64,000 nt of DNA from Rhynchopus sp. YZ270_cl-10 (taxonomy: Eukaryota; Euglenozoa; Diplonemea; Diplonemida; Diplonemidae): positions 1,481,364 through 1,545,363 of the forward strand of contig OZ037866.1 of assembly GCA_964035575.1 (NCBI GenBank), written 5' to 3'. Both the position numbers and the translations under genes were made by a program. The notes beneath the pieces are model-generated. The model was not told where the DNA came from. It did not search any database and saw only the letters and a list, made by a program, of their open reading frames with translations. This document shows, piece after piece, positions 1 to 64,000 of this stretch. Within the stretch, counting starts at the first letter, position 1. Every line of letters begins with the position of its first letter.

Positions 1-423
1 CTTCTCACATTCCCCATTCTCCAGCACGTTGTCTTCAGCGAAATTGAAGACCACTGGAACCTGATCCCCGAGGACGGACGGTACCTCACCTCCCTGGATA
101 TGTCCATCATTGCACCACGTCTTGCACTCCGTAGTGCGTGTCTCGCGTTCTCGACGATTGTTGCGTACTTTGTGCCGTACTTCGATGACTTCATGTCTCT
201 CGTCGGTGCGCTCTGTGTCACCATGATGGTGTTCGTGCTGCCCTGCGTCTTTGCCATCCGCCTCCACGAGATGGAGCGTGAGGAGGGTCCACGTAGCTCT
301 CGCGTCTGGTGGTGGTACGCCTGGATGACCCTCATCATGATTGTGGGGACTGTCGGTGGTGGTGTGGGAGTCGAACAGTCTGTCTCGAACCTGATCAGCG
401 ATGTGAAGAATCACAAAGAATGA
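1..423 (+). CDS. Amino-acid transporter (AAAP/SLC36-like), C-terminal part
   Basis: The frame is open from the first base, so the start lies outside the window; the stop is TGA at 421-423. The visible 140 residues hold three hydrophobic segments: roughly LALRSACLAFSTIVAYFV, then FMSLVGALCVTMMVFVLPCV, then a segment around WYAWMTLIMIVGTVGGG. The stretch from AYFVPYFDDFMSLVGA to the following FVLPCVFA is the pattern seen in the last membrane helices of amino acid/auxin permease-type transporters, which import amino acids with protons or export them from vacuoles. Substrate and membrane cannot be told from this piece. Exons may lie upstream. Confidence rests on the helix pattern and the VP..DDF..LVGA signature only. 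Confidence 0.75.
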   Translation, partial: LLTFPILQHVVFSEIEDHWNLIPEDGRYLTSLDMSIIAPRLALRSACLAFSTIVAYFVPYFDDFMSLVGALCVTMMVFVLPCVFAIRLHEMEREEGPRSSRVWWWYAWMTLIMIVGTVGGGVGVEQSVSNLISDVKNHKE

Positions 424-1093
424 TTTTGCTGAAAGGTGTCGTAAAACGTGGCAAACATTACGAGGCTTAGAGAGGAGCCTGGGCATATTATTCAACTTTT
501 TTTTTACCAAGAAATGGAGAATCCGAGAACTGTGAAGAAAATCAGTGCAACACAAATAATAGGGGATGGGATGGAGTGGGGTGACTCATGTGGAGGGGTG
601 AGCATTGTCCTTTTATATCTGAAAAGACTGTTTTGGAACGGGAGCCCAACACCGCCAAACTCGGGTCAAAATCAGTGGAGCTGGCAGCACTCCTGCATAT
701 TTTTTCTTCTCAAACGCTTTTTTCATGAAAGAGTACCGGAACATCTGTTTCTTCCAATGTAAACCACGAAAATGGATGTAGGACTACATGAAAGTCCACA
801 CCGGAGCACCGATCAGTGCACCAAAATGTACCCTGCCACAAGAGGGCTTTTGTATTTCAAGGTGGAGAGCCAACAAACCAACCTTATTTTTTTATTCGGG
901 GTGGTCAGTGCCTGCGTCCGAGAGGCGTTTGCATTATCAACTTCACCTCTTTTTTCCTCTCCCCCGTTTTGTAGTCTTTTGAGCAAAGCAAAGAGTAACG
1001 AGTCTCTCGAGCATTTTTTGCGATATTACCCGCAGACCCCCTCGCAGCGCTGGTGCAGCGCAGCCAAATGTGTTCCCACCACCCCCCCCCATA
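424..1093. other. Intergenic region, no gene seen
   Basis: Follows the transporter stop. The short ORFs here are low in complexity and resemble no family I know. No RNA gene seen. It ends in a C-run directly before the large palindrome. Confidence 0.5.
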
Positions 1094-2290
1094 GGGGGTC
1101 CGACTCCCTAGTAAAATTTTGTCCGGTTTTTAATTTTTTCAACATTAGGCCATTTCCCGGGCACCCCCGGGTGAATCCTGCCCCCAAAATAGGGTTTCTG
1201 GGCCCTGTGGGGCTAAATTCACCCTCTAGGTACCCCAAAATATGAAAAAAATTGAAAAATATGGTGAAAAATCGGGTTTTTGGCCTTTTGGGCACTATGG
1301 CCAGTTTTGACTAAATTTCCAAAAAAAAATCAAAAAAAGCCCCAAAAATAGACGAAAAAAGGAGTCTCTGGCCACAATTTCGGCCCAAAAATGTGTTTTG
1401 AGTCCATTGCAAACGGTTTTTCGCCTTTTTGCCACTTTTTTTGACGATTTTTTGGTGTTTTTAGGTGCAAAAACAACCCCAGAACAACCCCAGAACAACC
1501 CCAGAACACTTTTTCACCACATTCTGGATCAATATCTAGTCGAACTTTTTGCTGAAAACCGCCGAAAAACCACCCCTGTAAGTCAGATTATACCGAATGG
1601 TGCTCCAATTCCCACAATAACACCCAAATCTACGTCAGAAAATAGGGGGAAAAAAACACACTTTTTTCAAAAAGGTCGTCAGGCAGGTTCCATAATGAGC
1701 TTTTTGAAAAAAGTGTGTTTTTTTCCCCCTATTTTCTGACGTAGATTTGGGTGTTATTGTGGGAATTGGAGCACCATTCGGTATAATCTGACTTACAGGG
1801 GTGGTTTTTCGGCGGTTTTCAGCAAAAAGTTCGACTAGATATTGATCCAGAATGTGGTGAAAAAGTGTTCTGGGGTTGTTCTGGGGTTGTTCTGGGGTTG
1901 TTTTTGCACCTAAAAACACCAAAAAATCGTCAAAAAAAGTGGCAAAAAGGCGAAAAACCGTTTGCAATGGACTCAAAACACATTTTTGGGCCGAAATTGT
2001 GGCCAGAGACTCCTTTTTTCGTCTATTTTTGGGGCTTTTTTTGATTTTTTTTTGGAAATTTAGTCAAAACTGGCCATAGTGCCCAAAAGGCCAAAAACCC
2101 GATTTTTTACCATATTTTTCAATTTTTTTCATATTTTGGGGTACCTAGAGGGTGAATTTAGCCCCACAGGGCCCAGAAACCCTATTTTGGGGGCAGGATT
2201 CACCCGGGGGTGCCCGGGAAATGGCCTAATGTTGAAAAAAATAAAAACCGGACAAAATTCCTTAAGGAATTCCTTAAGAGTCGGACCCCC
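1094..2290. mobile_element. Near-perfect 1.2-kb palindromic (foldback) element
   Basis: The two arms are inverted copies of each other: 1094-1673 and 1701-2290, around a 27-bp spacer (1674-1700). Position p on the left pairs with about 3374-p on the right. The arms appear almost identical; the clear difference is near the outer end, where the right arm carries CCTTAAGGAATTCCTTAA in place of the left-arm sequence. The termini are GGGGGTCCGACTC and its complement, each next to a TA dinucleotide (1092-1093 and 2291-2292), as expected of a TA-targeting foldback or MITE-like element. Each arm also holds three copies of AACAACCCCAG. No transposase is encoded; ORFs in the two arms simply mirror each other. 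Confidence 0.8.
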
Positions 2291-2292
2291 TA

Positions 2293-4433
2293 GCCCCCCC
2301 CCCACCTCCCTTTTCTTTTTGCGAAACTGAAACACTTTAGTATATGCTTTGTTTGTAAGCAGACCGACGTCTTTCTGACCCCCCCCTCTCCCCGCAAAAC
2401 ATAAAAGGTGTTCTGTCCCCAGGCCTCCAAATCATCTGCCCTTTTTTCTCGAGATCAGACCCGGTTTGCGTGTTTTTTGCGGTGATGCCATACACTCCAC
2501 TTCCCTCGGCGGGAACTTGGGGAATCCCCGCACTAAGCAGCACCGAGTTACAGTTATAAATTCTGCGTACATTTTTTTTTCTCTTTTTCAAATTTTAGAT
2601 CAAAGGAAATCCTTTTGGTGCTATTCTGAGATGTTCTATTGTTTTTTGGGGTGTTTCAGAAATTCTGTTTATTATTTATTCACCTTTTTGATACAAAACC
2701 ACTCATACATCTGTTGCAAATGTGAGATTTTTTTTTTTTTGGTGTTTTTTTTTTTGAAATCCTATTGCAGGAAAGGCTTTGGGCAAGAAAATACCGCCAT
2801 TTGCATTTCCGGAATCCGTCCGTTCTGTGGGTGGGGTCAATTTGCGAAATTGGACACATTTTTCTCAGCGAGCCAATTACTCTCCACAGTGGGGGTCGCA
2901 ATCAATGTGTGATTGAATTTCCTCCCCGCTCACCACCCCCTTTTCATCTACTTCCCAAAATAGGAAAGCAGCCGTCAGAAAAAATGCAGATTTCCAGAAA
3001 AGAAAAAAATACGAGATTTTTCAGATCTCCAATCCCGATTCAGGTAGAGCCATGTATTGGTGTGGCTGAAGGGGGTGGTTCGCGCACTTATTGCGCCCCC
3101 CCATTCATCCACTCCATGTATATTTTTCTTCTTTTTTTTTTGCAAAAAACGAACAACGGATAAATAGAGAAGAGAATTCATTTTTTACCAACTTTTTGTA
3201 TTTATTTTTTTTGTGGGAGCAAAAAAAAAAAATGGAAATCAGGCAATAGATGCTCTTCGGGAGTTGCGAGTGTGTGTTTTTTTTTTTTGTGATAGCTATT
3301 ACGTATCCGAGATCTTCCTCCCGGGTTTCATTTCGGCCATTTTGGTTTTTTGGTTTTTTTTTTGCTTTCTTTTTTGTGTATCAGCGTGGCGTGTCGTGTC
3401 GTGTGTGTCTCTCTCTGTTATGCGTACTTAGCCTCCGCTCTCCTCTTTGCGAGCGGTTTACATGGTGGCGTACCCATCTCTCAAAATCTGAAAAATAAAA
3501 TTATTTCTTCCCTGGACCTGGTGATTTTGAACCTCATTCTGTTATGCCGTACAGAGAGGAAGTCTTATTATTATCTTACGTCTTTTCTTCAAACTTTTTT
3601 GTGGGAGATGTCAACAGGTTGCGCATCCGTCTTACAAAAAAACCCCCAGATTTTTTTGTTGTTGTGTTATCGGAATTTTTATTTGCCGGTGTGGCTGGTC
3701 TGATGGAAGTACCCTCAGGCAAACACCCGGTACTGCAAACTCTGGTGTGGTATGTGGCTCGTGTTGGGCATTGTTTGACTGTTTGACATTGTGACGAAGC
3801 TAAAGCGTGTGTCCTAAACTTTTTTGAGGGATGCCGTATTGTACAGAACTGCTCCTTTGGTGTGCGGTAAACCCAAAAAGTTGATGAATGACGCACCTGT
3901 TAGCTTAGGCAGCGACCCACCTGATTTTGCCTGAAATTTGGTGGGGTTGGGAGCGTTAAGTATTTAAACCCCACCAAAGATGGGCGCACACATCACATGG
4001 TATCAAAAATAAATGCAGAGCATGAGAAGGAACACTTTTCCTTTTCGATATGTCAGCTCGGTTCCCTCCTTGAACATCTCTCTCCCTTTCCGGGGCTCTT
4101 TTTAGGATATCATGTCTCTCAAGTTTTCTGTCGTCACGCAGAGAGACAACCCCTCCCCTTATTGGTTTTACATATTTCCAAAAAAAAAAGTAACTTTATT
4201 GGGTTAAATTCCCCCATTGTTAAGGTTTTATTCCTTATGAAATTCATTTGGCCTTCGGGCGACTTTGTGTACAGAACCCATCCTTGGACAGGGTGATTGT
4301 CGAGGCTACAAAAAAAAGGAGGAAAAAAAGGGAAACTAAGGAGAAAAGTGGAGGACATCCTTGGGTGTCTACACTCTTACTCTAACACTATTACGATCAA
4401 GTTTTCAAAAAAAAAAAAAAATAAGGGAAAAAA
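2293..4433. other. AT-rich intergenic region
   Basis: About 2.1 kb with many T and A homopolymers. Apart from one copy of a dispersed repeat at about 2795-2865, I see no gene, RNA or element boundary. Open frames are short and of low complexity. Confidence 0.5.
2795..2865 (+). repeat. Dispersed 'TTTGCATTT..CCG..GTGGGGTCAATTT' repeat, copy 1
   Basis: Reads ATTTGCATTTCCGGAATCCG, then a GTGGGTGGGGTCAATTTGCGAA core. Diverged copies lie at about 27172-27325, 27365-27430 and 37914-38090 on the same strand, and at 29790-29862 and 30668-30745 on the other strand. No coding content. Confidence 0.6.
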
Positions 4434-5169
4434 CAGGGCTCTCAAGATCCTCCACGAAAAAAGCAGAATTTTCGAAATGAGGAGGATTTCATTTTTGCAA
4501 AAAAACACCCCAAAAAAAAAATTTTCCCCCCGCAACAAGCGGTCGTCGCGCGCTTCGCGCGCGCCTCCCTGACAGCCACAGAGCGGAGAGGCGGGTCAAT
4601 TTTGCGAGATAATAAAAAACGGAAATTTAATCTTTTCTCTTGCACCGTACGCTCCACGAACCATACAAAACCAATACGTCTAACTCCAATGCGTCTCAAA
4701 ATGGCAAAAATTTTGCAGCTTTGGGGTCAAGTTGCATTCTTCGGCTGCAAAAATTCAAGGGTATCCAAAGACATTGCCAACTCTATTTTTTTGCGGAGCA
4801 AAAAAATAATATAAATGGCGCCGCAGGCGAAAAAAAATTAGGGTACGGTGTAAAAATGCTTCCTTTTACACCACAGAATCACTCAACGAACCCTTTTTTT
4901 GAGTAGCAAAAAATGAAAATGGCGCCGCAGGCAAATTTTTTTTAAGGTGCAGCCCTGGACGGTGCATACAGGCTCGGGAAAATATTGGCTCCCTCGGGGG
5001 AGACAAAGTGACTCCCCACAATAAAACCCCTAGGAGGATAATCCTCCACCCGAGCCCGCCAAAAAAAAAAAAAAAATGGAGGAAATCCTCCACCAAAAAA
5101 GCCTGAAAAAAAAAAAAAAAGCCCCTGGAGGAAATATCCTCCCCTACGTGGAGGATCTTGAGAGCACTG
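4434..5169. mobile_element. hAT-like non-autonomous DNA element
   Basis: Left end CAGG then GCTCTCAAGATCCTCCACG; right end is the complement, CGTGGAGGATCTTGAGAGC then ACTG. The termini are therefore CAG(G/T)GCTCTCAAG..., and both flanks carry the 8-bp sequence GGAAAAAA (4426-4433 and 5170-5177). CAG-type ends and an 8-bp duplication are typical of the hAT superfamily. The duplication is A-rich, so chance is possible. Inside are GGAGGAT/ATCCTCC inverted motifs, A-runs, and two copies of the GGCGCCGCAGGC core seen in other elements of this window (about 4815 and 4920). No transposase frame. Confidence 0.6.
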
Positions 5170-5863
5170 GGAAAAAAACAACAACACGTGAAATGCTGTC
5201 CGGTTTGTGAGGCTAAAGCTCTCAGAAATGGTACCACCTTCTCATGCTCAAAATGAAAGGGCAAATCAAGAGAGTTTCCGTCTCGCACTGTGCTTCCACG
5301 CCACCCATATGCTTTCCCTCTTCACTGGATGTGAAGGTGTATGTGAAATCAGTTATTTTTTTTGGGGGGCAAATCCTTTACTAGGCCTTAGTAAGGGATC
5401 CTGTCTCATGTGCCTGCGTGCGTTGCTTTGTGCGCCAAATTTTTTTGTAATTTGTGCCTGAGTCAGGTGAGTGGTGTGTCTGCTTAACTACATATTGTTT
5501 TTAGCACACCCTTCTCTGTGTGTGTGAGCGTTTTTGAAAACAAGGTGACCAACTGTGAGGTTGAGGCCTTCTCTCCTTCCAACCCGCCTCCACCCACGTG
5601 CTTTCCCCCCTACTTTTGTTGATGCAGAAAATTGCTGTGTTGATACTCACATTTCCCACGTTTGCTGTGCATCGCTGTGATTTCCACCCAGACACTCCAG
5701 GCACACCTTTGAACCTCGCACAGCTCTAGCTATTCTCCTTCCCGCCTGCCCACAGGCTGTTTGCCTACGATTCCCCTTGTCTTTCAAGTGGTCAAACTGC
5801 TTGGCTAACGGGGTTTTCTCCCACATCCCACCCACCCACCCACTCACCCACCAGAGCAAACAC
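5170..5863. other. Upstream region of the propeller gene
   Basis: No gene seen. It becomes pyrimidine-rich towards 5818-5854, just before the next start codon. Confidence 0.4.
5818..5854 (+). promoter_or_regulatory. Polypyrimidine tract and AG before start codon (possible 3' splice acceptor)
   Basis: A C/T-rich tract with repeated CCCACCCA ends in CCAG at 5851-5854, nine bases before the ATG at 5864. It looks like a 3' splice site of a 5'-UTR intron or a spliced-leader acceptor. Only position and composition support this. Confidence 0.3.
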
Positions 5864-6961
5864 ATGATGCAAGCCTTAACCCTGCTCGCTCTCTGTGGCG
5901 TGGCTGCAGGACTTGACGTGAAGGGCCTTGCTTTGGGCACCCCTGGGTCCTGCGGCGCAGTGCAGTACGTGGAGGAGGGGCCGTGGTTGGCGCAGAACTG
6001 CAGCGGGAACAGCATCAACATCATATGGGCACGGATGTGGAACGGCACCCACGGGTACGCGTACTCGACAGACATGGCTGTTGCGAACGACGGGATCTCG
6101 TTCCGTCGTACGACCGACTCTGGTGTGCACTGGGTAGTCGTTTATCGGTTGTCGCCCTTTGAAGCGTACACAGACCTTGACTGGCGTGATTGGAGCACTG
6201 CCATTGCGACAGGGTGGACGAAGGGCGGCGACGTGAGCATGCCGATGCTGCTGCGTACTGGTGACGGTGGTGACGCGTGGAAGGCAGCTTCGGTGAGCTT
6301 CCCCCCAGGGGTCGTCGACAGCTATGCGATCCACGCGATGGCGGTGGCGTGGTACGTCGGCGACAAAGCGCTTGCGGGCGGCTACGTGCGCAGCAAGACC
6401 GATGCGACGCAGACGTTCGGCGCGTTGTACCACACAACCGACGCAGGCTTGACGTGGACGTTCCGCGTGGAGGCAACCGTTGCGCTCATTGACCACATCC
6501 ACCCGGTCACCGACACACAGCTCTGGTTCGGCGGCGTCTCGCTCGAGAACCGTGCTGCCATCTGGCGCACACACGACGAAGGCGACTCGCTCATCAGGGA
6601 GACCATTGAGGGGGACGAGCAGTTTGTGGGCTCTGCCGCATACCAGGTGAACATGAAGAACAACGGCACTGCGGCCATTGCGGGGCGTGCGATTGTCGGG
6701 AACCACGATGCCATTCTGCGCTACTTCCCAGAGGAGTACACGTGGCGCATGGACTACCACAGCTTCCACTACGACGAGCAGGTGCATATGTGCTACAACA
6801 ACCACAACGGCAGCTTTGCCGTCGCAGCCGGCGCAACGAACACCCTCACCCAACCGTTCATCAAGCAGTGGTCCACCACAACAAACGAGTGGAAGCTGTC
6901 GCTTCTCACAACAACTCTCACCTCGCCGCAGGCCTTCCACACCATCTACATCTTCTACTGA
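5864..6961 (+). CDS. Secreted beta-propeller-like (BNR/Asp-box type) protein
   Basis: 365 residues from ATG 5864. The frame is open further upstream (to 5777), but only the Met at 5864/5867 starts a good signal peptide: a run MMQALTLLALCGVAAG followed by a polar mature part. The body repeats a pattern of a turn (TTDSGVHW, TGDGGDAW, TTDAGLTW, THDEGDS) followed by a beta-rich stretch. S/T-x-D-x-G-x-x-W turns are Asp-box (BNR) motifs of sialidase, sortilin and Ycf48-type propellers; I count four, spaced about 50-70 residues apart. Several NxS/T sites fit a secreted protein. No catalytic residues of a sialidase are recognisable, so a binding or structural role is more likely than an enzyme. AATAAA follows at about 7060. 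Confidence 0.7.
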   Translation: MMQALTLLALCGVAAGLDVKGLALGTPGSCGAVQYVEEGPWLAQNCSGNSINIIWARMWNGTHGYAYSTDMAVANDGISFRRTTDSGVHWVVVYRLSPFEAYTDLDWRDWSTAIATGWTKGGDVSMPMLLRTGDGGDAWKAASVSFPPGVVDSYAIHAMAVAWYVGDKALAGGYVRSKTDATQTFGALYHTTDAGLTWTFRVEATVALIDHIHPVTDTQLWFGGVSLENRAAIWRTHDEGDSLIRETIEGDEQFVGSAAYQVNMKNNGTAAIAGRAIVGNHDAILRYFPEEYTWRMDYHSFHYDEQVHMCYNNHNGSFAVAAGATNTLTQPFIKQWSTTTNEWKLSLLTTTLTSPQAFHTIYIFY

Positions 6962-7575
6962 AAAATGCTTGAAAATAAGAATACTGAGGTGAACGATTTT
7001 GTTTCAAGGTGACCCAGCAGGCTCAGGTTCATCCTACCCACTTTTTCCTTTTGTCGTGGAAATAAAAAACAGTGTGATTGTGTTAAAAGGTATAGGTGGG
7101 GGACAATTGAGAATGTTGCAGTTTTTGTGTGTCCCTTTTATTTAATTGAAAATTAGTTCATTCTACTCACGACACGGGTGTCGCCCTTGGTTTTTGCAGC
7201 CCTTTTGGCGCAAAAATGCCACATCCATATTTTGCTTCCAATGTTCGAACAGCTTTAGGCTCTCTGCTTTGTTATCTATTTATTTTGCGCTTTTTTGTTA
7301 GAGCCCTTTTGCTGTCAGCTTCCACAACAATACCCACCTCCTCCCCACGCAATTTTTTTTGCAACTGACGCGCTGGAGAGGCCCTGGCCAAACATGGCGT
7401 GTTAGGGGAAATATATTCGTCGCACAGATTAGATCAGAGACCCCACCCGATATGTTTCTCATTTTACCTCTTTTGTGCTCCGCCACCGACACTCCCATTT
7501 TCTGTACTTCAGGCAATAATCATATACCATCACACACTGACACAGTCCGCGTGTGCTGGAAACAATCAATTTTTT

Positions 7576-7576
<1 letters not shown>
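6962..7576. other. Downstream region of the propeller gene
   Basis: Holds an AATAAA-type sequence near 7060, a plausible polyadenylation signal, and no further gene that I can support. Confidence 0.4.

Positions 7577-7624
<48 letters not shown>
7577..7624 (+). repeat. Poly(A) tract, 48 bases
   Basis: An uninterrupted A-run directly left of the tandem repeats of the tyrosine-recombinase retrotransposon. It could be the tail of an older insertion or part of the element edge. Confidence 0.9.
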
Positions 7625-7627
<3 letters not shown>

Positions 7628-7667
7628 TTTCAGAAACAATACAGAAACAGAAAAAGCAGGGGAGATA

Positions 7668-7960
7668 CAGAAGAAAAAGCAAAAGCAGGGACTACGAGCC
7701 ATACTCTAAAAGGATACAGAAGTAAAAAGCAAAAGCAGGGACTACGAGCCATACTCTAAAAGGATACAGAAGTAAAAAGCAAAAGCAGGGACTACGAGCC
7801 ATACTCTAAAAGGATACAGAAGTAAAAAGCAAAAGCAGGGACTACGAGCCATACTCTAAAAGGATACAGAAGTAAAAAGCAAAAGCAGGGACTACGAGCC
7901 ATACTCTAAAAGGATACAGAAGTAAAAAGCAAAAGCAGGGACTACGAGCCCAGAGAGGAG
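7668..7960 (+). repeat. 50-bp tandem repeat in the retrotransposon leader
   Basis: About five full copies of a unit containing AAAAGCAGGGACTACGAGCC; successive GACTACGAGCC motifs lie exactly 50 bp apart (7691, 7741, 7791, 7841, 7891, 7941). It ends about 35 bp before the gag-like ATG, so it may be a promoter or terminal repeat region of the element. Confidence 0.9.
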
Positions 7961-7995
7961 CCAGGGACCACGAGCCCTTTTTTCAAACCGTCAAC

Positions 7996-9042
7996 ATGGC
8001 CCTTACCCGGGACGACTTCCCCGCCAACGCGCACGACGTTGAGTGGGCGCAGGTGGAGGTGGGCAGAGCAGAGGGGCAGCCGGCAGAGGCGGCGGCGGGA
8101 TGCGTGTTCCCGAGCTGCGCCACGGTGCACGGAGGAGGCGCAAACTGCTGGCGCTGCGGCCACCGAACTACGGTGACATGCATCCGCAACGTACTCCCGC
8201 AGGGCCAAACACGCACGGAGTTCACGGATGGCATTCTGGAGTTGGGGTGGTCGTGTCCAGTGTGTGAGTGGATACGCGCTTTCGCGATCCCACTGGACGA
8301 CGCCGTGAGCAACGCTTCTGACCCGGCACCGGATATCCCAGCACAGCAGAACGCAGCACAACAGCAGCAACAACCACAGAACGCACCACAACAGCAGGAC
8401 ATGATGGTGATCCTGATGCAGATGAGGGACCAGATGGTTGCGTTGAACGGCAGGATGACGGCGTTGGAGGAACAGCGAAACCTCGCACTACCCCAGGGTT
8501 TCCATGCAGAGGTGGTCGGGACATGGAAAAACGTACACGTACCCCAGGTGAAGACACTGATCAGGACGGAAGTCAGCAAAGTATTCAAAGAATACGCACT
8601 TCCTGCAAACCTTGATGTGGCCCGCGAGCACGAGGTAGAGATGAGACGCAATTTCGATTTCCTCGACACCACTCTAAACGCTTTAAAACCAAACCCAGCA
8701 GACAACGGGGGGACGATGGCGGTGTTGCACAGGGTAGTGGTGACCATGTCCGCCTCCACCCATCTGGGCATATACGGCAGGAACATCCGTCTGACGTACG
8801 AGAAGAGGGCAAACGGCTATCTCCCCGAAGCTTTCACCGTGCAGCTGCAGACGCGTATGTTGGAGCAGCTGGTAGAGGCGGGGAAGAATAAAAAGAAGGA
8901 GTACAACCGAAACAACGACCGAGGCACCACGGGGGGTTACCGAGGGGACACAAACCAAAACGACAGGAAGAGGGACTACGACCGTACCAGCGACCGACGC
9001 ACCGAGAACCAGGGAAAGGGGGGACGCGGGGGGAAGAACTGA
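7996..9042 (+). CDS. Gag-like protein of the tyrosine-recombinase retrotransposon
   Basis: 348 residues from ATG 7996. The N-terminal third has paired cysteines (CVFPSC, CWRC, CPVC within about residues 36-92), suggesting a zinc-binding fold. A Gln/Asn-rich linker (about 115-133) and a helical middle follow. The C-terminus from about 295 is very basic and rich in Arg/Gly/Asn/Asp, as expected of an RNA-binding nucleocapsid. No sequence family is recognised with certainty; the role comes from its position as first ORF before the recombinase and RT. The stop is 15 bp before the recombinase ATG, and both are in the same frame. Confidence 0.65.
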   Translation: MALTRDDFPANAHDVEWAQVEVGRAEGQPAEAAAGCVFPSCATVHGGGANCWRCGHRTTVTCIRNVLPQGQTRTEFTDGILELGWSCPVCEWIRAFAIPLDDAVSNASDPAPDIPAQQNAAQQQQQPQNAPQQQDMMVILMQMRDQMVALNGRMTALEEQRNLALPQGFHAEVVGTWKNVHVPQVKTLIRTEVSKVFKEYALPANLDVAREHEVEMRRNFDFLDTTLNALKPNPADNGGTMAVLHRVVVTMSASTHLGIYGRNIRLTYEKRANGYLPEAFTVQLQTRMLEQLVEAGKNKKKEYNRNNDRGTTGGYRGDTNQNDRKRDYDRTSDRRTENQGKGGRGGKN

Positions 9043-9057
9043 CTGCCCTACGCGCAG

Positions 9058-10008
9058 ATGCTCTTTCCTCCCCCCAGCGAAAGAGGCAGAAAACGACAAC
9101 ACGAGACCCCCCTCACAAACAAACAGGAAAATACAATAATTCAATCGACTCAGACAACCCTCGCCCGATGCTTAGCGGAGTCCTCCTGGAAGAGCCTCCA
9201 AAGCACGTGTCGGCGATACTTCGAATTCAAAAACGCTTGGGAGGAGAAACACACATGCACAATCTCACACGAAGTGGCGCTCATATATTGGGTGGAAAAG
9301 AAAAGGTCTTTAGACGGAGTCACGGAGAGTTCGGCGCTGCAATATACGATGGACGTGGCGGCGGCGTTACGGCGGACAGGGGACGCACGCCTGGCGGAGT
9401 CCCAAATGGTGCAGGATTATCGTCGGAGTCTGCGAAGGATGGGAGCACTGATGCCGGGCAAGCAGGCCAAGCCAGCACGTCCCTCCGAAGTCGCATCGGC
9501 GATCGAGCTGGAGAAGAAGCCGTTGATACGTTTAGCACTGGCTATGTGTTGGGTGACGGCGGGGAGGGCGTCGGACGTGCTGCGACTCAAGAAGCAGGAG
9601 ATCACCATCAGACCAGACGGAGTGGTGGCAGTGCATTGGAGGGAGACCAAAGGAGATCCTTTCCAGCTGGGACGCTTCACGGGCCACCATCTCACAAAAA
9701 CAGCGCAGGAAATTTTAGTACAACGACTGCAAGCTGTCCGCGATCAGCAAGGTTTGGTTTTCCCACCAGGGATAACATCGCACCAACTCGGAGCCGCACT
9801 ACAGAGAGTCAACAGGGAGCTGTCGTCGCACTCACTGAGAAGAGGGGCTGCGCAGTTCCTCCTGAAACAGAAGGTGCCCCTCGACGAAATATGCCTCCTC
9901 ACCCGCCACCAAACAACGGAGTCTCTGATCCGATACGTCGCAGAAGCGGGACTACAGAGGGTGGACGTGACGGCAACCATGTCGCAGCAGCTGCAGGCAG
10001 CCATGTGA
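9058..10008 (+). CDS. Tyrosine recombinase of the retrotransposon
   Basis: 316 residues. An N-terminal SAM-like DNA-binding half is followed by a catalytic half with all expected residues: Arg170 (AGRASDVLRL), Lys198 in the beta-hairpin (ETKGD), His258 and Arg261 (HSLRRGAAQFL), His284 (LTRHQTTESL) and the nucleophile Tyr293 (IRYV). It would cut and rejoin DNA through a 3'-phosphotyrosine to insert the circular cDNA. Length and spacing are normal for retrotransposon recombinases. The gene looks intact. It overlaps completely, in another frame, with the long open frame of the RT ORF. Confidence 0.88.
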   Translation: MLFPPPSERGRKRQHETPLTNKQENTIIQSTQTTLARCLAESSWKSLQSTCRRYFEFKNAWEEKHTCTISHEVALIYWVEKKRSLDGVTESSALQYTMDVAAALRRTGDARLAESQMVQDYRRSLRRMGALMPGKQAKPARPSEVASAIELEKKPLIRLALAMCWVTAGRASDVLRLKKQEITIRPDGVVAVHWRETKGDPFQLGRFTGHHLTKTAQEILVQRLQAVRDQQGLVFPPGITSHQLGAALQRVNRELSSHSLRRGAAQFLLKQKVPLDEICLLTRHQTTESLIRYVAEAGLQRVDVTATMSQQLQAAM

Positions 10009-11693
10009 AGTACTTGCTCCAGGGGAAGATACCTGGCGTACCATGGATCCCAGGGGAAAAGACACGCTACAATCCAGAGGACGAAAAAGACATGGGGCCG
10101 GGTTTGGAGGCGCTATACAACGATGTCCTCGCAGTGTCGGTGAATGGAAAGCTGTGCAGACCACCCCGTGTGCGCGGTATTCCAGAAGACGACTACATCG
10201 CGCCAATATGCGCCGGTTTCATGGACATGCGAAAGCTGCAGGAGTTGGACGTGACAGGTGAACTGCAGGGAGTGATTGATCTGATCACAGATCCAAAAAG
10301 CTTTTACACGCAGTTCCTGGAAGGGGCTCTAGAGAACGTAAGATACGACACACATTTCCGGAAAAAGATCTCACGAAATCTCATGCACCACCTAAAAGCG
10401 CTGAAGGACTATAACGTGTTGGAGGAAGTGGATCAGGAACCCACCGTCGTACTGCACGGATTCACAGTGGAGAAGAAGTCGGGAGGGAGAAGGTTTGTTC
10501 TGGATGGCAGAAAGCTAAACGACTGCATGCGGCACCCACCGGACATGTGGCTCCCGCGAATGCCCCAGGTGATACATCAAATTCTACAAGCCAACTGGGT
10601 GGTGAATACAGACGGGAAGAGCTGGTTTTACCAGTTTCCGGTGCACCCAGACATCAGGGACTTCTTCGGGGTAAAAGTAGCACCACAGCGAGGAGAGTTC
10701 GTGACCACAAGACTAAAAGCTCTGTGCATGGGGTGGAAGTTCGCCCCGTGCATTGCGAACCGAGCGGCGAGAGTACTGTTGCCACCGTCAGAGGGCGTCA
10801 CGTGGGTTGACAACTTCATTGTCACCGCAGACACGGAGGATGAGGCGACCAAGCAGTTTCAAAAATTCCTCTCCCGATGCAACGCTGTGGACGCGAAGAT
10901 GACTTTGGACGAGAAAGGCTACGGGGTACCCACACAACTTTTTGAAACTTTCGGCGTCTCTTTCGACCTCAGACACCATATTTATCGTTCAGACCCGGAG
11001 TGGATTAAGAAATTTTTAGCGAATAGTGCACACGCGAAGGTAACCGGAGGGATGGCAACCCCTAGGGAAATCTACAAGGTGGTCGGGGGCATGGTGTGGC
11101 ACTCATATATTACAAACTCTTTTCTATGTTTCCTACCCGCGACACTGAGCTTCATGAGAGACATCGCTCGAGACTTATACAACACGGCTGCATGGGACAC
11201 GCCTACAGCAGTGCGCCCTTCGGTGGTGAAGGAAGTAAAGGAGAGGACGATACGTATTAAGGAAAATCCATGGATTGAACGGGGACCAACATCATCTATC
11301 ACAGCATGGTCCGATGCTTCCTCGAAGGCGTGGGCGGCGATCCTTGAGTCAGAACCGCAGCAGGTGTCACAGGCGGATTTCTCTAACGAGCAGGAACACT
11401 GGCATATATACAGGAAGGAACTTTACGCGGCAAAGCAGGCCGTAGCACTTGCGGCAAGATCGGTACATACTACGCGACTCAGGCTGATGGTCGACAACCT
11501 CCCGGCTGTACACAGCCTCCAGAGGGGCCACTCTTCAGACTACCGCTCAAATTTCGTGATCGCCGAACTTTTCACCCTAGCGGCCGGCGCCCGCATCCAA
11601 GTCGCATGTGAATGGGTACCGACGTTGGAGCAAAAAGCAGACAAGTACACGAGAGGCGTGGTGGCAGACTACCCGATCACACTACCGGTTTAG
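9168..11693 (+). CDS. Reverse transcriptase-RNase H of the retrotransposon
   Basis: The frame is open for 841 codons, but only the part after about 10010 resembles RT/RNase H; the first 280 codons lie over the recombinase gene in another frame. Translation probably reaches it by frameshift or reinitiation near 10000; the next ATG in frame is at about 10092. RT motifs include the fingers region (GRRFVLDGRKLN), the palm strand (VVNTDGKSWFYQFPV), the GWKFAPCIAN helix, and TWVDNFIV (residues 545-552) in the position of the usual YxDD box. The second Asp is therefore Asn549. RNase H follows with Asp716 (WSDASSKAW), a Glu in IYRKELYAAKQA, an Asp in LMVDNLPAV and a final Asp in EQKADKYTR. Apart from the VDN box it looks intact. 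Confidence 0.82.
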   Translation: MLSGVLLEEPPKHVSAILRIQKRLGGETHMHNLTRSGAHILGGKEKVFRRSHGEFGAAIYDGRGGGVTADRGRTPGGVPNGAGLSSESAKDGSTDAGQAGQASTSLRSRIGDRAGEEAVDTFSTGYVLGDGGEGVGRAATQEAGDHHQTRRSGGSALEGDQRRSFPAGTLHGPPSHKNSAGNFSTTTASCPRSARFGFPTRDNIAPTRSRTTESQQGAVVALTEKRGCAVPPETEGAPRRNMPPHPPPNNGVSDPIRRRSGTTEGGRDGNHVAAAAGSHVKYLLQGKIPGVPWIPGEKTRYNPEDEKDMGPGLEALYNDVLAVSVNGKLCRPPRVRGIPEDDYIAPICAGFMDMRKLQELDVTGELQGVIDLITDPKSFYTQFLEGALENVRYDTHFRKKISRNLMHHLKALKDYNVLEEVDQEPTVVLHGFTVEKKSGGRRFVLDGRKLNDCMRHPPDMWLPRMPQVIHQILQANWVVNTDGKSWFYQFPVHPDIRDFFGVKVAPQRGEFVTTRLKALCMGWKFAPCIANRAARVLLPPSEGVTWVDNFIVTADTEDEATKQFQKFLSRCNAVDAKMTLDEKGYGVPTQLFETFGVSFDLRHHIYRSDPEWIKKFLANSAHAKVTGGMATPREIYKVVGGMVWHSYITNSFLCFLPATLSFMRDIARDLYNTAAWDTPTAVRPSVVKEVKERTIRIKENPWIERGPTSSITAWSDASSKAWAAILESEPQQVSQADFSNEQEHWHIYRKELYAAKQAVALAARSVHTTRLRLMVDNLPAVHSLQRGHSSDYRSNFVIAELFTLAAGARIQVACEWVPTLEQKADKYTRGVVADYPITLPV

Positions 11694-12149
11694 CAGCGGA
11701 GCGTAATCCCATTCATCGTTCGCGCGGCGTCCCTTCGATCCGAGGGTCCTTAGGGTCCTGAGTGGAAGCGTGCAATGCAACAAACGGTCGAGATCTGATC
11801 AAGCGAAACGGATATATTTTTTATGGGCTAGGAACAGCCTGGACCACTAAACTGTGGCTTTTGGACAGTATGGGCACAAAACATTTTTAACCCTTTAGAC
11901 CCCAAGCCGTTTTTTCGACCCACTTTTGAGTTTTGGTTTTTTGGGCTCTCCAACCGGTAAAGGGACCCCCGATGCAAATTTTTGATCGTACCTGGCCGCA
12001 ATTGAAAGATTTTGAACACAGCTTCCAATTCCATTTTTTTAAGTTTTTTTTTGAAAAAAAATATTCCCCTCAAAATGAGGTAACCATAAAATCCGCCTTT
12101 CGGTTTTTTACTCGTCCAGCAGAGCGAGGGAATACCCGTAAATTATTGC

Positions 12150-13165
12150 TGTCCGAAAATGGCGTTATTTGAAAGATTCGCCACAAAATCTTTTCAAAGA
12201 AAAAAAAATCGAGCAAAAAGTCCTAGTAGAACCCAACTTAGATGAGTGTAGCTCTGTTAGCAGCATGTCTAAAAAATCGATTTCCCTAACGATTTACACT
12301 GAAACACCACTACACAACGAAAAAAGGCGATTTTTTCACGTTTTTTGGCATCTACAGGCCCGAAACACCCCCAGAATGGGTCAGAACGACCCTGTGAGCC
12401 GAAAATTCACAAAAAAATCACCCTAAAATACGAAAAAATAGTGAAAACCCGGCTTCTAGTGTGTTTTGGGTGGGAATAAGGCAAAGGATAGTCAGAAAAA
12501 CAGTGATTTTGGTGGCAGTCCTCACGAACTTCCAAAGTGCACTCAGATGCACAAAAGTTTTCGATTCTTGCTTCTTTTGACAGATTTGACATCAAATCTT
12601 TCCAAATATGTAAAAATCTTTTCACGAAAATGAGTAGAACCCTACTTATCAACCCTACTAGCCTTACGACCTTAGCAACGTACACCCCGTGATTTTGGTG
12701 GTAAAATCTCACCAAAATCCGAGGAAATCACAGATGCATAAAAGTTTTCGATTTTTGCGTATTTTGAAAGATGTGAACGAAATCTTTCCACACAAAAAAA
12801 GTGTTTTCACGAAAACGAGTAGAAAATTTTTGATGACATGGAGACTCTGAAAAGTGACCCTTTTTTCGTACTTTTCCACGCTCCCCGGCATCCAAGGAAA
12901 ACTCAGATGCATAAAAGTGTTCTTAGATGGCGTATTTTGAAAGATCGGTGAAAAATCTTTCAAAATATAAAAAAATGTTTTTCTGAAACTGAGTAGAACC
13001 CCAGTAATAGCCTAGTGGTATTAGGAGGGTTATTTCAGGGGGTGTTGGTCAAAAAACATGATTTTCCGTGGCAGCTCCGCTTTCCCCCCAGCATCCAAAA
13101 AAATATTAGATGCACAAAACTTTTCGATTCTTGCTTCTTTTGAAAGATCGGCGCAAAATCTTTCA
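12150..13165 (+). repeat. Diverged tandem array of the 'AAAGAT...GAGTAGAACCC' unit
   Basis: Units of very roughly 150-200 bp share GAAAGAT(T/C), AAAATCTTTC, a run of A's and the closing (G/T)AGTAGAACCC; instances end near 12233, 12640, 12995 and 14300. The same unit recurs at 28330-28820. It is non-coding and of unknown role, perhaps the body of a MITE family. Confidence 0.65.
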
Positions 13166-13340
13166 AAATCAGTCTAAATGGGAGCCAATTACCCCCCCCT
13201 AGCCAATTACCCCCCCCCCCCTTATATTACCCCCTTTTTCCAAAATCCGAAAATACGAGATTTTTCAGTGTCTATTACCCCCCCCCCTTTAGGTGGCCCC
13301 ACGTAGAAGGAAATCCTTAAGGATTTGCTGTGGACACACT

Positions 13341-13456
13341 GTGATCCCACCGTGGAGAGCAATCGGCTCGTGCAATCAAAAGAAAGCAGAGAAAAGGGGA
13401 AAGAAAAAAAGAAAAAAGTTGCGTACCATGCGCCTGCGGCGCTATCTGTTCCCTAC
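13341..13456 (+). repeat. CACCGTGGAGAGCAATCGG repeat, copy 1
   Basis: Starts at GTGATCCCACCGTGGAGAG, passes through an A/G-rich middle and ends CGCCTGCGGCGCTATCTGTT. Copies 2 and 3 lie at 14541 and 15151, and a diverged copy at 30393. Confidence 0.8.
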
Positions 13457-13947
13457 CCCCCGTGATGTACTTATGTATATTCCACCTGATTTTGCCGGTG
13501 TTTTCCGGTGTTAGCCGGTGAAGTCACGGCATTGGGTACTGGGTACACTCACTTCATCATTGTACTGGCCCAGGGAGGGTTCCCGGCTACCGGCAAGGTC
13601 TCTTCCAATCCGTACCCCAGTTTCCTAGGGGGCTTCACTGGCTCGGGCTCCAGTAGGTCCCTCCGCACATGTAATGTGCCTGCCTTCGGCACCCAGGGTA
13701 GCATTCCCAGCACCTTTTACCCTCAGGTCAGACCTTCATAGAGTTCCAGGAGGAGTGCCACAAAAGGGTCCCGGATGCAATTTAACGTCCAGCCCAGGAC
13801 GAGAGGGGCTGAGCAGGGAATTTTTTTAAATTTAGGCGAAGAAATTCACTCAGGTGGGCGTGTCTGGCCGCAAATCGCCTTGGGGATCACCAAAATATCC
13901 CATTGGTACCGGGTACCGTGGGTACGCAAACCCGCAAATACGGTACA

Positions 13948-14155
13948 CGTACACACGTACACACGTACACACGTACACACGTACACACGTACACACGTAC
14001 ACACGTACACACGTACACACGTACACACGTACACACGTACACACGTACACACGTACACACGTACACACGTACACACGTACACACGTACACACGTACACAC
14101 GTACACACGTACACACGTACACACGTACACACGTACACACGTACACACGTACACA
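13948..14155 (+). repeat. (CGTACACA)26 microsatellite
   Basis: Twenty-six copies of an 8-bp unit, apparently perfect, followed by a few variants (TGTACACA, GGTACACA). Because 8 is not a multiple of three, each strand reads as a repetitive 8-residue peptide in all frames; these are not genes. Confidence 0.95.
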
Positions 14156-14540
14156 TGTACACAGGTACACAGGTAGGTGTCTATTACCCCCCCCCCCTTA
14201 TATTACCCCCAAAACCCGAATATGCCCCTCAAGGGGGGGGGGGTAATTGGCTCCCATTTAGACTGATATAAAAAATGTTTTTCCCATTTTGAGTAGAATA
14301 TTCCTAATTGTATGGCGCCATTCTGCTACCCATATATGGGTATCTGGGGTCTAAAGGGTTAACAAAAAAAAAAAAGAATGAAAGACCCGTACAGGCTTTG
14401 CGCTAACTTCTGTCCTTTGTCCCGGGATTTTTGGATATTTTTGTGGTGCGTTTTTTTTTTGCAAACCGGGGTTTCCTTAAGAAAACCAGAGAATCTCATA
14501 TTTCATAGTAAGGGTACTTTAGAGTGTTTTCACACACACA

Positions 14541-14658
14541 TGTGACCCCACCGTGGAGAGCAATCGGCTCGTGCAATCAAAAGAAAGCAGAGAAGAGGGA
14601 AAAGAAAAAAAGAAAAAAGTTGGGTACCGTGTGCCTGCGGCGCTACCTGTTCCTACCC
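14541..14658 (+). repeat. CACCGTGGAGAGCAATCGG repeat, copy 2
   Basis: Nearly identical to the copy at 13341, from TGTGACCCCACCGTGGAGAG to GCGCTACCTGTTCC. Confidence 0.8.
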
Positions 14659-15150
14659 TCCTTTATGTTTAAACATGATGTACTTATGTACAGTTCATTT
14701 TATTTTGAGTACGACTCCACATCCCCCCTGAGGATGATCCCCCCTCCCTCACGGATAAAGATTGATTAGGACGCCATGGGGCACACCCCCTCCGAGGCCA
14801 TAACCGTCCTGGGTTTTCTCACTCTTCTCTGTGGTCACTGAAACCCCACCGCCATCACTACGTTACCGATAGCTTCTTCAGTACGTTGGGTTTTCAGACC
14901 TGAAAATAACCCTTGTTTACGAGTATGGGCTCATGTTTTGTCAAATTTTAAGTCGCTGCATTTTTGTCCATTTTTCCGTACATCCCCCACCACAATCCGG
15001 GATTGGTTCGGAAATGCAACAAAACGACCTCTTGGCGGGGAAAAGCCACAGGAAATTTATGCACTTTTTGCAAACAGGGGTTTCCTTACTAAAACCAGAG
15101 GAATCTCATCGTTCAGAGTAAGAGTACTTTAGAGTGTTTTTGCACACACA

Positions 15151-15263
15151 TGTGACCCCACCGTGGAGAGCAATCGGCTCGTGCAATCAAAAGAAAGCAG
15201 AAAAAAGGGAAACATAAAAAGACAAAAGTTGGGTACCGTGCGCCTGCGGCGCTACCTGTTCCC
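15151..15263 (+). repeat. CACCGTGGAGAGCAATCGG repeat, copy 3
   Basis: Same unit as 13341 and 14541, carried in the second half of the tandem duplication. Confidence 0.8.
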
Positions 15264-15479
15264 AGTCAAAACACCACAATTTCATCTGAATTTGGGTTTT
15301 CAGACCTGAAAATGCCCCTTGTTTAAGAGTATGGGTTCATATTTTGTGAAAATTTAAGTCACTAAAATTTTGTCCATTTTCCCGAATATGCCCCACCACA
15401 GCGCGGGATTGGCTCGGAAATGCCACAAAACACTGTTTTTTCACCCCCTGACGCACAACTATTTGAGGTGCGTTTTTTT

Positions 15480-16656
15480 GGTCCCGAAACACGTTTTTTC
15501 AGATTTTTTTCCAAAAGTTAGCGCGAAGCCTGGACCCGTAGTCAGTAGTGGTTTCATGGGTCTCCTCGGCTTCCAACGCTTTTTCCGAGTGGTTTCATGG
15601 GTCTCCTCGGCTTCCAACGCTTTTTCCGATTTTTTGTTATGTGTGAGGCATTCAATGAAGGGCTTGTGTGTTTTTAGTACTTTCAACTTCTCTTGTTAGT
15701 TGTGCGCCTATGCATGTGGAGCATGGTTGGAGTTCACCCGGTGCACCAAGCACGATAAACTTTTCACTTTTTCTCTTTCTTCCGTATGTTTTGATACATT
15801 TTGTGTTTGGACACTGTACTGTCCATGGAAAACAAAAATATAGTGCAGTCATCGCGCAGACTCGGCTGTATGCATACGGAGATAAAATGCCGAGATTTTT
15901 TGGGGTTTTTTTTGTGCTACGGCACGTTTTTCGGCGGAGAGATCCAATAGTTCTGTCAGGCTCGCTGACCGTTTTCAGATGAAACGAGAGATAGGCGAGG
16001 AACGGCTGCGTGGAGTTCACACGAAAAAAAAAAAGCAAGGTGTCTGCACGTCATCAATTTATTCAAAAAAAAAAAAAAGCAAAAAAAAAAAAAAATGAAT
16101 TCGCGGGTCTTTGTGGGGTTTGGTGATGTTTTCGTGTGCACTACCGACAGGCTTGAGTGCGTTATTTCTTTGATCAAGATAAGAAGCTAACAATAACATG
16201 CTTCTGTTCCATGCGTCCCTCTGTTGCTGTCTACACTGCCATGAAGCATTGCGTCTCTTTCTGGATACTATATACTGCACGTTGTCCATCCTATCCGTGT
16301 CGTCACTGATTACTCCCCACACCCCATGTACCAGGATCTGGGGGCTACACTCACCTTAAAACAACTAACAAACCATTTATCCAACAAAAGCCACAGTTTC
16401 CCCTCTCTGTGGTGCAGGCTCTCTGAACAATAGAGCGTTGTGTGCTCAGGTTTCTGACAGTCGCCTTTGTGTTGACTCAAAAGAGACGTGAATGGGGTGC
16501 ACCGGCTCGTCGCCCACGAAGGATGACAGCCCGAAAGGGTATGGACACTTTTTATCCACGTGTTTCCCTTTTTGATGTTACTGATGTTAAGTCTTTAATA
16601 TGTTAGCACTTAGCGTTACCCGGGTTTGCACCGGATTTACGATTGTGGTTCAGTGA
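15480..16656. other. Intergenic region
   Basis: Holds a direct 41-bp repeat (GTTTCATGGGTCTCCTCGGC twice, about 15552-15630) and A-runs near 16030-16095. No gene seen. Confidence 0.45.
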
Positions 16657-17384
16657 ATGAAGCAAACGATTGGGTTTCATTTTCAACGTTTGTTTTTGCT
16701 CTTTTTTAATGTCATTCTTCTCTTTAATAGGCAGCATCAGCAGCGGAGACGTCCGTCAGCAGAAGCAAAACAGCAGCGAATGAGAAAGAACTCTGTTGTC
16801 CCTGCACCCGCACCTGCAGCAGGCCAAGCACAGCAAAAACAAGGCGCACCACCTCAGCGTATGTGTTGCGTGCTTCCAAATAATTACACACCCCGTGTAC
16901 CCCATTTTCACGATTATTGAAATAATGTAACAGAATTCAAGTCTGCGGGTGCTGGGCGCACCTTGGGTGGCGCAGAAAAAGACGGCGACTTAAAAGACAA
17001 AGTTGCCCAGGCAGCGATGGAGCGACAGAAGGCGACGCCAGCTGGTATGCTTTTCCTTTTCTTTGTTGTCGGTTGTTTTGCACATTAAATGTTTGGACAA
17101 CAACAACACCTTGCTAGGTATCTCCAGCGGCACTGCAGCGACTCTGAAGGAAAAGCACGAACGCGACGAGCTGATTGGGCGCATCAAGTATGGCGTGTAC
17201 TGCTCTCATTCCCCTTGGTGTATTTTTTTTTCGTTTGTATTTTGCAACACACAGCGAGCTTGCAAGGCAGGCAGGTGAAGACGTGCCACTAGCGCTGCGA
17301 AGCCGCGAGACGCCCATTGCGAAGCTGCGTAGCTACAAAAAGCACCTACAGGATAAACTTGGCGCGCGAAGGGATCCACAGTAG
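16657..17384 (+). CDS. Small five-exon protein with a p97/Cdc48-binding-like (SHP) motif
   Basis: Exons 16657-16673, 16731-16858, 16934-17044, 17118-17187 and 17255-17384 join in phase to 151 codons plus TAG. The introns are 57-75 bp, end in AG, and three of four begin GTATG(T/C/G); the first (GTTTCA) is weaker, is a multiple of three and has no stop, so it could be retained. The product has a Gln/Arg-rich N-terminus, an Ala/Pro/Gln stretch, then FKSAGAGRTLGG (about residues 50-61), a Lys/Glu-rich helical region and a basic C-terminus. FxxxGxGxxLGG resembles the SHP box (F-x-G-x-G-x2-L) of p47, Ufd1 and derlins, which binds the N-domain of p97. No UBX or other domain is seen. The gene model is well supported; the function is a guess. 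Confidence 0.65.
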
Positions 17385-17727
17385 CGAACGCTGCAGGTAG
17401 TAGTGAGCATACCTAGCCCACCGGCCACGTGCCCAGACTGAGCATCCTGTCTTCCGCCGGTCCCTTTCATTTAATTCCAGTGAGGCTTGGTTTGCCCTCC
17501 ACCTGTTGCTTAATTTTGTCTGTGGTTCTTACGTATAGCAGGTTTTGGGCCTCCCACAGTTAGTAATGAATGCAACTAGAGTCTAACCTCTAAAACCTAA
17601 AATTGAGCTGTGCATGTCTATCCTCACACGTGACGCTCATCGGTGTCAGTGCGGGAACGTCCTGTGCACCATGAAACTAAGGCGAAAGAAAACGTTTCAC
17701 CATCGTGCACGCCACTGCACACCCCCT
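17385..17727. other. Intergenic region before the receptor duplicate
   Basis: No gene or repeat recognised. The duplicated block begins at about 17728. Confidence 0.4.
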
Positions 17728-20700
17728 CCTCTAGCTACAGTCTGTCTGACTCGCAAAGAACTAACGTTGTGCTCTTTTGCTAACTTCCAACCACCCACCT
17801 CTACACATCCCACAGGAGTATTTCATACCCCTTTCTTGGTAACAACTTACACTTGAACAATCTGCAATGTCACTAGCAGTGTCCCTGACACTACTGTGCC
17901 TTGCCGCAGAACCACAATGCCCAACGGATTATCACTCGTGCATAAGGAAGCACCTACCCGAAGGTGTGAGTTACACTGGTGACAAAGAGTACTCCTGCAA
18001 CAGCTCGTCGTGGAAGGTGTACGACTACTGCTTCACAGAAGCATGCCCGATCCGTCTTGTCATCACGGACCCACCAGAGCTGCGTACGTGGATGTGTGCA
18101 ACAGACAACAAGTTCGAACCTTACAACCCAGCCGCACACATCGACCTGTACCACAAGCTGAACAACAAAGTGTTGGACATCCTGCCTGTCGGGAACCAGG
18201 CCACGTACGACAGAAGAGGGTGCAAGGACAGCGACTTCAGCGCAGGTGGGAAAGACTTCAACGGGAAGATTGCGATGATCCAGAGAGGCACCTGTGGCTA
18301 CAGTGCAAAGGGTATTACTGCACAGACTGCAGGTGCAAGCATTGCGATTGTGTACGACTACTACCTGTACTACTTCCGCAGGTCCATGGGAGGTGACTCA
18401 ACTGGACTCACCATCCCCACACTGTATGTGGCAAGACACTTGGGAGAGGTGGTGGTGAAGGCAGCTGAGAGTGGGAAGGCAGTGAAGGGTAAGATTGAGT
18501 TCAATTGCGACAGGACGCCCACCCATTCGTTTGACCAAGGTGCAGACTACCCTTGGGATGGATGTGCCTCAAACAGGATGGATTTGGCGAAGACCTGCAA
18601 AACAGTTGAGAACGACAAGCAGGAGCGGTTGTGCGAGAAGTGTGCATTGGAGATGCAGCTGCCTGGTGCGGAGACGCTGTGCTTCTTTGGAAACGACCTG
18701 CGTCCGAGGAAGAGAGAGACGCTGTTCCACCTGACGACACCCCTCCCATACAACTCACCTGCGGACGAGGTTGTGTTCGCATCTGAGCTGCCGGGCAGAG
18801 GGTGCCTGGCATCTGACTTTGCTGAGTTGCGTGGCAAGATGGTGATCATCCCCGAGACAGGTCGCTGTACGCTTGTGTCGTCGGTTATTCTTGCGCAAGA
18901 AGCAGGTGTGAAGGCGTACATGATGGTGACGTCGACGTACTACCTGCAGTGGTACCGTATCAGAGCCTACTCCCACTTTGTGACAATCCCTGTGCACACA
19001 ACAGACTACCACGCACACGGGAAGTTGACTGTCTTCGGACAGGCGAAGGGGACGTACAAGGCAGGGATTGGGTACGTTTTCCCTGCTGTGTTGTTTCAGG
19101 AAGGTGCGTACCCAGTAACAGACCCACCAACACCTGCTCCGACAGACGAGCCAGAAGTGTCGAACGTTCTCGAACTCGACACGTCTGCAGACTTTGAGTG
19201 GAAAACAGGTACAATTATATGTCTGGTTGTGATCATTCTGGACACACTGCTGCTGGTTGGGATCTTTGTGAAGCAGCAGCGCGACCGTGTTGTGCTGCCC
19301 GAGGAGGCTGTGCCAGAAGGTGCGTCGATCCCGCTTGGGTTGGCGCTGATGGGTGTGTCGCTGACGCTTCTGATCCTGATTGCGGTTGTGACGTTCACAC
19401 TGACACATGCGGCAGGGAAGGACTCGACGGACAAGGCGTTGGAGAGTGGGAGGTTCGCAATTGACGTGACGCACGCAAATCTGGGGAAGAACACTGTGGA
19501 GCTGGCTGACCAGATTCGTGGTACGGTTCTTGCAACTGTGACACAGGCCCTGACGGATGAGGTGCGCCAAGTTGAGTACAAGCTGAAGGTGGTGCAGAAC
19601 ACGTTCTATGGCTTCAACGAGTCCTTCCAGTCGTTCAATGAACGGTTCTACACACTGATGCGACTTGTGAGGAATCAGGACACAACAATCGATTCCACCC
19701 GATTCCAGGTGTTCACAACACGTGGCTTCTTTATGAACTACCGTTACATGACTGACGACAGGGACGATGCTGCACGCAACGACGGTGTGGTGGGACCTGT
19801 CCAGCAAACACAGGCAGGGTGGCTGTACGGCTACAACCATTACGAACAGAACTTGGTTGATCGTGTGTTTTACGTTGGCGGTCACACACAAAACTATGAA
19901 TCCAACGCGTCCAGGATGCTTGGGTCGAACTACGGAGATCCGTCCTCAGTCACTGTGGGGAAACCTGCAAACCATGTGCAGTGGATGCCGTCGAAGGTGA
20001 CATTCCCGTTTCCGTTTCATGGGATATCAACAATGATGAGTGCTTTTGTACCTCTTGGGAATGAAGGAGCTTACATGGGTACCATTGAAGCACACATGTC
20101 GCTGAGTGGCTTTGTTTCTTCCGCCCTTGCGTCACAGAAAAGCAAAAACCTTGAGAACATGACTTTGTTGATCTTGGATCGTGAGGACAGGACCATCTTT
20201 GGTTCTCAGGGTTCAGGTGCTTCTGCAACCCAGAATCAAGGGAAGGTCTTCACCACGGATTACACGAACATGTACAGTCTGTACACCACCATCACGTCAC
20301 CATCTGTGATCGTGAAGGCCTTCGACGAGTACATGACAAGCAGGGGTGGATGGGGTGAGGACAAGGAGATCACAGGTGAGTTTGACCAGAAGGAGTACTT
20401 CACTCACCAGGACCACCTGATGCTGACAGACATCACTGCTGAGGGTGGGAAGGCAAAGGACACTGGGTCGCACGGGTGGGACGTGGAGATGCGTGACGGT
20501 GCTTGCGGGAACTGTGTTGCACACGACGCGCAAGTGGGCAAGGACGTGCTGGAGTTTGACGGGAGCACGACACTGCACCTGTACAGAAACTTCACGAAGA
20601 ACACAGAGATTGTGAAGCGCCACACCACGTCTACGTCGCCGTACATGAACTCGATGAGTGCGTACCAGGAGGTGCACACCTTTCCGGACGGCTCGGAGTG

Positions 20701-22519
20701 CATTGCACACACCACACGGACGTCGCCCACTACTTCCGAAACACGTTGCATGCTTCGTGACGACATCTTTGCTGGTGGCTACTTTGCCATCAACATGCGT
20801 ATTAACCCGTCGGTTGTGTACGATGAAACGTCTCCCGGTGCCTCAACACCCCGTCTCCTCTCGGACACACTTGTTGGTGAGGCGAATGTACGACTGTTTG
20901 CGAACGGGCAGTTGTACCTTGGGATCTTCACGTACGGGTGCAGGACGAAGGCCATCGAAGGTGGTCTTCCTATCAACTCTTGGACCACACTGACTGCTGT
21001 TCTGAAGAGCTCTGGTGGGAAGAGCTACTGCCGTGTTTACCTGAACGGGACACAGTACAGTGAAGGACGGTCTGTTAGATATAGTGACGAAATCAGAAAC
21101 CACGCAGAACCTATTCGTGTTGGGCAGTACTTCCGAGGACGTATTGATGCACTTCAGCTGTTCTGGATGCATCTATCCAATAAGGAGATCCGTGCACTGC
21201 ACACAGAGAGGAAGCTTGTGCGTGAAGTGTACTCGAAGGTGCGTTACGTGGAGACACAGAACCTGAACTTGAACGGGCAGGAGACACGCGGAAACTTGCG
21301 TGCAGGAGTGTCGTGGCTGGTGGCAGCAATGATCCCACGTCAGGACATCATGGGGATTGTGGACAAGAATAACGCAGAAGCAAAACAGAACCTTGACACG
21401 CAGGAAGCAAACACAAACAGAGAAGTGAAGCAGAAGGCGAACGCAACGATCATGATCATAGTTGCGATGGCAATGTCGTCTGTTGTGATCTTCTTGGTCT
21501 TCAACGATCTGATCACTACGCCTTTTGAGCAGACGGCTCTGCTGATGGCGGAGGCAGCTGTGTTGCGTATTGACACAATGCCGGAAACGAAGTCGTTTGT
21601 GCGTGAGCTGCAGACAATGAACCAAGCGATGGTGCTGCTTCTGTCGAACCTGCAGATGTACAAGAGTTACATGCCACAGTCCTTGGTCATGGACAGAGAC
21701 GACGACGACGATTTGTGTAAGATTTCGAGTAATAGCAGTTTGTCATCAGGATCGAGGATGTCCCGCAGTTTGGGGTCGTCAGTTACGACAAGCAAGTTTT
21801 CCAATAGTGGCCATGCTGGGATGGGTGCATCTGCGGTGAAGAAGCAGATGGTCACGTCACTTTCAAAGAAAAGGTTCTCATTTTGTGTGTTGAACATTGT
21901 GAACTGGCACAAAACAGTTAGTGAAGTGACAGAGGAGGAAGCCATCCACATGCACGCAGATGTGCTGGACATGTTCTTGGTGATATGTAGTTATAACAAA
22001 GGTGTTTGCGAAGTCTTCTGTGGCGACAGGATGTCGTGCAGCTTCAACGCCGCCAAGCCAGCAACCGGACACAAGCAGAAGGCCGTAAGCAGTGTGGACA
22101 GCACGTTATGTAAACTGAAGGAGGCACAGAGTGTGCTCGAGCTCTCGGGATCATGTGTGTCGGGAGAGGGCCGTGTGGGTAACATTGGCACGCAGAGCAT
22201 GAAGCGGTTCGCGCTTCTGTCGCCCACAGTCACAGTAGGTTTCGCACTGGAGAGGTTTGCGAAGGAGTACGGTCTTGGTATTACGATTGATTCCAATGTG
22301 CAGGTGGAGGGCGGCCACTGGTACTCCCTCAAGCTCGTCGACTCTTACATTTTCCCAAAGCTGTGTGAGAAGCCATTGAGAATCTACCAGCTGATTGGGA
22401 AGAAGGTGGAACAGGAGGTGGATGAATGGATGTACCAACTGGCCGCAGGCGAGAAGTCCGACAAGATGCTTTCCTGGAACACGTGGGTTGCAGCTGTGAT
22501 TGACGGTGACTTTGAGGTA
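17728..22519 (+). repeat. Segmental duplication, copy A (receptor gene)
   Basis: Matches 31023-35826 with an offset of 13295 bp at the left end and 13307 at the right. Similarity begins about 140 bp before the ATG at CCTCTAGCTACAG and stops at the exon 1/intron border. Between these points identity alternates between near-perfect and strongly diverged stretches. Confidence 0.95.
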
Positions 22520-23066
22520 TTTCTTTTGCTTTTTGTTATCACTGTTCATTCATAAGGGGAATTTGCACACTCAAAAATACCAAAAAAAATCCTGCCTGGT
22601 CGGCAAAAGTTTCCAACTTAAAAATGCCAAAAAAACTTTTATTCTGATGCATTTCCGGTGCAATCCTTTTGGCTGTGGTAGAGTAACTTTGAAAAAATGT
22701 GCAAAACACCGGCCGTCCATATTACGCCGCACACTTTATGGATATTTGGTATTAGCACTGAACACTATTTAAGGCCATTTTCATCCCCACCAAACACCAT
22801 AAATAGTACCAAATCTTCTCCTTATTTTTTTTTGGCAGTCATACCAGGGTGCAGGGCGATTGCTGTCTTCTTTTTTAGGAGTCTCAGTCGATGTTCATCT
22901 TTTAACGTTTCTTTTCTTTTGCACTGCACGTTCTCTCCCACAGGGTGCCAGCGCACACGAAGTTGCCGCCGCAAGCATCGACTGCTCGAGTGCTGTTTAC
23001 AGAAAGATCAAGAGCGCTGCCAAGTCACTTCATTGGGAAGCAGGGCCCATGACTTTCACGTACTGA
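17867..23066 (+). CDS. Large receptor with PA, Cache-like, LamG-like and cyclase-homology domains (copy A)
   Basis: Exon 1 is 17867-22516 and exon 2 is 22944-23066; the intron runs GTATTT...CCCACAG, in phase 0, giving 1590 residues. Order: signal peptide (1-15); Cys-rich start; PA-like domain (about 113-210, RRGCKDSDF..GKIAMIQRGTC); second PA-like domain (about 311-400); TM1 (447-467) and TM2 (488-513); a large loop with a Cache-like part (about 600-810) and a LamG-like part (about 893-1110); TM3 (1193-1212); a linker with MYKSYMPQSLV; and class III nucleotide cyclase homology (about 1337-1515, VGNIGTQSMKRF). The first metal Asp is Asn1343 and Asp1387 is kept, but the Asn and Arg of the VNxAARLE helix are Thr1456 and Ala1460. 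Cyclase activity is therefore doubtful; it may act as a regulatory pseudo-cyclase. Exon 2 supplies a conserved tail (IDCSSAVYRKIKSAA). Confidence 0.8.
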
Positions 23067-23898
23067 GTGAGGCTTTTACGTTATTTGTCTCCACCGAAGC
23101 TTCGCAACCCATCAAACAATTATGTGCAAAGAAGCAAGGAGGTTGTCCCAAACCCTTATAGGGGCTTCCTGACCCGGAAGTCCGCGCTCTTTTTGCAAAC
23201 CACTCACTTTTCAGGTTCCACAAAATGTTTCAGCTTGAAATTGTTTTTCCAAAAATTTCTGCTGTAACAAATTGTTGAGGCTGACCTTTCCCCAGAGGGG
23301 GGGAAGGGCGAGGCTCTTTCGTGGTGAGCCTGAAGACCCCTTTTAGCAAAATGTAGCAACGCTTCTGCGTTGTTGTTCTTTCTGTTTTCACTGTTGTACT
23401 GCTGTCTCCAATAACCGTTGAAGTATTTTCTGTGAGTGCAATGCACACTTTTTGTCGGTTCTATAGAAGCTGTGTTTGACTCTTCTCCTACCGCATTGCA
23501 CAGTTCAAAGATACACGTGGTCAAACGACACGTTGCCTTCTTTATTACAAAGCCTCTTTTTTTTAAAAGTGACTATCGGTTATTATTTTATTACGTTTCT
23601 TGCGCACTATTTTTACACATTTTTTTAGCTCTAACAAGTTACACCTTTTTTTAGCAGCAATTGAAGATTTTTTTTTGTTCTTTTTGAATGTTCACTTTAT
23701 GTTATTGGACACTTCTTCTGTGCACACAAGCAGTTGTCAGTGAGGCTTATGCATTCCAACTTGTCTTCATGTTTTGGATGTCACCGATGTGCTTCTTCAA
23801 GGATTTTCTTCAAAGGGGGGTGGTCTGAACCCTGTTTGGAACACAAACCACACCAATTTCTCACCCCTTTCTCACAGGCCTGTAAAGAAACAAGTAAA
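23067..23898. other. Intergenic region between receptor A and the dehydrogenase
   Basis: No gene seen. The last 30 bp before the next gene are a pyrimidine tract ending TTTCTCACAG (AG at 23876-23877), 21 bp before the ATG: a possible splice acceptor. Confidence 0.4.
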
Positions 23899-24654
23899 AT
23901 GAACTTTGCTGGCAAAAACGTGTTGATCACTGGGGCAAGCCGTGGCATCGGCAAGGCAACCGCCATTGCGTTTGCGAATCAGGGCGCGCATGTGGCTCTG
24001 AACTACCGCGCAAACGACGCGGCTGCAGAAGAGACCTTGGGCATGCTGGCGGGCTCGGGACACCACTTGCTGAAGGCCGACGTCTCGACGTCGGAGGGCT
24101 GCCAGGAGCTGATGGCACAGTTTGCACGCACCTTTTCGCGACTGGACGTGCTTGTGAACAACGCTGCTATCGCAGTGCAGCACCCACTAGACGAGACAGA
24201 CTTCGACACGTGGGTAGGTGTTTGGGACGCCACCCTCGACACGAACGTCCGCTCCGTCGCAAACATGTGTTTCTTAGGCGCGAAGCTGATGAAGGCTACT
24301 GGCGGCGGCAGCATTGTCAACGTCTCTTCGCGTGGTGCCTTCCGTGGCGAGCCCGACATGCCTGCGTACGGCGCGAGCAAGGCTGCTGTCAACGCTCTCA
24401 GTCAGTCGCTGGCAAGAAAACTTGCACAGGACAGCATCTCCGTCATGGTCGTTGCACCTGGGTTCACTGTCACAGAGATGGGCGTCGCGGGCCTGACCGA
24501 CGAGCGCAAGAAGGAGCTCACAGACCAGTCGCCCTTCAAGCGCATGGCGGAGCCTGAGGAAGTTGCACACTCTATTCTGTTCCTCGCCTCGCCAGGCGCA
24601 GCGTACAACTCTGGTGCGATCCTTGACATCAACGGTGCGAGCCACCTTCGCTGA
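23899..24654 (+). CDS. Short-chain dehydrogenase/reductase (FabG-like)
   Basis: 251 residues from ATG 23899, the usual length for classical SDRs. The frame continues upstream, but the pyrimidine tract with AG at 23877 and the Rossmann fold starting at MNFAGKNVLITGASRGIGKA make this Met the natural start. It shows the cofactor motif TGASRGIG (about 10-17), NNAA (about 85-88), the catalytic Ser in IVNVSSRGAF (about 138) and YGASK (Tyr about 152, Lys about 156). A basic or neutral residue after the second strand (NYRAND) suggests NADP(H). The closest known class is 3-oxoacyl-ACP reductase and similar sugar or alcohol dehydrogenases; the substrate cannot be assigned. No targeting peptide seen. 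It appears intact and intron-less. Confidence 0.9.
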   Translation: MNFAGKNVLITGASRGIGKATAIAFANQGAHVALNYRANDAAAEETLGMLAGSGHHLLKADVSTSEGCQELMAQFARTFSRLDVLVNNAAIAVQHPLDETDFDTWVGVWDATLDTNVRSVANMCFLGAKLMKATGGGSIVNVSSRGAFRGEPDMPAYGASKAAVNALSQSLARKLAQDSISVMVVAPGFTVTEMGVAGLTDERKKELTDQSPFKRMAEPEEVAHSILFLASPGAAYNSGAILDINGASHLR

Positions 24655-25010
24655 GAGTCGTGTGCATAGGGTCGGGTGTGTTTTATGGGTTACTTTTGTC
24701 CTGTGACCACGACACGTGGGTGACAGGTCGTGTACGTGTTGCGCGCGTGGTCTGTGCTCCCTCTAGCAGCTGAGGACTTCGCTCACGTGTGTTTTGTTTG
24801 TAGATTTGCTGAAGAAAAGGATCTTTCTCAAGTTATAAACGCTATGCTATACGCTATGCTATACAAACGTGACAACCTGGAGGGTTGCTGGGGGAACGTT
24901 CGTACACGTGCTTTTGATGAGTCATTTTACATTTTTTGCGCGCTAATCCTCCATGTGCCATGTGAAAAATAGTATTTTTTTACCTTGCCAGTACACTTTC
25001 TTCTGTCTTA
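24655..25010. other. Downstream region of the dehydrogenase
   Basis: Holds a short direct repeat GCTATGCTATAC around 24842-24863; nothing else recognised. Confidence 0.4.
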
Positions 25011-25125
25011 CTGGGGGGGGCCGAATATAAGAAAGGGGTCGAATATAAGAAAGGGTTGGAAAATGGCGTTTTTCATTTCTTTTTACCTCTAATATAAGAA
25101 AGGGGTATCTTATATTTAACTCTCG
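25011..25125 (+). repeat. G-rich terminal repeat with ATATAAGAAAGGG boxes, left
   Basis: Begins TA then CTGGGGGGGGGCCGAATATAAG and carries three TATAAGAAAGGGG boxes, ending ...GTATCTTATATT. An inverted relative ends at 30920. The two could be ends of one 5.9-kb element or two separate short elements. Confidence 0.6.
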
Positions 25126-25174
25126 CGGTGATTTCAAAGAAAAGATTTTTTTTATTTTTTTGAGATTTTTCATA

Positions 25175-25385
25175 GGGTGAAAACGATCGTTTTTTTTTTT
25201 TTTTTTTTTTTACGAATCTGGGAAAAAGTGATCGGTCTTTTTTTTTTTTTTTTTTTTCACGATCGTGAAGAAAAAAAAAACGATCGTTTTTTTTTTTTTT
25301 TTTTCTTCACGATCGTGAAAAAAAAGCACCTTTTTCTTCACGATCGTGAAGGAAAAAAAAACGATCGTTTTTTTTTTCCCATATT
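25175..25385 (+). repeat. Poly(T)/poly(A) array with ACGATCGT palindromes
   Basis: Alternating T-runs and A-runs are separated by the palindromes CACGATCGTG and ACGATCGT (about seven occurrences). The whole stretch could fold into hairpins. A similar array is at 28870-28985. Confidence 0.85.
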
Positions 25386-26470
25386 ATGTCGTTGATCGCT
25401 GGCCCACACCAGGGAGGGAGCCCCCACAGGTGCCCACAACCCCCCTGAAATCGGCCGAGAGTAACTTTTAGCGGTGTTTTGACGTAAAATGTCACCTTTT
25501 TTGCCATTTTTGGGGTGTACTTTTCTGGAACAAAATTCGCAAAACCCGAAATACGAATCGTAAAAAATCGCGACATTCTATGACATGCGTATACCATGAA
25601 GCAGCACGTCACGGCATGGCATGTAACATGCACATGTAATATCGCCAAAAACCTAGTCGTAGTAACATCATCACTGTGCAAACCCCTGTCCATCCAATAC
25701 AATTCACACTCTTTGTGGGTGGTCTTGCTGCCTTTTTGCCACAGTAATTTTTGGCCCGGCAGGCATGCTCTTGAAGCATGGCAATTTAGTGTGTATGGGG
25801 CAGGGTGTTGTTTTGTTCTGAATTCCCTTTGTTACAATATCTATCCAATCGCGAGTGGTTGTATGTGTATCGTGAGACACTCTTTTTAACCCTTTACGGA
25901 CCAAGAGGACATTTATGCCCATTGTGGCGGGGGATGCGGCGTTCAACACCAGGCCAAGTTGGCCAAAAGCCCCAACTTTTGTACTGTCCAACCTCTGTAC
26001 AATTACGGTATATTTCGTTGGCTGGTGGTCTGAAGAGTGATCTGACCATATTCTCCAGGTATAACAAATGCCCAAATAATGCATTGGCGAAGGAATTTTG
26101 CACTTTTGACCATCACACATTACTTGTATTTTTACCGGTTTTTTAATGAGTACAACCTATGTCAGAGCACGCTGTCCCACAGATTTTAGAATTTGGGGGG
26201 GTCACGCAACAGGGATTACGCAGCTCCCCATACTTATCGCTAAATATGCCGTTTTCCCCGAAAAATTTTAGAATTCCACGCCCAATTTCTTTCTTTTTGG
26301 CAAAAAAAGGTCCTCAGAAGCTCAATTCCGGAAACAAATACGGGGGGAGCGACGTTTTCCAACTCCTCCGCCATCAGCAGGAACACCTCCGTTTTCTCTT
26401 GAATCTGTGACGCTTGTTGCTGAGAAACAGGGCAACAGCGCGTTCAAGCATATTCCCCATATTTTCAGTG
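25386..26470. other. Intergenic region
   Basis: No gene seen. TTAACCCTTTACGG at 25888 resembles a piggyBac-like end. Confidence 0.4.
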
Positions 26471-26477
26471 TTAAACT

Positions 26478-26825
26478 CGTGGCGAAGCCACGGTACGCAA
26501 CATTTCTAAAAAATGCGCTTACAATTGCACCTTTTTTTACAGCCAAACTATGTCATGGAAAGGATGTAATGCAAGCTTGCGCCGCAGGCGCATGGTACGC
26601 TACTTTTTTCTTTGCCCTTATCCTTCTTTCTCACTCCTCATTGCTTCCCAAAGGTTCTGGCGAAGCCACGGTACGCAACATTTCTTTAAAATGTTGACAT
26701 AAAATGGCACTTTTGTTGGTAACTATCGTCCAGTTCCGTAAATTTTACTTCCATATTTTGCTAAAACGAAAGTTTCTAGCGAAGCCACGGTACGCAACAT
26801 TTCTAAAAATTGCGCTTAAAATTGC
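26478..26825 (+). repeat. Three spaced copies of GCGAAGCCACGGTACGCAAC
   Basis: Copies start at about 26482, 26660 and 26779, each followed by ATTTCT and an A-rich stretch with GCGCTTA(C)AATTGC in two of them. A GCGCCGCAGGCGCATGGTACGC sequence lies between copies 1 and 2 (about 26580). Unknown role. Confidence 0.75.
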
Positions 26826-27171
26826 CTACTATGTCGCGGGAAGGGTGGGTTGAAAGCTCGCGCCGCAGTGCATCTTCCTTTTCTGGTAAAATAGAAGAAA
26901 ATTGTCTTCTAAAAATAGATCTGTGGGGGGTAGGTGAGAGGTGGGCGGAGCCCCCACTCCTCACCTAACCCCACCCCAGCCTCAATCCAAAACCCTGTAT
27001 TTTTTTTTTGGTATTTTTTGAGCTGAGATTTTCAAAAAATACCAAAAATACCAGGGTCAACCGCTGTGATGCTCATTGTTTAGAACACAGGGCTATTTCT
27101 AAATATGGGGTCCGGAGTCCAAAATCCAATCCGGGACACAATTTTGGCAGATTTATTTTGGGCCAAAAACG

Positions 27172-27325
27172 TCTTCATTTACATTTTTGGGATTCGCCCG
27201 TGCAGTGGTGGGGTCAATCTCGAAAATTGTATTTTTTGACCACTTAAATTTTGGGAAATATGAGCCCGGTCACTTATACGTGGGCCCATTTTCGGCTAAA
27301 ATTTTCCTCAAAATCCGGGTTTGTA
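27172..27325 (+). repeat. Dispersed GTGGGGTCAAT repeat, copy 2
   Basis: Runs from TTTACATTTTTGGGATTCGC through GTGCAGTGGTGGGGTCAAT to AATTTTCCTCAAAATCCGGG. Strongly similar to 37914-38090 over its whole length. Confidence 0.8.
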
Positions 27326-27364
27326 AAATTGACCCTTCTGTGAAGGAAGGTTGTGGAAAAGGGT

Positions 27365-27430
27365 CCTTATTTGCATTTTTGGAAGCCGCCCGTGCAGTGG
27401 TGGGGTCAATTTGCAGAATTGGGCAAGTTC
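27365..27430 (+). repeat. Dispersed GTGGGGTCAAT repeat, copy 3 (short)
   Basis: Only the core TTTGCATTTTTGGAAGCCGC to GGGGTCAATTTGCAGAATT is present. Confidence 0.75.
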
Positions 27431-27564
27431 TTGCAAGACAACGGGTAATGTTTGTTAGATCTAAGGAGGGAAGGGGAGCGTTTGTAGCTCACACAGCACC
27501 CCAAACCCTGGCCTCTCTGTCCACAGCACACAGCTCTTCCCCTGAGTTCCATTTGTGACTCAAC

Positions 27565-27948
27565 ATGCTGAGCGCATCTTCAGTACGATGGGTGGATGAG
27601 CGAGAAGAGGCGCAACTGGCTAGTTGCACCAAAGCTGCACAAGCTTGTGGTCGTAGCACGCAGTTTGCGCGAGAGCAAGCCGCCACAAGAGAATGGTTGC
27701 AGGAGGAGAAGGAGCGTGCGGGAGCTATATTGACTGCGACGCGACAGCTGAGGACCCCAAGGTTGATGATGATGCTGAGCATCACGACTCTGACATCAGT
27801 GAAGGCTCTTGGGACTAAACGCATACAGTCTTGTCCGTACCCATTTCTCCCACACAAGTCACCACCCCCTTGTGACTTGCCTGTAACAGTGGAAACGTTT
27901 CCCTCCCAGCCGCAAACCCGTTCAGTGTATCGTGAGCCACTGCAGTGA
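27565..27948 (+). CDS. Hypothetical small protein (doubtful)
   Basis: 127 codons from ATG 27565, about 40 bp after a pyrimidine tract with AG at 27525-27526. The first 60 residues are Glu/Ala/Gln-rich and likely helical (DEREEAQLASCTKAAQ...EWLQEEKERAG); the rest looks less like protein. In the +1 frame the sequence from about 27720 reads a plausible acidic tail ending KVDDDAEHHDSDISEGSWD, stop at about 27817. A frameshift or an unseen small intron could join the helical start to this tail. Expression is unproven. Confidence 0.3.
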   Translation: MLSASSVRWVDEREEAQLASCTKAAQACGRSTQFAREQAATREWLQEEKERAGAILTATRQLRTPRLMMMLSITTLTSVKALGTKRIQSCPYPFLPHKSPPPCDLPVTVETFPSQPQTRSVYREPLQ

Positions 27949-28329
27949 CCCACTCACGCTCGACCCTGTCCCTCCTTGTAAACAGTTCGCCTTCTCCTAC
28001 GTTGTGCTAAGGAAAACCAAAAAACATGCTCAAAAATGATGGGCACGGGGGTCAGACTCCACTTCTGACCACCTAAAATTAGGTCATACACGTGTTATAC
28101 CCCAAACTGACCAAGAAATTTTCCCAGTGTTCGATGGTGATCGAATTAAATCGGTGGTAAAAAGTGAAAAATGGGGCATGCCAGGCCCACGTCAATCAGC
28201 CTAAAAATGTTGCAACTTTAAACGCGCGTCTCTCCCGTACACCAATATACACTTTTTAACACATACAGTACAGCAAGGGAAAACCAAGGGATTTTACCCT
28301 GTGTTCTCCTTGTTACGGCTGCACTAACC

Positions 28330-28820
28330 TAATCATCAAAACTGCTCGATTTTGGCTTTATCTAAAAGATCGACATCAATTCTTACGAAATATAATTTAT
28401 TTTACGATTTTGAGTAGAATTCTGTTTGCAGGGCGAAGTCACGAGGCAGGGGGTGATTTTGGGGGTGAGCGCCAAAAAAAGTCCTTTTCCTAGGGTTGAC
28501 CCACCTCCCTCCAGCATCCAACGATATGACATTTTCACGAAAGTTGTCGATTCTTGCCTTATTCTTGTCACACAGAAAAAAAATGTTTTTACGAAAATGA
28601 GTAGAACCCCATTACCCCTACCAACGTGTGGCATTCGTGCGCCACTATAGTGGCACTTGCTATGGGTAAAAACGGTTTTCTGGTTTTAGTGCCTCGCTGG
28701 CGACATCCGTTGGGGGGGGATTCTGGTGTGAGAATGTTCTCGATTTTTGCTTTATTTGAAAGATTCGCCACAAAATCGTTTCAAGGAAAAGAGTCGGTCA
28801 AAAAGTCCAAGTAGAACCCA
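28330..28820 (+). repeat. 'AAAGAT...GAGTAGAACCC' repeat, second site
   Basis: Three diverged units ending GAGTAGAATT, GAGTAGAACCCC and AAGTAGAACCCAG. The last one (from TTTGAAAGATTCGCCACAAA) closely matches 12167-12235. Confidence 0.7.
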
Positions 28821-28869
28821 GAAACTCTCCCTTGCCACCCATTTCACGCCCATGCCCCTTGTACTACTA

Positions 28870-28985
28870 GAGGAAAAAAAAAAACGATCGTGAAAAAAAA
28901 AAACGATCGTGAAAAAAAAAAAAAAAATGTCAAGATCTTGAAAAAAAGTTCAAGATCTTGAAAAAAACCGTCACGATCGTTCTCA
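28870..28985 (+). repeat. A-run array with ACGATCGT and CAAGATCTTG palindromes
   Basis: Two AAACGATCGTGAAAA units, two TCAAGATCTTGAAAA units and a closing GTCACGATCGTTC in about 115 bp. Related to 25175-25385. Confidence 0.85.
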
Positions 28986-29789
28986 CACTATGATTTTTAT
29001 TTCTTTTGAAAGCGCGGTTTCGAAATGTTCAATTCCGGGGTCGGACGATAAAAAATATGCATCTGGGTCGAGTGAGTGAAAAATCTGAAAAATGATACGC
29101 AATTTCGGAGAATGTGTGATATAAGATAGGGGTATCTTATATTAAACTTTGAGCTTTATCTAAAGACTCTGTACATATTAGGGCGTCCCAAGGGCAACTC
29201 ACATACGCCCAAAGCTTATTTTCTTAGGGTAGCACAATTAAAATTATTGTTTAGTGTCATGCGTGCGAACAGATTTTGGAAATCTAAAAAAAAAAAATAA
29301 TAATAATTGTTCGTCTCGGAGGGCATATCTCGTCTTTCTGCAGAGACAGCATGCTGACGTCTTTCTGCAGGTTTTCGGCAAATGGAAAGAGGACCTGCAT
29401 CATCGTTCGCTTATACCCAAAAAAGCGAAACAAGGGGACTGAGTGACTACGATGCAGAACATCTGCACCATCATCAGCTGCCCTCTACAACTAAAAAAGT
29501 AGCGTACCGTGCGCCTGCGGCGCTGTGTTGCTGGCTATTTGATGTTGATATATTCCCATTGATACTTCTGTGTATTGCCTCCTTTTTTTTTAAGGAGGCT
29601 TCGGTGCAAGCGACGAGTACATTCACTTTCTATTACATGTTGCAAATGCAGCTGTAATCACTCTCACAAGACCCATTACCTTGTTAAGCTTCCACCCCCG
29701 ACCCATCATCGCACTTTTCCCATGTTGGCTTGCTAAGTGACAACACGATGGTGAAGTCACTCAGTGTAAGTATCTGCGTATGTACCAAG

Positions 29790-29862
29790 AACTTGTCCAT
29801 TTTGGCAAAGTGACCCCACTACTGGACGGACGGATTCCAAAAATGCAAATGCCGGTGTTTTT
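29790..29862 (-). repeat. Dispersed GTGGGGTCAAT repeat, minus-strand copy
   Basis: Reads, on the + strand, GTGACCCCACTACTGGACGG then ATTCCAAAAATGCAAATGCC, the complement of the family core. Confidence 0.75.
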
Positions 29863-30392
29863 TGGACGATGCATATTTCCCGGCCAAAAACCCCACAAAT
29901 ATAAAGCAACGAGGCGAAAAGACACGTGATACACGGGTGTGTGGTTTTTTGTGAATTTATGTGAATGTTTGTGAAGGTTTCGTGCAGGTGTTGCGAATTT
30001 TTGTGAACTTTTGTGAATTTATGTGAATCGCTAGTTTGGTGTGGCTAAAACCAGCAAATTTCACTGATAAAAAAGATCGGGTCTTTTGTTTGTGCGCTCA
30101 AAGCCGGGAAAACAAAAAGGTGAAAAAATGTGTTAAACTGAAGTACGGTTGTTGTGGTTAATTGAGTACTCAAAGAAAACAAGCAAGCTTCTGTTTTTTT
30201 CAATCCGTTTTGTTTGCCCTGCAGCGCTGCCTCCAATCTTTTTAGAATTGACAACAAGTTGTTTTATCAAAAAAAATGCTCACAAACTGCTAAATAATAC
30301 CCTTTTTTTAGGGGTGGTGTATAAAAACATTTTTTTACCTTGAGGTTTTTCCACTCCCCCTGTTGACGCGCCTCCACTCTTGCATACCCATG

Positions 30393-30496
30393 TGTGACCC
30401 CACCGTTGAACGCAATCGACTCGCTGAGTCAAAAGAACGCACAGAACGGGGCTGGAAAAAAATCCCGAAAGACGCGTACCGTGCGCCTGCGGCGCC
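30393..30496 (+). repeat. CACCGTGGAGAGCAATCGG repeat, diverged copy 4
   Basis: GTGACCCCACCGTTGAACGC to CGTGCGCCTGCGGCGC, with the same A/G-rich middle as the copies near 13.3-15.2 kb. Confidence 0.7.
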
Positions 30497-30516
30497 CACA
30501 ACGTGAGTTTTCCCCC

Positions 30517-30650
30517 TGTGTATACTGTGTATACTGTGTATACTGTGTATACTGTGTATACTGTGTATACTGTGTATACTGTGTATACTGTGTATACTGT
30601 GTATACTGTGTATACTGTGTATACTGTGTATACTGTGTATACTGTGTATT
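30517..30650 (+). repeat. (TGTGTATAC)n minisatellite, about 15 copies
   Basis: A 9-bp unit, open in all six frames. The same unit in the opposite orientation forms the array at 47981-48236. Confidence 0.95.
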
Positions 30651-30667
30651 GCGGAAATTGACCAAAA

Positions 30668-30745
30668 ACGAGAACTTGTCCATTTCTGCAAATTGACCCC
30701 ACCACTGGACGGACAGATTCCGGAAATGCAAATGCCGGCGTTTAA
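30668..30745 (-). repeat. Dispersed GTGGGGTCAAT repeat, second minus-strand copy
   Basis: AAATTGACCCCACCACTGGA then GGAAATGCAAATGCCGG, directly next to the 9-bp array. Confidence 0.75.
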
Positions 30746-30784
30746 ACTGGTAGAAACACGGGTATTCGGTTATGTTTTGTAGTT

Positions 30785-30920
30785 TAAGTTGAATAAAGTT
30801 GAATATAAGATACCCTTTCTTAAATTAAAAAATTTAAATTAAATTTTTTAAAACCTTCATTTTCGCTTAATTCTTACGCATATTATAAGATACCCTTTCT
30901 TATATTCGGCCCCCCCCCAG
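30785..30920 (-). repeat. G-rich terminal repeat with ATATAAGAAAGGG boxes, right (inverted)
   Basis: On the minus strand it reads CTGGGGGGGGGGCCGAATATA then AAGGGTATCTTAT; a TA follows at 30921-30922. The mirror of the 25011 sequence. Between its boxes is a perfect-looking AT hairpin (AAAAAATTTAA and complement). Confidence 0.6.
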
Positions 30921-31022
30921 TAATATGGTTCTCCTGGGGACAATAAAGGCTACACAGGACCGCACATCCTCTCGTGTCCCATTCCTTCCCCTTTCTCACT
31001 TGCACTGCCGCACGTGCACCCG

Positions 31023-34000
31023 CCTCTAGCTACAGTCTGTCTGACTCGCAAAGAACTAACGTTGTGCTCTTTTGCTAACTTCCAACCACCCACCTCTACA
31101 CATCCCACAGGAGTATTTCATACCCCTTTCTTGGTAACAACTTACACTTGAACAATCTGCAATGTCACTAGCAGTGTCCCTGACACTACTGTGCCTTGCC
31201 GCAGAACCACAATGCCCAACGGATCGTAACTCGTGCATAAGGAAGCTCCTACCCGAGGGTGTCAGTTCCACTGGTGACAAAGAGTACTCCTGCAACAGCT
31301 CGTCGTGGAAGGTGTACGACTACTGCTACACAGAAGCATGCCCGATCCGTCTTGTCATCACGGACCCACCAGAGCTGCGTACGTGGATGTGTGCAACAGA
31401 CAACAAGTTCGAACCTTACAACCCAGCCGCACACATCGACCTGTACCACAAACTGAACAACAAAGTGTTGGACATCCTGCCTGTCGGGAACCAGGCCACG
31501 TACGACAGAAGAGGGTGCAAGGACAGCGACTTCAGCGCAGGTGGGAAAGACTTCAACGGGAAGATTGCGATGATCCAGAGAGGCACCTGTGGCTACAGTG
31601 CAAAGGGTATTACTGCACAGACTGCAGGTGCAAGCATTGCGATTGTGTACGACTACTACCTGTACTACTTCCACAGGTCCATGGGAGGTGACTCAACTGG
31701 ACTCACCATCCCCACACTGTATGTGGCAAGACACTTGGGAGAGGTGGTGGTGAAGGCAGCTGAGAGTGGGAAGGCAGTGAAGGGTAAGATTGAGTTCAAT
31801 TGCGACAGGACGCCCACCCATTCGTTTGACCAAGGTGCAGACTACCCTTGGGATGGATGTGCCTCAAACAGTATGGACTTGGCGAAAACCTGCAAAACAG
31901 TTGAGAACGACAAGCAGGAGCGGTTGTGCGAGAAGTGTGCATTGGAGATGCAGCTGCCTGGTGCGGAGACGCTGTGCTTCTTTGGAAACGACCTGCGTCC
32001 GAGGAAGAGAGAGACGCTGTTCCACCTGACGACACCCCTCCCATACAACTCACCTGCGGACGAGGTTGTGTTCGCATCTGAGCTGCCGGGCAGAGGGTGC
32101 CTGGCATCTGACTTTGCTGAGTTGCGTGGCAAGATGGTGATCATCCCCGAGACAGGTCGCTGTACGCTTGTGTCGTCGGTTATTCTTGCGCAAGAAGCAG
32201 GTGTGAAGGCGTACATGATGGTGACGTCGACGTACTACCTGCAGTGGTACCGTATCAGAGCCTACTCCCACTTTGTGACAATCCCTGTGCACACAACAGA
32301 CTACCACGCACACGGGAAGTTGACTGTCTTCGGACAGGCGAAGGGGACGTACAAGGCAGGGATTGGGTACGTTTTCCCTGCTGTGTTGTTTCAGGAAGGT
32401 GCGTACCCAGTAACAGACCCACCAACACCTGCTCCGACAGACGAGCCAGAAGTGTCGAACGTTCTCGAACTCGACACGTCTGCAGACTTTGAGTGGAAAA
32501 CAGGTACAATTATATGTCTGGTTGTGATCATTCTGGACACACTGCTGCTGGTTGGGATCTTTGTGAAGCAGCAGCGCGACCGTGTTGTGCTGCCCGAGGA
32601 GGCTGTGCCAGAAGGTGCGTCGATCCCGCTTGGGTTGGCGCTGATGGGTGTGTCGCTGACGCTTCTGATCCTGATTGCGGTTGTGACGTTCACACTGACA
32701 CATGCGGCAGGGAAGGACTCGACGGACAAGGCGTTGGAGAGTGGGAGGTTCGCAATTGACGTGACGCACGCAAATCTGGGGAAGAACACTGTGGAGCTGG
32801 CTGACCAGATTCGTGGTACGGTTCTTGCAACTGTGACACAGGCCCTGACGGATGAGGTGCGCCAAGTTGAGTACAAGCTGAAGGTGGTGCAGAACACGTT
32901 CTATGGCTTCAACGAGTCCTTCCAGTCGTTCAATGAACGGTTCTACACACTGATGCGACTTGTGAGGAATCAGGACACAACAATCGATTCCACCCGATTC
33001 CAGGTGTTCACAACACGTGGCTTCTTTATGAACTACCGTTACATGACTGACGACAGGGACGATGCTGCACGCAACGACGGTGTGGTGGGACCTGTCCAGC
33101 AAACACAGGCAGGGTGGCTGTACGGCTACAACCATTACGAACAGAACTTGGTTGATCGTGTGTTTTACGTTGGCGGTCACACACAAAACTATGAATCCAA
33201 CGCGTCCAGGATGCTTGGGTCGAACTACGGAGATCCGTTCTCAGTCACTGTGGGGAAACCTGCAAACCATGTGCAGTGGATGCCGTCGAAGGTGACATTC
33301 CCGTTTCCGTTTCATGGGATATCAACAATGATGAGTGCTTTTGTACCTCTTGGGAATGAAGGAGCTTACATGGGTACCATTGAAGCACACATGTCGCTGA
33401 GTGGCTTTGTTTCTTCCGCCCTTGCGTCACAGAAAAGCAAAAACCTTGAGAACATGACTTTGTTGATCTTGGATCGTGAGGACAGGACCATCTTTGGTTC
33501 TCAGGGTTCAGGTGCTTCTGCAACCCAGAATCAAGGGAAGGTCTTCACCACGGATTACACGAACATGTACAGTCTGTACACCACCATCACGTCACCATCT
33601 GTGATCGTGAAGGCCTTCGACGAGTACATGACAAGCAGGGGTGGATGGGGTGAGGACAAGGAGATCACAGGTGAGTTTGACCAGAAGGAGTACTTCACTC
33701 ACCAGGACCACCTGATGCTGACAGACATCACTGCTGAGGGTGGGAAGGCAAAGGACACTGGGTCGCACGGGTGGGACGTGGAGATGCGTGACGGTGCTTG
33801 CGGGAACTGTGTTGCACACGACGCGCAAGTGGGCAAGGACGTGCTGGAGTTTGACGGGAGCACGACACTGCACCTGTACAGAAACTTCACGAAGAACACA
33901 GAGATTGTGAAGCGCCACACCACGTCTACGTCGCCGTACATGAACTCGATGAGTGCGTACCAGGAGGTGCACACCTTTCCGGACGGCTCGGAGTGCATTG

Positions 34001-35826
34001 CACACACCACACGGACGTCGCCCACTACTTCCGAAACACGTTGCATGCTTCGTGACGACATCTTTGCTGGTGGCTACTTTGCCATCAACATGCGTATTAA
34101 CCCGTCGGTTGTGTACGATGAAACGTCTCCCGGTGCCTCAACACCCCGTCTCCTCTCGGACACACCTGTGGGTGACGCGAACGTGCGACTGTTTGCGAAC
34201 GGGCAGTTGTACCTTGGGATCTTCACGTATGGGTGCAGGACGAAGGCCATCGAAGGTGGTCTTCCTATCAACTCTTGGACCACTCTGACTGCTGTTCTGA
34301 AGAGCTCTGGCGGGAAGAGCTACTGCCGTGTTTACCTGAACGGGACACAGTACAGTGAAGGACGGTCTGCTAGATCGAGTAGTGACGCCAGAAACCACGC
34401 AGAACCAATCCGTGTTGGGCAGTACTTCCGAGGACGTATTGATGCACTTCAGCTGTTCTGGATGCATCTATCCAATAAGGAGATCCGTGCACTGCACACA
34501 GAGAGGAAGCTTGTGCGTGAAGTGTACTCGAAGGTACGTTACGTGGAGACACAGAACCTGAACTTGAACGGGCAGGAGACACGCGGAAACTTGCGTGCAG
34601 GAGTGTCGTGGCTGGTGGCAGCAATGATCCCACGTCAGGACATCATGGGGATTGTGGACAAGAATAACGCAGAAGCAAAACAGAACCTTGACACGCAGGA
34701 AGCAAACACAAACAAGGAAGTGAAGCAGAAGGCGAACGCAACGATCATGATCATAGTTGCGATGGCAATGTCGTCTGTTGTGATCTTCTTGGTCTTCAAC
34801 GATCTGATCACAAAGCCGTTTGAGCAGACGGCTCTGCTGATGGCGGAGGCAGCTGTGTTGCGTATTGACACAATGCCGGAAACGAAGTCGTTTGTGCGTG
34901 AGCTGCAGACAATGAACCAAGCGATGGTGCTGCTTCTGTCGAACCTGCAGATGTACAAGAGTTACATGCCACAGTCTTTGGTCATGGACAGAGAGGACGA
35001 CGACGACGACACATACGAACCGTCCATTAGTGTTGTCAGGTCTGGTGTCTCGGACTCCAGGTCGCGTCAGTCGCGTACGACACACCGCAGTGCGTCGTCA
35101 GGTACGTCAGGCAGGCAAGCCGGAGTAGGTGCAGGTGCGGTGAAGAAGCAGATGGTCACGTCACTTTCAAAGAAGAAGTTCTCATTCTGTGTCATGAACG
35201 TTGTGAACTGGCATAAGACCGTGAGCGAGGTGGGCGAGGACAAAGCTATCCACATGCACGCAGGTCTGCTGGATATATTCTTGATGACGTGCTCTTCACA
35301 CAAAGGTGTTTGCGAAGTCTTCTGTGGCGACAGGATGTCGTGCAGCTTCAACGCCGCCAAGCCAGCATCCGGACACAAAGCAATGGCTGTGACTAGCGTG
35401 CATGGTACCAAAGAACTGCTGCTGCAGCAAGGCCAGGGATCACTCGAGCTCTCGGGATCATGTGTGTCGGGAGAGGGCCGTGTGGGGAACATTGGCACGC
35501 AGAGCATGAAGCGGTTCACACTTCTGTCGCCCACAGTCACAGTAGGTTTTGCACTGGAGAGGTTTGCGAAGGAGTACCAAATGGGTCTTGTCGTTGACTC
35601 GATCGTGCAGATGGAGGTGGCGCACTCGTACTCGCTCAAGACCGTCGACAGCATTCTTTTCCCAAAGCTGCGTTCCAAGCCGATGAGGGTCTACCAGGTG
35701 CTGGACAAGAAAGAGAAGCAGCAGGACGAGGAGTGGATGTACGAGCTGGAGGCTGGCGAGAAGGCTGACAAGATGCTTTCCTGGAACACGTGGGTTGCAG
35801 CTGTGATTGACGGTGACTTTGAGGTA
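31023..35826 (+). repeat. Segmental duplication, copy B (receptor gene)
   Basis: Counterpart of 17728-22519. The left border CCTCTAGCTACAG is shared; the right border is the exon 1 donor site, after which the two introns have nothing in common. Confidence 0.95.
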
Positions 35827-36269
35827 TGGCCGGGAGAGCTTTTGCGTCTTGTTGCTCAGGTGCTTGAGCAACTTCACATTATTAAAGTGAAGGTGGAGTT
35901 TCACCTATTATTGTATTCGAGGTGATTAAATTAAGCACGGATGGTGTTCAGCTTTCATGTGTTCCTGAAACCCCTGTCAAGGACACATGCCAATATAAGG
36001 CCCCTCCGGAACACCAACAGAGGTTTAGCTTATTTATGTATTTTTGCAAAAACACACGAGTCGTTGCTGATGGGCGACATCCTCCGTTCTTGCGAATAAT
36101 TTAGCTTCCAAACTTTCACTCTATTTGCCAACCCTCATCCTCCCCACAGAAAGCCAGCAAGTTTGAAGAGCCCGCCAGTGGCATCGACTGCGAGAGCTCT
36201 GTTTACAAAAGGATGAAATCCGCAGCACAGTCGCAGAAGTGGGAGTCTAGCAGCATGCTTTTCCACTAG
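31162..36269 (+). CDS. Large receptor with PA, Cache-like, LamG-like and cyclase-homology domains (copy B)
   Basis: Exon 1 is 31162-35823 and exon 2 is 36150-36269; the intron runs GTATGG...CCCACAG, phase 0, giving 1593 residues. Same architecture as copy A: signal peptide, two PA-like domains, paired TM helices near 447-513, a large loop with Cache-like and LamG-like parts, TM3 near 1193 and cyclase homology (VGNIGTQSMKRFTLLSPTVT). The same catalytic substitutions occur: FCVMNVV in place of the FADI Asp, and VTVGFALE in place of VNxAARLE. It differs from copy A in the first 40 residues, a short patch in the LamG part (about 1003-1075), the linker after TM3 (acidic DDDDD then Ser/Arg-rich), and patches of the cyclase region. 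The exon 2 tail (IDCESSVYKRMKSAA) is homologous to that of copy A. Probably a member of a larger surface-receptor family. Confidence 0.8.
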
Positions 36270-36370
36270 TGCAAAAGTGAGACGTCAATTTAGAATAGGT
36301 TGCCGCAAGCAGAGGTAGGACAATAAACAAAAAAGCAAGGGGGGAAAAGACAACAAATAAACTAAATTAA

Positions 36371-36570
36371 AACCATCTCTCCCGTGGAAGAGTAGTGTAG
36401 TGGTTAGGATAGCCGGGTCTTATGCAGTCCGGGGTTCACTTTCCCGCTGCAGAACCAAGTCATGGGCTGAACCTAAAACTGCTTTTTCCAGAAACCCCAC
36501 GCATCTGTGAGGGCTTCCCTGATTTATCTTCCCAGTAACAAGGGAATGCTGCCTGAGTAAAAAATAATAA
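36371..36570 (+). mobile_element. tRNA-derived SINE-like element
   Basis: Flanked by TAAATTAA at 36363-36370 and 36571-36578. The head resembles a tRNA (Glu or Asp type): an A-box TAGTGTAGTGG at 36393-36403 with GGTTAGGATA, and a B-box-like GGTTCACTTTC at 36433-36443. No proper anticodon stem or acceptor stem forms, so it is not a working tRNA. A unique body follows, then an A-rich tail (AAAAAATAATAA). Internal pol III boxes, tail and duplication fit a SINE mobilised by a LINE. Confidence 0.6.
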
Positions 36571-36578
36571 TAAATTAA

Positions 36579-39286
36579 GCACACGTCTGTCACGTCTGAC
36601 CAAGGCTGTGAAGTTCTTATTAGTGTTTCCAACGGCGAGAATTTACTCCTGAAGGGAAGGCGAGCGACAAAAAAAAACAAATGAAAGAAATAAAGAAAGA
36701 AAAAACAGGTTACTTTTTGACAAAGTTGTCCCTCTTGCTGAGTTCTGCAACAAATACGTTTTTTTTTTTGAACGAAAAGAAAAAAACGGCAAAACAAACA
36801 CCAAGTTTTCAGCACCCCTCCCTCTCCTCCCTTCGCACAGATTTGCTTTTTCCCTCTCCACTCTTTGCGATGCTGTTGTACTAGAGCACGTGTTGCAGTT
36901 CTTGACCTGTCTGAGCGAGCTCCCTCCGTGTTGCCTTGCACAGCCACACATTTGCGACTTTTGCATCCATCCCACAATGAATCGTACGCCAAAATGCAAC
37001 TGTAATATGAAGTTCCACAGAAGCTGGGCTTTGTATGTTCAGAAAAACTTGTATTTGGTGGTCACAGGTTTGTCAAATGCAAAAAAAACGCAAAAAAGCG
37101 TAAAAACTGCGGCTGAAGTAGGCAACACGGGCTCAGATCCAATTTATATCCTCCCAAAATAAATGAACCAATCACCATATTAAAAAAAAACATAGCAAAC
37201 TTAGGGTGGGTCTGATGCAACAATGTTTTTGAACAGTATTTTTAGGAAAAAAAACAAATTCTAGCCCTTTTGGGTGACATTGAGCACAGAACCCACTCTT
37301 TGGTGGACAATTCGACGAACAAAAAGAGAGGCCCCCAGAGGGCCAATTTTACAACGAAAAAAAAGTATCAAAAAAAAAGAAAACAAGTAATTGCTATCGG
37401 AAAAAAAACGGGGTGTGATGTGGAACTCCATCCTGTAGAAATAATCTACAATAAGCCCAGCATTCTGCTCTTCTGCAGGTATGCTAACGCTCTTCGTACA
37501 CTGCCAGACCCACTGGGACGCCAGCATCTGAAACGTTCAAGAAGGGGGGCTGTCCTCTTCGTCCAGCACCATCTGCTCGATAGCGTTGTTGGACGCCCGC
37601 TCGGCCGGCTCGGCGTGGTCCAGCTCGTTTTTGTCCACAGGCTCCCCACATTGTAGTCGTCGTTGGAGCAGTGCGGAAGGAACACAGAATGCACAGACTA
37701 CAACACATCGATCACACCAGCAAATCGCCAGGATGCTACGGTGGTTTCGAAAATCGCGCGGAGTTTTCCACAGCACACCCGCTTTTTTCTTAGCAATTAC
37801 TTGTCCTTGTTGTTTTTGTTGTTTTCAACCACCTTCCTTCAACCCTTGTAGGATCAGTTGTTATTTTTTTCGCGAAAACATGAAATTACACATTTCAAGA
37901 GAACAAATTAAAAAGGGTCCTTATTTGCATTTTTGGGATCCGCCCGTGCAGTGGTGGGGTCAATCTCGAAAATTGGACAATTTTTTGACCACTTAAATTT
38001 TGAGAAATATGAGCCCGGTTCCTTATACGTGGGGCCCATTTTCGGCTAAAATTTTCCTCAAAATCTGGTTTTGTAAAATTGACCCTTTCCCCCCCCCCAC
38101 ATCGATTTCAATACTATACCTTACTTCACCTACGGTTGCCCTTACAGGGGGGTGAAGGAAGGTAAGTTGAAAAGTGGTAGATAAGAAAGAAGGTCAATAT
38201 CCCCCTCCCATCCATATCCCATGGGTTTTGTTAGTGGGGGTTTCTTTTTCTATAATTTCCCCAGAAAGTTGTCGTTTCCCCAAAGAAAAAGTGTGTTCGA
38301 AAATTTTTTAAAAAAATGCCAATTGTTTTTGACCCTGCAGGGGAGTGTTCTTTTTTCAGAAACAAAACAAGCAAACACGACGTAACTTTTTTGAATCATG
38401 ATTTCAAAAAGCGCGTCGTGTATCCAAACGTGCCAAATCAGTTTGGCCAGACGAAAATTTACACAATTGTCACGACAACAGTGACAGGTTATATTTTTCT
38501 TTCATCGTCTGGAACAACTGAGCCATGTTCTGGAAGTAGTCTTGACTTTTCGTCATTCTGGCCTACAGGCTTCCTGTAATGTCCTACAATATGTGGTGCA
38601 AATCTGCCTATTTGTAAAATGTCTTTTTTTTTTCTCTTTTGTTGGACTACAGTAAATTTTTTTACATATTTTTGTTCTACACAATGTTGCCTAAATTAGT
38701 AATGAGCATTTTCTGTAACAACACTTCAATGCAATGACGAAAGGTGGAACACAGAGGAGAGGATTCCTGTGCTCCCAAAGTTCTTATTTGCCTGGTGTTT
38801 TGCAATTCAAAGCTGCATGCACCTATCCAAGAGTTATATTTCTTGCACGCTTTACTGCTTCTTCTTGATGTGCCTTACTAGGCATCCGCATTCAAGGTTT
38901 TTTTTTCTCTTTCTTTTTCAAAGAAAGACGGGAACATTTTTGTTGATCCCTCACCATATACTATCAATTTATTGATTGCATATGACCACTTCTTTCTTTT
39001 CTTTTTCGTCCTCTTGTAGTTCTTCTTTTTTTGACAAAAAATGAACTCACCTTTTTGGCTTTCTGTAAAGGTGCAGTTCGCCCCAGTATATTTTATTATC
39101 TTGTCAAGTTTCTTGCTTTTCTTTTAAAATGTTTGTGCACACAAGACGTTTTCAAAGGTACTTCTATTATTTGCATTTTTCTGGACAAACAAATCCCAAA
39201 GCATTGTGTATGCTTATCCGCATTTATTGCTCTCTGTCCCCTCGGGGAACCTTTACGTCTGCCGATGAAACGGTGAGGCGTTTGTA
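36579..39286. other. Long intergenic region
   Basis: About 2.7 kb, AT-rich. Apart from the dispersed repeat at 37914-38090 I see no gene I would defend. An 87-codon ATG frame at 38316-38579 (MPIVFDPAGECSFFR...) is not low in complexity and may be an exon, but has no recognisable domain. Confidence 0.4.
37914..38090 (+). repeat. Dispersed GTGGGGTCAAT repeat, copy 4 (long)
   Basis: From TCCTTATTTGCATTTTTGGG to TCTGGTTTTGTAAAATTGACCC; matches 27172-27340 almost throughout. Confidence 0.85.
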
Positions 39287-39627
39287 AAGGGGCCCCCCGA
39301 ATAAGTTCCCCCCCAAATAATAGGTATTTTCCCAAATAACTTCTTTTTTTTCCAGATTTTAGGTGCCGAAAAAGTTACCGAATAACTTCGCCCCCTCCCA
39401 CTTCCTTTTTTATTTTTCAAAAATTTCCTCCAAACTGATAGTGTACTGTATATTTTTTTTGCGGAGCAAAAAAAAGCAGTATAAAATGGCGCCGCAGGCG
39501 AAAAACATTTATGGTACGGTGTTTTTTGCCCAAATAACTTCCCCCCCAAATAACTTCGATTCCAAATAACTTCTTTTATTCTTCGAGCAACCACCCCCAA
39601 ATAAAGAACTTATTCGGGGGGCCCCTT
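39287..39627. mobile_element. MITE with 22-bp inverted repeats, TA-flanked
   Basis: Both ends start AAGGGGCCCCCCGAATAAGT (perfect inverted repeats) and each is bordered by TA (39285-39286 and 39628-39629). The interior has several AAATAACTTC boxes near both ends and one copy of the GCGGAGCAAAAAAA...GGCGCCGCAGGCG core that also sits in the element at 4434-5169. At 341 bp it encodes no protein. Confidence 0.8.
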
Positions 39628-40769
39628 TACTTTCAATCTCTTTTTATATTTTATTGCCAGCGAAAAGATAAATCAACTCAGAAAATGTGCACAAATTGTG
39701 AAAACGTACGGTGCCCCTGCCCTAAGGTTTCGTGTCTTCTCTCTTTCTCGGCATTACTAATGCCTACTGGGTAGGAAGTGGTAACGCTATTTTAACAGTC
39801 CCGACAAAAGTGCTAGTTGCACGTGTGACGGGATCCCTTTTGTTTTACGCTTGTTTATTCTACAGTTGTAGAGCTCCGACTAAAGTACGTAGTAAGGACA
39901 AACACCTTCAGTTTTTCTTTCTGATATCCCTTCCTCAAAAATAAAATAAAAAATAAAAAATAAAAAAGGAGGGGCAAACAATATCGGAGTATGGCATTAG
40001 TATGGCATAGGAGTATGGCAATGGTATTTCAATGATATAGGTGAGTGACGACACCTCCCCTTTTTCCAGTTGGGTGTGCACGTTTAGGAAAGGCAACTTC
40101 CTATTAAGCCCGCCGACGTCCATTTTCTTGGAGCTTCCGGACCGTACATGCTCCGTTCCCTAAAAAGGAATGGTAAAAAAGTTTTCAAAAAAAACTAGAT
40201 ATTTTCATGATATTCTGAAAAAAAGTCCCCCCCAATCCCTTCGCCAAAAGTGAAGTGTACCATTGATATTCCATTACTTTTTTGTGAAAATAAATACAAA
40301 AAAAAAAAAAAGGAAAAACAACCCTTACCTTTCTACCCCACTATCCACTTACGTTACTTATATTGTTTTTTTTTTTTGTATTTTTTTTTTTAAACTATTT
40401 TGCCCGCGTCGTTGACACTCCAGACATTCTAGTACTGTGTACCGGTATCCGTCAGGGTTCTTCATTAGTTACTTTAAAAAAAAAAAGAAAAGAAAACTTG
40501 AAAGATGAACATTCATGTGGAATGTACATGTTTCAAGCGTTAGTGACAAGTGATACCCTTAGGAGAGTATTCCGCGCGTGTGGGTCTTTCGGTGTGTATC
40601 AGCACAAGCCTTTTTTGTGATATTCTTGCGAGAGGTGCTGTACTTAGTACTGTCATCACTCATCACCCTTCGTCTTGGGTTGGGTCTGCTGTTCAGGATA
40701 AGACGTCGGAGTGAGACAGAAAATGTGTGTTTGTTGTGCAGGTGTACCGCCAAAGGACCGGAACTATTA
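39628..40769. other. Intergenic region
   Basis: AT-rich, with TAAAAAATAAAAAATAAAAA near 39945-39965. No gene seen. Confidence 0.4.
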
Positions 40770-40925
40770 AAGGGAGGCCCGTATAATTGCGGCCCAAATA
40801 AATACTATTTTACCGAATAAAGGAGGAGGGGTCCAAATGGCGGAAAAACAAAAGTTATTTGGAAACTAAGACCCTCAATCTAGAGTCTATAGTTATTATT
40901 TCCCAGGCCATTCGGGCCGCCCCTT
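40770..40925. mobile_element. Small MITE related to the 39287 element
   Basis: Ends AAGGGAGGCCCG and the imperfect complement CGGGCCGCCCCTT, with TA on each side (40768-40769 and 40926-40927). The interior has CCCAAATAAATAC and TTATTTGG boxes like the larger element. Confidence 0.6.
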
Positions 40926-43384
40926 TATTTGTGGAGGTTTTTTTCTTTTTTATTTTTGTGAGATCAAACACTATGCGTTTCGGTGCAATCTACTATAGCA
41001 CTCGAACCCCCTCCCTCCCCCTTAGGGTTCCACCTTCCCTTCGTGAGCGTGTGCCTGGTGCAGGATCATTTCTTTTATTCAGTGAGAGCGTTTGCACTAT
41101 CAACTTCTTCACTTTTTTTAAAAGGAAACTTGAGATAATCATGTTTTAATCATTGTTTCAAGCTTTCTTTGTTTGGGTTTTGATGAATGCGCGAAGAGGT
41201 ATCGCATTTGTCATCACCAAGTGTGTTTCTGCTTCACCCTTTTTGGTGCTCCGGGAGGGGTCGATATTGACAGGTCGCTGACAGGTCGTTGACCGACTTC
41301 CGAAAGCACCACTTTTGGAAAATCTGAAAAGTTCTCCTTTCCGGATTCCACAAGGCCCCCTCCCCCATATTCCCAAATCCGACTCTTGATTTTTTTGTCC
41401 TTTTTTTTTAGTTAATAAACCTTGGCGACGCTCCTCGCTTCTGATTTCGTATGTTTGACACCTCACCCGCCATTCCACAGAGCGAAAAAAGATATAAAAA
41501 ACCGACATTTGAGTACAGACCTTTATACCAGGTAGGTGTACAGTGATTTGTCGATACAACAAATAAAAAAAAGACAAAAAGCGGAATCCCAAGACACCCC
41601 AGACAAATTGTGGAATCGGCAAGAGAGGTGCTGACGTACTGACGGACTCAATATTACGTTGTTCAACCTGAAGAACGCGTGAAAAGGAGGAGTTTTTTTT
41701 TTAAATGTGTCAAGTGTTAAAATTCTTTCCCAGTTCCCCCCCGGGATTCTCTTTTTATTCCATCCAGATTTTGTTTCCTATTCTTTTATCCCCCAAAATT
41801 TTTTTACAAAAAAAAAAAAAAAAACCGGGTTTGCGCAAACACTCCTCTTCCCATGGGGTCAGTCTGGAGGCACCTCATAGCCATTTCATGTATGAAAAAT
41901 GGAATAGGTAATAGAGGGCTGTTCTCCTTTTGCAGACTCCTTGGGTTCGTTGTCCGCAAGGGGCACGTTGAAAGAGGGTTGGTTATAAGGTTTTACAAAG
42001 TGTGTGTATTCTGCTCCCCCAGTCCCCTCCCCCTTTCCCCCCCTTTTGTTCCAAGGAGGTGTTTTTTTGCTCTCATTTTGTGCACACTGACGGATATCCG
42101 TTTTGATGCCTCTCAAGGTGACCAAGTGGTGGCTTAGGTTTCATCTCCAGCTTTCATTGGTTGACTATGTGGCTCTTTCTTTTTCCGCGTCAAAAAAGGG
42201 TTGTCCCCGACGTTTATTTGCACGAGGTGCCCAAGGCTGGACGGGATATGGTACATTTTTTAGCCTGGTGTCAGACCAGAGTTGTAGGTAACGAGTAACT
42301 CTGCCACACACCGGGGGGTGACGTGCGTTGTCTGTGTAACCTCCCGTCCCGTTCAGCGATAGATGATGGATAGTTGTCACACCCAAGGTGGGTGTCGCTC
42401 CTGCTCTTCTCTTCCCTCTTTCCACACGTCGTCTTCTTTTTCGACATTTTCCAGCAAAATTATGCTCTCCCAAAACTTCCTCCTCCCTCCCCCTCCCTCT
42501 CTTTCCTTTCAATTTTGGGTCTCTTTAACTCGATTACCCATTTTCGTACCCAGAAACGGGAATTGGGTATTTGAGAAGGTTACCCTTTGTTTTCTTTCCC
42601 TCGAACGAAAAAAAAAAAACAAAAAAAAACACCCCCCAAAAAAAAAATGTTGCTGCGAGTAGAGATTTTGCGAGATTGCAAGGCGTTGAGCCAGTCCTAT
42701 TGATTTTTTTTGAAAAAAAAAGGAAAAAAGGTGATTATGCAAAGCCTTGCTAGTGGGTAAGCAGGTTTCGTACTTAAAATGCAACATAAATGTGTCGTTG
42801 TTCACTTTAAAAGTAACAAAATTACTGCAACTGCTTTCTTGTAGAGTAGTCTGTCTTCAAAATAAAAAAGCTCTTTTTTTGTGGAACTAAAATACACGTT
42901 GACGGTGCGTGTATTGATTTTGAACTCATGAAAAAAAGAACAGGGTCAATAATTTTGCGTTCTTGATGTCTGCCTTCTTTTTCGTTTGCATCACTTTCCC
43001 CTAAATTCCTAAAGTTGTGAAGTGTGCAAATAACAAAATGGTTCTTATATACCATTTGTCGGAGCGGTGAAGTGAAACTAAAAGCAGATGTCATTCCCAG
43101 CTGATAGACGTACGTATTAGAATGGGCACCATTCTGTGGCAGCAATGCACTCTCGTCGGGTTTTGGGCCACCACACACCGCACTACAATTGCACTTCTTA
43201 CTGATGAAGACCATCCTTCTCCCTCTTCTTTCGTTTTCACACTTCATCAGTTTAGTCAGCAACGGTCACTCATTGCTGAGTTTGTATGTGATGGCCAGTC
43301 CTTTCTTTTTACGTACCTGTCTGATTATCGTCAGGTTCCAACACTTCACAACACTGCAGATACTATATTGATACCATTTTCACA
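40926..43384. other. Long intergenic region before the oxidase
   Basis: About 2.5 kb with A- and T-runs and C-rich tracts. No family recognised in any frame. The start of the oxidase is preceded by a weak pyrimidine stretch and CAG at about 43334. Confidence 0.4.
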
Positions 43385-45952
43385 ATGCGGAGTGTGTTTG
43401 CGATCGCGTCAGCGATGTTGGTGCAGGCGATGCTGGTGTCCGGGCAGAGGGGCGGCGGTGGCGGTGGAGGAGGAGGAGGTGGTGGTGGAGGGTGCAACAG
43501 ACCTGATGCAGAGATCGACCCGTGCGTGGGTGTTGCCGCAGGGACAGTGTGCAGCTTTGCGGATGGCAACGCACTTGTGTGTGGTGTATGTGGTTCGAAC
43601 AACCGCTGCGTTGACCTGTGCGTGCCCGATGGGAGCAGCAACTGCGGGGCGACAGATGCGCCTGACACGGATGCACCAGCAACAAATGCGCCTGCCACGG
43701 ACCCACCTGCCACGGACGCACCTGCCACAGCAGTCCCAACTGCAGAGCCCACTGGCGCACCTGACACAGATGCGCCGCCAACAGCAGTGCCCACAGCTGA
43801 GCCAACGAGCGCACCTGCCACAGACCCACCTGCCACTGCCGAGCCAACGGCTGAGCCAACTGGAGCACCTGACACGGATGCACCAGCAACTGATGCGCCT
43901 GCCACAGACCCACCTGCCACGGACGCACCTGCCACAGCAGTCCCAACTGCCGAGCCGACTGGTGCACCTGACACAGATGCGCCGCCAACAGCAGTGCCCA
44001 CAGCCGAGCCAACGAGCGCACCTGTGTCCGGAACGCCTGTGGCCGAGGCGGACATCACATGTCCTTCGGCACCTGTCACCGGGAACGCGATTGACGAACC
44101 GTGTATGGACACACACATTGTGCCGTCGTTGATCGCACCTGCGTTTGCGCACCCGACAACACTGACTTCGACGGCGGGACGTCTGGAGGTGACGCTGACT
44201 GTGGAGCAGCACCAGCTCGACGCAGGCGCATTCAAGAAGAACGTGCGTGCCTTCTGCTACGAGGGTGTGTGCTCTGTTCCTGGGCCGACATGGCGTGTGT
44301 TCCCCGGTGACACTGTGGTGTTGACGCTTGTGAACAACTTGCTGGACGTGGAGCCCGAGCTGACCACGTCGGACGGGGAGGATCTGAACTCGTTCCGTGA
44401 GGCGAACATCACAAACATGCACACACACGGGCTGCACGTCGACCCTTCTGAGGATAACGTGATCATCGGTGTGGCGCCTGGGGGTGGGTCAAAGACATAC
44501 ACGTACGTGATCCCCGCGAACCACCTGCCCGGAACACACTGGTACCACTCGCACCACCACGGGTCGAGCTCGCTGCAGGTGCAGGGAGGCATGGTTGGGA
44601 TGATTGTGGTGGACGTGCCGGACTTTGAGGAGTCGCCGCCGACGGAGGTGGAGACGTTTGCGACGGAGTCTGCACGCACGCAGTGGGCAGGGATGCCTGT
44701 GTCGCGCATGTCGATCTCGCACCACGCGCTGTGCTCGTGCAACCCAACCGGGGCGGGGTTCAGCCTGCGCAGCTACTCGACGCTGCGGGAGGTGACTGGC
44801 GACAACATCCCGCTTGGGGCTGAGCTGGTGGAGAACTCTGATGGATCGCAGACGCAGCAGGTGCTGCTTGTGAACGGGCAGCGCCAGCCTGTGCTCGAGA
44901 TGCGTGTCGGTGTGTGGAACCGGTTTGAGCTGCTGAACGCGGTGGGGGACGTGTACTTGGAGATTGAGCTGCGGACAGCTGTGGCGCTTGGGGGCGGTGG
45001 GGCGACTGCGTGCGAGATGATGCTACTGTCGCTGGACGGTGTGTTCCCGCACAGCGGCGCACGGTCGATCTCGCACGTGCTGATGACGCCTGCGACCCGT
45101 GCAGGCATTGCGGTGCGCTGCAGCACTGCAGGTGAGTTCTACCTGCAGAGCAACCCGACGGAGCGTGCGTCTGCGTACGACGTCGGCTTCCTGCAGAACC
45201 TCGTCACTCTGTCGGTGAGTGCGGGCGGCGGTGAGGACGGTACCACGGATGCACCTGTGCTTGCGGAGGCAGACGTGCACCGTCCGAACTACCTGCAGAA
45301 CCTGCTGGAGGCGACGCCCGTGTCGGAGTGGCAGGTGGCGACACGCCAAGGTGGTGTTGTGGGCGGCGGGAACTGGCTCGGTGTGGGTGAGAACTGCGCG
45401 ACGCTTGACGACTGCCCGCAGCTTGCGTTTGGTTTCCCCGAGTCTGATGACGCGTCACGCAAGCTGGAGAACTTCCGCTACCGCCACGTGGGGCGTCTGT
45501 GCGACGTGGAGGACGTTGTGATCAACGGTGGTGGGGCCACACCGCACCCGCTCCACTTCCACGTGAACCACTTCCAGGTAGTGTCGTATGCCGGGAACGC
45601 GGCGACGCTTGCGGACTGGGGTGAGGTGGGCGACTGGCGCGACACCATCCCTGCCATTGCTGGTGGGCAGCTGCGCTTCCGCCACGCACTCGACGAGCAC
45701 GGTGGTAACGTGATGATGCACTGCCACTTCCTGTGGCACGAGGACCAGGGGATGATGGACAGGTACTACATTGCCGGGAACAACGAAGACGGGACTGGCA
45801 GTGTCGACCCCTGCACAGCGGACGGTGCGAACTTCTGCGACGACAGCGTCCCGACCTCCGCCTTTGACAACGCCTACCCTCAAATCCCTGGGTCCTGCCC
45901 TGTGTACAGATCTGCCGCCGGCGACGCAGTGCCCCAGCCGCCAACAGAGTAG
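43385..45952 (+). CDS. Secreted multicopper oxidase (laccase/CueO-like)
   Basis: 855 residues from ATG 43385, intron-less. Order: signal peptide (about 1-20), a Gly run (about 22-35), a small Cys-rich part (about 37-90), a Thr/Ala/Pro/Asp repeat linker built on ATDAPATDPPAT and AVPTAEPTGAPD (about 94-215), then three cupredoxin-like domains. All copper motifs are visible: HTHGLH (about 346), HWYHSHHHG (about 385), HPLHFHVNH (about 721) and HCHFLWHEDQGMM (about 779), in which Cys binds type 1 copper and the final Met is placed as its axial ligand, as in CueO-type enzymes. It would oxidise phenols or metal ions and reduce O2 to water. The repeat linker resembles stalks of surface proteins. High GC and intact. 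Confidence 0.92.
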   Translation: MRSVFAIASAMLVQAMLVSGQRGGGGGGGGGGGGGGCNRPDAEIDPCVGVAAGTVCSFADGNALVCGVCGSNNRCVDLCVPDGSSNCGATDAPDTDAPATNAPATDPPATDAPATAVPTAEPTGAPDTDAPPTAVPTAEPTSAPATDPPATAEPTAEPTGAPDTDAPATDAPATDPPATDAPATAVPTAEPTGAPDTDAPPTAVPTAEPTSAPVSGTPVAEADITCPSAPVTGNAIDEPCMDTHIVPSLIAPAFAHPTTLTSTAGRLEVTLTVEQHQLDAGAFKKNVRAFCYEGVCSVPGPTWRVFPGDTVVLTLVNNLLDVEPELTTSDGEDLNSFREANITNMHTHGLHVDPSEDNVIIGVAPGGGSKTYTYVIPANHLPGTHWYHSHHHGSSSLQVQGGMVGMIVVDVPDFEESPPTEVETFATESARTQWAGMPVSRMSISHHALCSCNPTGAGFSLRSYSTLREVTGDNIPLGAELVENSDGSQTQQVLLVNGQRQPVLEMRVGVWNRFELLNAVGDVYLEIELRTAVALGGGGATACEMMLLSLDGVFPHSGARSISHVLMTPATRAGIAVRCSTAGEFYLQSNPTERASAYDVGFLQNLVTLSVSAGGGEDGTTDAPVLAEADVHRPNYLQNLLEATPVSEWQVATRQGGVVGGGNWLGVGENCATLDDCPQLAFGFPESDDASRKLENFRYRHVGRLCDVEDVVINGGGATPHPLHFHVNHFQVVSYAGNAATLADWGEVGDWRDTIPAIAGGQLRFRHALDEHGGNVMMHCHFLWHEDQGMMDRYYIAGNNEDGTGSVDPCTADGANFCDDSVPTSAFDNAYPQIPGSCPVYRSAAGDAVPQPPTE

Positions 45953-47093
45953 AAGGACAAACTCCCGTTTCTGAACTTAATAACTTAATCATAGTTTAAG
46001 GCGGAAAAAACGCCACAGAACTTGTTTTTTTCCCTTCCTTTTTGGTGCCTGCACCCACCCCGGGTTTTGTTGTTGCCAGATGTGTGTCGTGAGGCTCACA
46101 AAGCTGGTGATTTTCTGTTGTTTCTATTATTATTTTATCATACTCTTGTTTCCCCTCCCTCTCCCGAATATTCTGAACTGGTTCACTTACTTCACTTGAC
46201 ACTGGCTACTGTAGAAATAGACAGACAGCCGTGCTCTCTTCTGTGTGGTGTTTGTGGCCTCTCCCTCACCCTTGGGCATTTTTATTGTCCCTACTTCCTT
46301 TGAATCTAGGCATGAAGAACTCTTTGAAAAAGTGAATGAATACAAAACCCTCTGATTGATAGGGTGCAAGTATCACCTATCAAATTGAAAATATCGAACT
46401 TTAGCTTTTGCCCTTTTCGGCAAAAGCTGGCAAGGAGGTAATCCTCTTATGTCCTTGCCACATTTTGTTTTTTTTTGACAACCGAAGAGTTGCTTCTCAA
46501 AACATTTCTTTTTGACAACATGAGAGACAACAGTTCGGCTTCAATTTCTAATCAGCAGAAACAGGAATTCATGAACCTAAATATCAAGACTTTTTGGTGA
46601 AAGTGCCGCTTGTGTAGTGCTACTCCATCAGTCTTTCAGTTTGTCTTTCTAACTCAGGAGACAGCAATACCCTTCCCAGTGTTCTGTACGAGAGAAACTC
46701 CAAGCCCACTGCTCAGTGGGCAGAACACACCTCCCTTCGAACCTGCTGCGAGAGAAGTCACGTTCTCTCGGCTGCAACATTTTACCTTTTTGCAAACTTC
46801 GTTTTCCAAAAATCCAACCTTCATTTCGCATTGAGCTTTCGTTTTCCATGGCGGGCACAGCACCTACCAAAGTGAAGCGTTGCAATATCTTCTTCGAAGT
46901 GTTGGTTTGTGTTTCTTTCAACTGTTCTCTCTGAGACTATGATAGGATCAAAAGTAACCTCATATTTCTAAATTGAATTTCATTTTTAGTTTGTCACCCT
47001 TGCACAGCTTCCACAGTTTCCACATTCGCATCTTACATCAACTCCTTGCATGAGGAAGTGTTTTGTAAGCTAGACCTTGAGAACTTCTCCTTG
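45953..47093. other. Downstream region of the oxidase
   Basis: No gene seen. A perfect 10-bp hairpin AGCTTTTGCC / GGCAAAAGCT with a 6-base loop lies at 46403-46428. Diverged TTCCACAG units appear from about 47005, before the 5S-like sequence. Confidence 0.45.
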
Positions 47094-47184
47094 GGGGTCG
47101 TCCATACTCTGGTGAATACACCTCATCCGGCTGATTTGAGAAGTTAAGCACCAGCAGGCCTGGATAGTACTGGCGTGGGTGACC
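47094..47184 (+). rRNA. 5S rRNA-like sequence, 3'-truncated
   Basis: About 90 bases align with the 5' three quarters of eukaryotic 5S rRNA: GTCGTCCATACTCTGG, AATACACCT, GATTTGAGAAGTTAAGC (internal box A region) and GGCCTGGATAGTACTGG then GTGGGTGACC (box C region). CTGGTG (47111) can pair with CACCAG (47151) as helix II. The last 25-30 bases, which close helix I, are missing: the sequence passes into the 9-bp satellite. The internal promoter may be intact, but the product would lack its terminal stem, so this is probably a pseudogene. The AATACACCT and GATTT wording resembles Euglena and trypanosome 5S as I recall them. Confidence 0.75.
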
Positions 47185-47673
47185 AGCTTCCACAGCTTCC
47201 ACAGCTTCCACAGCTTCCACAGCTTCCACAGCTTCCACAGCTTCCACAGCTTCCACAGCTTCCACAGCTTCCACAGCTTCCACAGCTTCCACAGCTTCCA
47301 CAGCTTCCACAGCTTCCACAGCTTCCACAGCTTCCACAGCTTCCACAGCTTCCACAGCTTCCACAGCTTCCACAGCTTCCACAGCTTCCACAGCTTCCAC
47401 AGCTTCCACAGCTTCCACAGCTTCCACAGCTTCCACAGCTTCCACAGCTTCCACAGCTTCCACAGCTTCCACAGCTTCCACAGCTTCCACAGCTTCCACA
47501 GCTTCCACAGCTTCCACAGCTTCCACAGCTTCCACAGCTTCCACAGCTTCCACAGCTTCCACAGCTTCCACAGCTTCCACAGCTTCCACAGCTTCCACAG
47601 CTTCCACAGCTTCCACAGCTTCCACAGCTTCCACAGCTTCCACAGCTTCCACAGCTTCCACAGCTTCCACAGC
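47184..47673 (+). repeat. (CAGCTTCCA)54 minisatellite
   Basis: A 9-bp unit repeated about 54 times with no visible variation, beginning inside the truncated 5S sequence. A short array of the same unit is at 49507-49577. It is open in all frames; the apparent long proteins are repeats only. Confidence 0.97.
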
Positions 47674-47683
47674 GGTATCTAAG

Positions 47684-47835
47684 GTGCACAGGGGGCGGCT
47701 TTTTTTGGTTCCCGAAACCCTCCCGAAACCTCCCGGAAGTGGTTTTGGATATGGTGCACAGGGGGCATTTCACCCCTGAAAAAGGGTGCACAGGGGGCTT
47801 TTCGGGGGTCCTGAAATAGGGTGCACAGGGGGCGC
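47684..47835 (+). repeat. GGTGCACAGGGGGC motif cluster, first
   Basis: Four copies spaced 25-70 bp apart, all on the + strand. The larger cluster is at 49168-49515. Confidence 0.85.
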
Positions 47836-47898
47836 AAAAGTATGCCCCATATGACTTTTACAGGTATTTTGGGTCCCGTACACAGTTTTCACAGCACA

Positions 47899-47980
47899 CA
47901 CAGAAAAACACAGAAAAACACAGAAAAACACAGAAAAACACAGAAAAACACAGAAAAACACAGAAAAACACAGAAAAACA
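47899..47980 (+). repeat. (CACAGAAAAA)8 minisatellite
   Basis: A 10-bp unit directly joined to the 9-bp array that follows; the last CACAG is shared. Confidence 0.93.
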
Positions 47981-48236
47981 CAGTATACACAGTATACACA
48001 GTATACACAGTATACACAGTATACACAGTATACACAGTATACACAGTATACACAGTATACACAGTATACACAGTATACACAGTATACACAGTATACACAG
48101 TATACACAGAAAACACAGTATACACAGTATACACAGTATACACAGTATACACAGTATACACAGTATACACAGTATACACAGTATACACAGTATACACAGT
48201 ATACACAGTATACACAGTATACACAGTATACACAGT
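47981..48236 (+). repeat. (CAGTATACA)28 minisatellite
   Basis: A 9-bp unit with one variant (CAGAAAACA near 48110) that recalls the neighbouring 10-bp unit. It is the complement of the unit at 30517-30650. Confidence 0.95.
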
Positions 48237-48676
48237 AGTGTACAAACCTTCTCTCAGTAGGGAAGCATGGTACACGTGAAAACACCTAAGTGCCCAGCCC
48301 ACCAAAACACCAACCAGTTGACACAAGCCAGATATTTATTTCGGGTTTGCAGGTTTGCAGATAACTCAACCAGTTAAGTAACCCCCAAGAACCCTATTTT
48401 TCTTCTTTTCTGTACTTGGTCTATTTTTTTATGAGAATAGAAAGGAAAAGGGAAAAAATGGAGAAGATAATAAAGACAATAAAATGAACAGGAAAACGGA
48501 AATGGAAAAAAGAAAAAAGGATGACCAAAAAAGGTCGGGTTTAGAATAAAAGGTGGATGAAGAGCTTACCAAGAACCTTATCAACCACACCAACCACACA
48601 AGCACCAGCCGGATAATGCATGTAACTGACCCCCGAGAACCCTATCAACCACACCAGCCAGATAACGCAACCTAGA
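48237..48676. other. Spacer with A/G-rich low-complexity DNA
   Basis: No gene seen; purine-rich in 48430-48540. Single copies of CCAGCC(A/G)GATAAC foreshadow the tandem repeat that follows. Confidence 0.4.
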
Positions 48677-49093
48677 ACCCGCAAACCCGCGCACCCGCAA
48701 ACCCGCAAACCCACACAACCACCAGACAGATAACGTAACCTAGAACCAGAAAACGCAACCTAGAACCAGCAGGTTCCCGCGCACCCGCACCCACCAGCCG
48801 GCTTATCGACCACACCAGCCAGATAACGTTGCCCGAACCCCGCGCACCCGCACCACCACACCAGCCGGATAACGCAACCTAGAACCCGCAAACCCGCGCA
48901 CCCGCAAACCCGCAAACCCGCACAACCACCAGCCAGATAACGTAACCTAGAACCAGAAAACGCAACCTAGAACCAGCAAGTTCCCGCGCACCCGCACCCA
49001 CCAGCCGGCTTATCGACCACACCAGCCAGATAACGTTGCCCGAACCCCGCGCACCCGCACCACCACACCAGCCAGATAACACAACCTAGAACC
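48677..49093 (+). repeat. Tandem repeat, unit about 209 bp, two copies
   Basis: The unit itself contains many ACCCGCAAACCCGC and GATAACG(T/C)AACCTAGAACC sub-repeats. The strings CGCGCACCCGCAAACCC at about 48686 and 48895 are 209 bp apart. Confidence 0.85.
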
Positions 49094-49167
49094 CGCTAAT
49101 ACTCGCAAATAACAGTTTTTCAGTGCGTGAAACAGCTGAGTTACTGAACCCCGAGAAGACTGGATCC

Positions 49168-49515
49168 GGTGCACAGGGTGCCTTTTTGAAAAAAATCCGG
49201 TGCACAGGGGGCGCCTAAGTGAAAAATCGGTGCACAGGGGGCGTATCCTGGAAAAATCCGGTGCACACGGGGCGACCAAAAACGGTGCACAGGGGGCGTC
49301 TTTGAACGGTGCACAGGGGGCGCCTAAAATCCGGTGCACACGGGGCGCCCCAAAAACGGTGCACAGGGGGCGTGTCAGAACGGTGCACATGGGGCGCCCG
49401 GCTATTAAATCACGGGTAAAACGCCCCCTGTGCACCGGATTTTTGGGCGCCCCCTGTGCACCGTTTTGGGGTGCGCCCCCTGTGCACCGGACGTGCCCCC
49501 TGTGCACCGGAGTGG
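49168..49515. repeat. GGTGCACAGGGGGCG cluster with orientation switch
   Basis: About nine copies read GGTGCAC(A)GGGGGCG on the + strand up to about 49397; from about 49420 four copies read in the opposite sense (CGCCCCCTGTGCACC). Spacers are 10-25 bp and contain AAAATCC or AAAAC. Confidence 0.85.
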
Positions 49516-49577
49516 CCTCCACAGCTTCCACAGCTTCCACAGCTTCCACAGCTTCCACAGCTTCCACAGCTTCCACA
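49507..49577 (+). repeat. Short (CAGCTTCCA)n array, about 8 copies
   Basis: Same unit and orientation as 47184-47673. It begins exactly where the minus-strand LINE fragment loses similarity, so it interrupts or replaces the end of that ORF. Confidence 0.93.
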
Positions 49578-49706
49578 GGGCATGCAACGTCGACTTTGCC
49601 TTGCACTTTTCCTTAACCGACCACTCATGCAAACCCACCACCTTCATCACCTCATACCACTGAGTGAAAGTAGCGGTAGAGAGGGGGAGTGACAACAAGG
49701 GTCTGC
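49578..49706 (-). pseudogene. LINE (minus-strand copy), C-terminal fragment
   Basis: On the minus strand this reads RPLLSLPLSTATFTQWYEVM and continues ...KEKCKAKSTLHAL. It aligns with the end of the plus-strand LINE protein (GTVACFWAYREWLHTWKAL, then KKIRSTLDCL, near 59140-59240). It is the continuation, in frame, of the fragment at 60935-61077; the two were separated by the insertion between. The frame then runs into the 9-bp array. Confidence 0.7.
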
Positions 49707-49793
49707 ATTTACATACTCGCTTGACTAGTAAGTACCCCCTCTGTCACTGGATGTAGATAAAAAAAGCGAGCCTAGGGCTAAGTTGAACAACAC

Positions 49794-49822
<29 letters not shown>
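49707..49822 (+). mobile_element. Short poly(A)-tailed insertion (SINE-like or LINE 5' end)
   Basis: About 90 bp of unique sequence followed by an A-run (about 49796-49822), bounded by AAGGGTCTGC on both sides (49697-49706 and 49823-49832). A third copy of that 10-mer lies right of the LINE at 60935-60944. No clear pol III boxes. Either a SINE inserted at the same nick, or the true left end of the LINE. Confidence 0.5.
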
Positions 49823-49827
<5 letters not shown>

Positions 49828-49832
49828 TCTGC

Positions 49833-50565
49833 ACGGTTGCAACAAGAGCAACATCAACAGCAACAACAGCAATGGCAGCTACTGCAGTAACAGCAACAAC
49901 AACAGCAACTGCTACAGCAACAGCAGCAAGAGCAACAGCAACAGCAACTGCTACAGCAACAGCAGCAAGAACAACAGCATCAGCTCCACCTACAGCAACT
50001 GCAACGGTTGCAACAAGAGCAACATCAACAGCAACAACAGCAATGGCAGCTACTGCAGTAACAGCAACAACAACAGCAACTGCTACAGCAACAGCAGCAA
50101 GAGCAACAGCAACAGCAACAACAGCAATGGCAACTACTGCAGTAACAGCAACAACAGCAGCAAGAGCTACAGTATCAGCTCCACCTACAGCAACTGCAAC
50201 GGTCGCAACAAGAGCTACAACATCAGCAACTACAGCAATGGCAACTACTACAGCAACAGCAACAGCAACAGCATCTGCCTCAGCAACAGCAACAAGAGCA
50301 ACAGCATCAGCTCCACCTACAGCAAATGCAACAGCTGCAACAAGAGTAACATCAACAGCAACAACAGCAATGGCAACTGCCACAGCAACAACAACAGCAA
50401 CTGCCTCAGCAACAGCAGCAAGAGCAGCAGCAACAGCTCCAACTACTGCAACTGCAACGGCTGCAACAAGAGCTTCATCATCAAATACAGCAATGGCAAC
50501 ACCAACACCAACAGCAACAGCAACTGCTGCAACAGCAACTTCTGCAGCGCCAGCAGAAACAGTCC
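49833..50565 (+). repeat. CAN-rich imperfect tandem repeats, block 1
   Basis: Dominated by CAACAG and GCAACA; larger repeats are marked by CAGCTCCACCTACAGCAA at about 49980, 50178, 50308 and a variant at 50433 (spacing 198, 130, 126 bp). One frame reads a continuous Ala/Thr/Val chain (49872-50621). Probably the 5' region of the LINE. Confidence 0.75.
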
Positions 50566-50639
50566 CCCCATTCCCCCCCATTATTACCCCAAAAAGAGGC
50601 CTTTGGTGCCCAACAACCTAAGCGGCTGCAGCTTTGATA

Positions 50640-51265
50640 GCAGCAACAACAACAACTCCAGCAACAACAGCAGACACTGGTGTAGAGGTGGAGAGCCAGG
50701 TGTGCGATGTGATACGGGTGTATGCAGCTATTTAGACGTACAACACAGCAGAAGCCACAATTACAACAGTCCCAGCAACAGCAGCAGCAGCGATAGCAGC
50801 AGCAGCAGCAGCAACCGCAACAGCAGCAGCACCAGCAACAACACCGGCAGCAACACCATCAGAGGCCACAACAGCAGCATCAACAGCAACTTTAGCAGTA
50901 GCTACAGTAACAGCAACAACAGCAGCACCAGTGATAGCAGCAGCAGCAGCAGCAACTGCAACAACAGCAGCACCAGCAGCAGCACCAGCAGCAGCACCAG
51001 CAGCAACACCATCAGAGGCCACAACAGCAGCAACAACAACAACATTAGCAGTAACGGCAGTAACAGCTACAACAGCAGCACCAGTGATAGCAGCAGCAGT
51101 AGCAGCAAATGCAACAACAGCAGCACCAGCGGCAGCACCAGCAGCAACACCAGCAGCAACACCATCAGAGGCTACAACAGCAGCAACAACAGCAGCAGCT
51201 GCAACCGCAACAACAGCAACACCTTCAGAGACTACAACAGCAGCAACTCCAACAACAGCCCACAT
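50640..51265 (+). repeat. CAN-rich imperfect tandem repeats, block 2
   Basis: Units of about 130-145 bp built on CAGCAGCACCAGCAGCAACA and ACCATCAGAGGCCACAACAG. Read as Ser/Asn in the frame of the LINE ORF and as Ala/Thr/Pro in another; which, if either, is translated is unclear. The LINE frame has no ATG before 51281. Confidence 0.8.
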
Positions 51266-51280
51266 GGTGACAGCGGAGGT

Positions 51281-54200
51281 ATGCCGGTGTTCTGGGGCAG
51301 CCTTGTGGGGCCTGAAACTTTAGGTGGCTGTGTGTCGATGCGTATGTGGAGTACTGTTCTCACCCCCAATGTTCACATGGGGCGTGCAGAACATGGGCTT
51401 GGGTTTGACTGGTGGAGCATCCTCTGGGAACGCCTTTCTTCTCTTCGCCGACCAGACCCCCGCTGGGTAGCCGAGGCACCTGAGTGGGGTGTGTTTGTGT
51501 CGTTTGCAGTCCTCGATCTGTGGAAGGACAGACGTGCCCCTACCCTCAGTCATTACATTTTGTGGCTGATGCGTAGGAGGACCAGGAAGACGCGACGGGG
51601 GTACAGGTCCTTGAACTGGATCAAGACGCAGGCAGGCAAGCTCCATCGGCGCAAGGTGCACACTCGTCCGCCCTCTCCGGTTGCACGCCTTTTTCTGAGC
51701 GCACTGTGCCGAGTGCGAAGGGAGTGGCGCCTGTTGAGGCTTGCGGTGTCGCTGGTCGGATCTGCGATCCAGGCTGATGGCCCGCTACTCTGGATCGGGA
51801 TGTCCCTACTGGTCTTGCTATCGCTGTTGTGGCGAGCGGTGACGCCCTGGGACCTGCGCCCACCAACACCTCGATTTGTGAAAGTTGAGGAGGCCGCCCA
51901 TTGGGATGACGAGGTTGCTCACCTGGCAGAGGATGTGGGTGATGAGGAGGTCGCTGTATGGGATGATGAGTTCGTGGAAGGTGACGACGACTGGGCTTGG
52001 GGATTGCGCGATGAGGTTGACGACTGGGAGTTCCCTGAGGAATACATCCCGCACGACCAGTTAGTTGGTGGATGTGCCGATGCAACGCTGTCCGCGACAT
52101 ACGGAGATCATGCTCTGGAAGTGGACAGAATCCTGGGGGAAGCCCATGCCCAACGTGTACCAAATAATTTTGTACACGACTGCAGCCTAGCGGCCATTCA
52201 CGCATCGGGTTGGCGCTCCGCTCCGCCGTCCTACTCCACCGACCGGAAAGACATCGGCGACTTGGCGGTAACGCTAGAACGTGCGATGAGGAGTGTCCTC
52301 AAGTCCGGCGATGCGCTCACTCGTTGGATTGATGGGGTCAGAGGATCTGCAAAGTTGGACCACCTTGCCCTGCGTCTCTTCGCGGTGAGGCGCAACCTCA
52401 ACATCGTCATCGTTCAGCCTGGAGCGACCCCGATCGTCCTGATCGCGCCAGGTGAGGGGAACATAAAGAACGAGGAAAAGCGCGCCAAGGAGTTGATGGG
52501 TCGCACGACGGTAGCCGTGGCGCTGTGCAATGGCCATTACGAGGCTATCCGTCCGGTAGATGAGAGGGACTTTCGGGACATATCGTCGGCCTTGCTGAAG
52601 AAAGCGGTCAGAGCGAAGCTGAACCCCTTGGCCCTGGACCAGTGCCCGTTGTCTACATCGGACCCCTCGGGTGAGGATCTGGAATCCTGTCTTGGTAAAC
52701 CGGAGGAGGACTTCTGCTTTTGCCCAGTGGAGGGTTGCAAGGGTGGCATAGTTTCACAATCAGATGTGAAGTCGTTCACACGGTCCGGCCTCCTAAATCA
52801 TTTGAAGCTCCATACGAGAGCGGCTGAGTACATTCCAGATCACATCTTGTCCTACTTCGGTTTTAGGAGATGCGTCGGAGACGAGTGCACGGCCCTCCTA
52901 CAACGTTCACAGAGCGCGTGCCAGGCGTGTTCGGCTATAATGAAAGAGGTACCAGCCCCATCCATAGACAACCGCCTCCGCGGCGCCCGCCCCGCTGGCA
53001 TGCCCTCTTTGCAGGAGATTGGGACCACACGGTTCAAGCTGAAAGGAACCTGCCCACCTGACCTGGCCCACCGCTACACCCTCATCTTCCAGAGGGTACT
53101 GCAGGAGATCCTGGTGCATCAGGACCCTTGTGCCTGGACGAAGTTTGCCCTGTTCTTCACTGTCTTACACAGGGACCGTGCGCACGGACGCAGGACGAAG
53201 GTAACAGATCGACGTTGTTTCAACTCCTGGAAAAAGGACCTGGATAGGTGGGACGCTGGGAGCTGGGGGGAGCTTTGGTCCAACGCTTTGGATGAGGTAC
53301 AGGACCAGCCTGTGTGGACACCAGGGGACACTTTGGAGGCGCGCCAGAAACGCTCCCGTTTGAAGGCAGCAACGGGACTTCCGGGCCAGGCCCTGACAGC
53401 CCTCACCAGTGACGGACTCGCACCACATGGACCCGCAACTCTGGAGAAGCTGAAGGGCAAACACCCCACGGAGATCCGATCGGTTATGCATGAGAATGTG
53501 AGGAACCCCTCTGGGCCCGCCGATTTCACCACCAAGGAGGTTATGGAAGCAATCAGCAGCATGCCGCGAGCCACTGCAGGTGGTCCGTCAAACCTGACAG
53601 GATCACTCCTCCGTGTCCTGTGCAACCAGAAGCATACCCCTGGCACGCTCGCTGCTCTAACGAAGGTGTTGTCCTCATTGGCACAAGGCAAAGCTCACCG
53701 AGAGGTCGCGCCTTTCTTTGCCGGAGCCAAGCTGGTAGCCCTCAGGAAGGTCTCAAAAGACAAGCCTGAGGATGTGCGTCCGATCGCAGTGGGAGACGTG
53801 ACTCGCCGGTTGATTGGCAAGATTCTGGCAAACAGGCTACGGAAACGGGCGGCTGAAATTTTCCGCAAGGGGAACCAGGTGGGGGTTTCAACGCCGCGGG
53901 GCTCGGAGGCTGCCACTGCAGTGGTGGCACAGTATGCACGGAAGTACCTGGGGATGGACAAGGTGATCCTGAAGGTGGACTATCACAATGCTTTCAACAC
54001 TGTAGATAGGGCCACCTTCATCAGTGCAGTTGAACGGCACATCCCTGAGATCTCCACGTGGGTGAGGTGGTGCTACGCCGGCCACACCTCCCTATTTTAT
54101 GGTGAGGCTACACTTGAGTCCCAATGTGGGGTCCAACAAGGTGACCCACTAGGCCCTATCCTCTTCTCTTTGGCGATTGCTGAGATGACAGAAAGGTTGA

Positions 54201-57200
54201 GCGCGAACAGGGGCCTCGACGGGTCTATTTGGTACCTGGACGATGGTTGCATTCGGGGGGATCCTGAGGCAGTCCTGGCCGCTTACGATGCCCTAGTGGA
54301 TTCGAGCAGCCGCCTTGGTCTAAAAGTCAACCGTTCAAAATGCGAACTTGTGACGTTGGCGGGCGACTCTGCGGAAGATCTGCGTAATAGGGGGTTCACC
54401 ATCCGGGATGCGTCTGACGGGCACAACGACGGCTTCTCCCTCCACAACCAGAACTTCGACTTCCTGGGCATCCCCATCGGCACAGCAGAGCACTGCAGGA
54501 AGTACATGCAGAGCAAGCTAGATAAGTCGAAGTTGAACTTGAACGCCCTCAGAAACCTCAAAGACTCACAGCATGCGTACTACATCTTGCGCTTTTGTGA
54601 GGGATTTTGCAAAATGGTATTCTACATGCGTGGAATATCATGTGTGGACCTAGGGGAGGGCTACCTCCGGGATTTTGATGCGGAGGTGGACAGGTGTTTG
54701 GCGACGATCCTGCATGATGAGCACGGGGCCTTGCCAGCACAGGCCCGCCTGCAGGCTGCCCTCCCCATCGCCATAGGGGGTTTAGGCATTCGTCGCACAG
54801 TCGACCATTGGCCCGCTGCAGCCCTGGCATCGCAAGCTGGGTCTTTCAAGCTTGCCCAGCAGCTGGACCCGAAGTTCGAATGGGACAAGGCAAGGTGGAA
54901 GAATGCAGCCGAGGCGTACAACACCAGAGTACCTGCGTCGCAGCACATCGATGGGGATAGGATGCCCTCCAAGGCTGTGGTGCAACAGCAGCTGTCATCA
55001 GCCATCGTGGACGAACAAGCAGCAGAGCTGAAGCGAGTGGCCACCAGCGACCGGGATCGAGCACGCCTGCTTTCTCTGCAACTCCCTATGTCTGGCACCT
55101 GGCTGACCGCCACGCCCTCGCCCCCCAATTCCATCCCCTCTGCATACTTCGCGGGGGCAGCCCGATTTCGTCTGGGTGTGGCAGTGCACAAGCCTAAGAG
55201 TGAGTGCAACGGATGTAGCAGAGATGGGGTGTGCATGGATGCTTTCGGGGACCACACTTTCTCTTGCGGCTACATGGGTCACAGAACCGAACGGCATGAC
55301 GCCCTGAAGCACTCCTTTTTCTTGGCAGCGGATGCGGCGGGGCTCAACCCCTCTTTGGAGAAAGACTTGGGTTTTGAGTCTGGGAAGAGGCCGGCAGACG
55401 TGTTCCTCCCATCTGGCATCATGGAGACCCGGCGAAGAGCTTTGGATTTCACAGTAGTAGCTCCGACCCTCCCCACTTACGTGCATCGAGCGGCACAACA
55501 TAGCGAGTACGCAGCCAAAGTGGCCGGGGAGGAGAAGCGGAAGAAACACCTGGAGGATTGCAGAGGTGCGGACGTGCTCTTCTCCCCCATGGTGTTTGAG
55601 GCCTTCGGTGGGGCATCGGAAGAGTGCAACCGGGTCATCAGCCAGGTGGCCGGGCTTGCGTGCACAAAGGACCCTGGCGGCGATGCACCGACTGAGGCGA
55701 GGCTACGGGAGCATATGTCGTGCGCATACCAAGCAGCCGTGGGTAAGTCCTTTGTTGCCCGAGGCGTGCTTTGCACAGACATCAATGAACACTTGCCCCA
55801 CAGCGCCGACTCAGTTCAGCGTCCCGCGGAAGAAGATCTCAGGCAGATGGATTCCACATACCTCAGCAACCCTGTCAGCAACTTACCGGAGCGTGAACCG
55901 TCTGTGGAGGTCGAGGAAGCCGAAATAGCGCATGAACCGCGCGACTACTTCTCAATGCCAGAGAAGAAGGTGGGTGGAACGGTCTTCCGACACAATCCTT
56001 TCCGAGCGGGGCGTCAGGCCGGGGGGGAGACACCTGCTGCGTATTGGAACATCCTCCGCATGATGGCAGACGGCGCATGCCCTGACGCAGAGACGCAGGC
56101 TGCACGACTGGGGCTCACACACCCCCAGCGTTACAAAATCCTGAGAGGTGACAGCGGGTTCGATGCACTGCTGACCGCATGCTCGGTGGATCTCAAGAAG
56201 GATCTTTTGATTGAAGACATCAACGGAGAGACGAGTCATAAGGAACTCCGGAGACGTGCTGTGGAGATTGTAAAAAATGACCGACCGGACCTCGCGGATT
56301 GCATCTCCATTCCTGTGAAGAACTGGCTGGAGTACATGGGCACAAAGAGCAGCGACCGATCGGACGCCCGCACTTGGATGGATATGGTGGCACTTGCTGG
56401 CGCGGGAGAGGCTTTAGAGTGCACCATTGTGATCATCTGTGATCGCATGCGTCCCCAAATTCTGGTGCCGACCAAAAGGGCCCGGGAGGCGCTCTTCGTT
56501 TTCGCAGGTCCGGTTGATGACGTTTCACAGGACTGGTTCCTCAGCCCCCTCTCCTTCACAGACTCGCACCTCAAGGGAGAAATCCTCGGCATGGAACCGA
56601 TACCTGCGCCGAAGTCGAAGCGTTTCTGCAAGTCTGTGGCGATGATGAAGCGTATCCCCGCAGCACAGTCTGCACCGGTGGGGACGGTGTACCAGTGTAG
56701 GCGTTGCGTTCGCCCCATCGACGGTTGCGAGGCGCACTTCAAATGTGCTGAGGGGTGCGAGAGGTTGGTGTGCGATTTGTGCTCAAGGGACTCCCCCTTT
56801 TGTCCGGCGTCTCAGAACGGCTTAGCTGACATCCTCAGTGGTAACGTGCGCTCATCGGCTCCGTCCCCTACTCCGCACACTTCCCACGACACGCACATGA
56901 AGGGCGCTGAGAGAGCCAGGTCACCCACATTCCCGCAGGCGACACCGAGGGAGGACGATCAGGAGGCCTCATCTTTTCTACACAACTTAGAGAAGCTGGT
57001 CCTCTCCCCGACCCACTCTCTGACAGATATGAATGTCTTCAAGTCTTGGGCGGTGGACAGGCAGGCAGAATTTCTTGGCTCGCGTACGAGGAACAGCTTC
57101 ACTGTGGGTGACTGCCTGTTTGACGCCTTGGCCGCGAACTTCGCTCCGAATACACCCTACCATTCGTCATCGCTCCTCCGGAAACTGGCAGTTGCCCAAG

Positions 57201-59680
57201 TTCTTCGTGACGCTAAGCTGGCTGCGCGCACTGGAGACCGTCGATCGTGGATGGAACGGAAATTGCGAGAAGGATGCAGAGACGACACCACGTGGGCGGA
57301 TGAAACGATGATCATGGGCTTATGTGAGGTACTCGAGATGACCATAATCCTTGTCTCCCCGGGCGCCGTGCCCAAAATCTATGTCCCTCGCCTATGTGCC
57401 CCCCACGGAGCCCTGGGACTGGTTTTTACTGGAGTAATCGCCGGGCACTTTGAGACCCTCTCGCTGAACGTCGATGCAGTCAAGATCCTCTGCGCAGCGA
57501 AGCCTCTACGTGCCGACACATGCCTTTGGGAGCCTACGACAGGCCCGTTCATTTGCAGGGGATGCGATGGGCACAGCGAAGGAGCGGAAGCAGAGTCACA
57601 TTTCTGTACGACTTGCTGCACGAGCTGTTGCGTGGCGTGCCGAGTCAGCCAGGACCAAGTGACTTGTGCTGGGCCCCCGGTCCCTATGGATGACCAGCCA
57701 GACGGGCCCAGAGGGACCAGGCGTGGGAATGAGGACCCGATTGACAACGGTGCTCCCCATGTTCGTGACCTTATGCGGTTCCATGAAACTGAGAGGGGTC
57801 TCCTGCGGCTTTGGTGGTGTGTACGAGCGGGGGTTCATGAGGGTGCCCTGAAAGACCAATGGGAAAGGGAAGAGGAACTGGAGGTAGCTGAGATGGTGAA
57901 GCGCCATGAGGCTGAGATGCGCCAAGCCGGGGTCAAGGAGGAGGAGATGGATGTGGATCAGACTCAGACAGGAGCGACACCGGTCCGTCACCCTGCACAC
58001 CCTGATGAGACTCCTCCTATGCCGCCCTCTTCTCAAGGAGATTGGGAGCAGGCTGGCGCTACGATGCAAGACCTGCACCAGACTGACGCTTCTCCCCAGC
58101 CGGTGACGCCACCCCGCTTTGCCGAGGAACCTGAGGATAGGGAATCGGGCTTCGAGGGTGGGGTTGAGGGTGAAGTCCCACCAGAGGAGGGGAAAGAGTT
58201 ACGCCGGCGGTCGGCAGAGCGGAGGAGGTTGTCGGAGGAACGCCAGAGGCAGGAACGGGAGGCTGCGGAGGTCCTCTTGCGCCGGGCCAGATCCGAGAGT
58301 GCATCTCGCTTCGTTTCTGCTAAGGTCAAATCGTCGGAGCAGCGACGTGAGACGATGCAGGAGAAGGCGATGGGTGTCCGCAGCCCCGCTGGAGCGCAGC
58401 CTGGATCGGCGAAGACGAGTGAGCTGACGAAGGCAGGTGCCTTGAACCGAAGGCAAGCCCAGAACCTCACTGCATCGCAGAGGAGAGAGGAGAGCCGTCA
58501 GAGGTTCCGGTTAGGGTTTGCCTCGTGCGAGGAACAGGAGGCTGAGGGGCGCCGCAACATCGGCAACGAAGAGTCCATACAGGGACGGGAGACCATCCTC
58601 CTGCACGCCACGTCTGAGCGGTGTCTTTTACTGCTGAGGGACGCTGAACGCTCGCATGGCGATTTGAGGGATGAGGAGGACATGGCTTTCTCCAAGCTTC
58701 GCACTGCGTCCTGTCTCTTAGCTCAGGCCTTCCTGCCGCGATCTGCACCGTCCACAGGGGAGGACAAGAAGCCGGGAACCGCGAAGCAGGGTATCGAGCT
58801 CGTAGACACACAGAATCGTAGGAAGGGGGTCTCCCAGGCCAGGGTGACGACAGGACGGGAGAACAGGGTGCGTAATGCCAGGCAGGCCACCCCCGCGGTC
58901 GAGAACCCGACGGACGCTGAGACCCCGCCGGACTCCTTCCGCCTAGATGATGTGGAGGGCGAAGCGCGGCAGAGGGTGGAGGAGATCGCGCGGAAGCTGC
59001 AGTGGGGGTACCAGGTGTCGAAAGGGGGTTGCTACCCCTGCCTGTCAATGGGGCAGCCGGTGATGCGGAACGTCCAGCAGTGGGTGGAGGCATTCCACCA
59101 CAGGCAAGGGGCGGTGGATACGCGGCTAGGCACAGTGGCGTGCTTTTGGGCCTATCGGGAATGGCTCCACACCTGGAAGGCGTTGAATTGGGAGGCTCCC
59201 GAGGCGGCACAGAAGAAGATCCGGTCCACACTGGATTGCCTCAACAGGGCAATGGGCGACACGAGCTTTCGGGATAGGGCGAATCTTTGGGACCCTACGG
59301 TGACGGTGACGCTGGCTTTGGATCCAGGATCTCGAGGGCGAGACCCAGATGGGGTCGATTCCACCACGGCACCCACTACAACATCGCAGACAGGAAGTGG
59401 CCACACAGCACCCTCCGCCCACCAGTCTGCCACTTCCTGTTCTGCTGAGCCCACATCCCCCTTCGGACGACGCTACACTGCCGCAGAGGTGATGATGGAG
59501 AGCGATGACGAGTCCCCCATCGCCGCCGCACAGTCCACCTCTGACTCCTCCACCGCACCAGCAGCAATGAACGCCCAGACAGGAAGTGGCCACACCGCAC
59601 CCTCCGCCCACCCGTCTGCCACTTCCTGTGCTGCGGCTTGCTCCATCGATGTCGACGCGGTTGATGAGGACTTTCAATAA
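51281..59680 (+). CDS. LINE polyprotein: OTU, zinc finger, reverse transcriptase, REL endonuclease, two more OTU modules
   Basis: 2799 residues from the first ATG; the frame is open back to 50603 without Met. OTU-1: Cys301 (HDCSLAAIH) and His419 (NGHYEAI). C2H2-type zinc finger near 52719-52815. RT from about 53500 to 54400 with VRPIAVGDVTRRLIGK, CGVQQGDPLGP and YLDD (54233-54244). A Cys/His cluster (CNGC, GDHTFSC, RHDALK) then the restriction-like nuclease residues Asp1373 (KRPADVFLP) and Asp1389 (ALDFTVV). OTU-2 (about 56040-56570) has GDSGFDAL, so the nucleophile is lost; a Cys-rich finger follows (CRRC...CDLC). OTU-3 has GDCLFDAL (about 57108) and GHFETL (about 57446), both intact, then another Cys-rich finger. 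The rest is Glu/Arg-rich coiled coil and a C-terminal domain with GGCYPCLSMGQPV (about 59025). RT and REL appear active by motif. Confidence 0.85.
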   Translation: MPVFWGSLVGPETLGGCVSMRMWSTVLTPNVHMGRAEHGLGFDWWSILWERLSSLRRPDPRWVAEAPEWGVFVSFAVLDLWKDRRAPTLSHYILWLMRRRTRKTRRGYRSLNWIKTQAGKLHRRKVHTRPPSPVARLFLSALCRVRREWRLLRLAVSLVGSAIQADGPLLWIGMSLLVLLSLLWRAVTPWDLRPPTPRFVKVEEAAHWDDEVAHLAEDVGDEEVAVWDDEFVEGDDDWAWGLRDEVDDWEFPEEYIPHDQLVGGCADATLSATYGDHALEVDRILGEAHAQRVPNNFVHDCSLAAIHASGWRSAPPSYSTDRKDIGDLAVTLERAMRSVLKSGDALTRWIDGVRGSAKLDHLALRLFAVRRNLNIVIVQPGATPIVLIAPGEGNIKNEEKRAKELMGRTTVAVALCNGHYEAIRPVDERDFRDISSALLKKAVRAKLNPLALDQCPLSTSDPSGEDLESCLGKPEEDFCFCPVEGCKGGIVSQSDVKSFTRSGLLNHLKLHTRAAEYIPDHILSYFGFRRCVGDECTALLQRSQSACQACSAIMKEVPAPSIDNRLRGARPAGMPSLQEIGTTRFKLKGTCPPDLAHRYTLIFQRVLQEILVHQDPCAWTKFALFFTVLHRDRAHGRRTKVTDRRCFNSWKKDLDRWDAGSWGELWSNALDEVQDQPVWTPGDTLEARQKRSRLKAATGLPGQALTALTSDGLAPHGPATLEKLKGKHPTEIRSVMHENVRNPSGPADFTTKEVMEAISSMPRATAGGPSNLTGSLLRVLCNQKHTPGTLAALTKVLSSLAQGKAHREVAPFFAGAKLVALRKVSKDKPEDVRPIAVGDVTRRLIGKILANRLRKRAAEIFRKGNQVGVSTPRGSEAATAVVAQYARKYLGMDKVILKVDYHNAFNTVDRATFISAVERHIPEISTWVRWCYAGHTSLFYGEATLESQCGVQQGDPLGPILFSLAIAEMTERLSANRGLDGSIWYLDDGCIRGDPEAVLAAYDALVDSSSRLGLKVNRSKCELVTLAGDSAEDLRNRGFTIRDASDGHNDGFSLHNQNFDFLGIPIGTAEHCRKYMQSKLDKSKLNLNALRNLKDSQHAYYILRFCEGFCKMVFYMRGISCVDLGEGYLRDFDAEVDRCLATILHDEHGALPAQARLQAALPIAIGGLGIRRTVDHWPAAALASQAGSFKLAQQLDPKFEWDKARWKNAAEAYNTRVPASQHIDGDRMPSKAVVQQQLSSAIVDEQAAELKRVATSDRDRARLLSLQLPMSGTWLTATPSPPNSIPSAYFAGAARFRLGVAVHKPKSECNGCSRDGVCMDAFGDHTFSCGYMGHRTERHDALKHSFFLAADAAGLNPSLEKDLGFESGKRPADVFLPSGIMETRRRALDFTVVAPTLPTYVHRAAQHSEYAAKVAGEEKRKKHLEDCRGADVLFSPMVFEAFGGASEECNRVISQVAGLACTKDPGGDAPTEARLREHMSCAYQAAVGKSFVARGVLCTDINEHLPHSADSVQRPAEEDLRQMDSTYLSNPVSNLPEREPSVEVEEAEIAHEPRDYFSMPEKKVGGTVFRHNPFRAGRQAGGETPAAYWNILRMMADGACPDAETQAARLGLTHPQRYKILRGDSGFDALLTACSVDLKKDLLIEDINGETSHKELRRRAVEIVKNDRPDLADCISIPVKNWLEYMGTKSSDRSDARTWMDMVALAGAGEALECTIVIICDRMRPQILVPTKRAREALFVFAGPVDDVSQDWFLSPLSFTDSHLKGEILGMEPIPAPKSKRFCKSVAMMKRIPAAQSAPVGTVYQCRRCVRPIDGCEAHFKCAEGCERLVCDLCSRDSPFCPASQNGLADILSGNVRSSAPSPTPHTSHDTHMKGAERARSPTFPQATPREDDQEASSFLHNLEKLVLSPTHSLTDMNVFKSWAVDRQAEFLGSRTRNSFTVGDCLFDALAANFAPNTPYHSSSLLRKLAVAQVLRDAKLAARTGDRRSWMERKLREGCRDDTTWADETMIMGLCEVLEMTIILVSPGAVPKIYVPRLCAPHGALGLVFTGVIAGHFETLSLNVDAVKILCAAKPLRADTCLWEPTTGPFICRGCDGHSEGAEAESHFCTTCCTSCCVACRVSQDQVTCAGPPVPMDDQPDGPRGTRRGNEDPIDNGAPHVRDLMRFHETERGLLRLWWCVRAGVHEGALKDQWEREEELEVAEMVKRHEAEMRQAGVKEEEMDVDQTQTGATPVRHPAHPDETPPMPPSSQGDWEQAGATMQDLHQTDASPQPVTPPRFAEEPEDRESGFEGGVEGEVPPEEGKELRRRSAERRRLSEERQRQEREAAEVLLRRARSESASRFVSAKVKSSEQRRETMQEKAMGVRSPAGAQPGSAKTSELTKAGALNRRQAQNLTASQRREESRQRFRLGFASCEEQEAEGRRNIGNEESIQGRETILLHATSERCLLLLRDAERSHGDLRDEEDMAFSKLRTASCLLAQAFLPRSAPSTGEDKKPGTAKQGIELVDTQNRRKGVSQARVTTGRENRVRNARQATPAVENPTDAETPPDSFRLDDVEGEARQRVEEIARKLQWGYQVSKGGCYPCLSMGQPVMRNVQQWVEAFHHRQGAVDTRLGTVACFWAYREWLHTWKALNWEAPEAAQKKIRSTLDCLNRAMGDTSFRDRANLWDPTVTVTLALDPGSRGRDPDGVDSTTAPTTTSQTGSGHTAPSAHQSATSCSAEPTSPFGRRYTAAEVMMESDDESPIAAAQSTSDSSTAPAAMNAQTGSGHTAPSAHPSATSCAAACSIDVDAVDEDFQ

Positions 59681-60878
59681 ACAAGAGATACAAAGAAAAC
59701 AACACCAAACTAAGCAAACCAAAACAATGCAAAGCAAAGCAAAGAATATGTGTACGAAAACGTGGTTTTCCCCATTTTTATTTTGTCATTTATCATTTTG
59801 ATTTTTGTGTGAGGTGTTCCCAGGAGGTCGCCCAGCCAGTGTTTTAGAATTTAGAATAGAAACAGTAGACACAATAGAATAGAATGTCTGCCAGTGTCAA
59901 AGTGCCACCAGGATGCACTTCTTTTTACTTTACTTTCAAAAAATAGATTGTCAAAGTGTCATAGTGCCTCAAAGAAGCACTTTCCTTTCCTTTATTTTCA
60001 ACTTTACCCTTGCTGTTAGAGGGGTAATGCCCCCTGTGCACAGATCCAATTTTGTACAGAAAATTCAAAAACACAACCCCCATTTTTAATCCACACCCCT
60101 CACCCCCTTGTCTAGTTTGTTAATATTTTCTATATTTTATTTTATTCACCCCCTTGTTAATATTGTCTACCTTTGTCCTTTTGTTCCATTATTCCTCTTT
60201 TTCACAGGCCTGCCCAAGACTCCGTTTCCATACTGAAGGGTTGTATGATTCGCTCACCCCCCCTCCAGATTCAGGAAACTAATCCAGAACCAGCTGAACA
60301 TCCTTGCCCCTGAGGCATGGGAGGTCATCACTTGGTCTGTCTGTATGTTATTGTCATTGTTTTTCAACTGTTTTACATTGTCTTTATTGTCTTTATTGTC
60401 TTTATTGTCTTTATTGTCCTCCCAAACTTTTCCACTTCAACCTACTCTCTCTCTTTTCGGTCTACCCATGGGAATCTCCACCTAGAAGAAACCCAGCCCT
60501 GACCATCAAGAACCCCTGAAGTGCAAAAGCCCCTCCTTCTCCTCTGCCTATTTCCCTCTTCATCTCACATGCAGGTAAGTCCCTTCTTCCTCTCATGTTC
60601 TTTCTACCTATGTTGCTGTGGGCTAGAAAAAACTTGGGTCCTGGAAGGTCTTATTTGTTGAGCCCCTCTGTCTGTCTCAAAACCCTCTTATGTTATGTCT
60701 CAAGGCCTTTCCTTTTTAAAGGATTTGCTGTAAGGCTAAACAGACCTCTGCACCTTTGAGCCTTTTTTGTCAAGACACCTCTGTTTTGATTCGAGGTCCC
60801 TGAGACCCCTGATCACCTCCCCCCAACCCTCTCCGGGAAAAAGAAAACACTAAAAACACTCAAAACCCGGACCACCGG
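59681..60878 (+). other. 3' untranslated region of the LINE
   Basis: No ORF. Includes (TGTCTTTAT)n near 60370-60420. The part from about 60121 to the poly(A) is duplicated at 61080-61809, which identifies it as the 3' end of the element. A GCCCCCTGTGCAC motif at about 60029 matches the 49 kb clusters. Confidence 0.75.

Positions 60879-60925
<47 letters not shown>
60879..60925 (+). repeat. Poly(A) tail of the LINE, 47 bases
   Basis: Follows CCCGGACCACCGG, as does the tail at 61810 in the truncated copy. Confidence 0.9.
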
Positions 60926-60927
<2 letters not shown>

Positions 60928-60934
60928 GGAAATC

Positions 60935-61077
60935 AAGGGTCTGCCATCCTGTTTCTCTCCCTGACGGTAGTGGAACAGGGAGATCCACTTCGTCACAGAA
61001 GAAGGCACCGGCGACCCCATGGTGAGGCACGGGAAAAGACCCCCCCTCTCCGTCCGCTCCTCCTCCGTCCACATCCA
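60935..61077 (-). pseudogene. LINE (minus-strand copy), middle fragment
   Basis: Minus-strand frame includes ERGGLFPCLTMGSPV, then WISLFHYRQGEKQDGRPL, similar to GGCYPCLSMGQPV...FHHRQG of the plus-strand LINE. Its right end (TCCACATCCA, 61068-61077) is the target duplication of the truncated insertion, and its left end the 10-mer shared with 49697. In-frame continuity with both neighbours is kept. Confidence 0.75.
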
Positions 61078-61809
61078 ATAATATTTTCTTTATTTTATTC
61101 ACCCCCTTGTTAATATTTTTTTTACCCTTGTCCTTTTGTTCCATTATTCCTCTTTTTCACAGGCTTGCCCAAGACTCCGTTTCCATACTGAAGGGTTGTA
61201 TGATTCGCTCACCCCCCCTCCAGATTCAGGAAACTAACCCAGAACCAGCTGAACATCCTTGCCCCTGAGGCATGGGAGGTCATCACTTGGTCTGTCTGTA
61301 TGTTATTGTCATTGTTTCAACTGTTTTACATTGTCTTTATTGTCTTTATTGTCCCAAACTTTTTCACCTCAACCTACTCTCTCTTTTTGGTCTACCCATG
61401 GGAATCTCCACCTAGAAGAAACCCAGCCCTGACCATCAAGAACCCCTGAAGTGAAAAAGCCCCTCCTTCTCCTCTGCCTATTTCCCTCTTCATCTCACAT
61501 GCAGGTAAGTCCCTTCTTCCTCTCATGTTCTTTCTACCTATGTTGCTGTGGGCTAGAAAAAACTTGGGTCCTGGAAGGTCTTATTTGTTGAGCCCCTCCG
61601 TCTGCCTCAAAACCCTCTTTTGTTATGTCTCAAGGCCTTTCCTTTTTTAAAGGATTTGCTGTAAGGCTAAACAGACCTCTGCACCTTTGAGCCTTTTTTG
61701 TCAAGACACCTCTGTTTTGATTCGAGGTCCCTGAGACCCCTGATCACCTCCCCCCAACCCTCTCTGGGAAAAAGAAAACACTAAAAACACTCAAAACCCG
61801 GACCACCGG

Positions 61810-61840
<31 letters not shown>

Positions 61841-61843
61841 AGG

Positions 61844-61879
<36 letters not shown>
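61078..61879 (+). mobile_element. 5'-truncated copy of the plus-strand LINE
   Basis: Corresponds to about 60121-60925: only the 3' UTR and a poly(A) tail (61810-61838, CCAGG, 61844-61879). Flanked by TCCACATCCA at 61068-61077 and 61880-61889. A typical dead-on-arrival LINE insertion. It differs from the parent mainly in copy number of the TGTCTTTAT units and a few substitutions, so it is recent. Confidence 0.88.
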
Positions 61880-61882
<3 letters not shown>

Positions 61883-64000
61883 ACATCCAAGCCTCGCTCT
61901 GCGCCCTCAGCAATTCCCTCACCCTCGCTTGCTTCTTCTGGTCAGGGATGCCTTCCACTGACAGAGGATGCGAGCGATCCGCCCCCTCCATCGCGGTGTC
62001 GAGGTCCTCCTCCTGCTCCTGCTCATCATCATCCATCTCCTCCACCTTCACACGCACCTCGGTGTCTGCCGCCTCGGCCTGTCGCCCCACCTCCTCCTCC
62101 AGCTGATCCCGAGAAGGGGTTCCCCAGCTGACCCTGCCTTCCCGAACGACGATGACCGCGCTGGTCTTGCCCCAGGTGTCGCAGTATCCGGCCTCCCCTG
62201 CTATCTTCCTAACCGCCTGACGGGCGACCACCGACTCCGGGCAATCACCGTCCCCCTCCCCGTTCCCACTCCACGGCTGCTGTGTCGCCCAGCAGTACAG
62301 GAACTCGCCCGGGCACGGAGAAGCACCTTGAGGACCAAAGAGAGCCATCCAGTCGCCGACACAGTCAGGTTCGAGTCCTTCAGGGTCGTCGCCCACCGCT
62401 CTCCGCACCGCATGGCAGGGGAGGAATAGCCGCCCTTCGCACACCACCCCAAAGCACCGCCCGTATGCCACCATGCGTTCTGCCTCCAGCTGTCGGGAGA
62501 GGTTCACCGCCGTCAACAACAGAGTGGTCGCCTTCTGCTCCGACTCATGCTTAGCTGCGATGGCGTAATGCCTCTCGCAGCGTTGCCTGTCATACTCCGC
62601 CCGGAGCGACTCTCCTGCTTCGGGGTGCCGATCGCAGTCTTCCAAGTACTGCGCATGCATCCTCTTCGCGTCCTCTGCGAGTTCCCGCTTGTGCCTGGCG
62701 GTCAGCTCCTCCACACGATGCCTGTCCGCCGCCTTCGCCTGGTCCAGACGCACATTCTGTTCCTCCAGGAAACGACTCAACTCCTGCTGGCGGTCGCCAA
62801 AAGTGCCCCGAAGCGCGGCCAAATCCGGTCCCCACGACCGACGATGCTCCCGCCGTACCTCCAGGGCTTGCTGCCACGCGTCCGACGCACGCTGCAACGC
62901 TTCCTTCTTCTCCTGGTCCGCCTTTTGTTGTTGCTGCTTCTGCTGTTTCCGTTGCTTCTCGTGCTTCTGCTGCTTCTGTTCTGCCTGCTGCCCCTCTTCG
63001 CCCGCCATTGGCGTGTCTACCTCCTCGACGTCCTCGCCCTCGGGAGCTGGCACTGCTGGAGAAGGAGCCCGTTTAGGTGGTGGGTCTCCGCTCCCCTCCG
63101 CAGAGGCAGCCTGAGCCGGAACATTCGAGTGCAAAAAAGACAGGGCACTGAAGTATTCCGCCCTGCCAATTTGCGACAGAGGGCAGTGCTTGGACCCCTG
63201 AGCGCAGTGCAGACATGCCAAGCCACCACACGTGTGACAGCAGAAGTGTGCGTCCGACGCATCGAAGAGCTTGCTGCATTGTTCGCACTGCAGGAAAGTG
63301 TTCGACGCCTCCGCCTCCCTCGCTCCCACAAAAGCCATGGGGCGCTCTGACTGGCACTCCCCCTTACCACCTGTGGCCTCAAAAGACAGGATGTGCTGCT
63401 GCAGAGCCGGGTCCATGGTGAGGGGCTCGTAGTGTCCCGGGATACTGCCGGATCCATCTGACGCCTCCCGGTCACCCGAGTGGAGGAGAAGGACCACTGC
63501 CTTAGGCCGTTTTCTTGGCACCATCAGAGAAGGGCGGGCGAACTCGTTGAGGATGACCACAGATACCTCAAGAGCCTCCCCTGCCCCCGCCACTGCAATG
63601 GCATCCGCCCACGTACGCTCGTCTCCTCTGTCCCCACTCGTCATCAGCCGCTGCCAGACCCCAAAATTAGGGACAGCCGCACTCGACAGATCAGCGCGGC
63701 CCTGGACCTTCTTCACTGCCGCCTGGCGCAGACCCTCCACCGACAAATCCGTGCGCCCGGTGGCGAAGAGCAAAGCCTCAAAAGCACAGTCCCCCGCCAC
63801 AAACGACCAAGTCACCTTCGAGGCTCCCAGCTTGGCCGCCTGTTCCGTCGCCCGAGGCCTCTGCGCTGCCGGGCACTCACGCAAAAACTCCCACTCACGC
63901 ACCACATCGAGACCCGGCCCTTCCGGAATCACGGTAGCCGAATCGAACCTCCCGGTCCGCTTCCTCGGTGGCTCCACGTGGTCCGGCTTCACGTCCCTCT
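61880..64000 (-). CDS. LINE (minus-strand copy) polyprotein, OTU and C-terminal part, open at window edge
   Basis: The minus-strand frame enters from beyond 64000; about 700 codons are visible. OTU-like domain with AGDCAFEAL (Cys near 63795) and GHYEPL (His near 63435), so the catalytic pair is present. A Cys/His finger follows (CEQC...HFCCHTCGGLACLHC, about 63180-63290), then a Gln/Lys/Glu-rich coiled coil (about 62500-63000), then a domain with GRLFLPCHAVRRAV and FLYCWAT (about 62260-62440) that resembles the C-terminal domain of the plus-strand LINE. The frame meets the truncated insertion at 61889 and continues at 61077. RT and nuclease, if present, would lie outside the window. It is related to, but clearly diverged from, the plus-strand LINE. 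Confidence 0.75.

What the first reader, a model, noticed from the sequence alone, without database searches (positions are those of the whole stretch)
17728..35826. Receptor duplicates with mosaic identity
Over about 3 kb (17990-20860 versus its partner) only a dozen or so differences are visible. Then follow a diverged patch (about 20868-21110), an identical stretch (21120-21690), a strongly diverged one (21695-22085), an identical one (22130-22260), a diverged one (22263-22440) and a short identical one to the exon end. The introns are unrelated and the second exons diverged. A simple recent duplication cannot give this; repeated gene conversion between older paralogues, sparing the intracellular signalling part, can. 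This resembles diversification of surface-receptor families.
Basis: seen in the sequence. Interest (0 to 1): 0.75.

Follow-up and report, generated by a model that had tools for sequence, protein, structure and literature searches.

The report
Twin receptors with swapped signalling tails
In a single-celled eukaryote with a very large family of cell-surface receptors, copying between genes keeps the sensing part of some receptors nearly identical while the signalling part inside the cell is exchanged or left to diverge, so that one sensor comes both with a working-type enzyme and with an apparently dead one.

Summary
The mosaic is real. Copies A (exon 1 to 22516) and B (to 35823) differ at 1 base over 18593-20870 (0 synonymous changes in about 532 sites), but synonymous divergence is about 0.2 at 20871-21115 and 0.7-0.8 in most of the cytoplasmic part; introns and flanks do not align. 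Gene conversion or ectopic recombination among older paralogues is well supported. "Sparing the signalling part" is not the whole story. Three more genes (C, D, E) carry the same sensor (91-97% nucleotide identity) but from w~21659 a different output: an adenylate cyclase (AC) with the catalytic residues checked in place. The A/B tail is a degenerate class III cyclase (profile E 2.7e-6 to a solved cyclase); one metal Asp and the transition-state Asn and Arg are missing in 19 of 19 aligned members. E's AC cassette recurs at 94-97% in nine other genes, together spanning four sensor classes. All four classes also occur with a degenerate tail: three share nearly all of the sensor held (91-99%), the fourth only its membrane-proximal half. 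Best reading: a modular receptor family evolving by sensor homogenisation and output exchange, giving sensor-matched active/inactive twins like vertebrate paired receptors. That the inactive twin dampens the active one is inference.

The parts
17728..17866 (+). 5' stretch upstream of the ATG shared by A, B (31023-31161) and copy C; no alignment further upstream
17867..22516 (+). copy A exon 1: signal-like N-terminus, two PA-type stretches, membrane spans, sensor region with LamG-like domain, third membrane span, linker, degenerate cyclase tail
   Evidence: translation; Pfam PA 7.5e-17, Laminin_G_3 1.8e-4 (below its cut-off); membrane spans and linker judged by eye
22517..22943 (+). copy A intron, not alignable with that of B
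22944..23066 (+). copy A exon 2 (40 codons and stop)
   Evidence: read by eye
31162..35823 (+). copy B exon 1, same architecture
35824..36149 (+). copy B intron
36150..36269 (+). copy B exon 2 (39 codons and stop)
   Evidence: read by eye
18593..20870 (+). homogenised central sensor tract, 1 difference to B (B 31888-34165)
   Evidence: dS 0 of 532 sites
20871..21115 (+). diverged patch inside the LamG-like domain; B agrees with C at 13 of 19 A/B differences
21659..21676 (+). module junction (YKSYMP in A/B, YKKFLP in C, D, E): A and B stop resembling C, D, E here
21659..22516 (+). copy A output: degenerate class III cyclase tail (B: 34954-35823, 72% identical protein)
21996..22063 (+). 68-base A/B-identical run inside the diverged tail
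22460..22520 (+). A/B-identical run ending just past the exon 1 splice site

Best explanation
A and B are older paralogues of a very large family of transmembrane receptors with class III cyclase-type outputs. Gene conversion or ectopic crossing-over has recently overwritten their sensor-coding part (shown by the substitution pattern). The family is modular: just before the output domain, or just before the linker after the third membrane span, unrelated outputs have been joined to nearly identical sensors (shown). Two outputs recur: an adenylate cyclase with the catalytic residues in place, and a degenerate cyclase lacking them (shown from sequence; activity not tested). The result is sets of receptors with one sensor and two outputs. 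Most likely working (inferred): class III cyclases act as dimers; a degenerate receptor with the same sensor, membrane span and linker can pair with its active twin or compete for its ligand, damping or tuning cAMP output, and gene conversion keeps the two tuned to one ligand.
For: A/B profile and dS. Five-copy mosaic: 17 of 30 parent/child triples have a permutation P at or below the 60-test Bonferroni limit. Same sensor, two outputs: class I = A, B (degenerate) vs C, D, E (AC), 91-97%. Class II = three C80 genes (degenerate) vs C34:821754 and 1304477 (AC), 95% over the last 902 and 625 bases held and 91% over 291 further out, break at the TM3/linker boundary. Class III = C34:1394147, 1423694, 1444432 (degenerate, tail-profile E 1.4e-10, 9.4e-4, 1.6e-12) vs C34:1252616, 1280106, 1287026, 1435100 (AC): 98-100% over the last 600 bases, 92% over the 1791 before that in the one pair compared. 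Class IV = 39 of 40 sensor matches lead into a degenerate tail, 1 into AC, at 92-97% over the last ~550 bases. AC cassette dS 0-0.11 over 160 codons among 10 genes although the upstream 330 nt of different sensor classes match at 35-40% (71-73% between I and II, which share the linker). Sensor tree of 31 genes: 5 changes of output, at least 3 forced by starred branches; AU p 2.1e-8 against AC carriers as one clade. Same break in the C4 cluster (sensor end 96-99%, tail 70-90%, 21 pairs). Degenerate tail is class III by profile (E 2.7e-6); Asp to Asn, and Asn and Arg missing, in 19 of 19. A dominant-negative ESAG4 of T. brucei had one metal Asp and the transition-state Arg replaced (PMC6027212, passages).
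Against: No expression, protein or ligand data. In class IV the outer sensor of the AC gene is only 77-78% identical to the two degenerate neighbours compared, so only the membrane-proximal half is matched. Degenerate tails are far from the AC domain: tail vs AC profile E 0.16, tail vs the second, degenerate domain of C/D/E E 8.7e-5 at 60% probability; the tail profile finds no AC cassette (4 tested, E up to 10). Pairing with an active partner is thus unproven. Long identical runs in tails exceed the shuffled null in 16 of 16 within-contig pairs but also in 3 of 6 between-contig pairs, so protein constraint explains some of them. The Sawyer-type test is below 0.05 for 1 of 10 pairs in A-E and passes correction in 1 of 21 pairs of the C4 cluster. 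Short-sensor degenerate receptors show the opposite polarity, tail more alike than sensor (L039-L046). Members come from lists capped at the best candidates. No reads were seen, so assembly or polishing errors cannot be excluded.
Confidence: 0.8

Rival explanations
1. Strong purifying selection, not conversion: the sensor core is constrained and the patches are free to vary.
For: Sensor dN/dS is 0.27-0.53 among the five copies, so it is constrained; some tail runs coincide with conserved motifs.
Against: Synonymous sites are also unchanged (0 of 532) in the tract but not around it, while C, D and E differ from A at synonymous sites of the same tract (dS 0.02-0.36 by subregion); introns, flanks and tails show that the copies are old.
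Confidence: 0.04
2. Recent duplication of a whole gene followed by fast divergence of the tail only.
For: A and B are each other's closest relatives in the tail among the matches scored (70% protein; next 40%).
Against: Tail dS 0.7-0.8 in two stretches and saturated in a third, introns and flanks not alignable; the same break in the C4 cluster.
Confidence: 0.04
3. Replacement of the 3' half by unequal crossing-over alone, without internal conversion tracts.
For: C and its neighbour C34:1304477, with different sensors, share linker, AC cassette and about 260 bases past the stop at 96.8%.
Against: The central A/B tract is bounded on both sides by more diverged sequence; island-like divergence in the sensor.
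Confidence: 0.12
4. Degenerate-tail receptors have their own output (a partner protein or bound ligand) unrelated to AC partners; sensor sharing is only a by-product of recombination in clusters.
For: The tail is common (140 matches scored of 795 candidates), keeps an invariant Asn, GD and EWMY in 19 of 19 aligned, and in class IV 39 of 40 sensors carry it.
Against: The residues lost include those replaced in an engineered dominant-negative AC; four of four AC-bearing sensor classes have degenerate relatives, three with nearly the whole sensor matched.
Confidence: 0.45

Closest known systems
Vertebrate paired receptors kept alike by gene conversion (Siglec-11/-16, PMC5701461, abstract and outline; CEACAM family, PMC2832619, listing with start of abstract)
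   Same: Near-identical extracellular part, different intracellular output, repeated gene conversion in the ligand-binding part.
   Different: Immunoglobulin-type receptors of vertebrate cells, as recalled with ITIM/ITAM-type signalling; here PA/LamG-containing receptors with cyclase-type outputs, several sensor classes, and the output cassette itself is homogenised across sensors.
Trypanosomatid receptor adenylate cyclases (ESAG4/GRESAG4; PMC6027212, passages)
   Same: Large family, extracellular sensor, membrane span, class III cyclase that forms a dimer when active; conserved catalytic domain with variable sensor; a mutant lacking one metal Asp and the transition-state Arg is dominant-negative. 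Gene conversion among tandem copies of a T. brucei adenylate cyclase array is reported (PMC1855330, passages).
   Different: One transmembrane helix, Venus-flytrap-like sensors, catalytic domains 83-87% identical; a natural degenerate-output twin with the same sensor is not described in the passages seen.
Trichomonas transmembrane adenylyl cyclases (TMACs; PMC2914791, abstract and passages)
   Same: Massive expansion (~123 genes) with evidence of gene conversion.
   Different: Intronless, many N-terminal membrane helices and one C-terminal cyclase, about 46% pseudogenes, one strongly supported conversion or crossover event; no alternative output in the passages seen.

Membership tests
Genes under gene conversion / concerted evolution | Tracts of near-identity inside otherwise diverged paralogues, also at synonymous sites | tested here: met
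Genes under gene conversion / concerted evolution | Incongruent closest relatives along the gene | tested here: met
   17 of 30 triples; sites treated as independent; Sawyer-type test weaker (1 of 10 pairs)
Paired receptors | Near-identical sensor on two different intracellular outputs | tested here: met
   classes I-III over nearly all of the sensor held, class IV only over its membrane-proximal half
Paired receptors | Shared ligand and opposing signals in the same cell | not testable with these tools
   needs expression, ligand and cAMP data
Class III adenylate cyclase (output of C, D, E) | Pfam Guanylate_cyc above cut-off, and both metal Asp, transition-state Asn and Arg present | tested here: met
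   PF00211 over cut-off at C34:1296908, C34:1388071, C90:476222; residues read by eye
Class III cyclase (output of A, B) | Sequence homology to class III cyclases | tested here: met
   profile vs PDB chains E 2.7e-6; but no Pfam cyclase hit for any of 19 members up to E 10
Class III cyclase (output of A, B) | Catalytic residues present | tested here: not met
   Asp to Asn 19 of 19; Asn and Arg absent 19 of 19; second Asp kept 19 of 19
Trypanosomatid receptor cyclases | Venus-flytrap-like sensor and a single membrane span | tested here: not met
   Pfam finds PA and a weak LamG, no periplasmic-binding-type sensor; several hydrophobic spans by eye

The most novel reading that the evidence does not exclude
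A protist has evolved, independently of vertebrates, a genome-wide system of paired receptors: an adenylate cyclase cassette has been grafted onto sensor after sensor that otherwise carry a conserved pseudocyclase, and gene conversion keeps active and inactive twins matched to the same ligand, so that the pseudocyclase works as a natural dominant-negative or threshold setter for cAMP.
Probability: 0.33. Interest if true: 0.85.

Novelty: new variant of a known kind. Interest (0 to 1): 0.7.

Why it matters
Paired activating/inhibitory receptors maintained by gene conversion are known from vertebrate immunity. A unicellular case with several sensor classes, a sharp and recurrent module boundary, and a pseudoenzyme that lacks the very residues removed in an engineered dominant-negative would make it testable how sensor and output modules are recombined without losing signalling, and whether pseudocyclases tune cyclase receptors.

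Tried and rejected
The organism could not be named: the whole-genome search for 18S rRNA gave no answer twice, and none of the tools used compares with eukaryote genomes. A GC3 rise expected of GC-biased conversion was not seen in the homogenised tract (0.65 against 0.64-0.69 in the tails). A Sawyer-type test on A and B alone is meaningless with two sequences and was dropped. hhalign of the tail against a shallow AC alignment gave nothing (E 0.16); the tail profile against solved structures did.

Considered and rejected: simple recent duplication, uniform divergence, protein constraint alone (see rivals). Decayed sensor fragments on C3, C16 and C7 as recent donors: they are about 80-82% identical to A/B over their long stretches (88-89% over short ones) and carry stops.

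Rows left out: L034 (short frame in the stretch held) was left out of the sensor tree, and short-sensor loci L039-L046 were not put in it. Alignment A1 holds 19 sequences: A, B and 17 of the 28 other tail loci. Of 140 scored tail matches 30 were fetched. Of 5 class III sensor copies without the AC cassette 3 were fetched, and one (L064) has a shorter frame.

Full report
WHAT WAS CHECKED. The window is the right end of contig C34 of an unnamed 152-Mb genome (126 contigs; window = C34:1481364-1545363, the contig end). Copy A (open frame 17843-22555) and copy B (31138-35925) give readings of 1570 and 1595 residues that run on into the intron. Exon 1 ends at 22516 and 35823; the introns do not align; short second exons follow (splice sites read by eye).

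IS IT MORE THAN CHANCE. Along exon 1, A-B synonymous divergence is 0.07 (17867-17990), 0.02 (17990-18600), 0 of 532 sites (18600-20865), 0.19 (20866-21117), 0.04 (21118-21690), then 0.73, saturated and 0.80 in the diverged tail stretches, with 0, 0.10 and 0 in the tail's identical stretches. Fisher tests for centre against patch and tail give 6.6e-11 and 7e-44, with regions chosen after the fact. The Sawyer-type permutation over five copies gives P 0.0016 for A-B; of the other nine pairs none is below 0.05 (lowest C-D, 0.059).

MORE COPIES. The genome holds three more genes with this sensor: C (C34:1293149, frame broken), D (C34:1384289) and E (C90:477686, minus) at 97, 94 and 92% over 2801 bases. 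Their mutual identities change along the gene: C-D is 100% in the windows starting at 20372, 20522 and 20672 but 88, 78 and 88% in those at 19637, 20087 and 20237; C, D and E are 98-100% alike in the three windows from 21551 on, while C-E is 76-99% in the sensor windows before. A triple test (child with two parents, permuted sites) reaches the Bonferroni limit in 17 of 30 triples; it treats sites as independent and cannot by itself separate tracts from constraint islands. At A/B differences, B agrees with C in 11 of 13 sites at 17930-18592 and 13 of 19 at 20871-21115 (counted), while in the centre A and B agree against C. B and C look closer outside, A and B inside: the signature of a conversion tract.

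THE OUTPUT SWAP. After w~21659 A and B are only 30-49% like C, D, E by window, that is not alignable. C, D and E continue into a class III adenylate cyclase (VFTDI, KTIGDAF, TVNVASRLE; PF00211 over its cut-off) and a second, degenerate cyclase-like domain. A search with 1001 bases of E finds, besides E, nine genes at 94-97%: C, D, C34:1304477, 821754, 1280106, 1252616, 1435100, 1287026 and C11:1261460; next in rank are A and B, over query 2-279 only, which is the sensor's end, and then other cyclases at 73-79%. The alignment shows two breakpoints: just before YK(K/S)(F/Y)(L/M)P (A/B; C34:1280106 type; C11) and at NLITKPFEQ after the third membrane span (C34:1304477, 821754). The cassette has dS 0-0.11 between genes whose upstream 330 bases match at 35-40% when the sensor class differs, 71-73% between classes I and II, which share the linker. 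C's cassette is nearer to C34:1280106 (other sensor, dS 0.017) than to D (same sensor, 0.044), on few substitutions. C and its neighbour C34:1304477 share it to about 260 bases beyond the stop.

FOUR SENSOR CLASSES, BOTH OUTPUTS. The ten cassette genes have four sensor classes. For each I asked whether the same sensor also carries a degenerate tail: in 4 of 4 it does, though not equally. Class I: A and B against C, D, E, whole sensor 91-97%. Class II: genes at C80:1186100, 1199090, 1142640, 95% to C34:821754 (902 bases) and 1304477 (625 bases) up to the membrane span and 91% over 291 bases further out; the stretch between was not fetched. Class III: 9 C34 copies at 98-100% over 600 bases; 4 have the AC cassette; 3 of the other 5 were fetched and all 3 have a tail that the degenerate-tail profile recognises, distantly (E 1.6e-12, 1.4e-10, 9.4e-4); one AC/degenerate pair was compared further out and is 92% over 1791 bases. 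Class IV: of 40 scored matches (98 candidates) to the last 555 bases 39 lead into a degenerate tail and 1 into AC, at 92-97%; but the outer sensor of that AC gene is only 77-78% identical to the two degenerate neighbours compared, so class IV is matched in its membrane-proximal half only. A tree of 31 sensor ends needs 5 output changes, 3 forced by starred branches; AC carriers as one clade is rejected (AU p 2.1e-8), with a warning about long branches.

Seven genes on C4 are 96-99% alike in the sensor end and 70-90% in the tail, breaking at the same junction. On C80 one gene breaks there against two others that are near-identical to each other throughout. Not all follow: short-sensor genes on C11, C88, C93 and C25 are more alike in the tail than in the sensor. 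So homogenisation is regional and its polarity differs by subfamily.

WHAT THE DEGENERATE TAIL IS. 140 matches were scored of 795 candidates. Pfam names a cyclase in none of 19 members, but their profile finds solved adenylate cyclases (2w01 E 2.7e-6, 6fht 2.9e-5, 3r5g 1.9e-4). In that alignment the first metal Asp is Asn in 19 of 19, the second Asp is kept in 19 of 19, the transition-state Asn is T/S/P/A/G and the Arg is A or V; the roles of these residues in class III cyclases are established knowledge. A-B tail dN/dS is near 0.4 outside the runs (0.282/0.728 and 0.306/0.804), so the tail looks maintained by selection rather than decaying.

HOW IT PROBABLY WORKS. Shown: homogenised sensors, exchanged outputs, degenerate active site. 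Inferred: the degenerate receptor is a signalling partner or competitor of its active twin. Support by analogy: trypanosome receptor cyclases form homodimers on activation, and an ESAG4 copy with one metal Asp and the transition-state Arg replaced was used as a dominant negative (PMC6027212, passages); Siglec-11/16 are paired receptors kept alike by gene conversion in the sensor (PMC5701461, abstract and outline). Gene conversion in protist cyclase arrays as such is known (PMC1855330, passages; PMC2914791, passages). I saw no report of sensor-matched active/inactive pairs in protist cyclase receptors in searches, which cover an open-licence library and of which I saw only the listed rows.

LIMITS. 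Organism unknown; no expression data; no reads; no structure model; family counts are lower bounds from capped lists; linker, membrane spans and sensor fold are judged by eye.

Noticed in passing
49787-59680 (+): 3297-residue open frame of a retroelement with reverse transcriptase (2.1e-20) and an OTU cysteine-protease domain (2.7e-6), with a low-complexity N-terminus.
   Followed up: partly
47094-47209 (+): 5S rRNA match just above Rfam's threshold (40.6 bits against 38), about 2.6 kb before the retroelement frame.
   Followed up: no
8892-11693 (+): 933-residue frame with a weak reverse transcriptase match (1e-5, below cut-off): probably a second retroelement.
   Followed up: no
43325-45952 (+): 875-residue frame with multicopper oxidase domains (Cu-oxidase_2 9.8e-17).
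   Followed up: no
23899-24654 (+): Short-chain dehydrogenase gene (adh_short_C2 9.3e-55) shortly after copy A.
   Followed up: no
L006, L007, L008 (C3:363402, C16:1592728, C7:47729): Three fragments of the class I sensor, two also with tail remnants, with stops, 98.6-98.9% alike to each other where they align but about 80-82% to A/B: an old decayed copy present on three contigs, apparently copied recently.
   Followed up: partly
L009/L010 (C34:1293149, copy C): The reading frame of copy C is broken within the sensor; pseudogene or sequence error, undecided.
   Followed up: no
whole genome: 150 class III cyclase matches were scored of 493 candidates, all listed over the Pfam cut-off, many of them in clusters (for example on C17, C8, C12).
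   Followed up: no
L064 1234-1776: Perfect tandem repeat of 56-base period just downstream of a class III degenerate-tail receptor.
   Followed up: no
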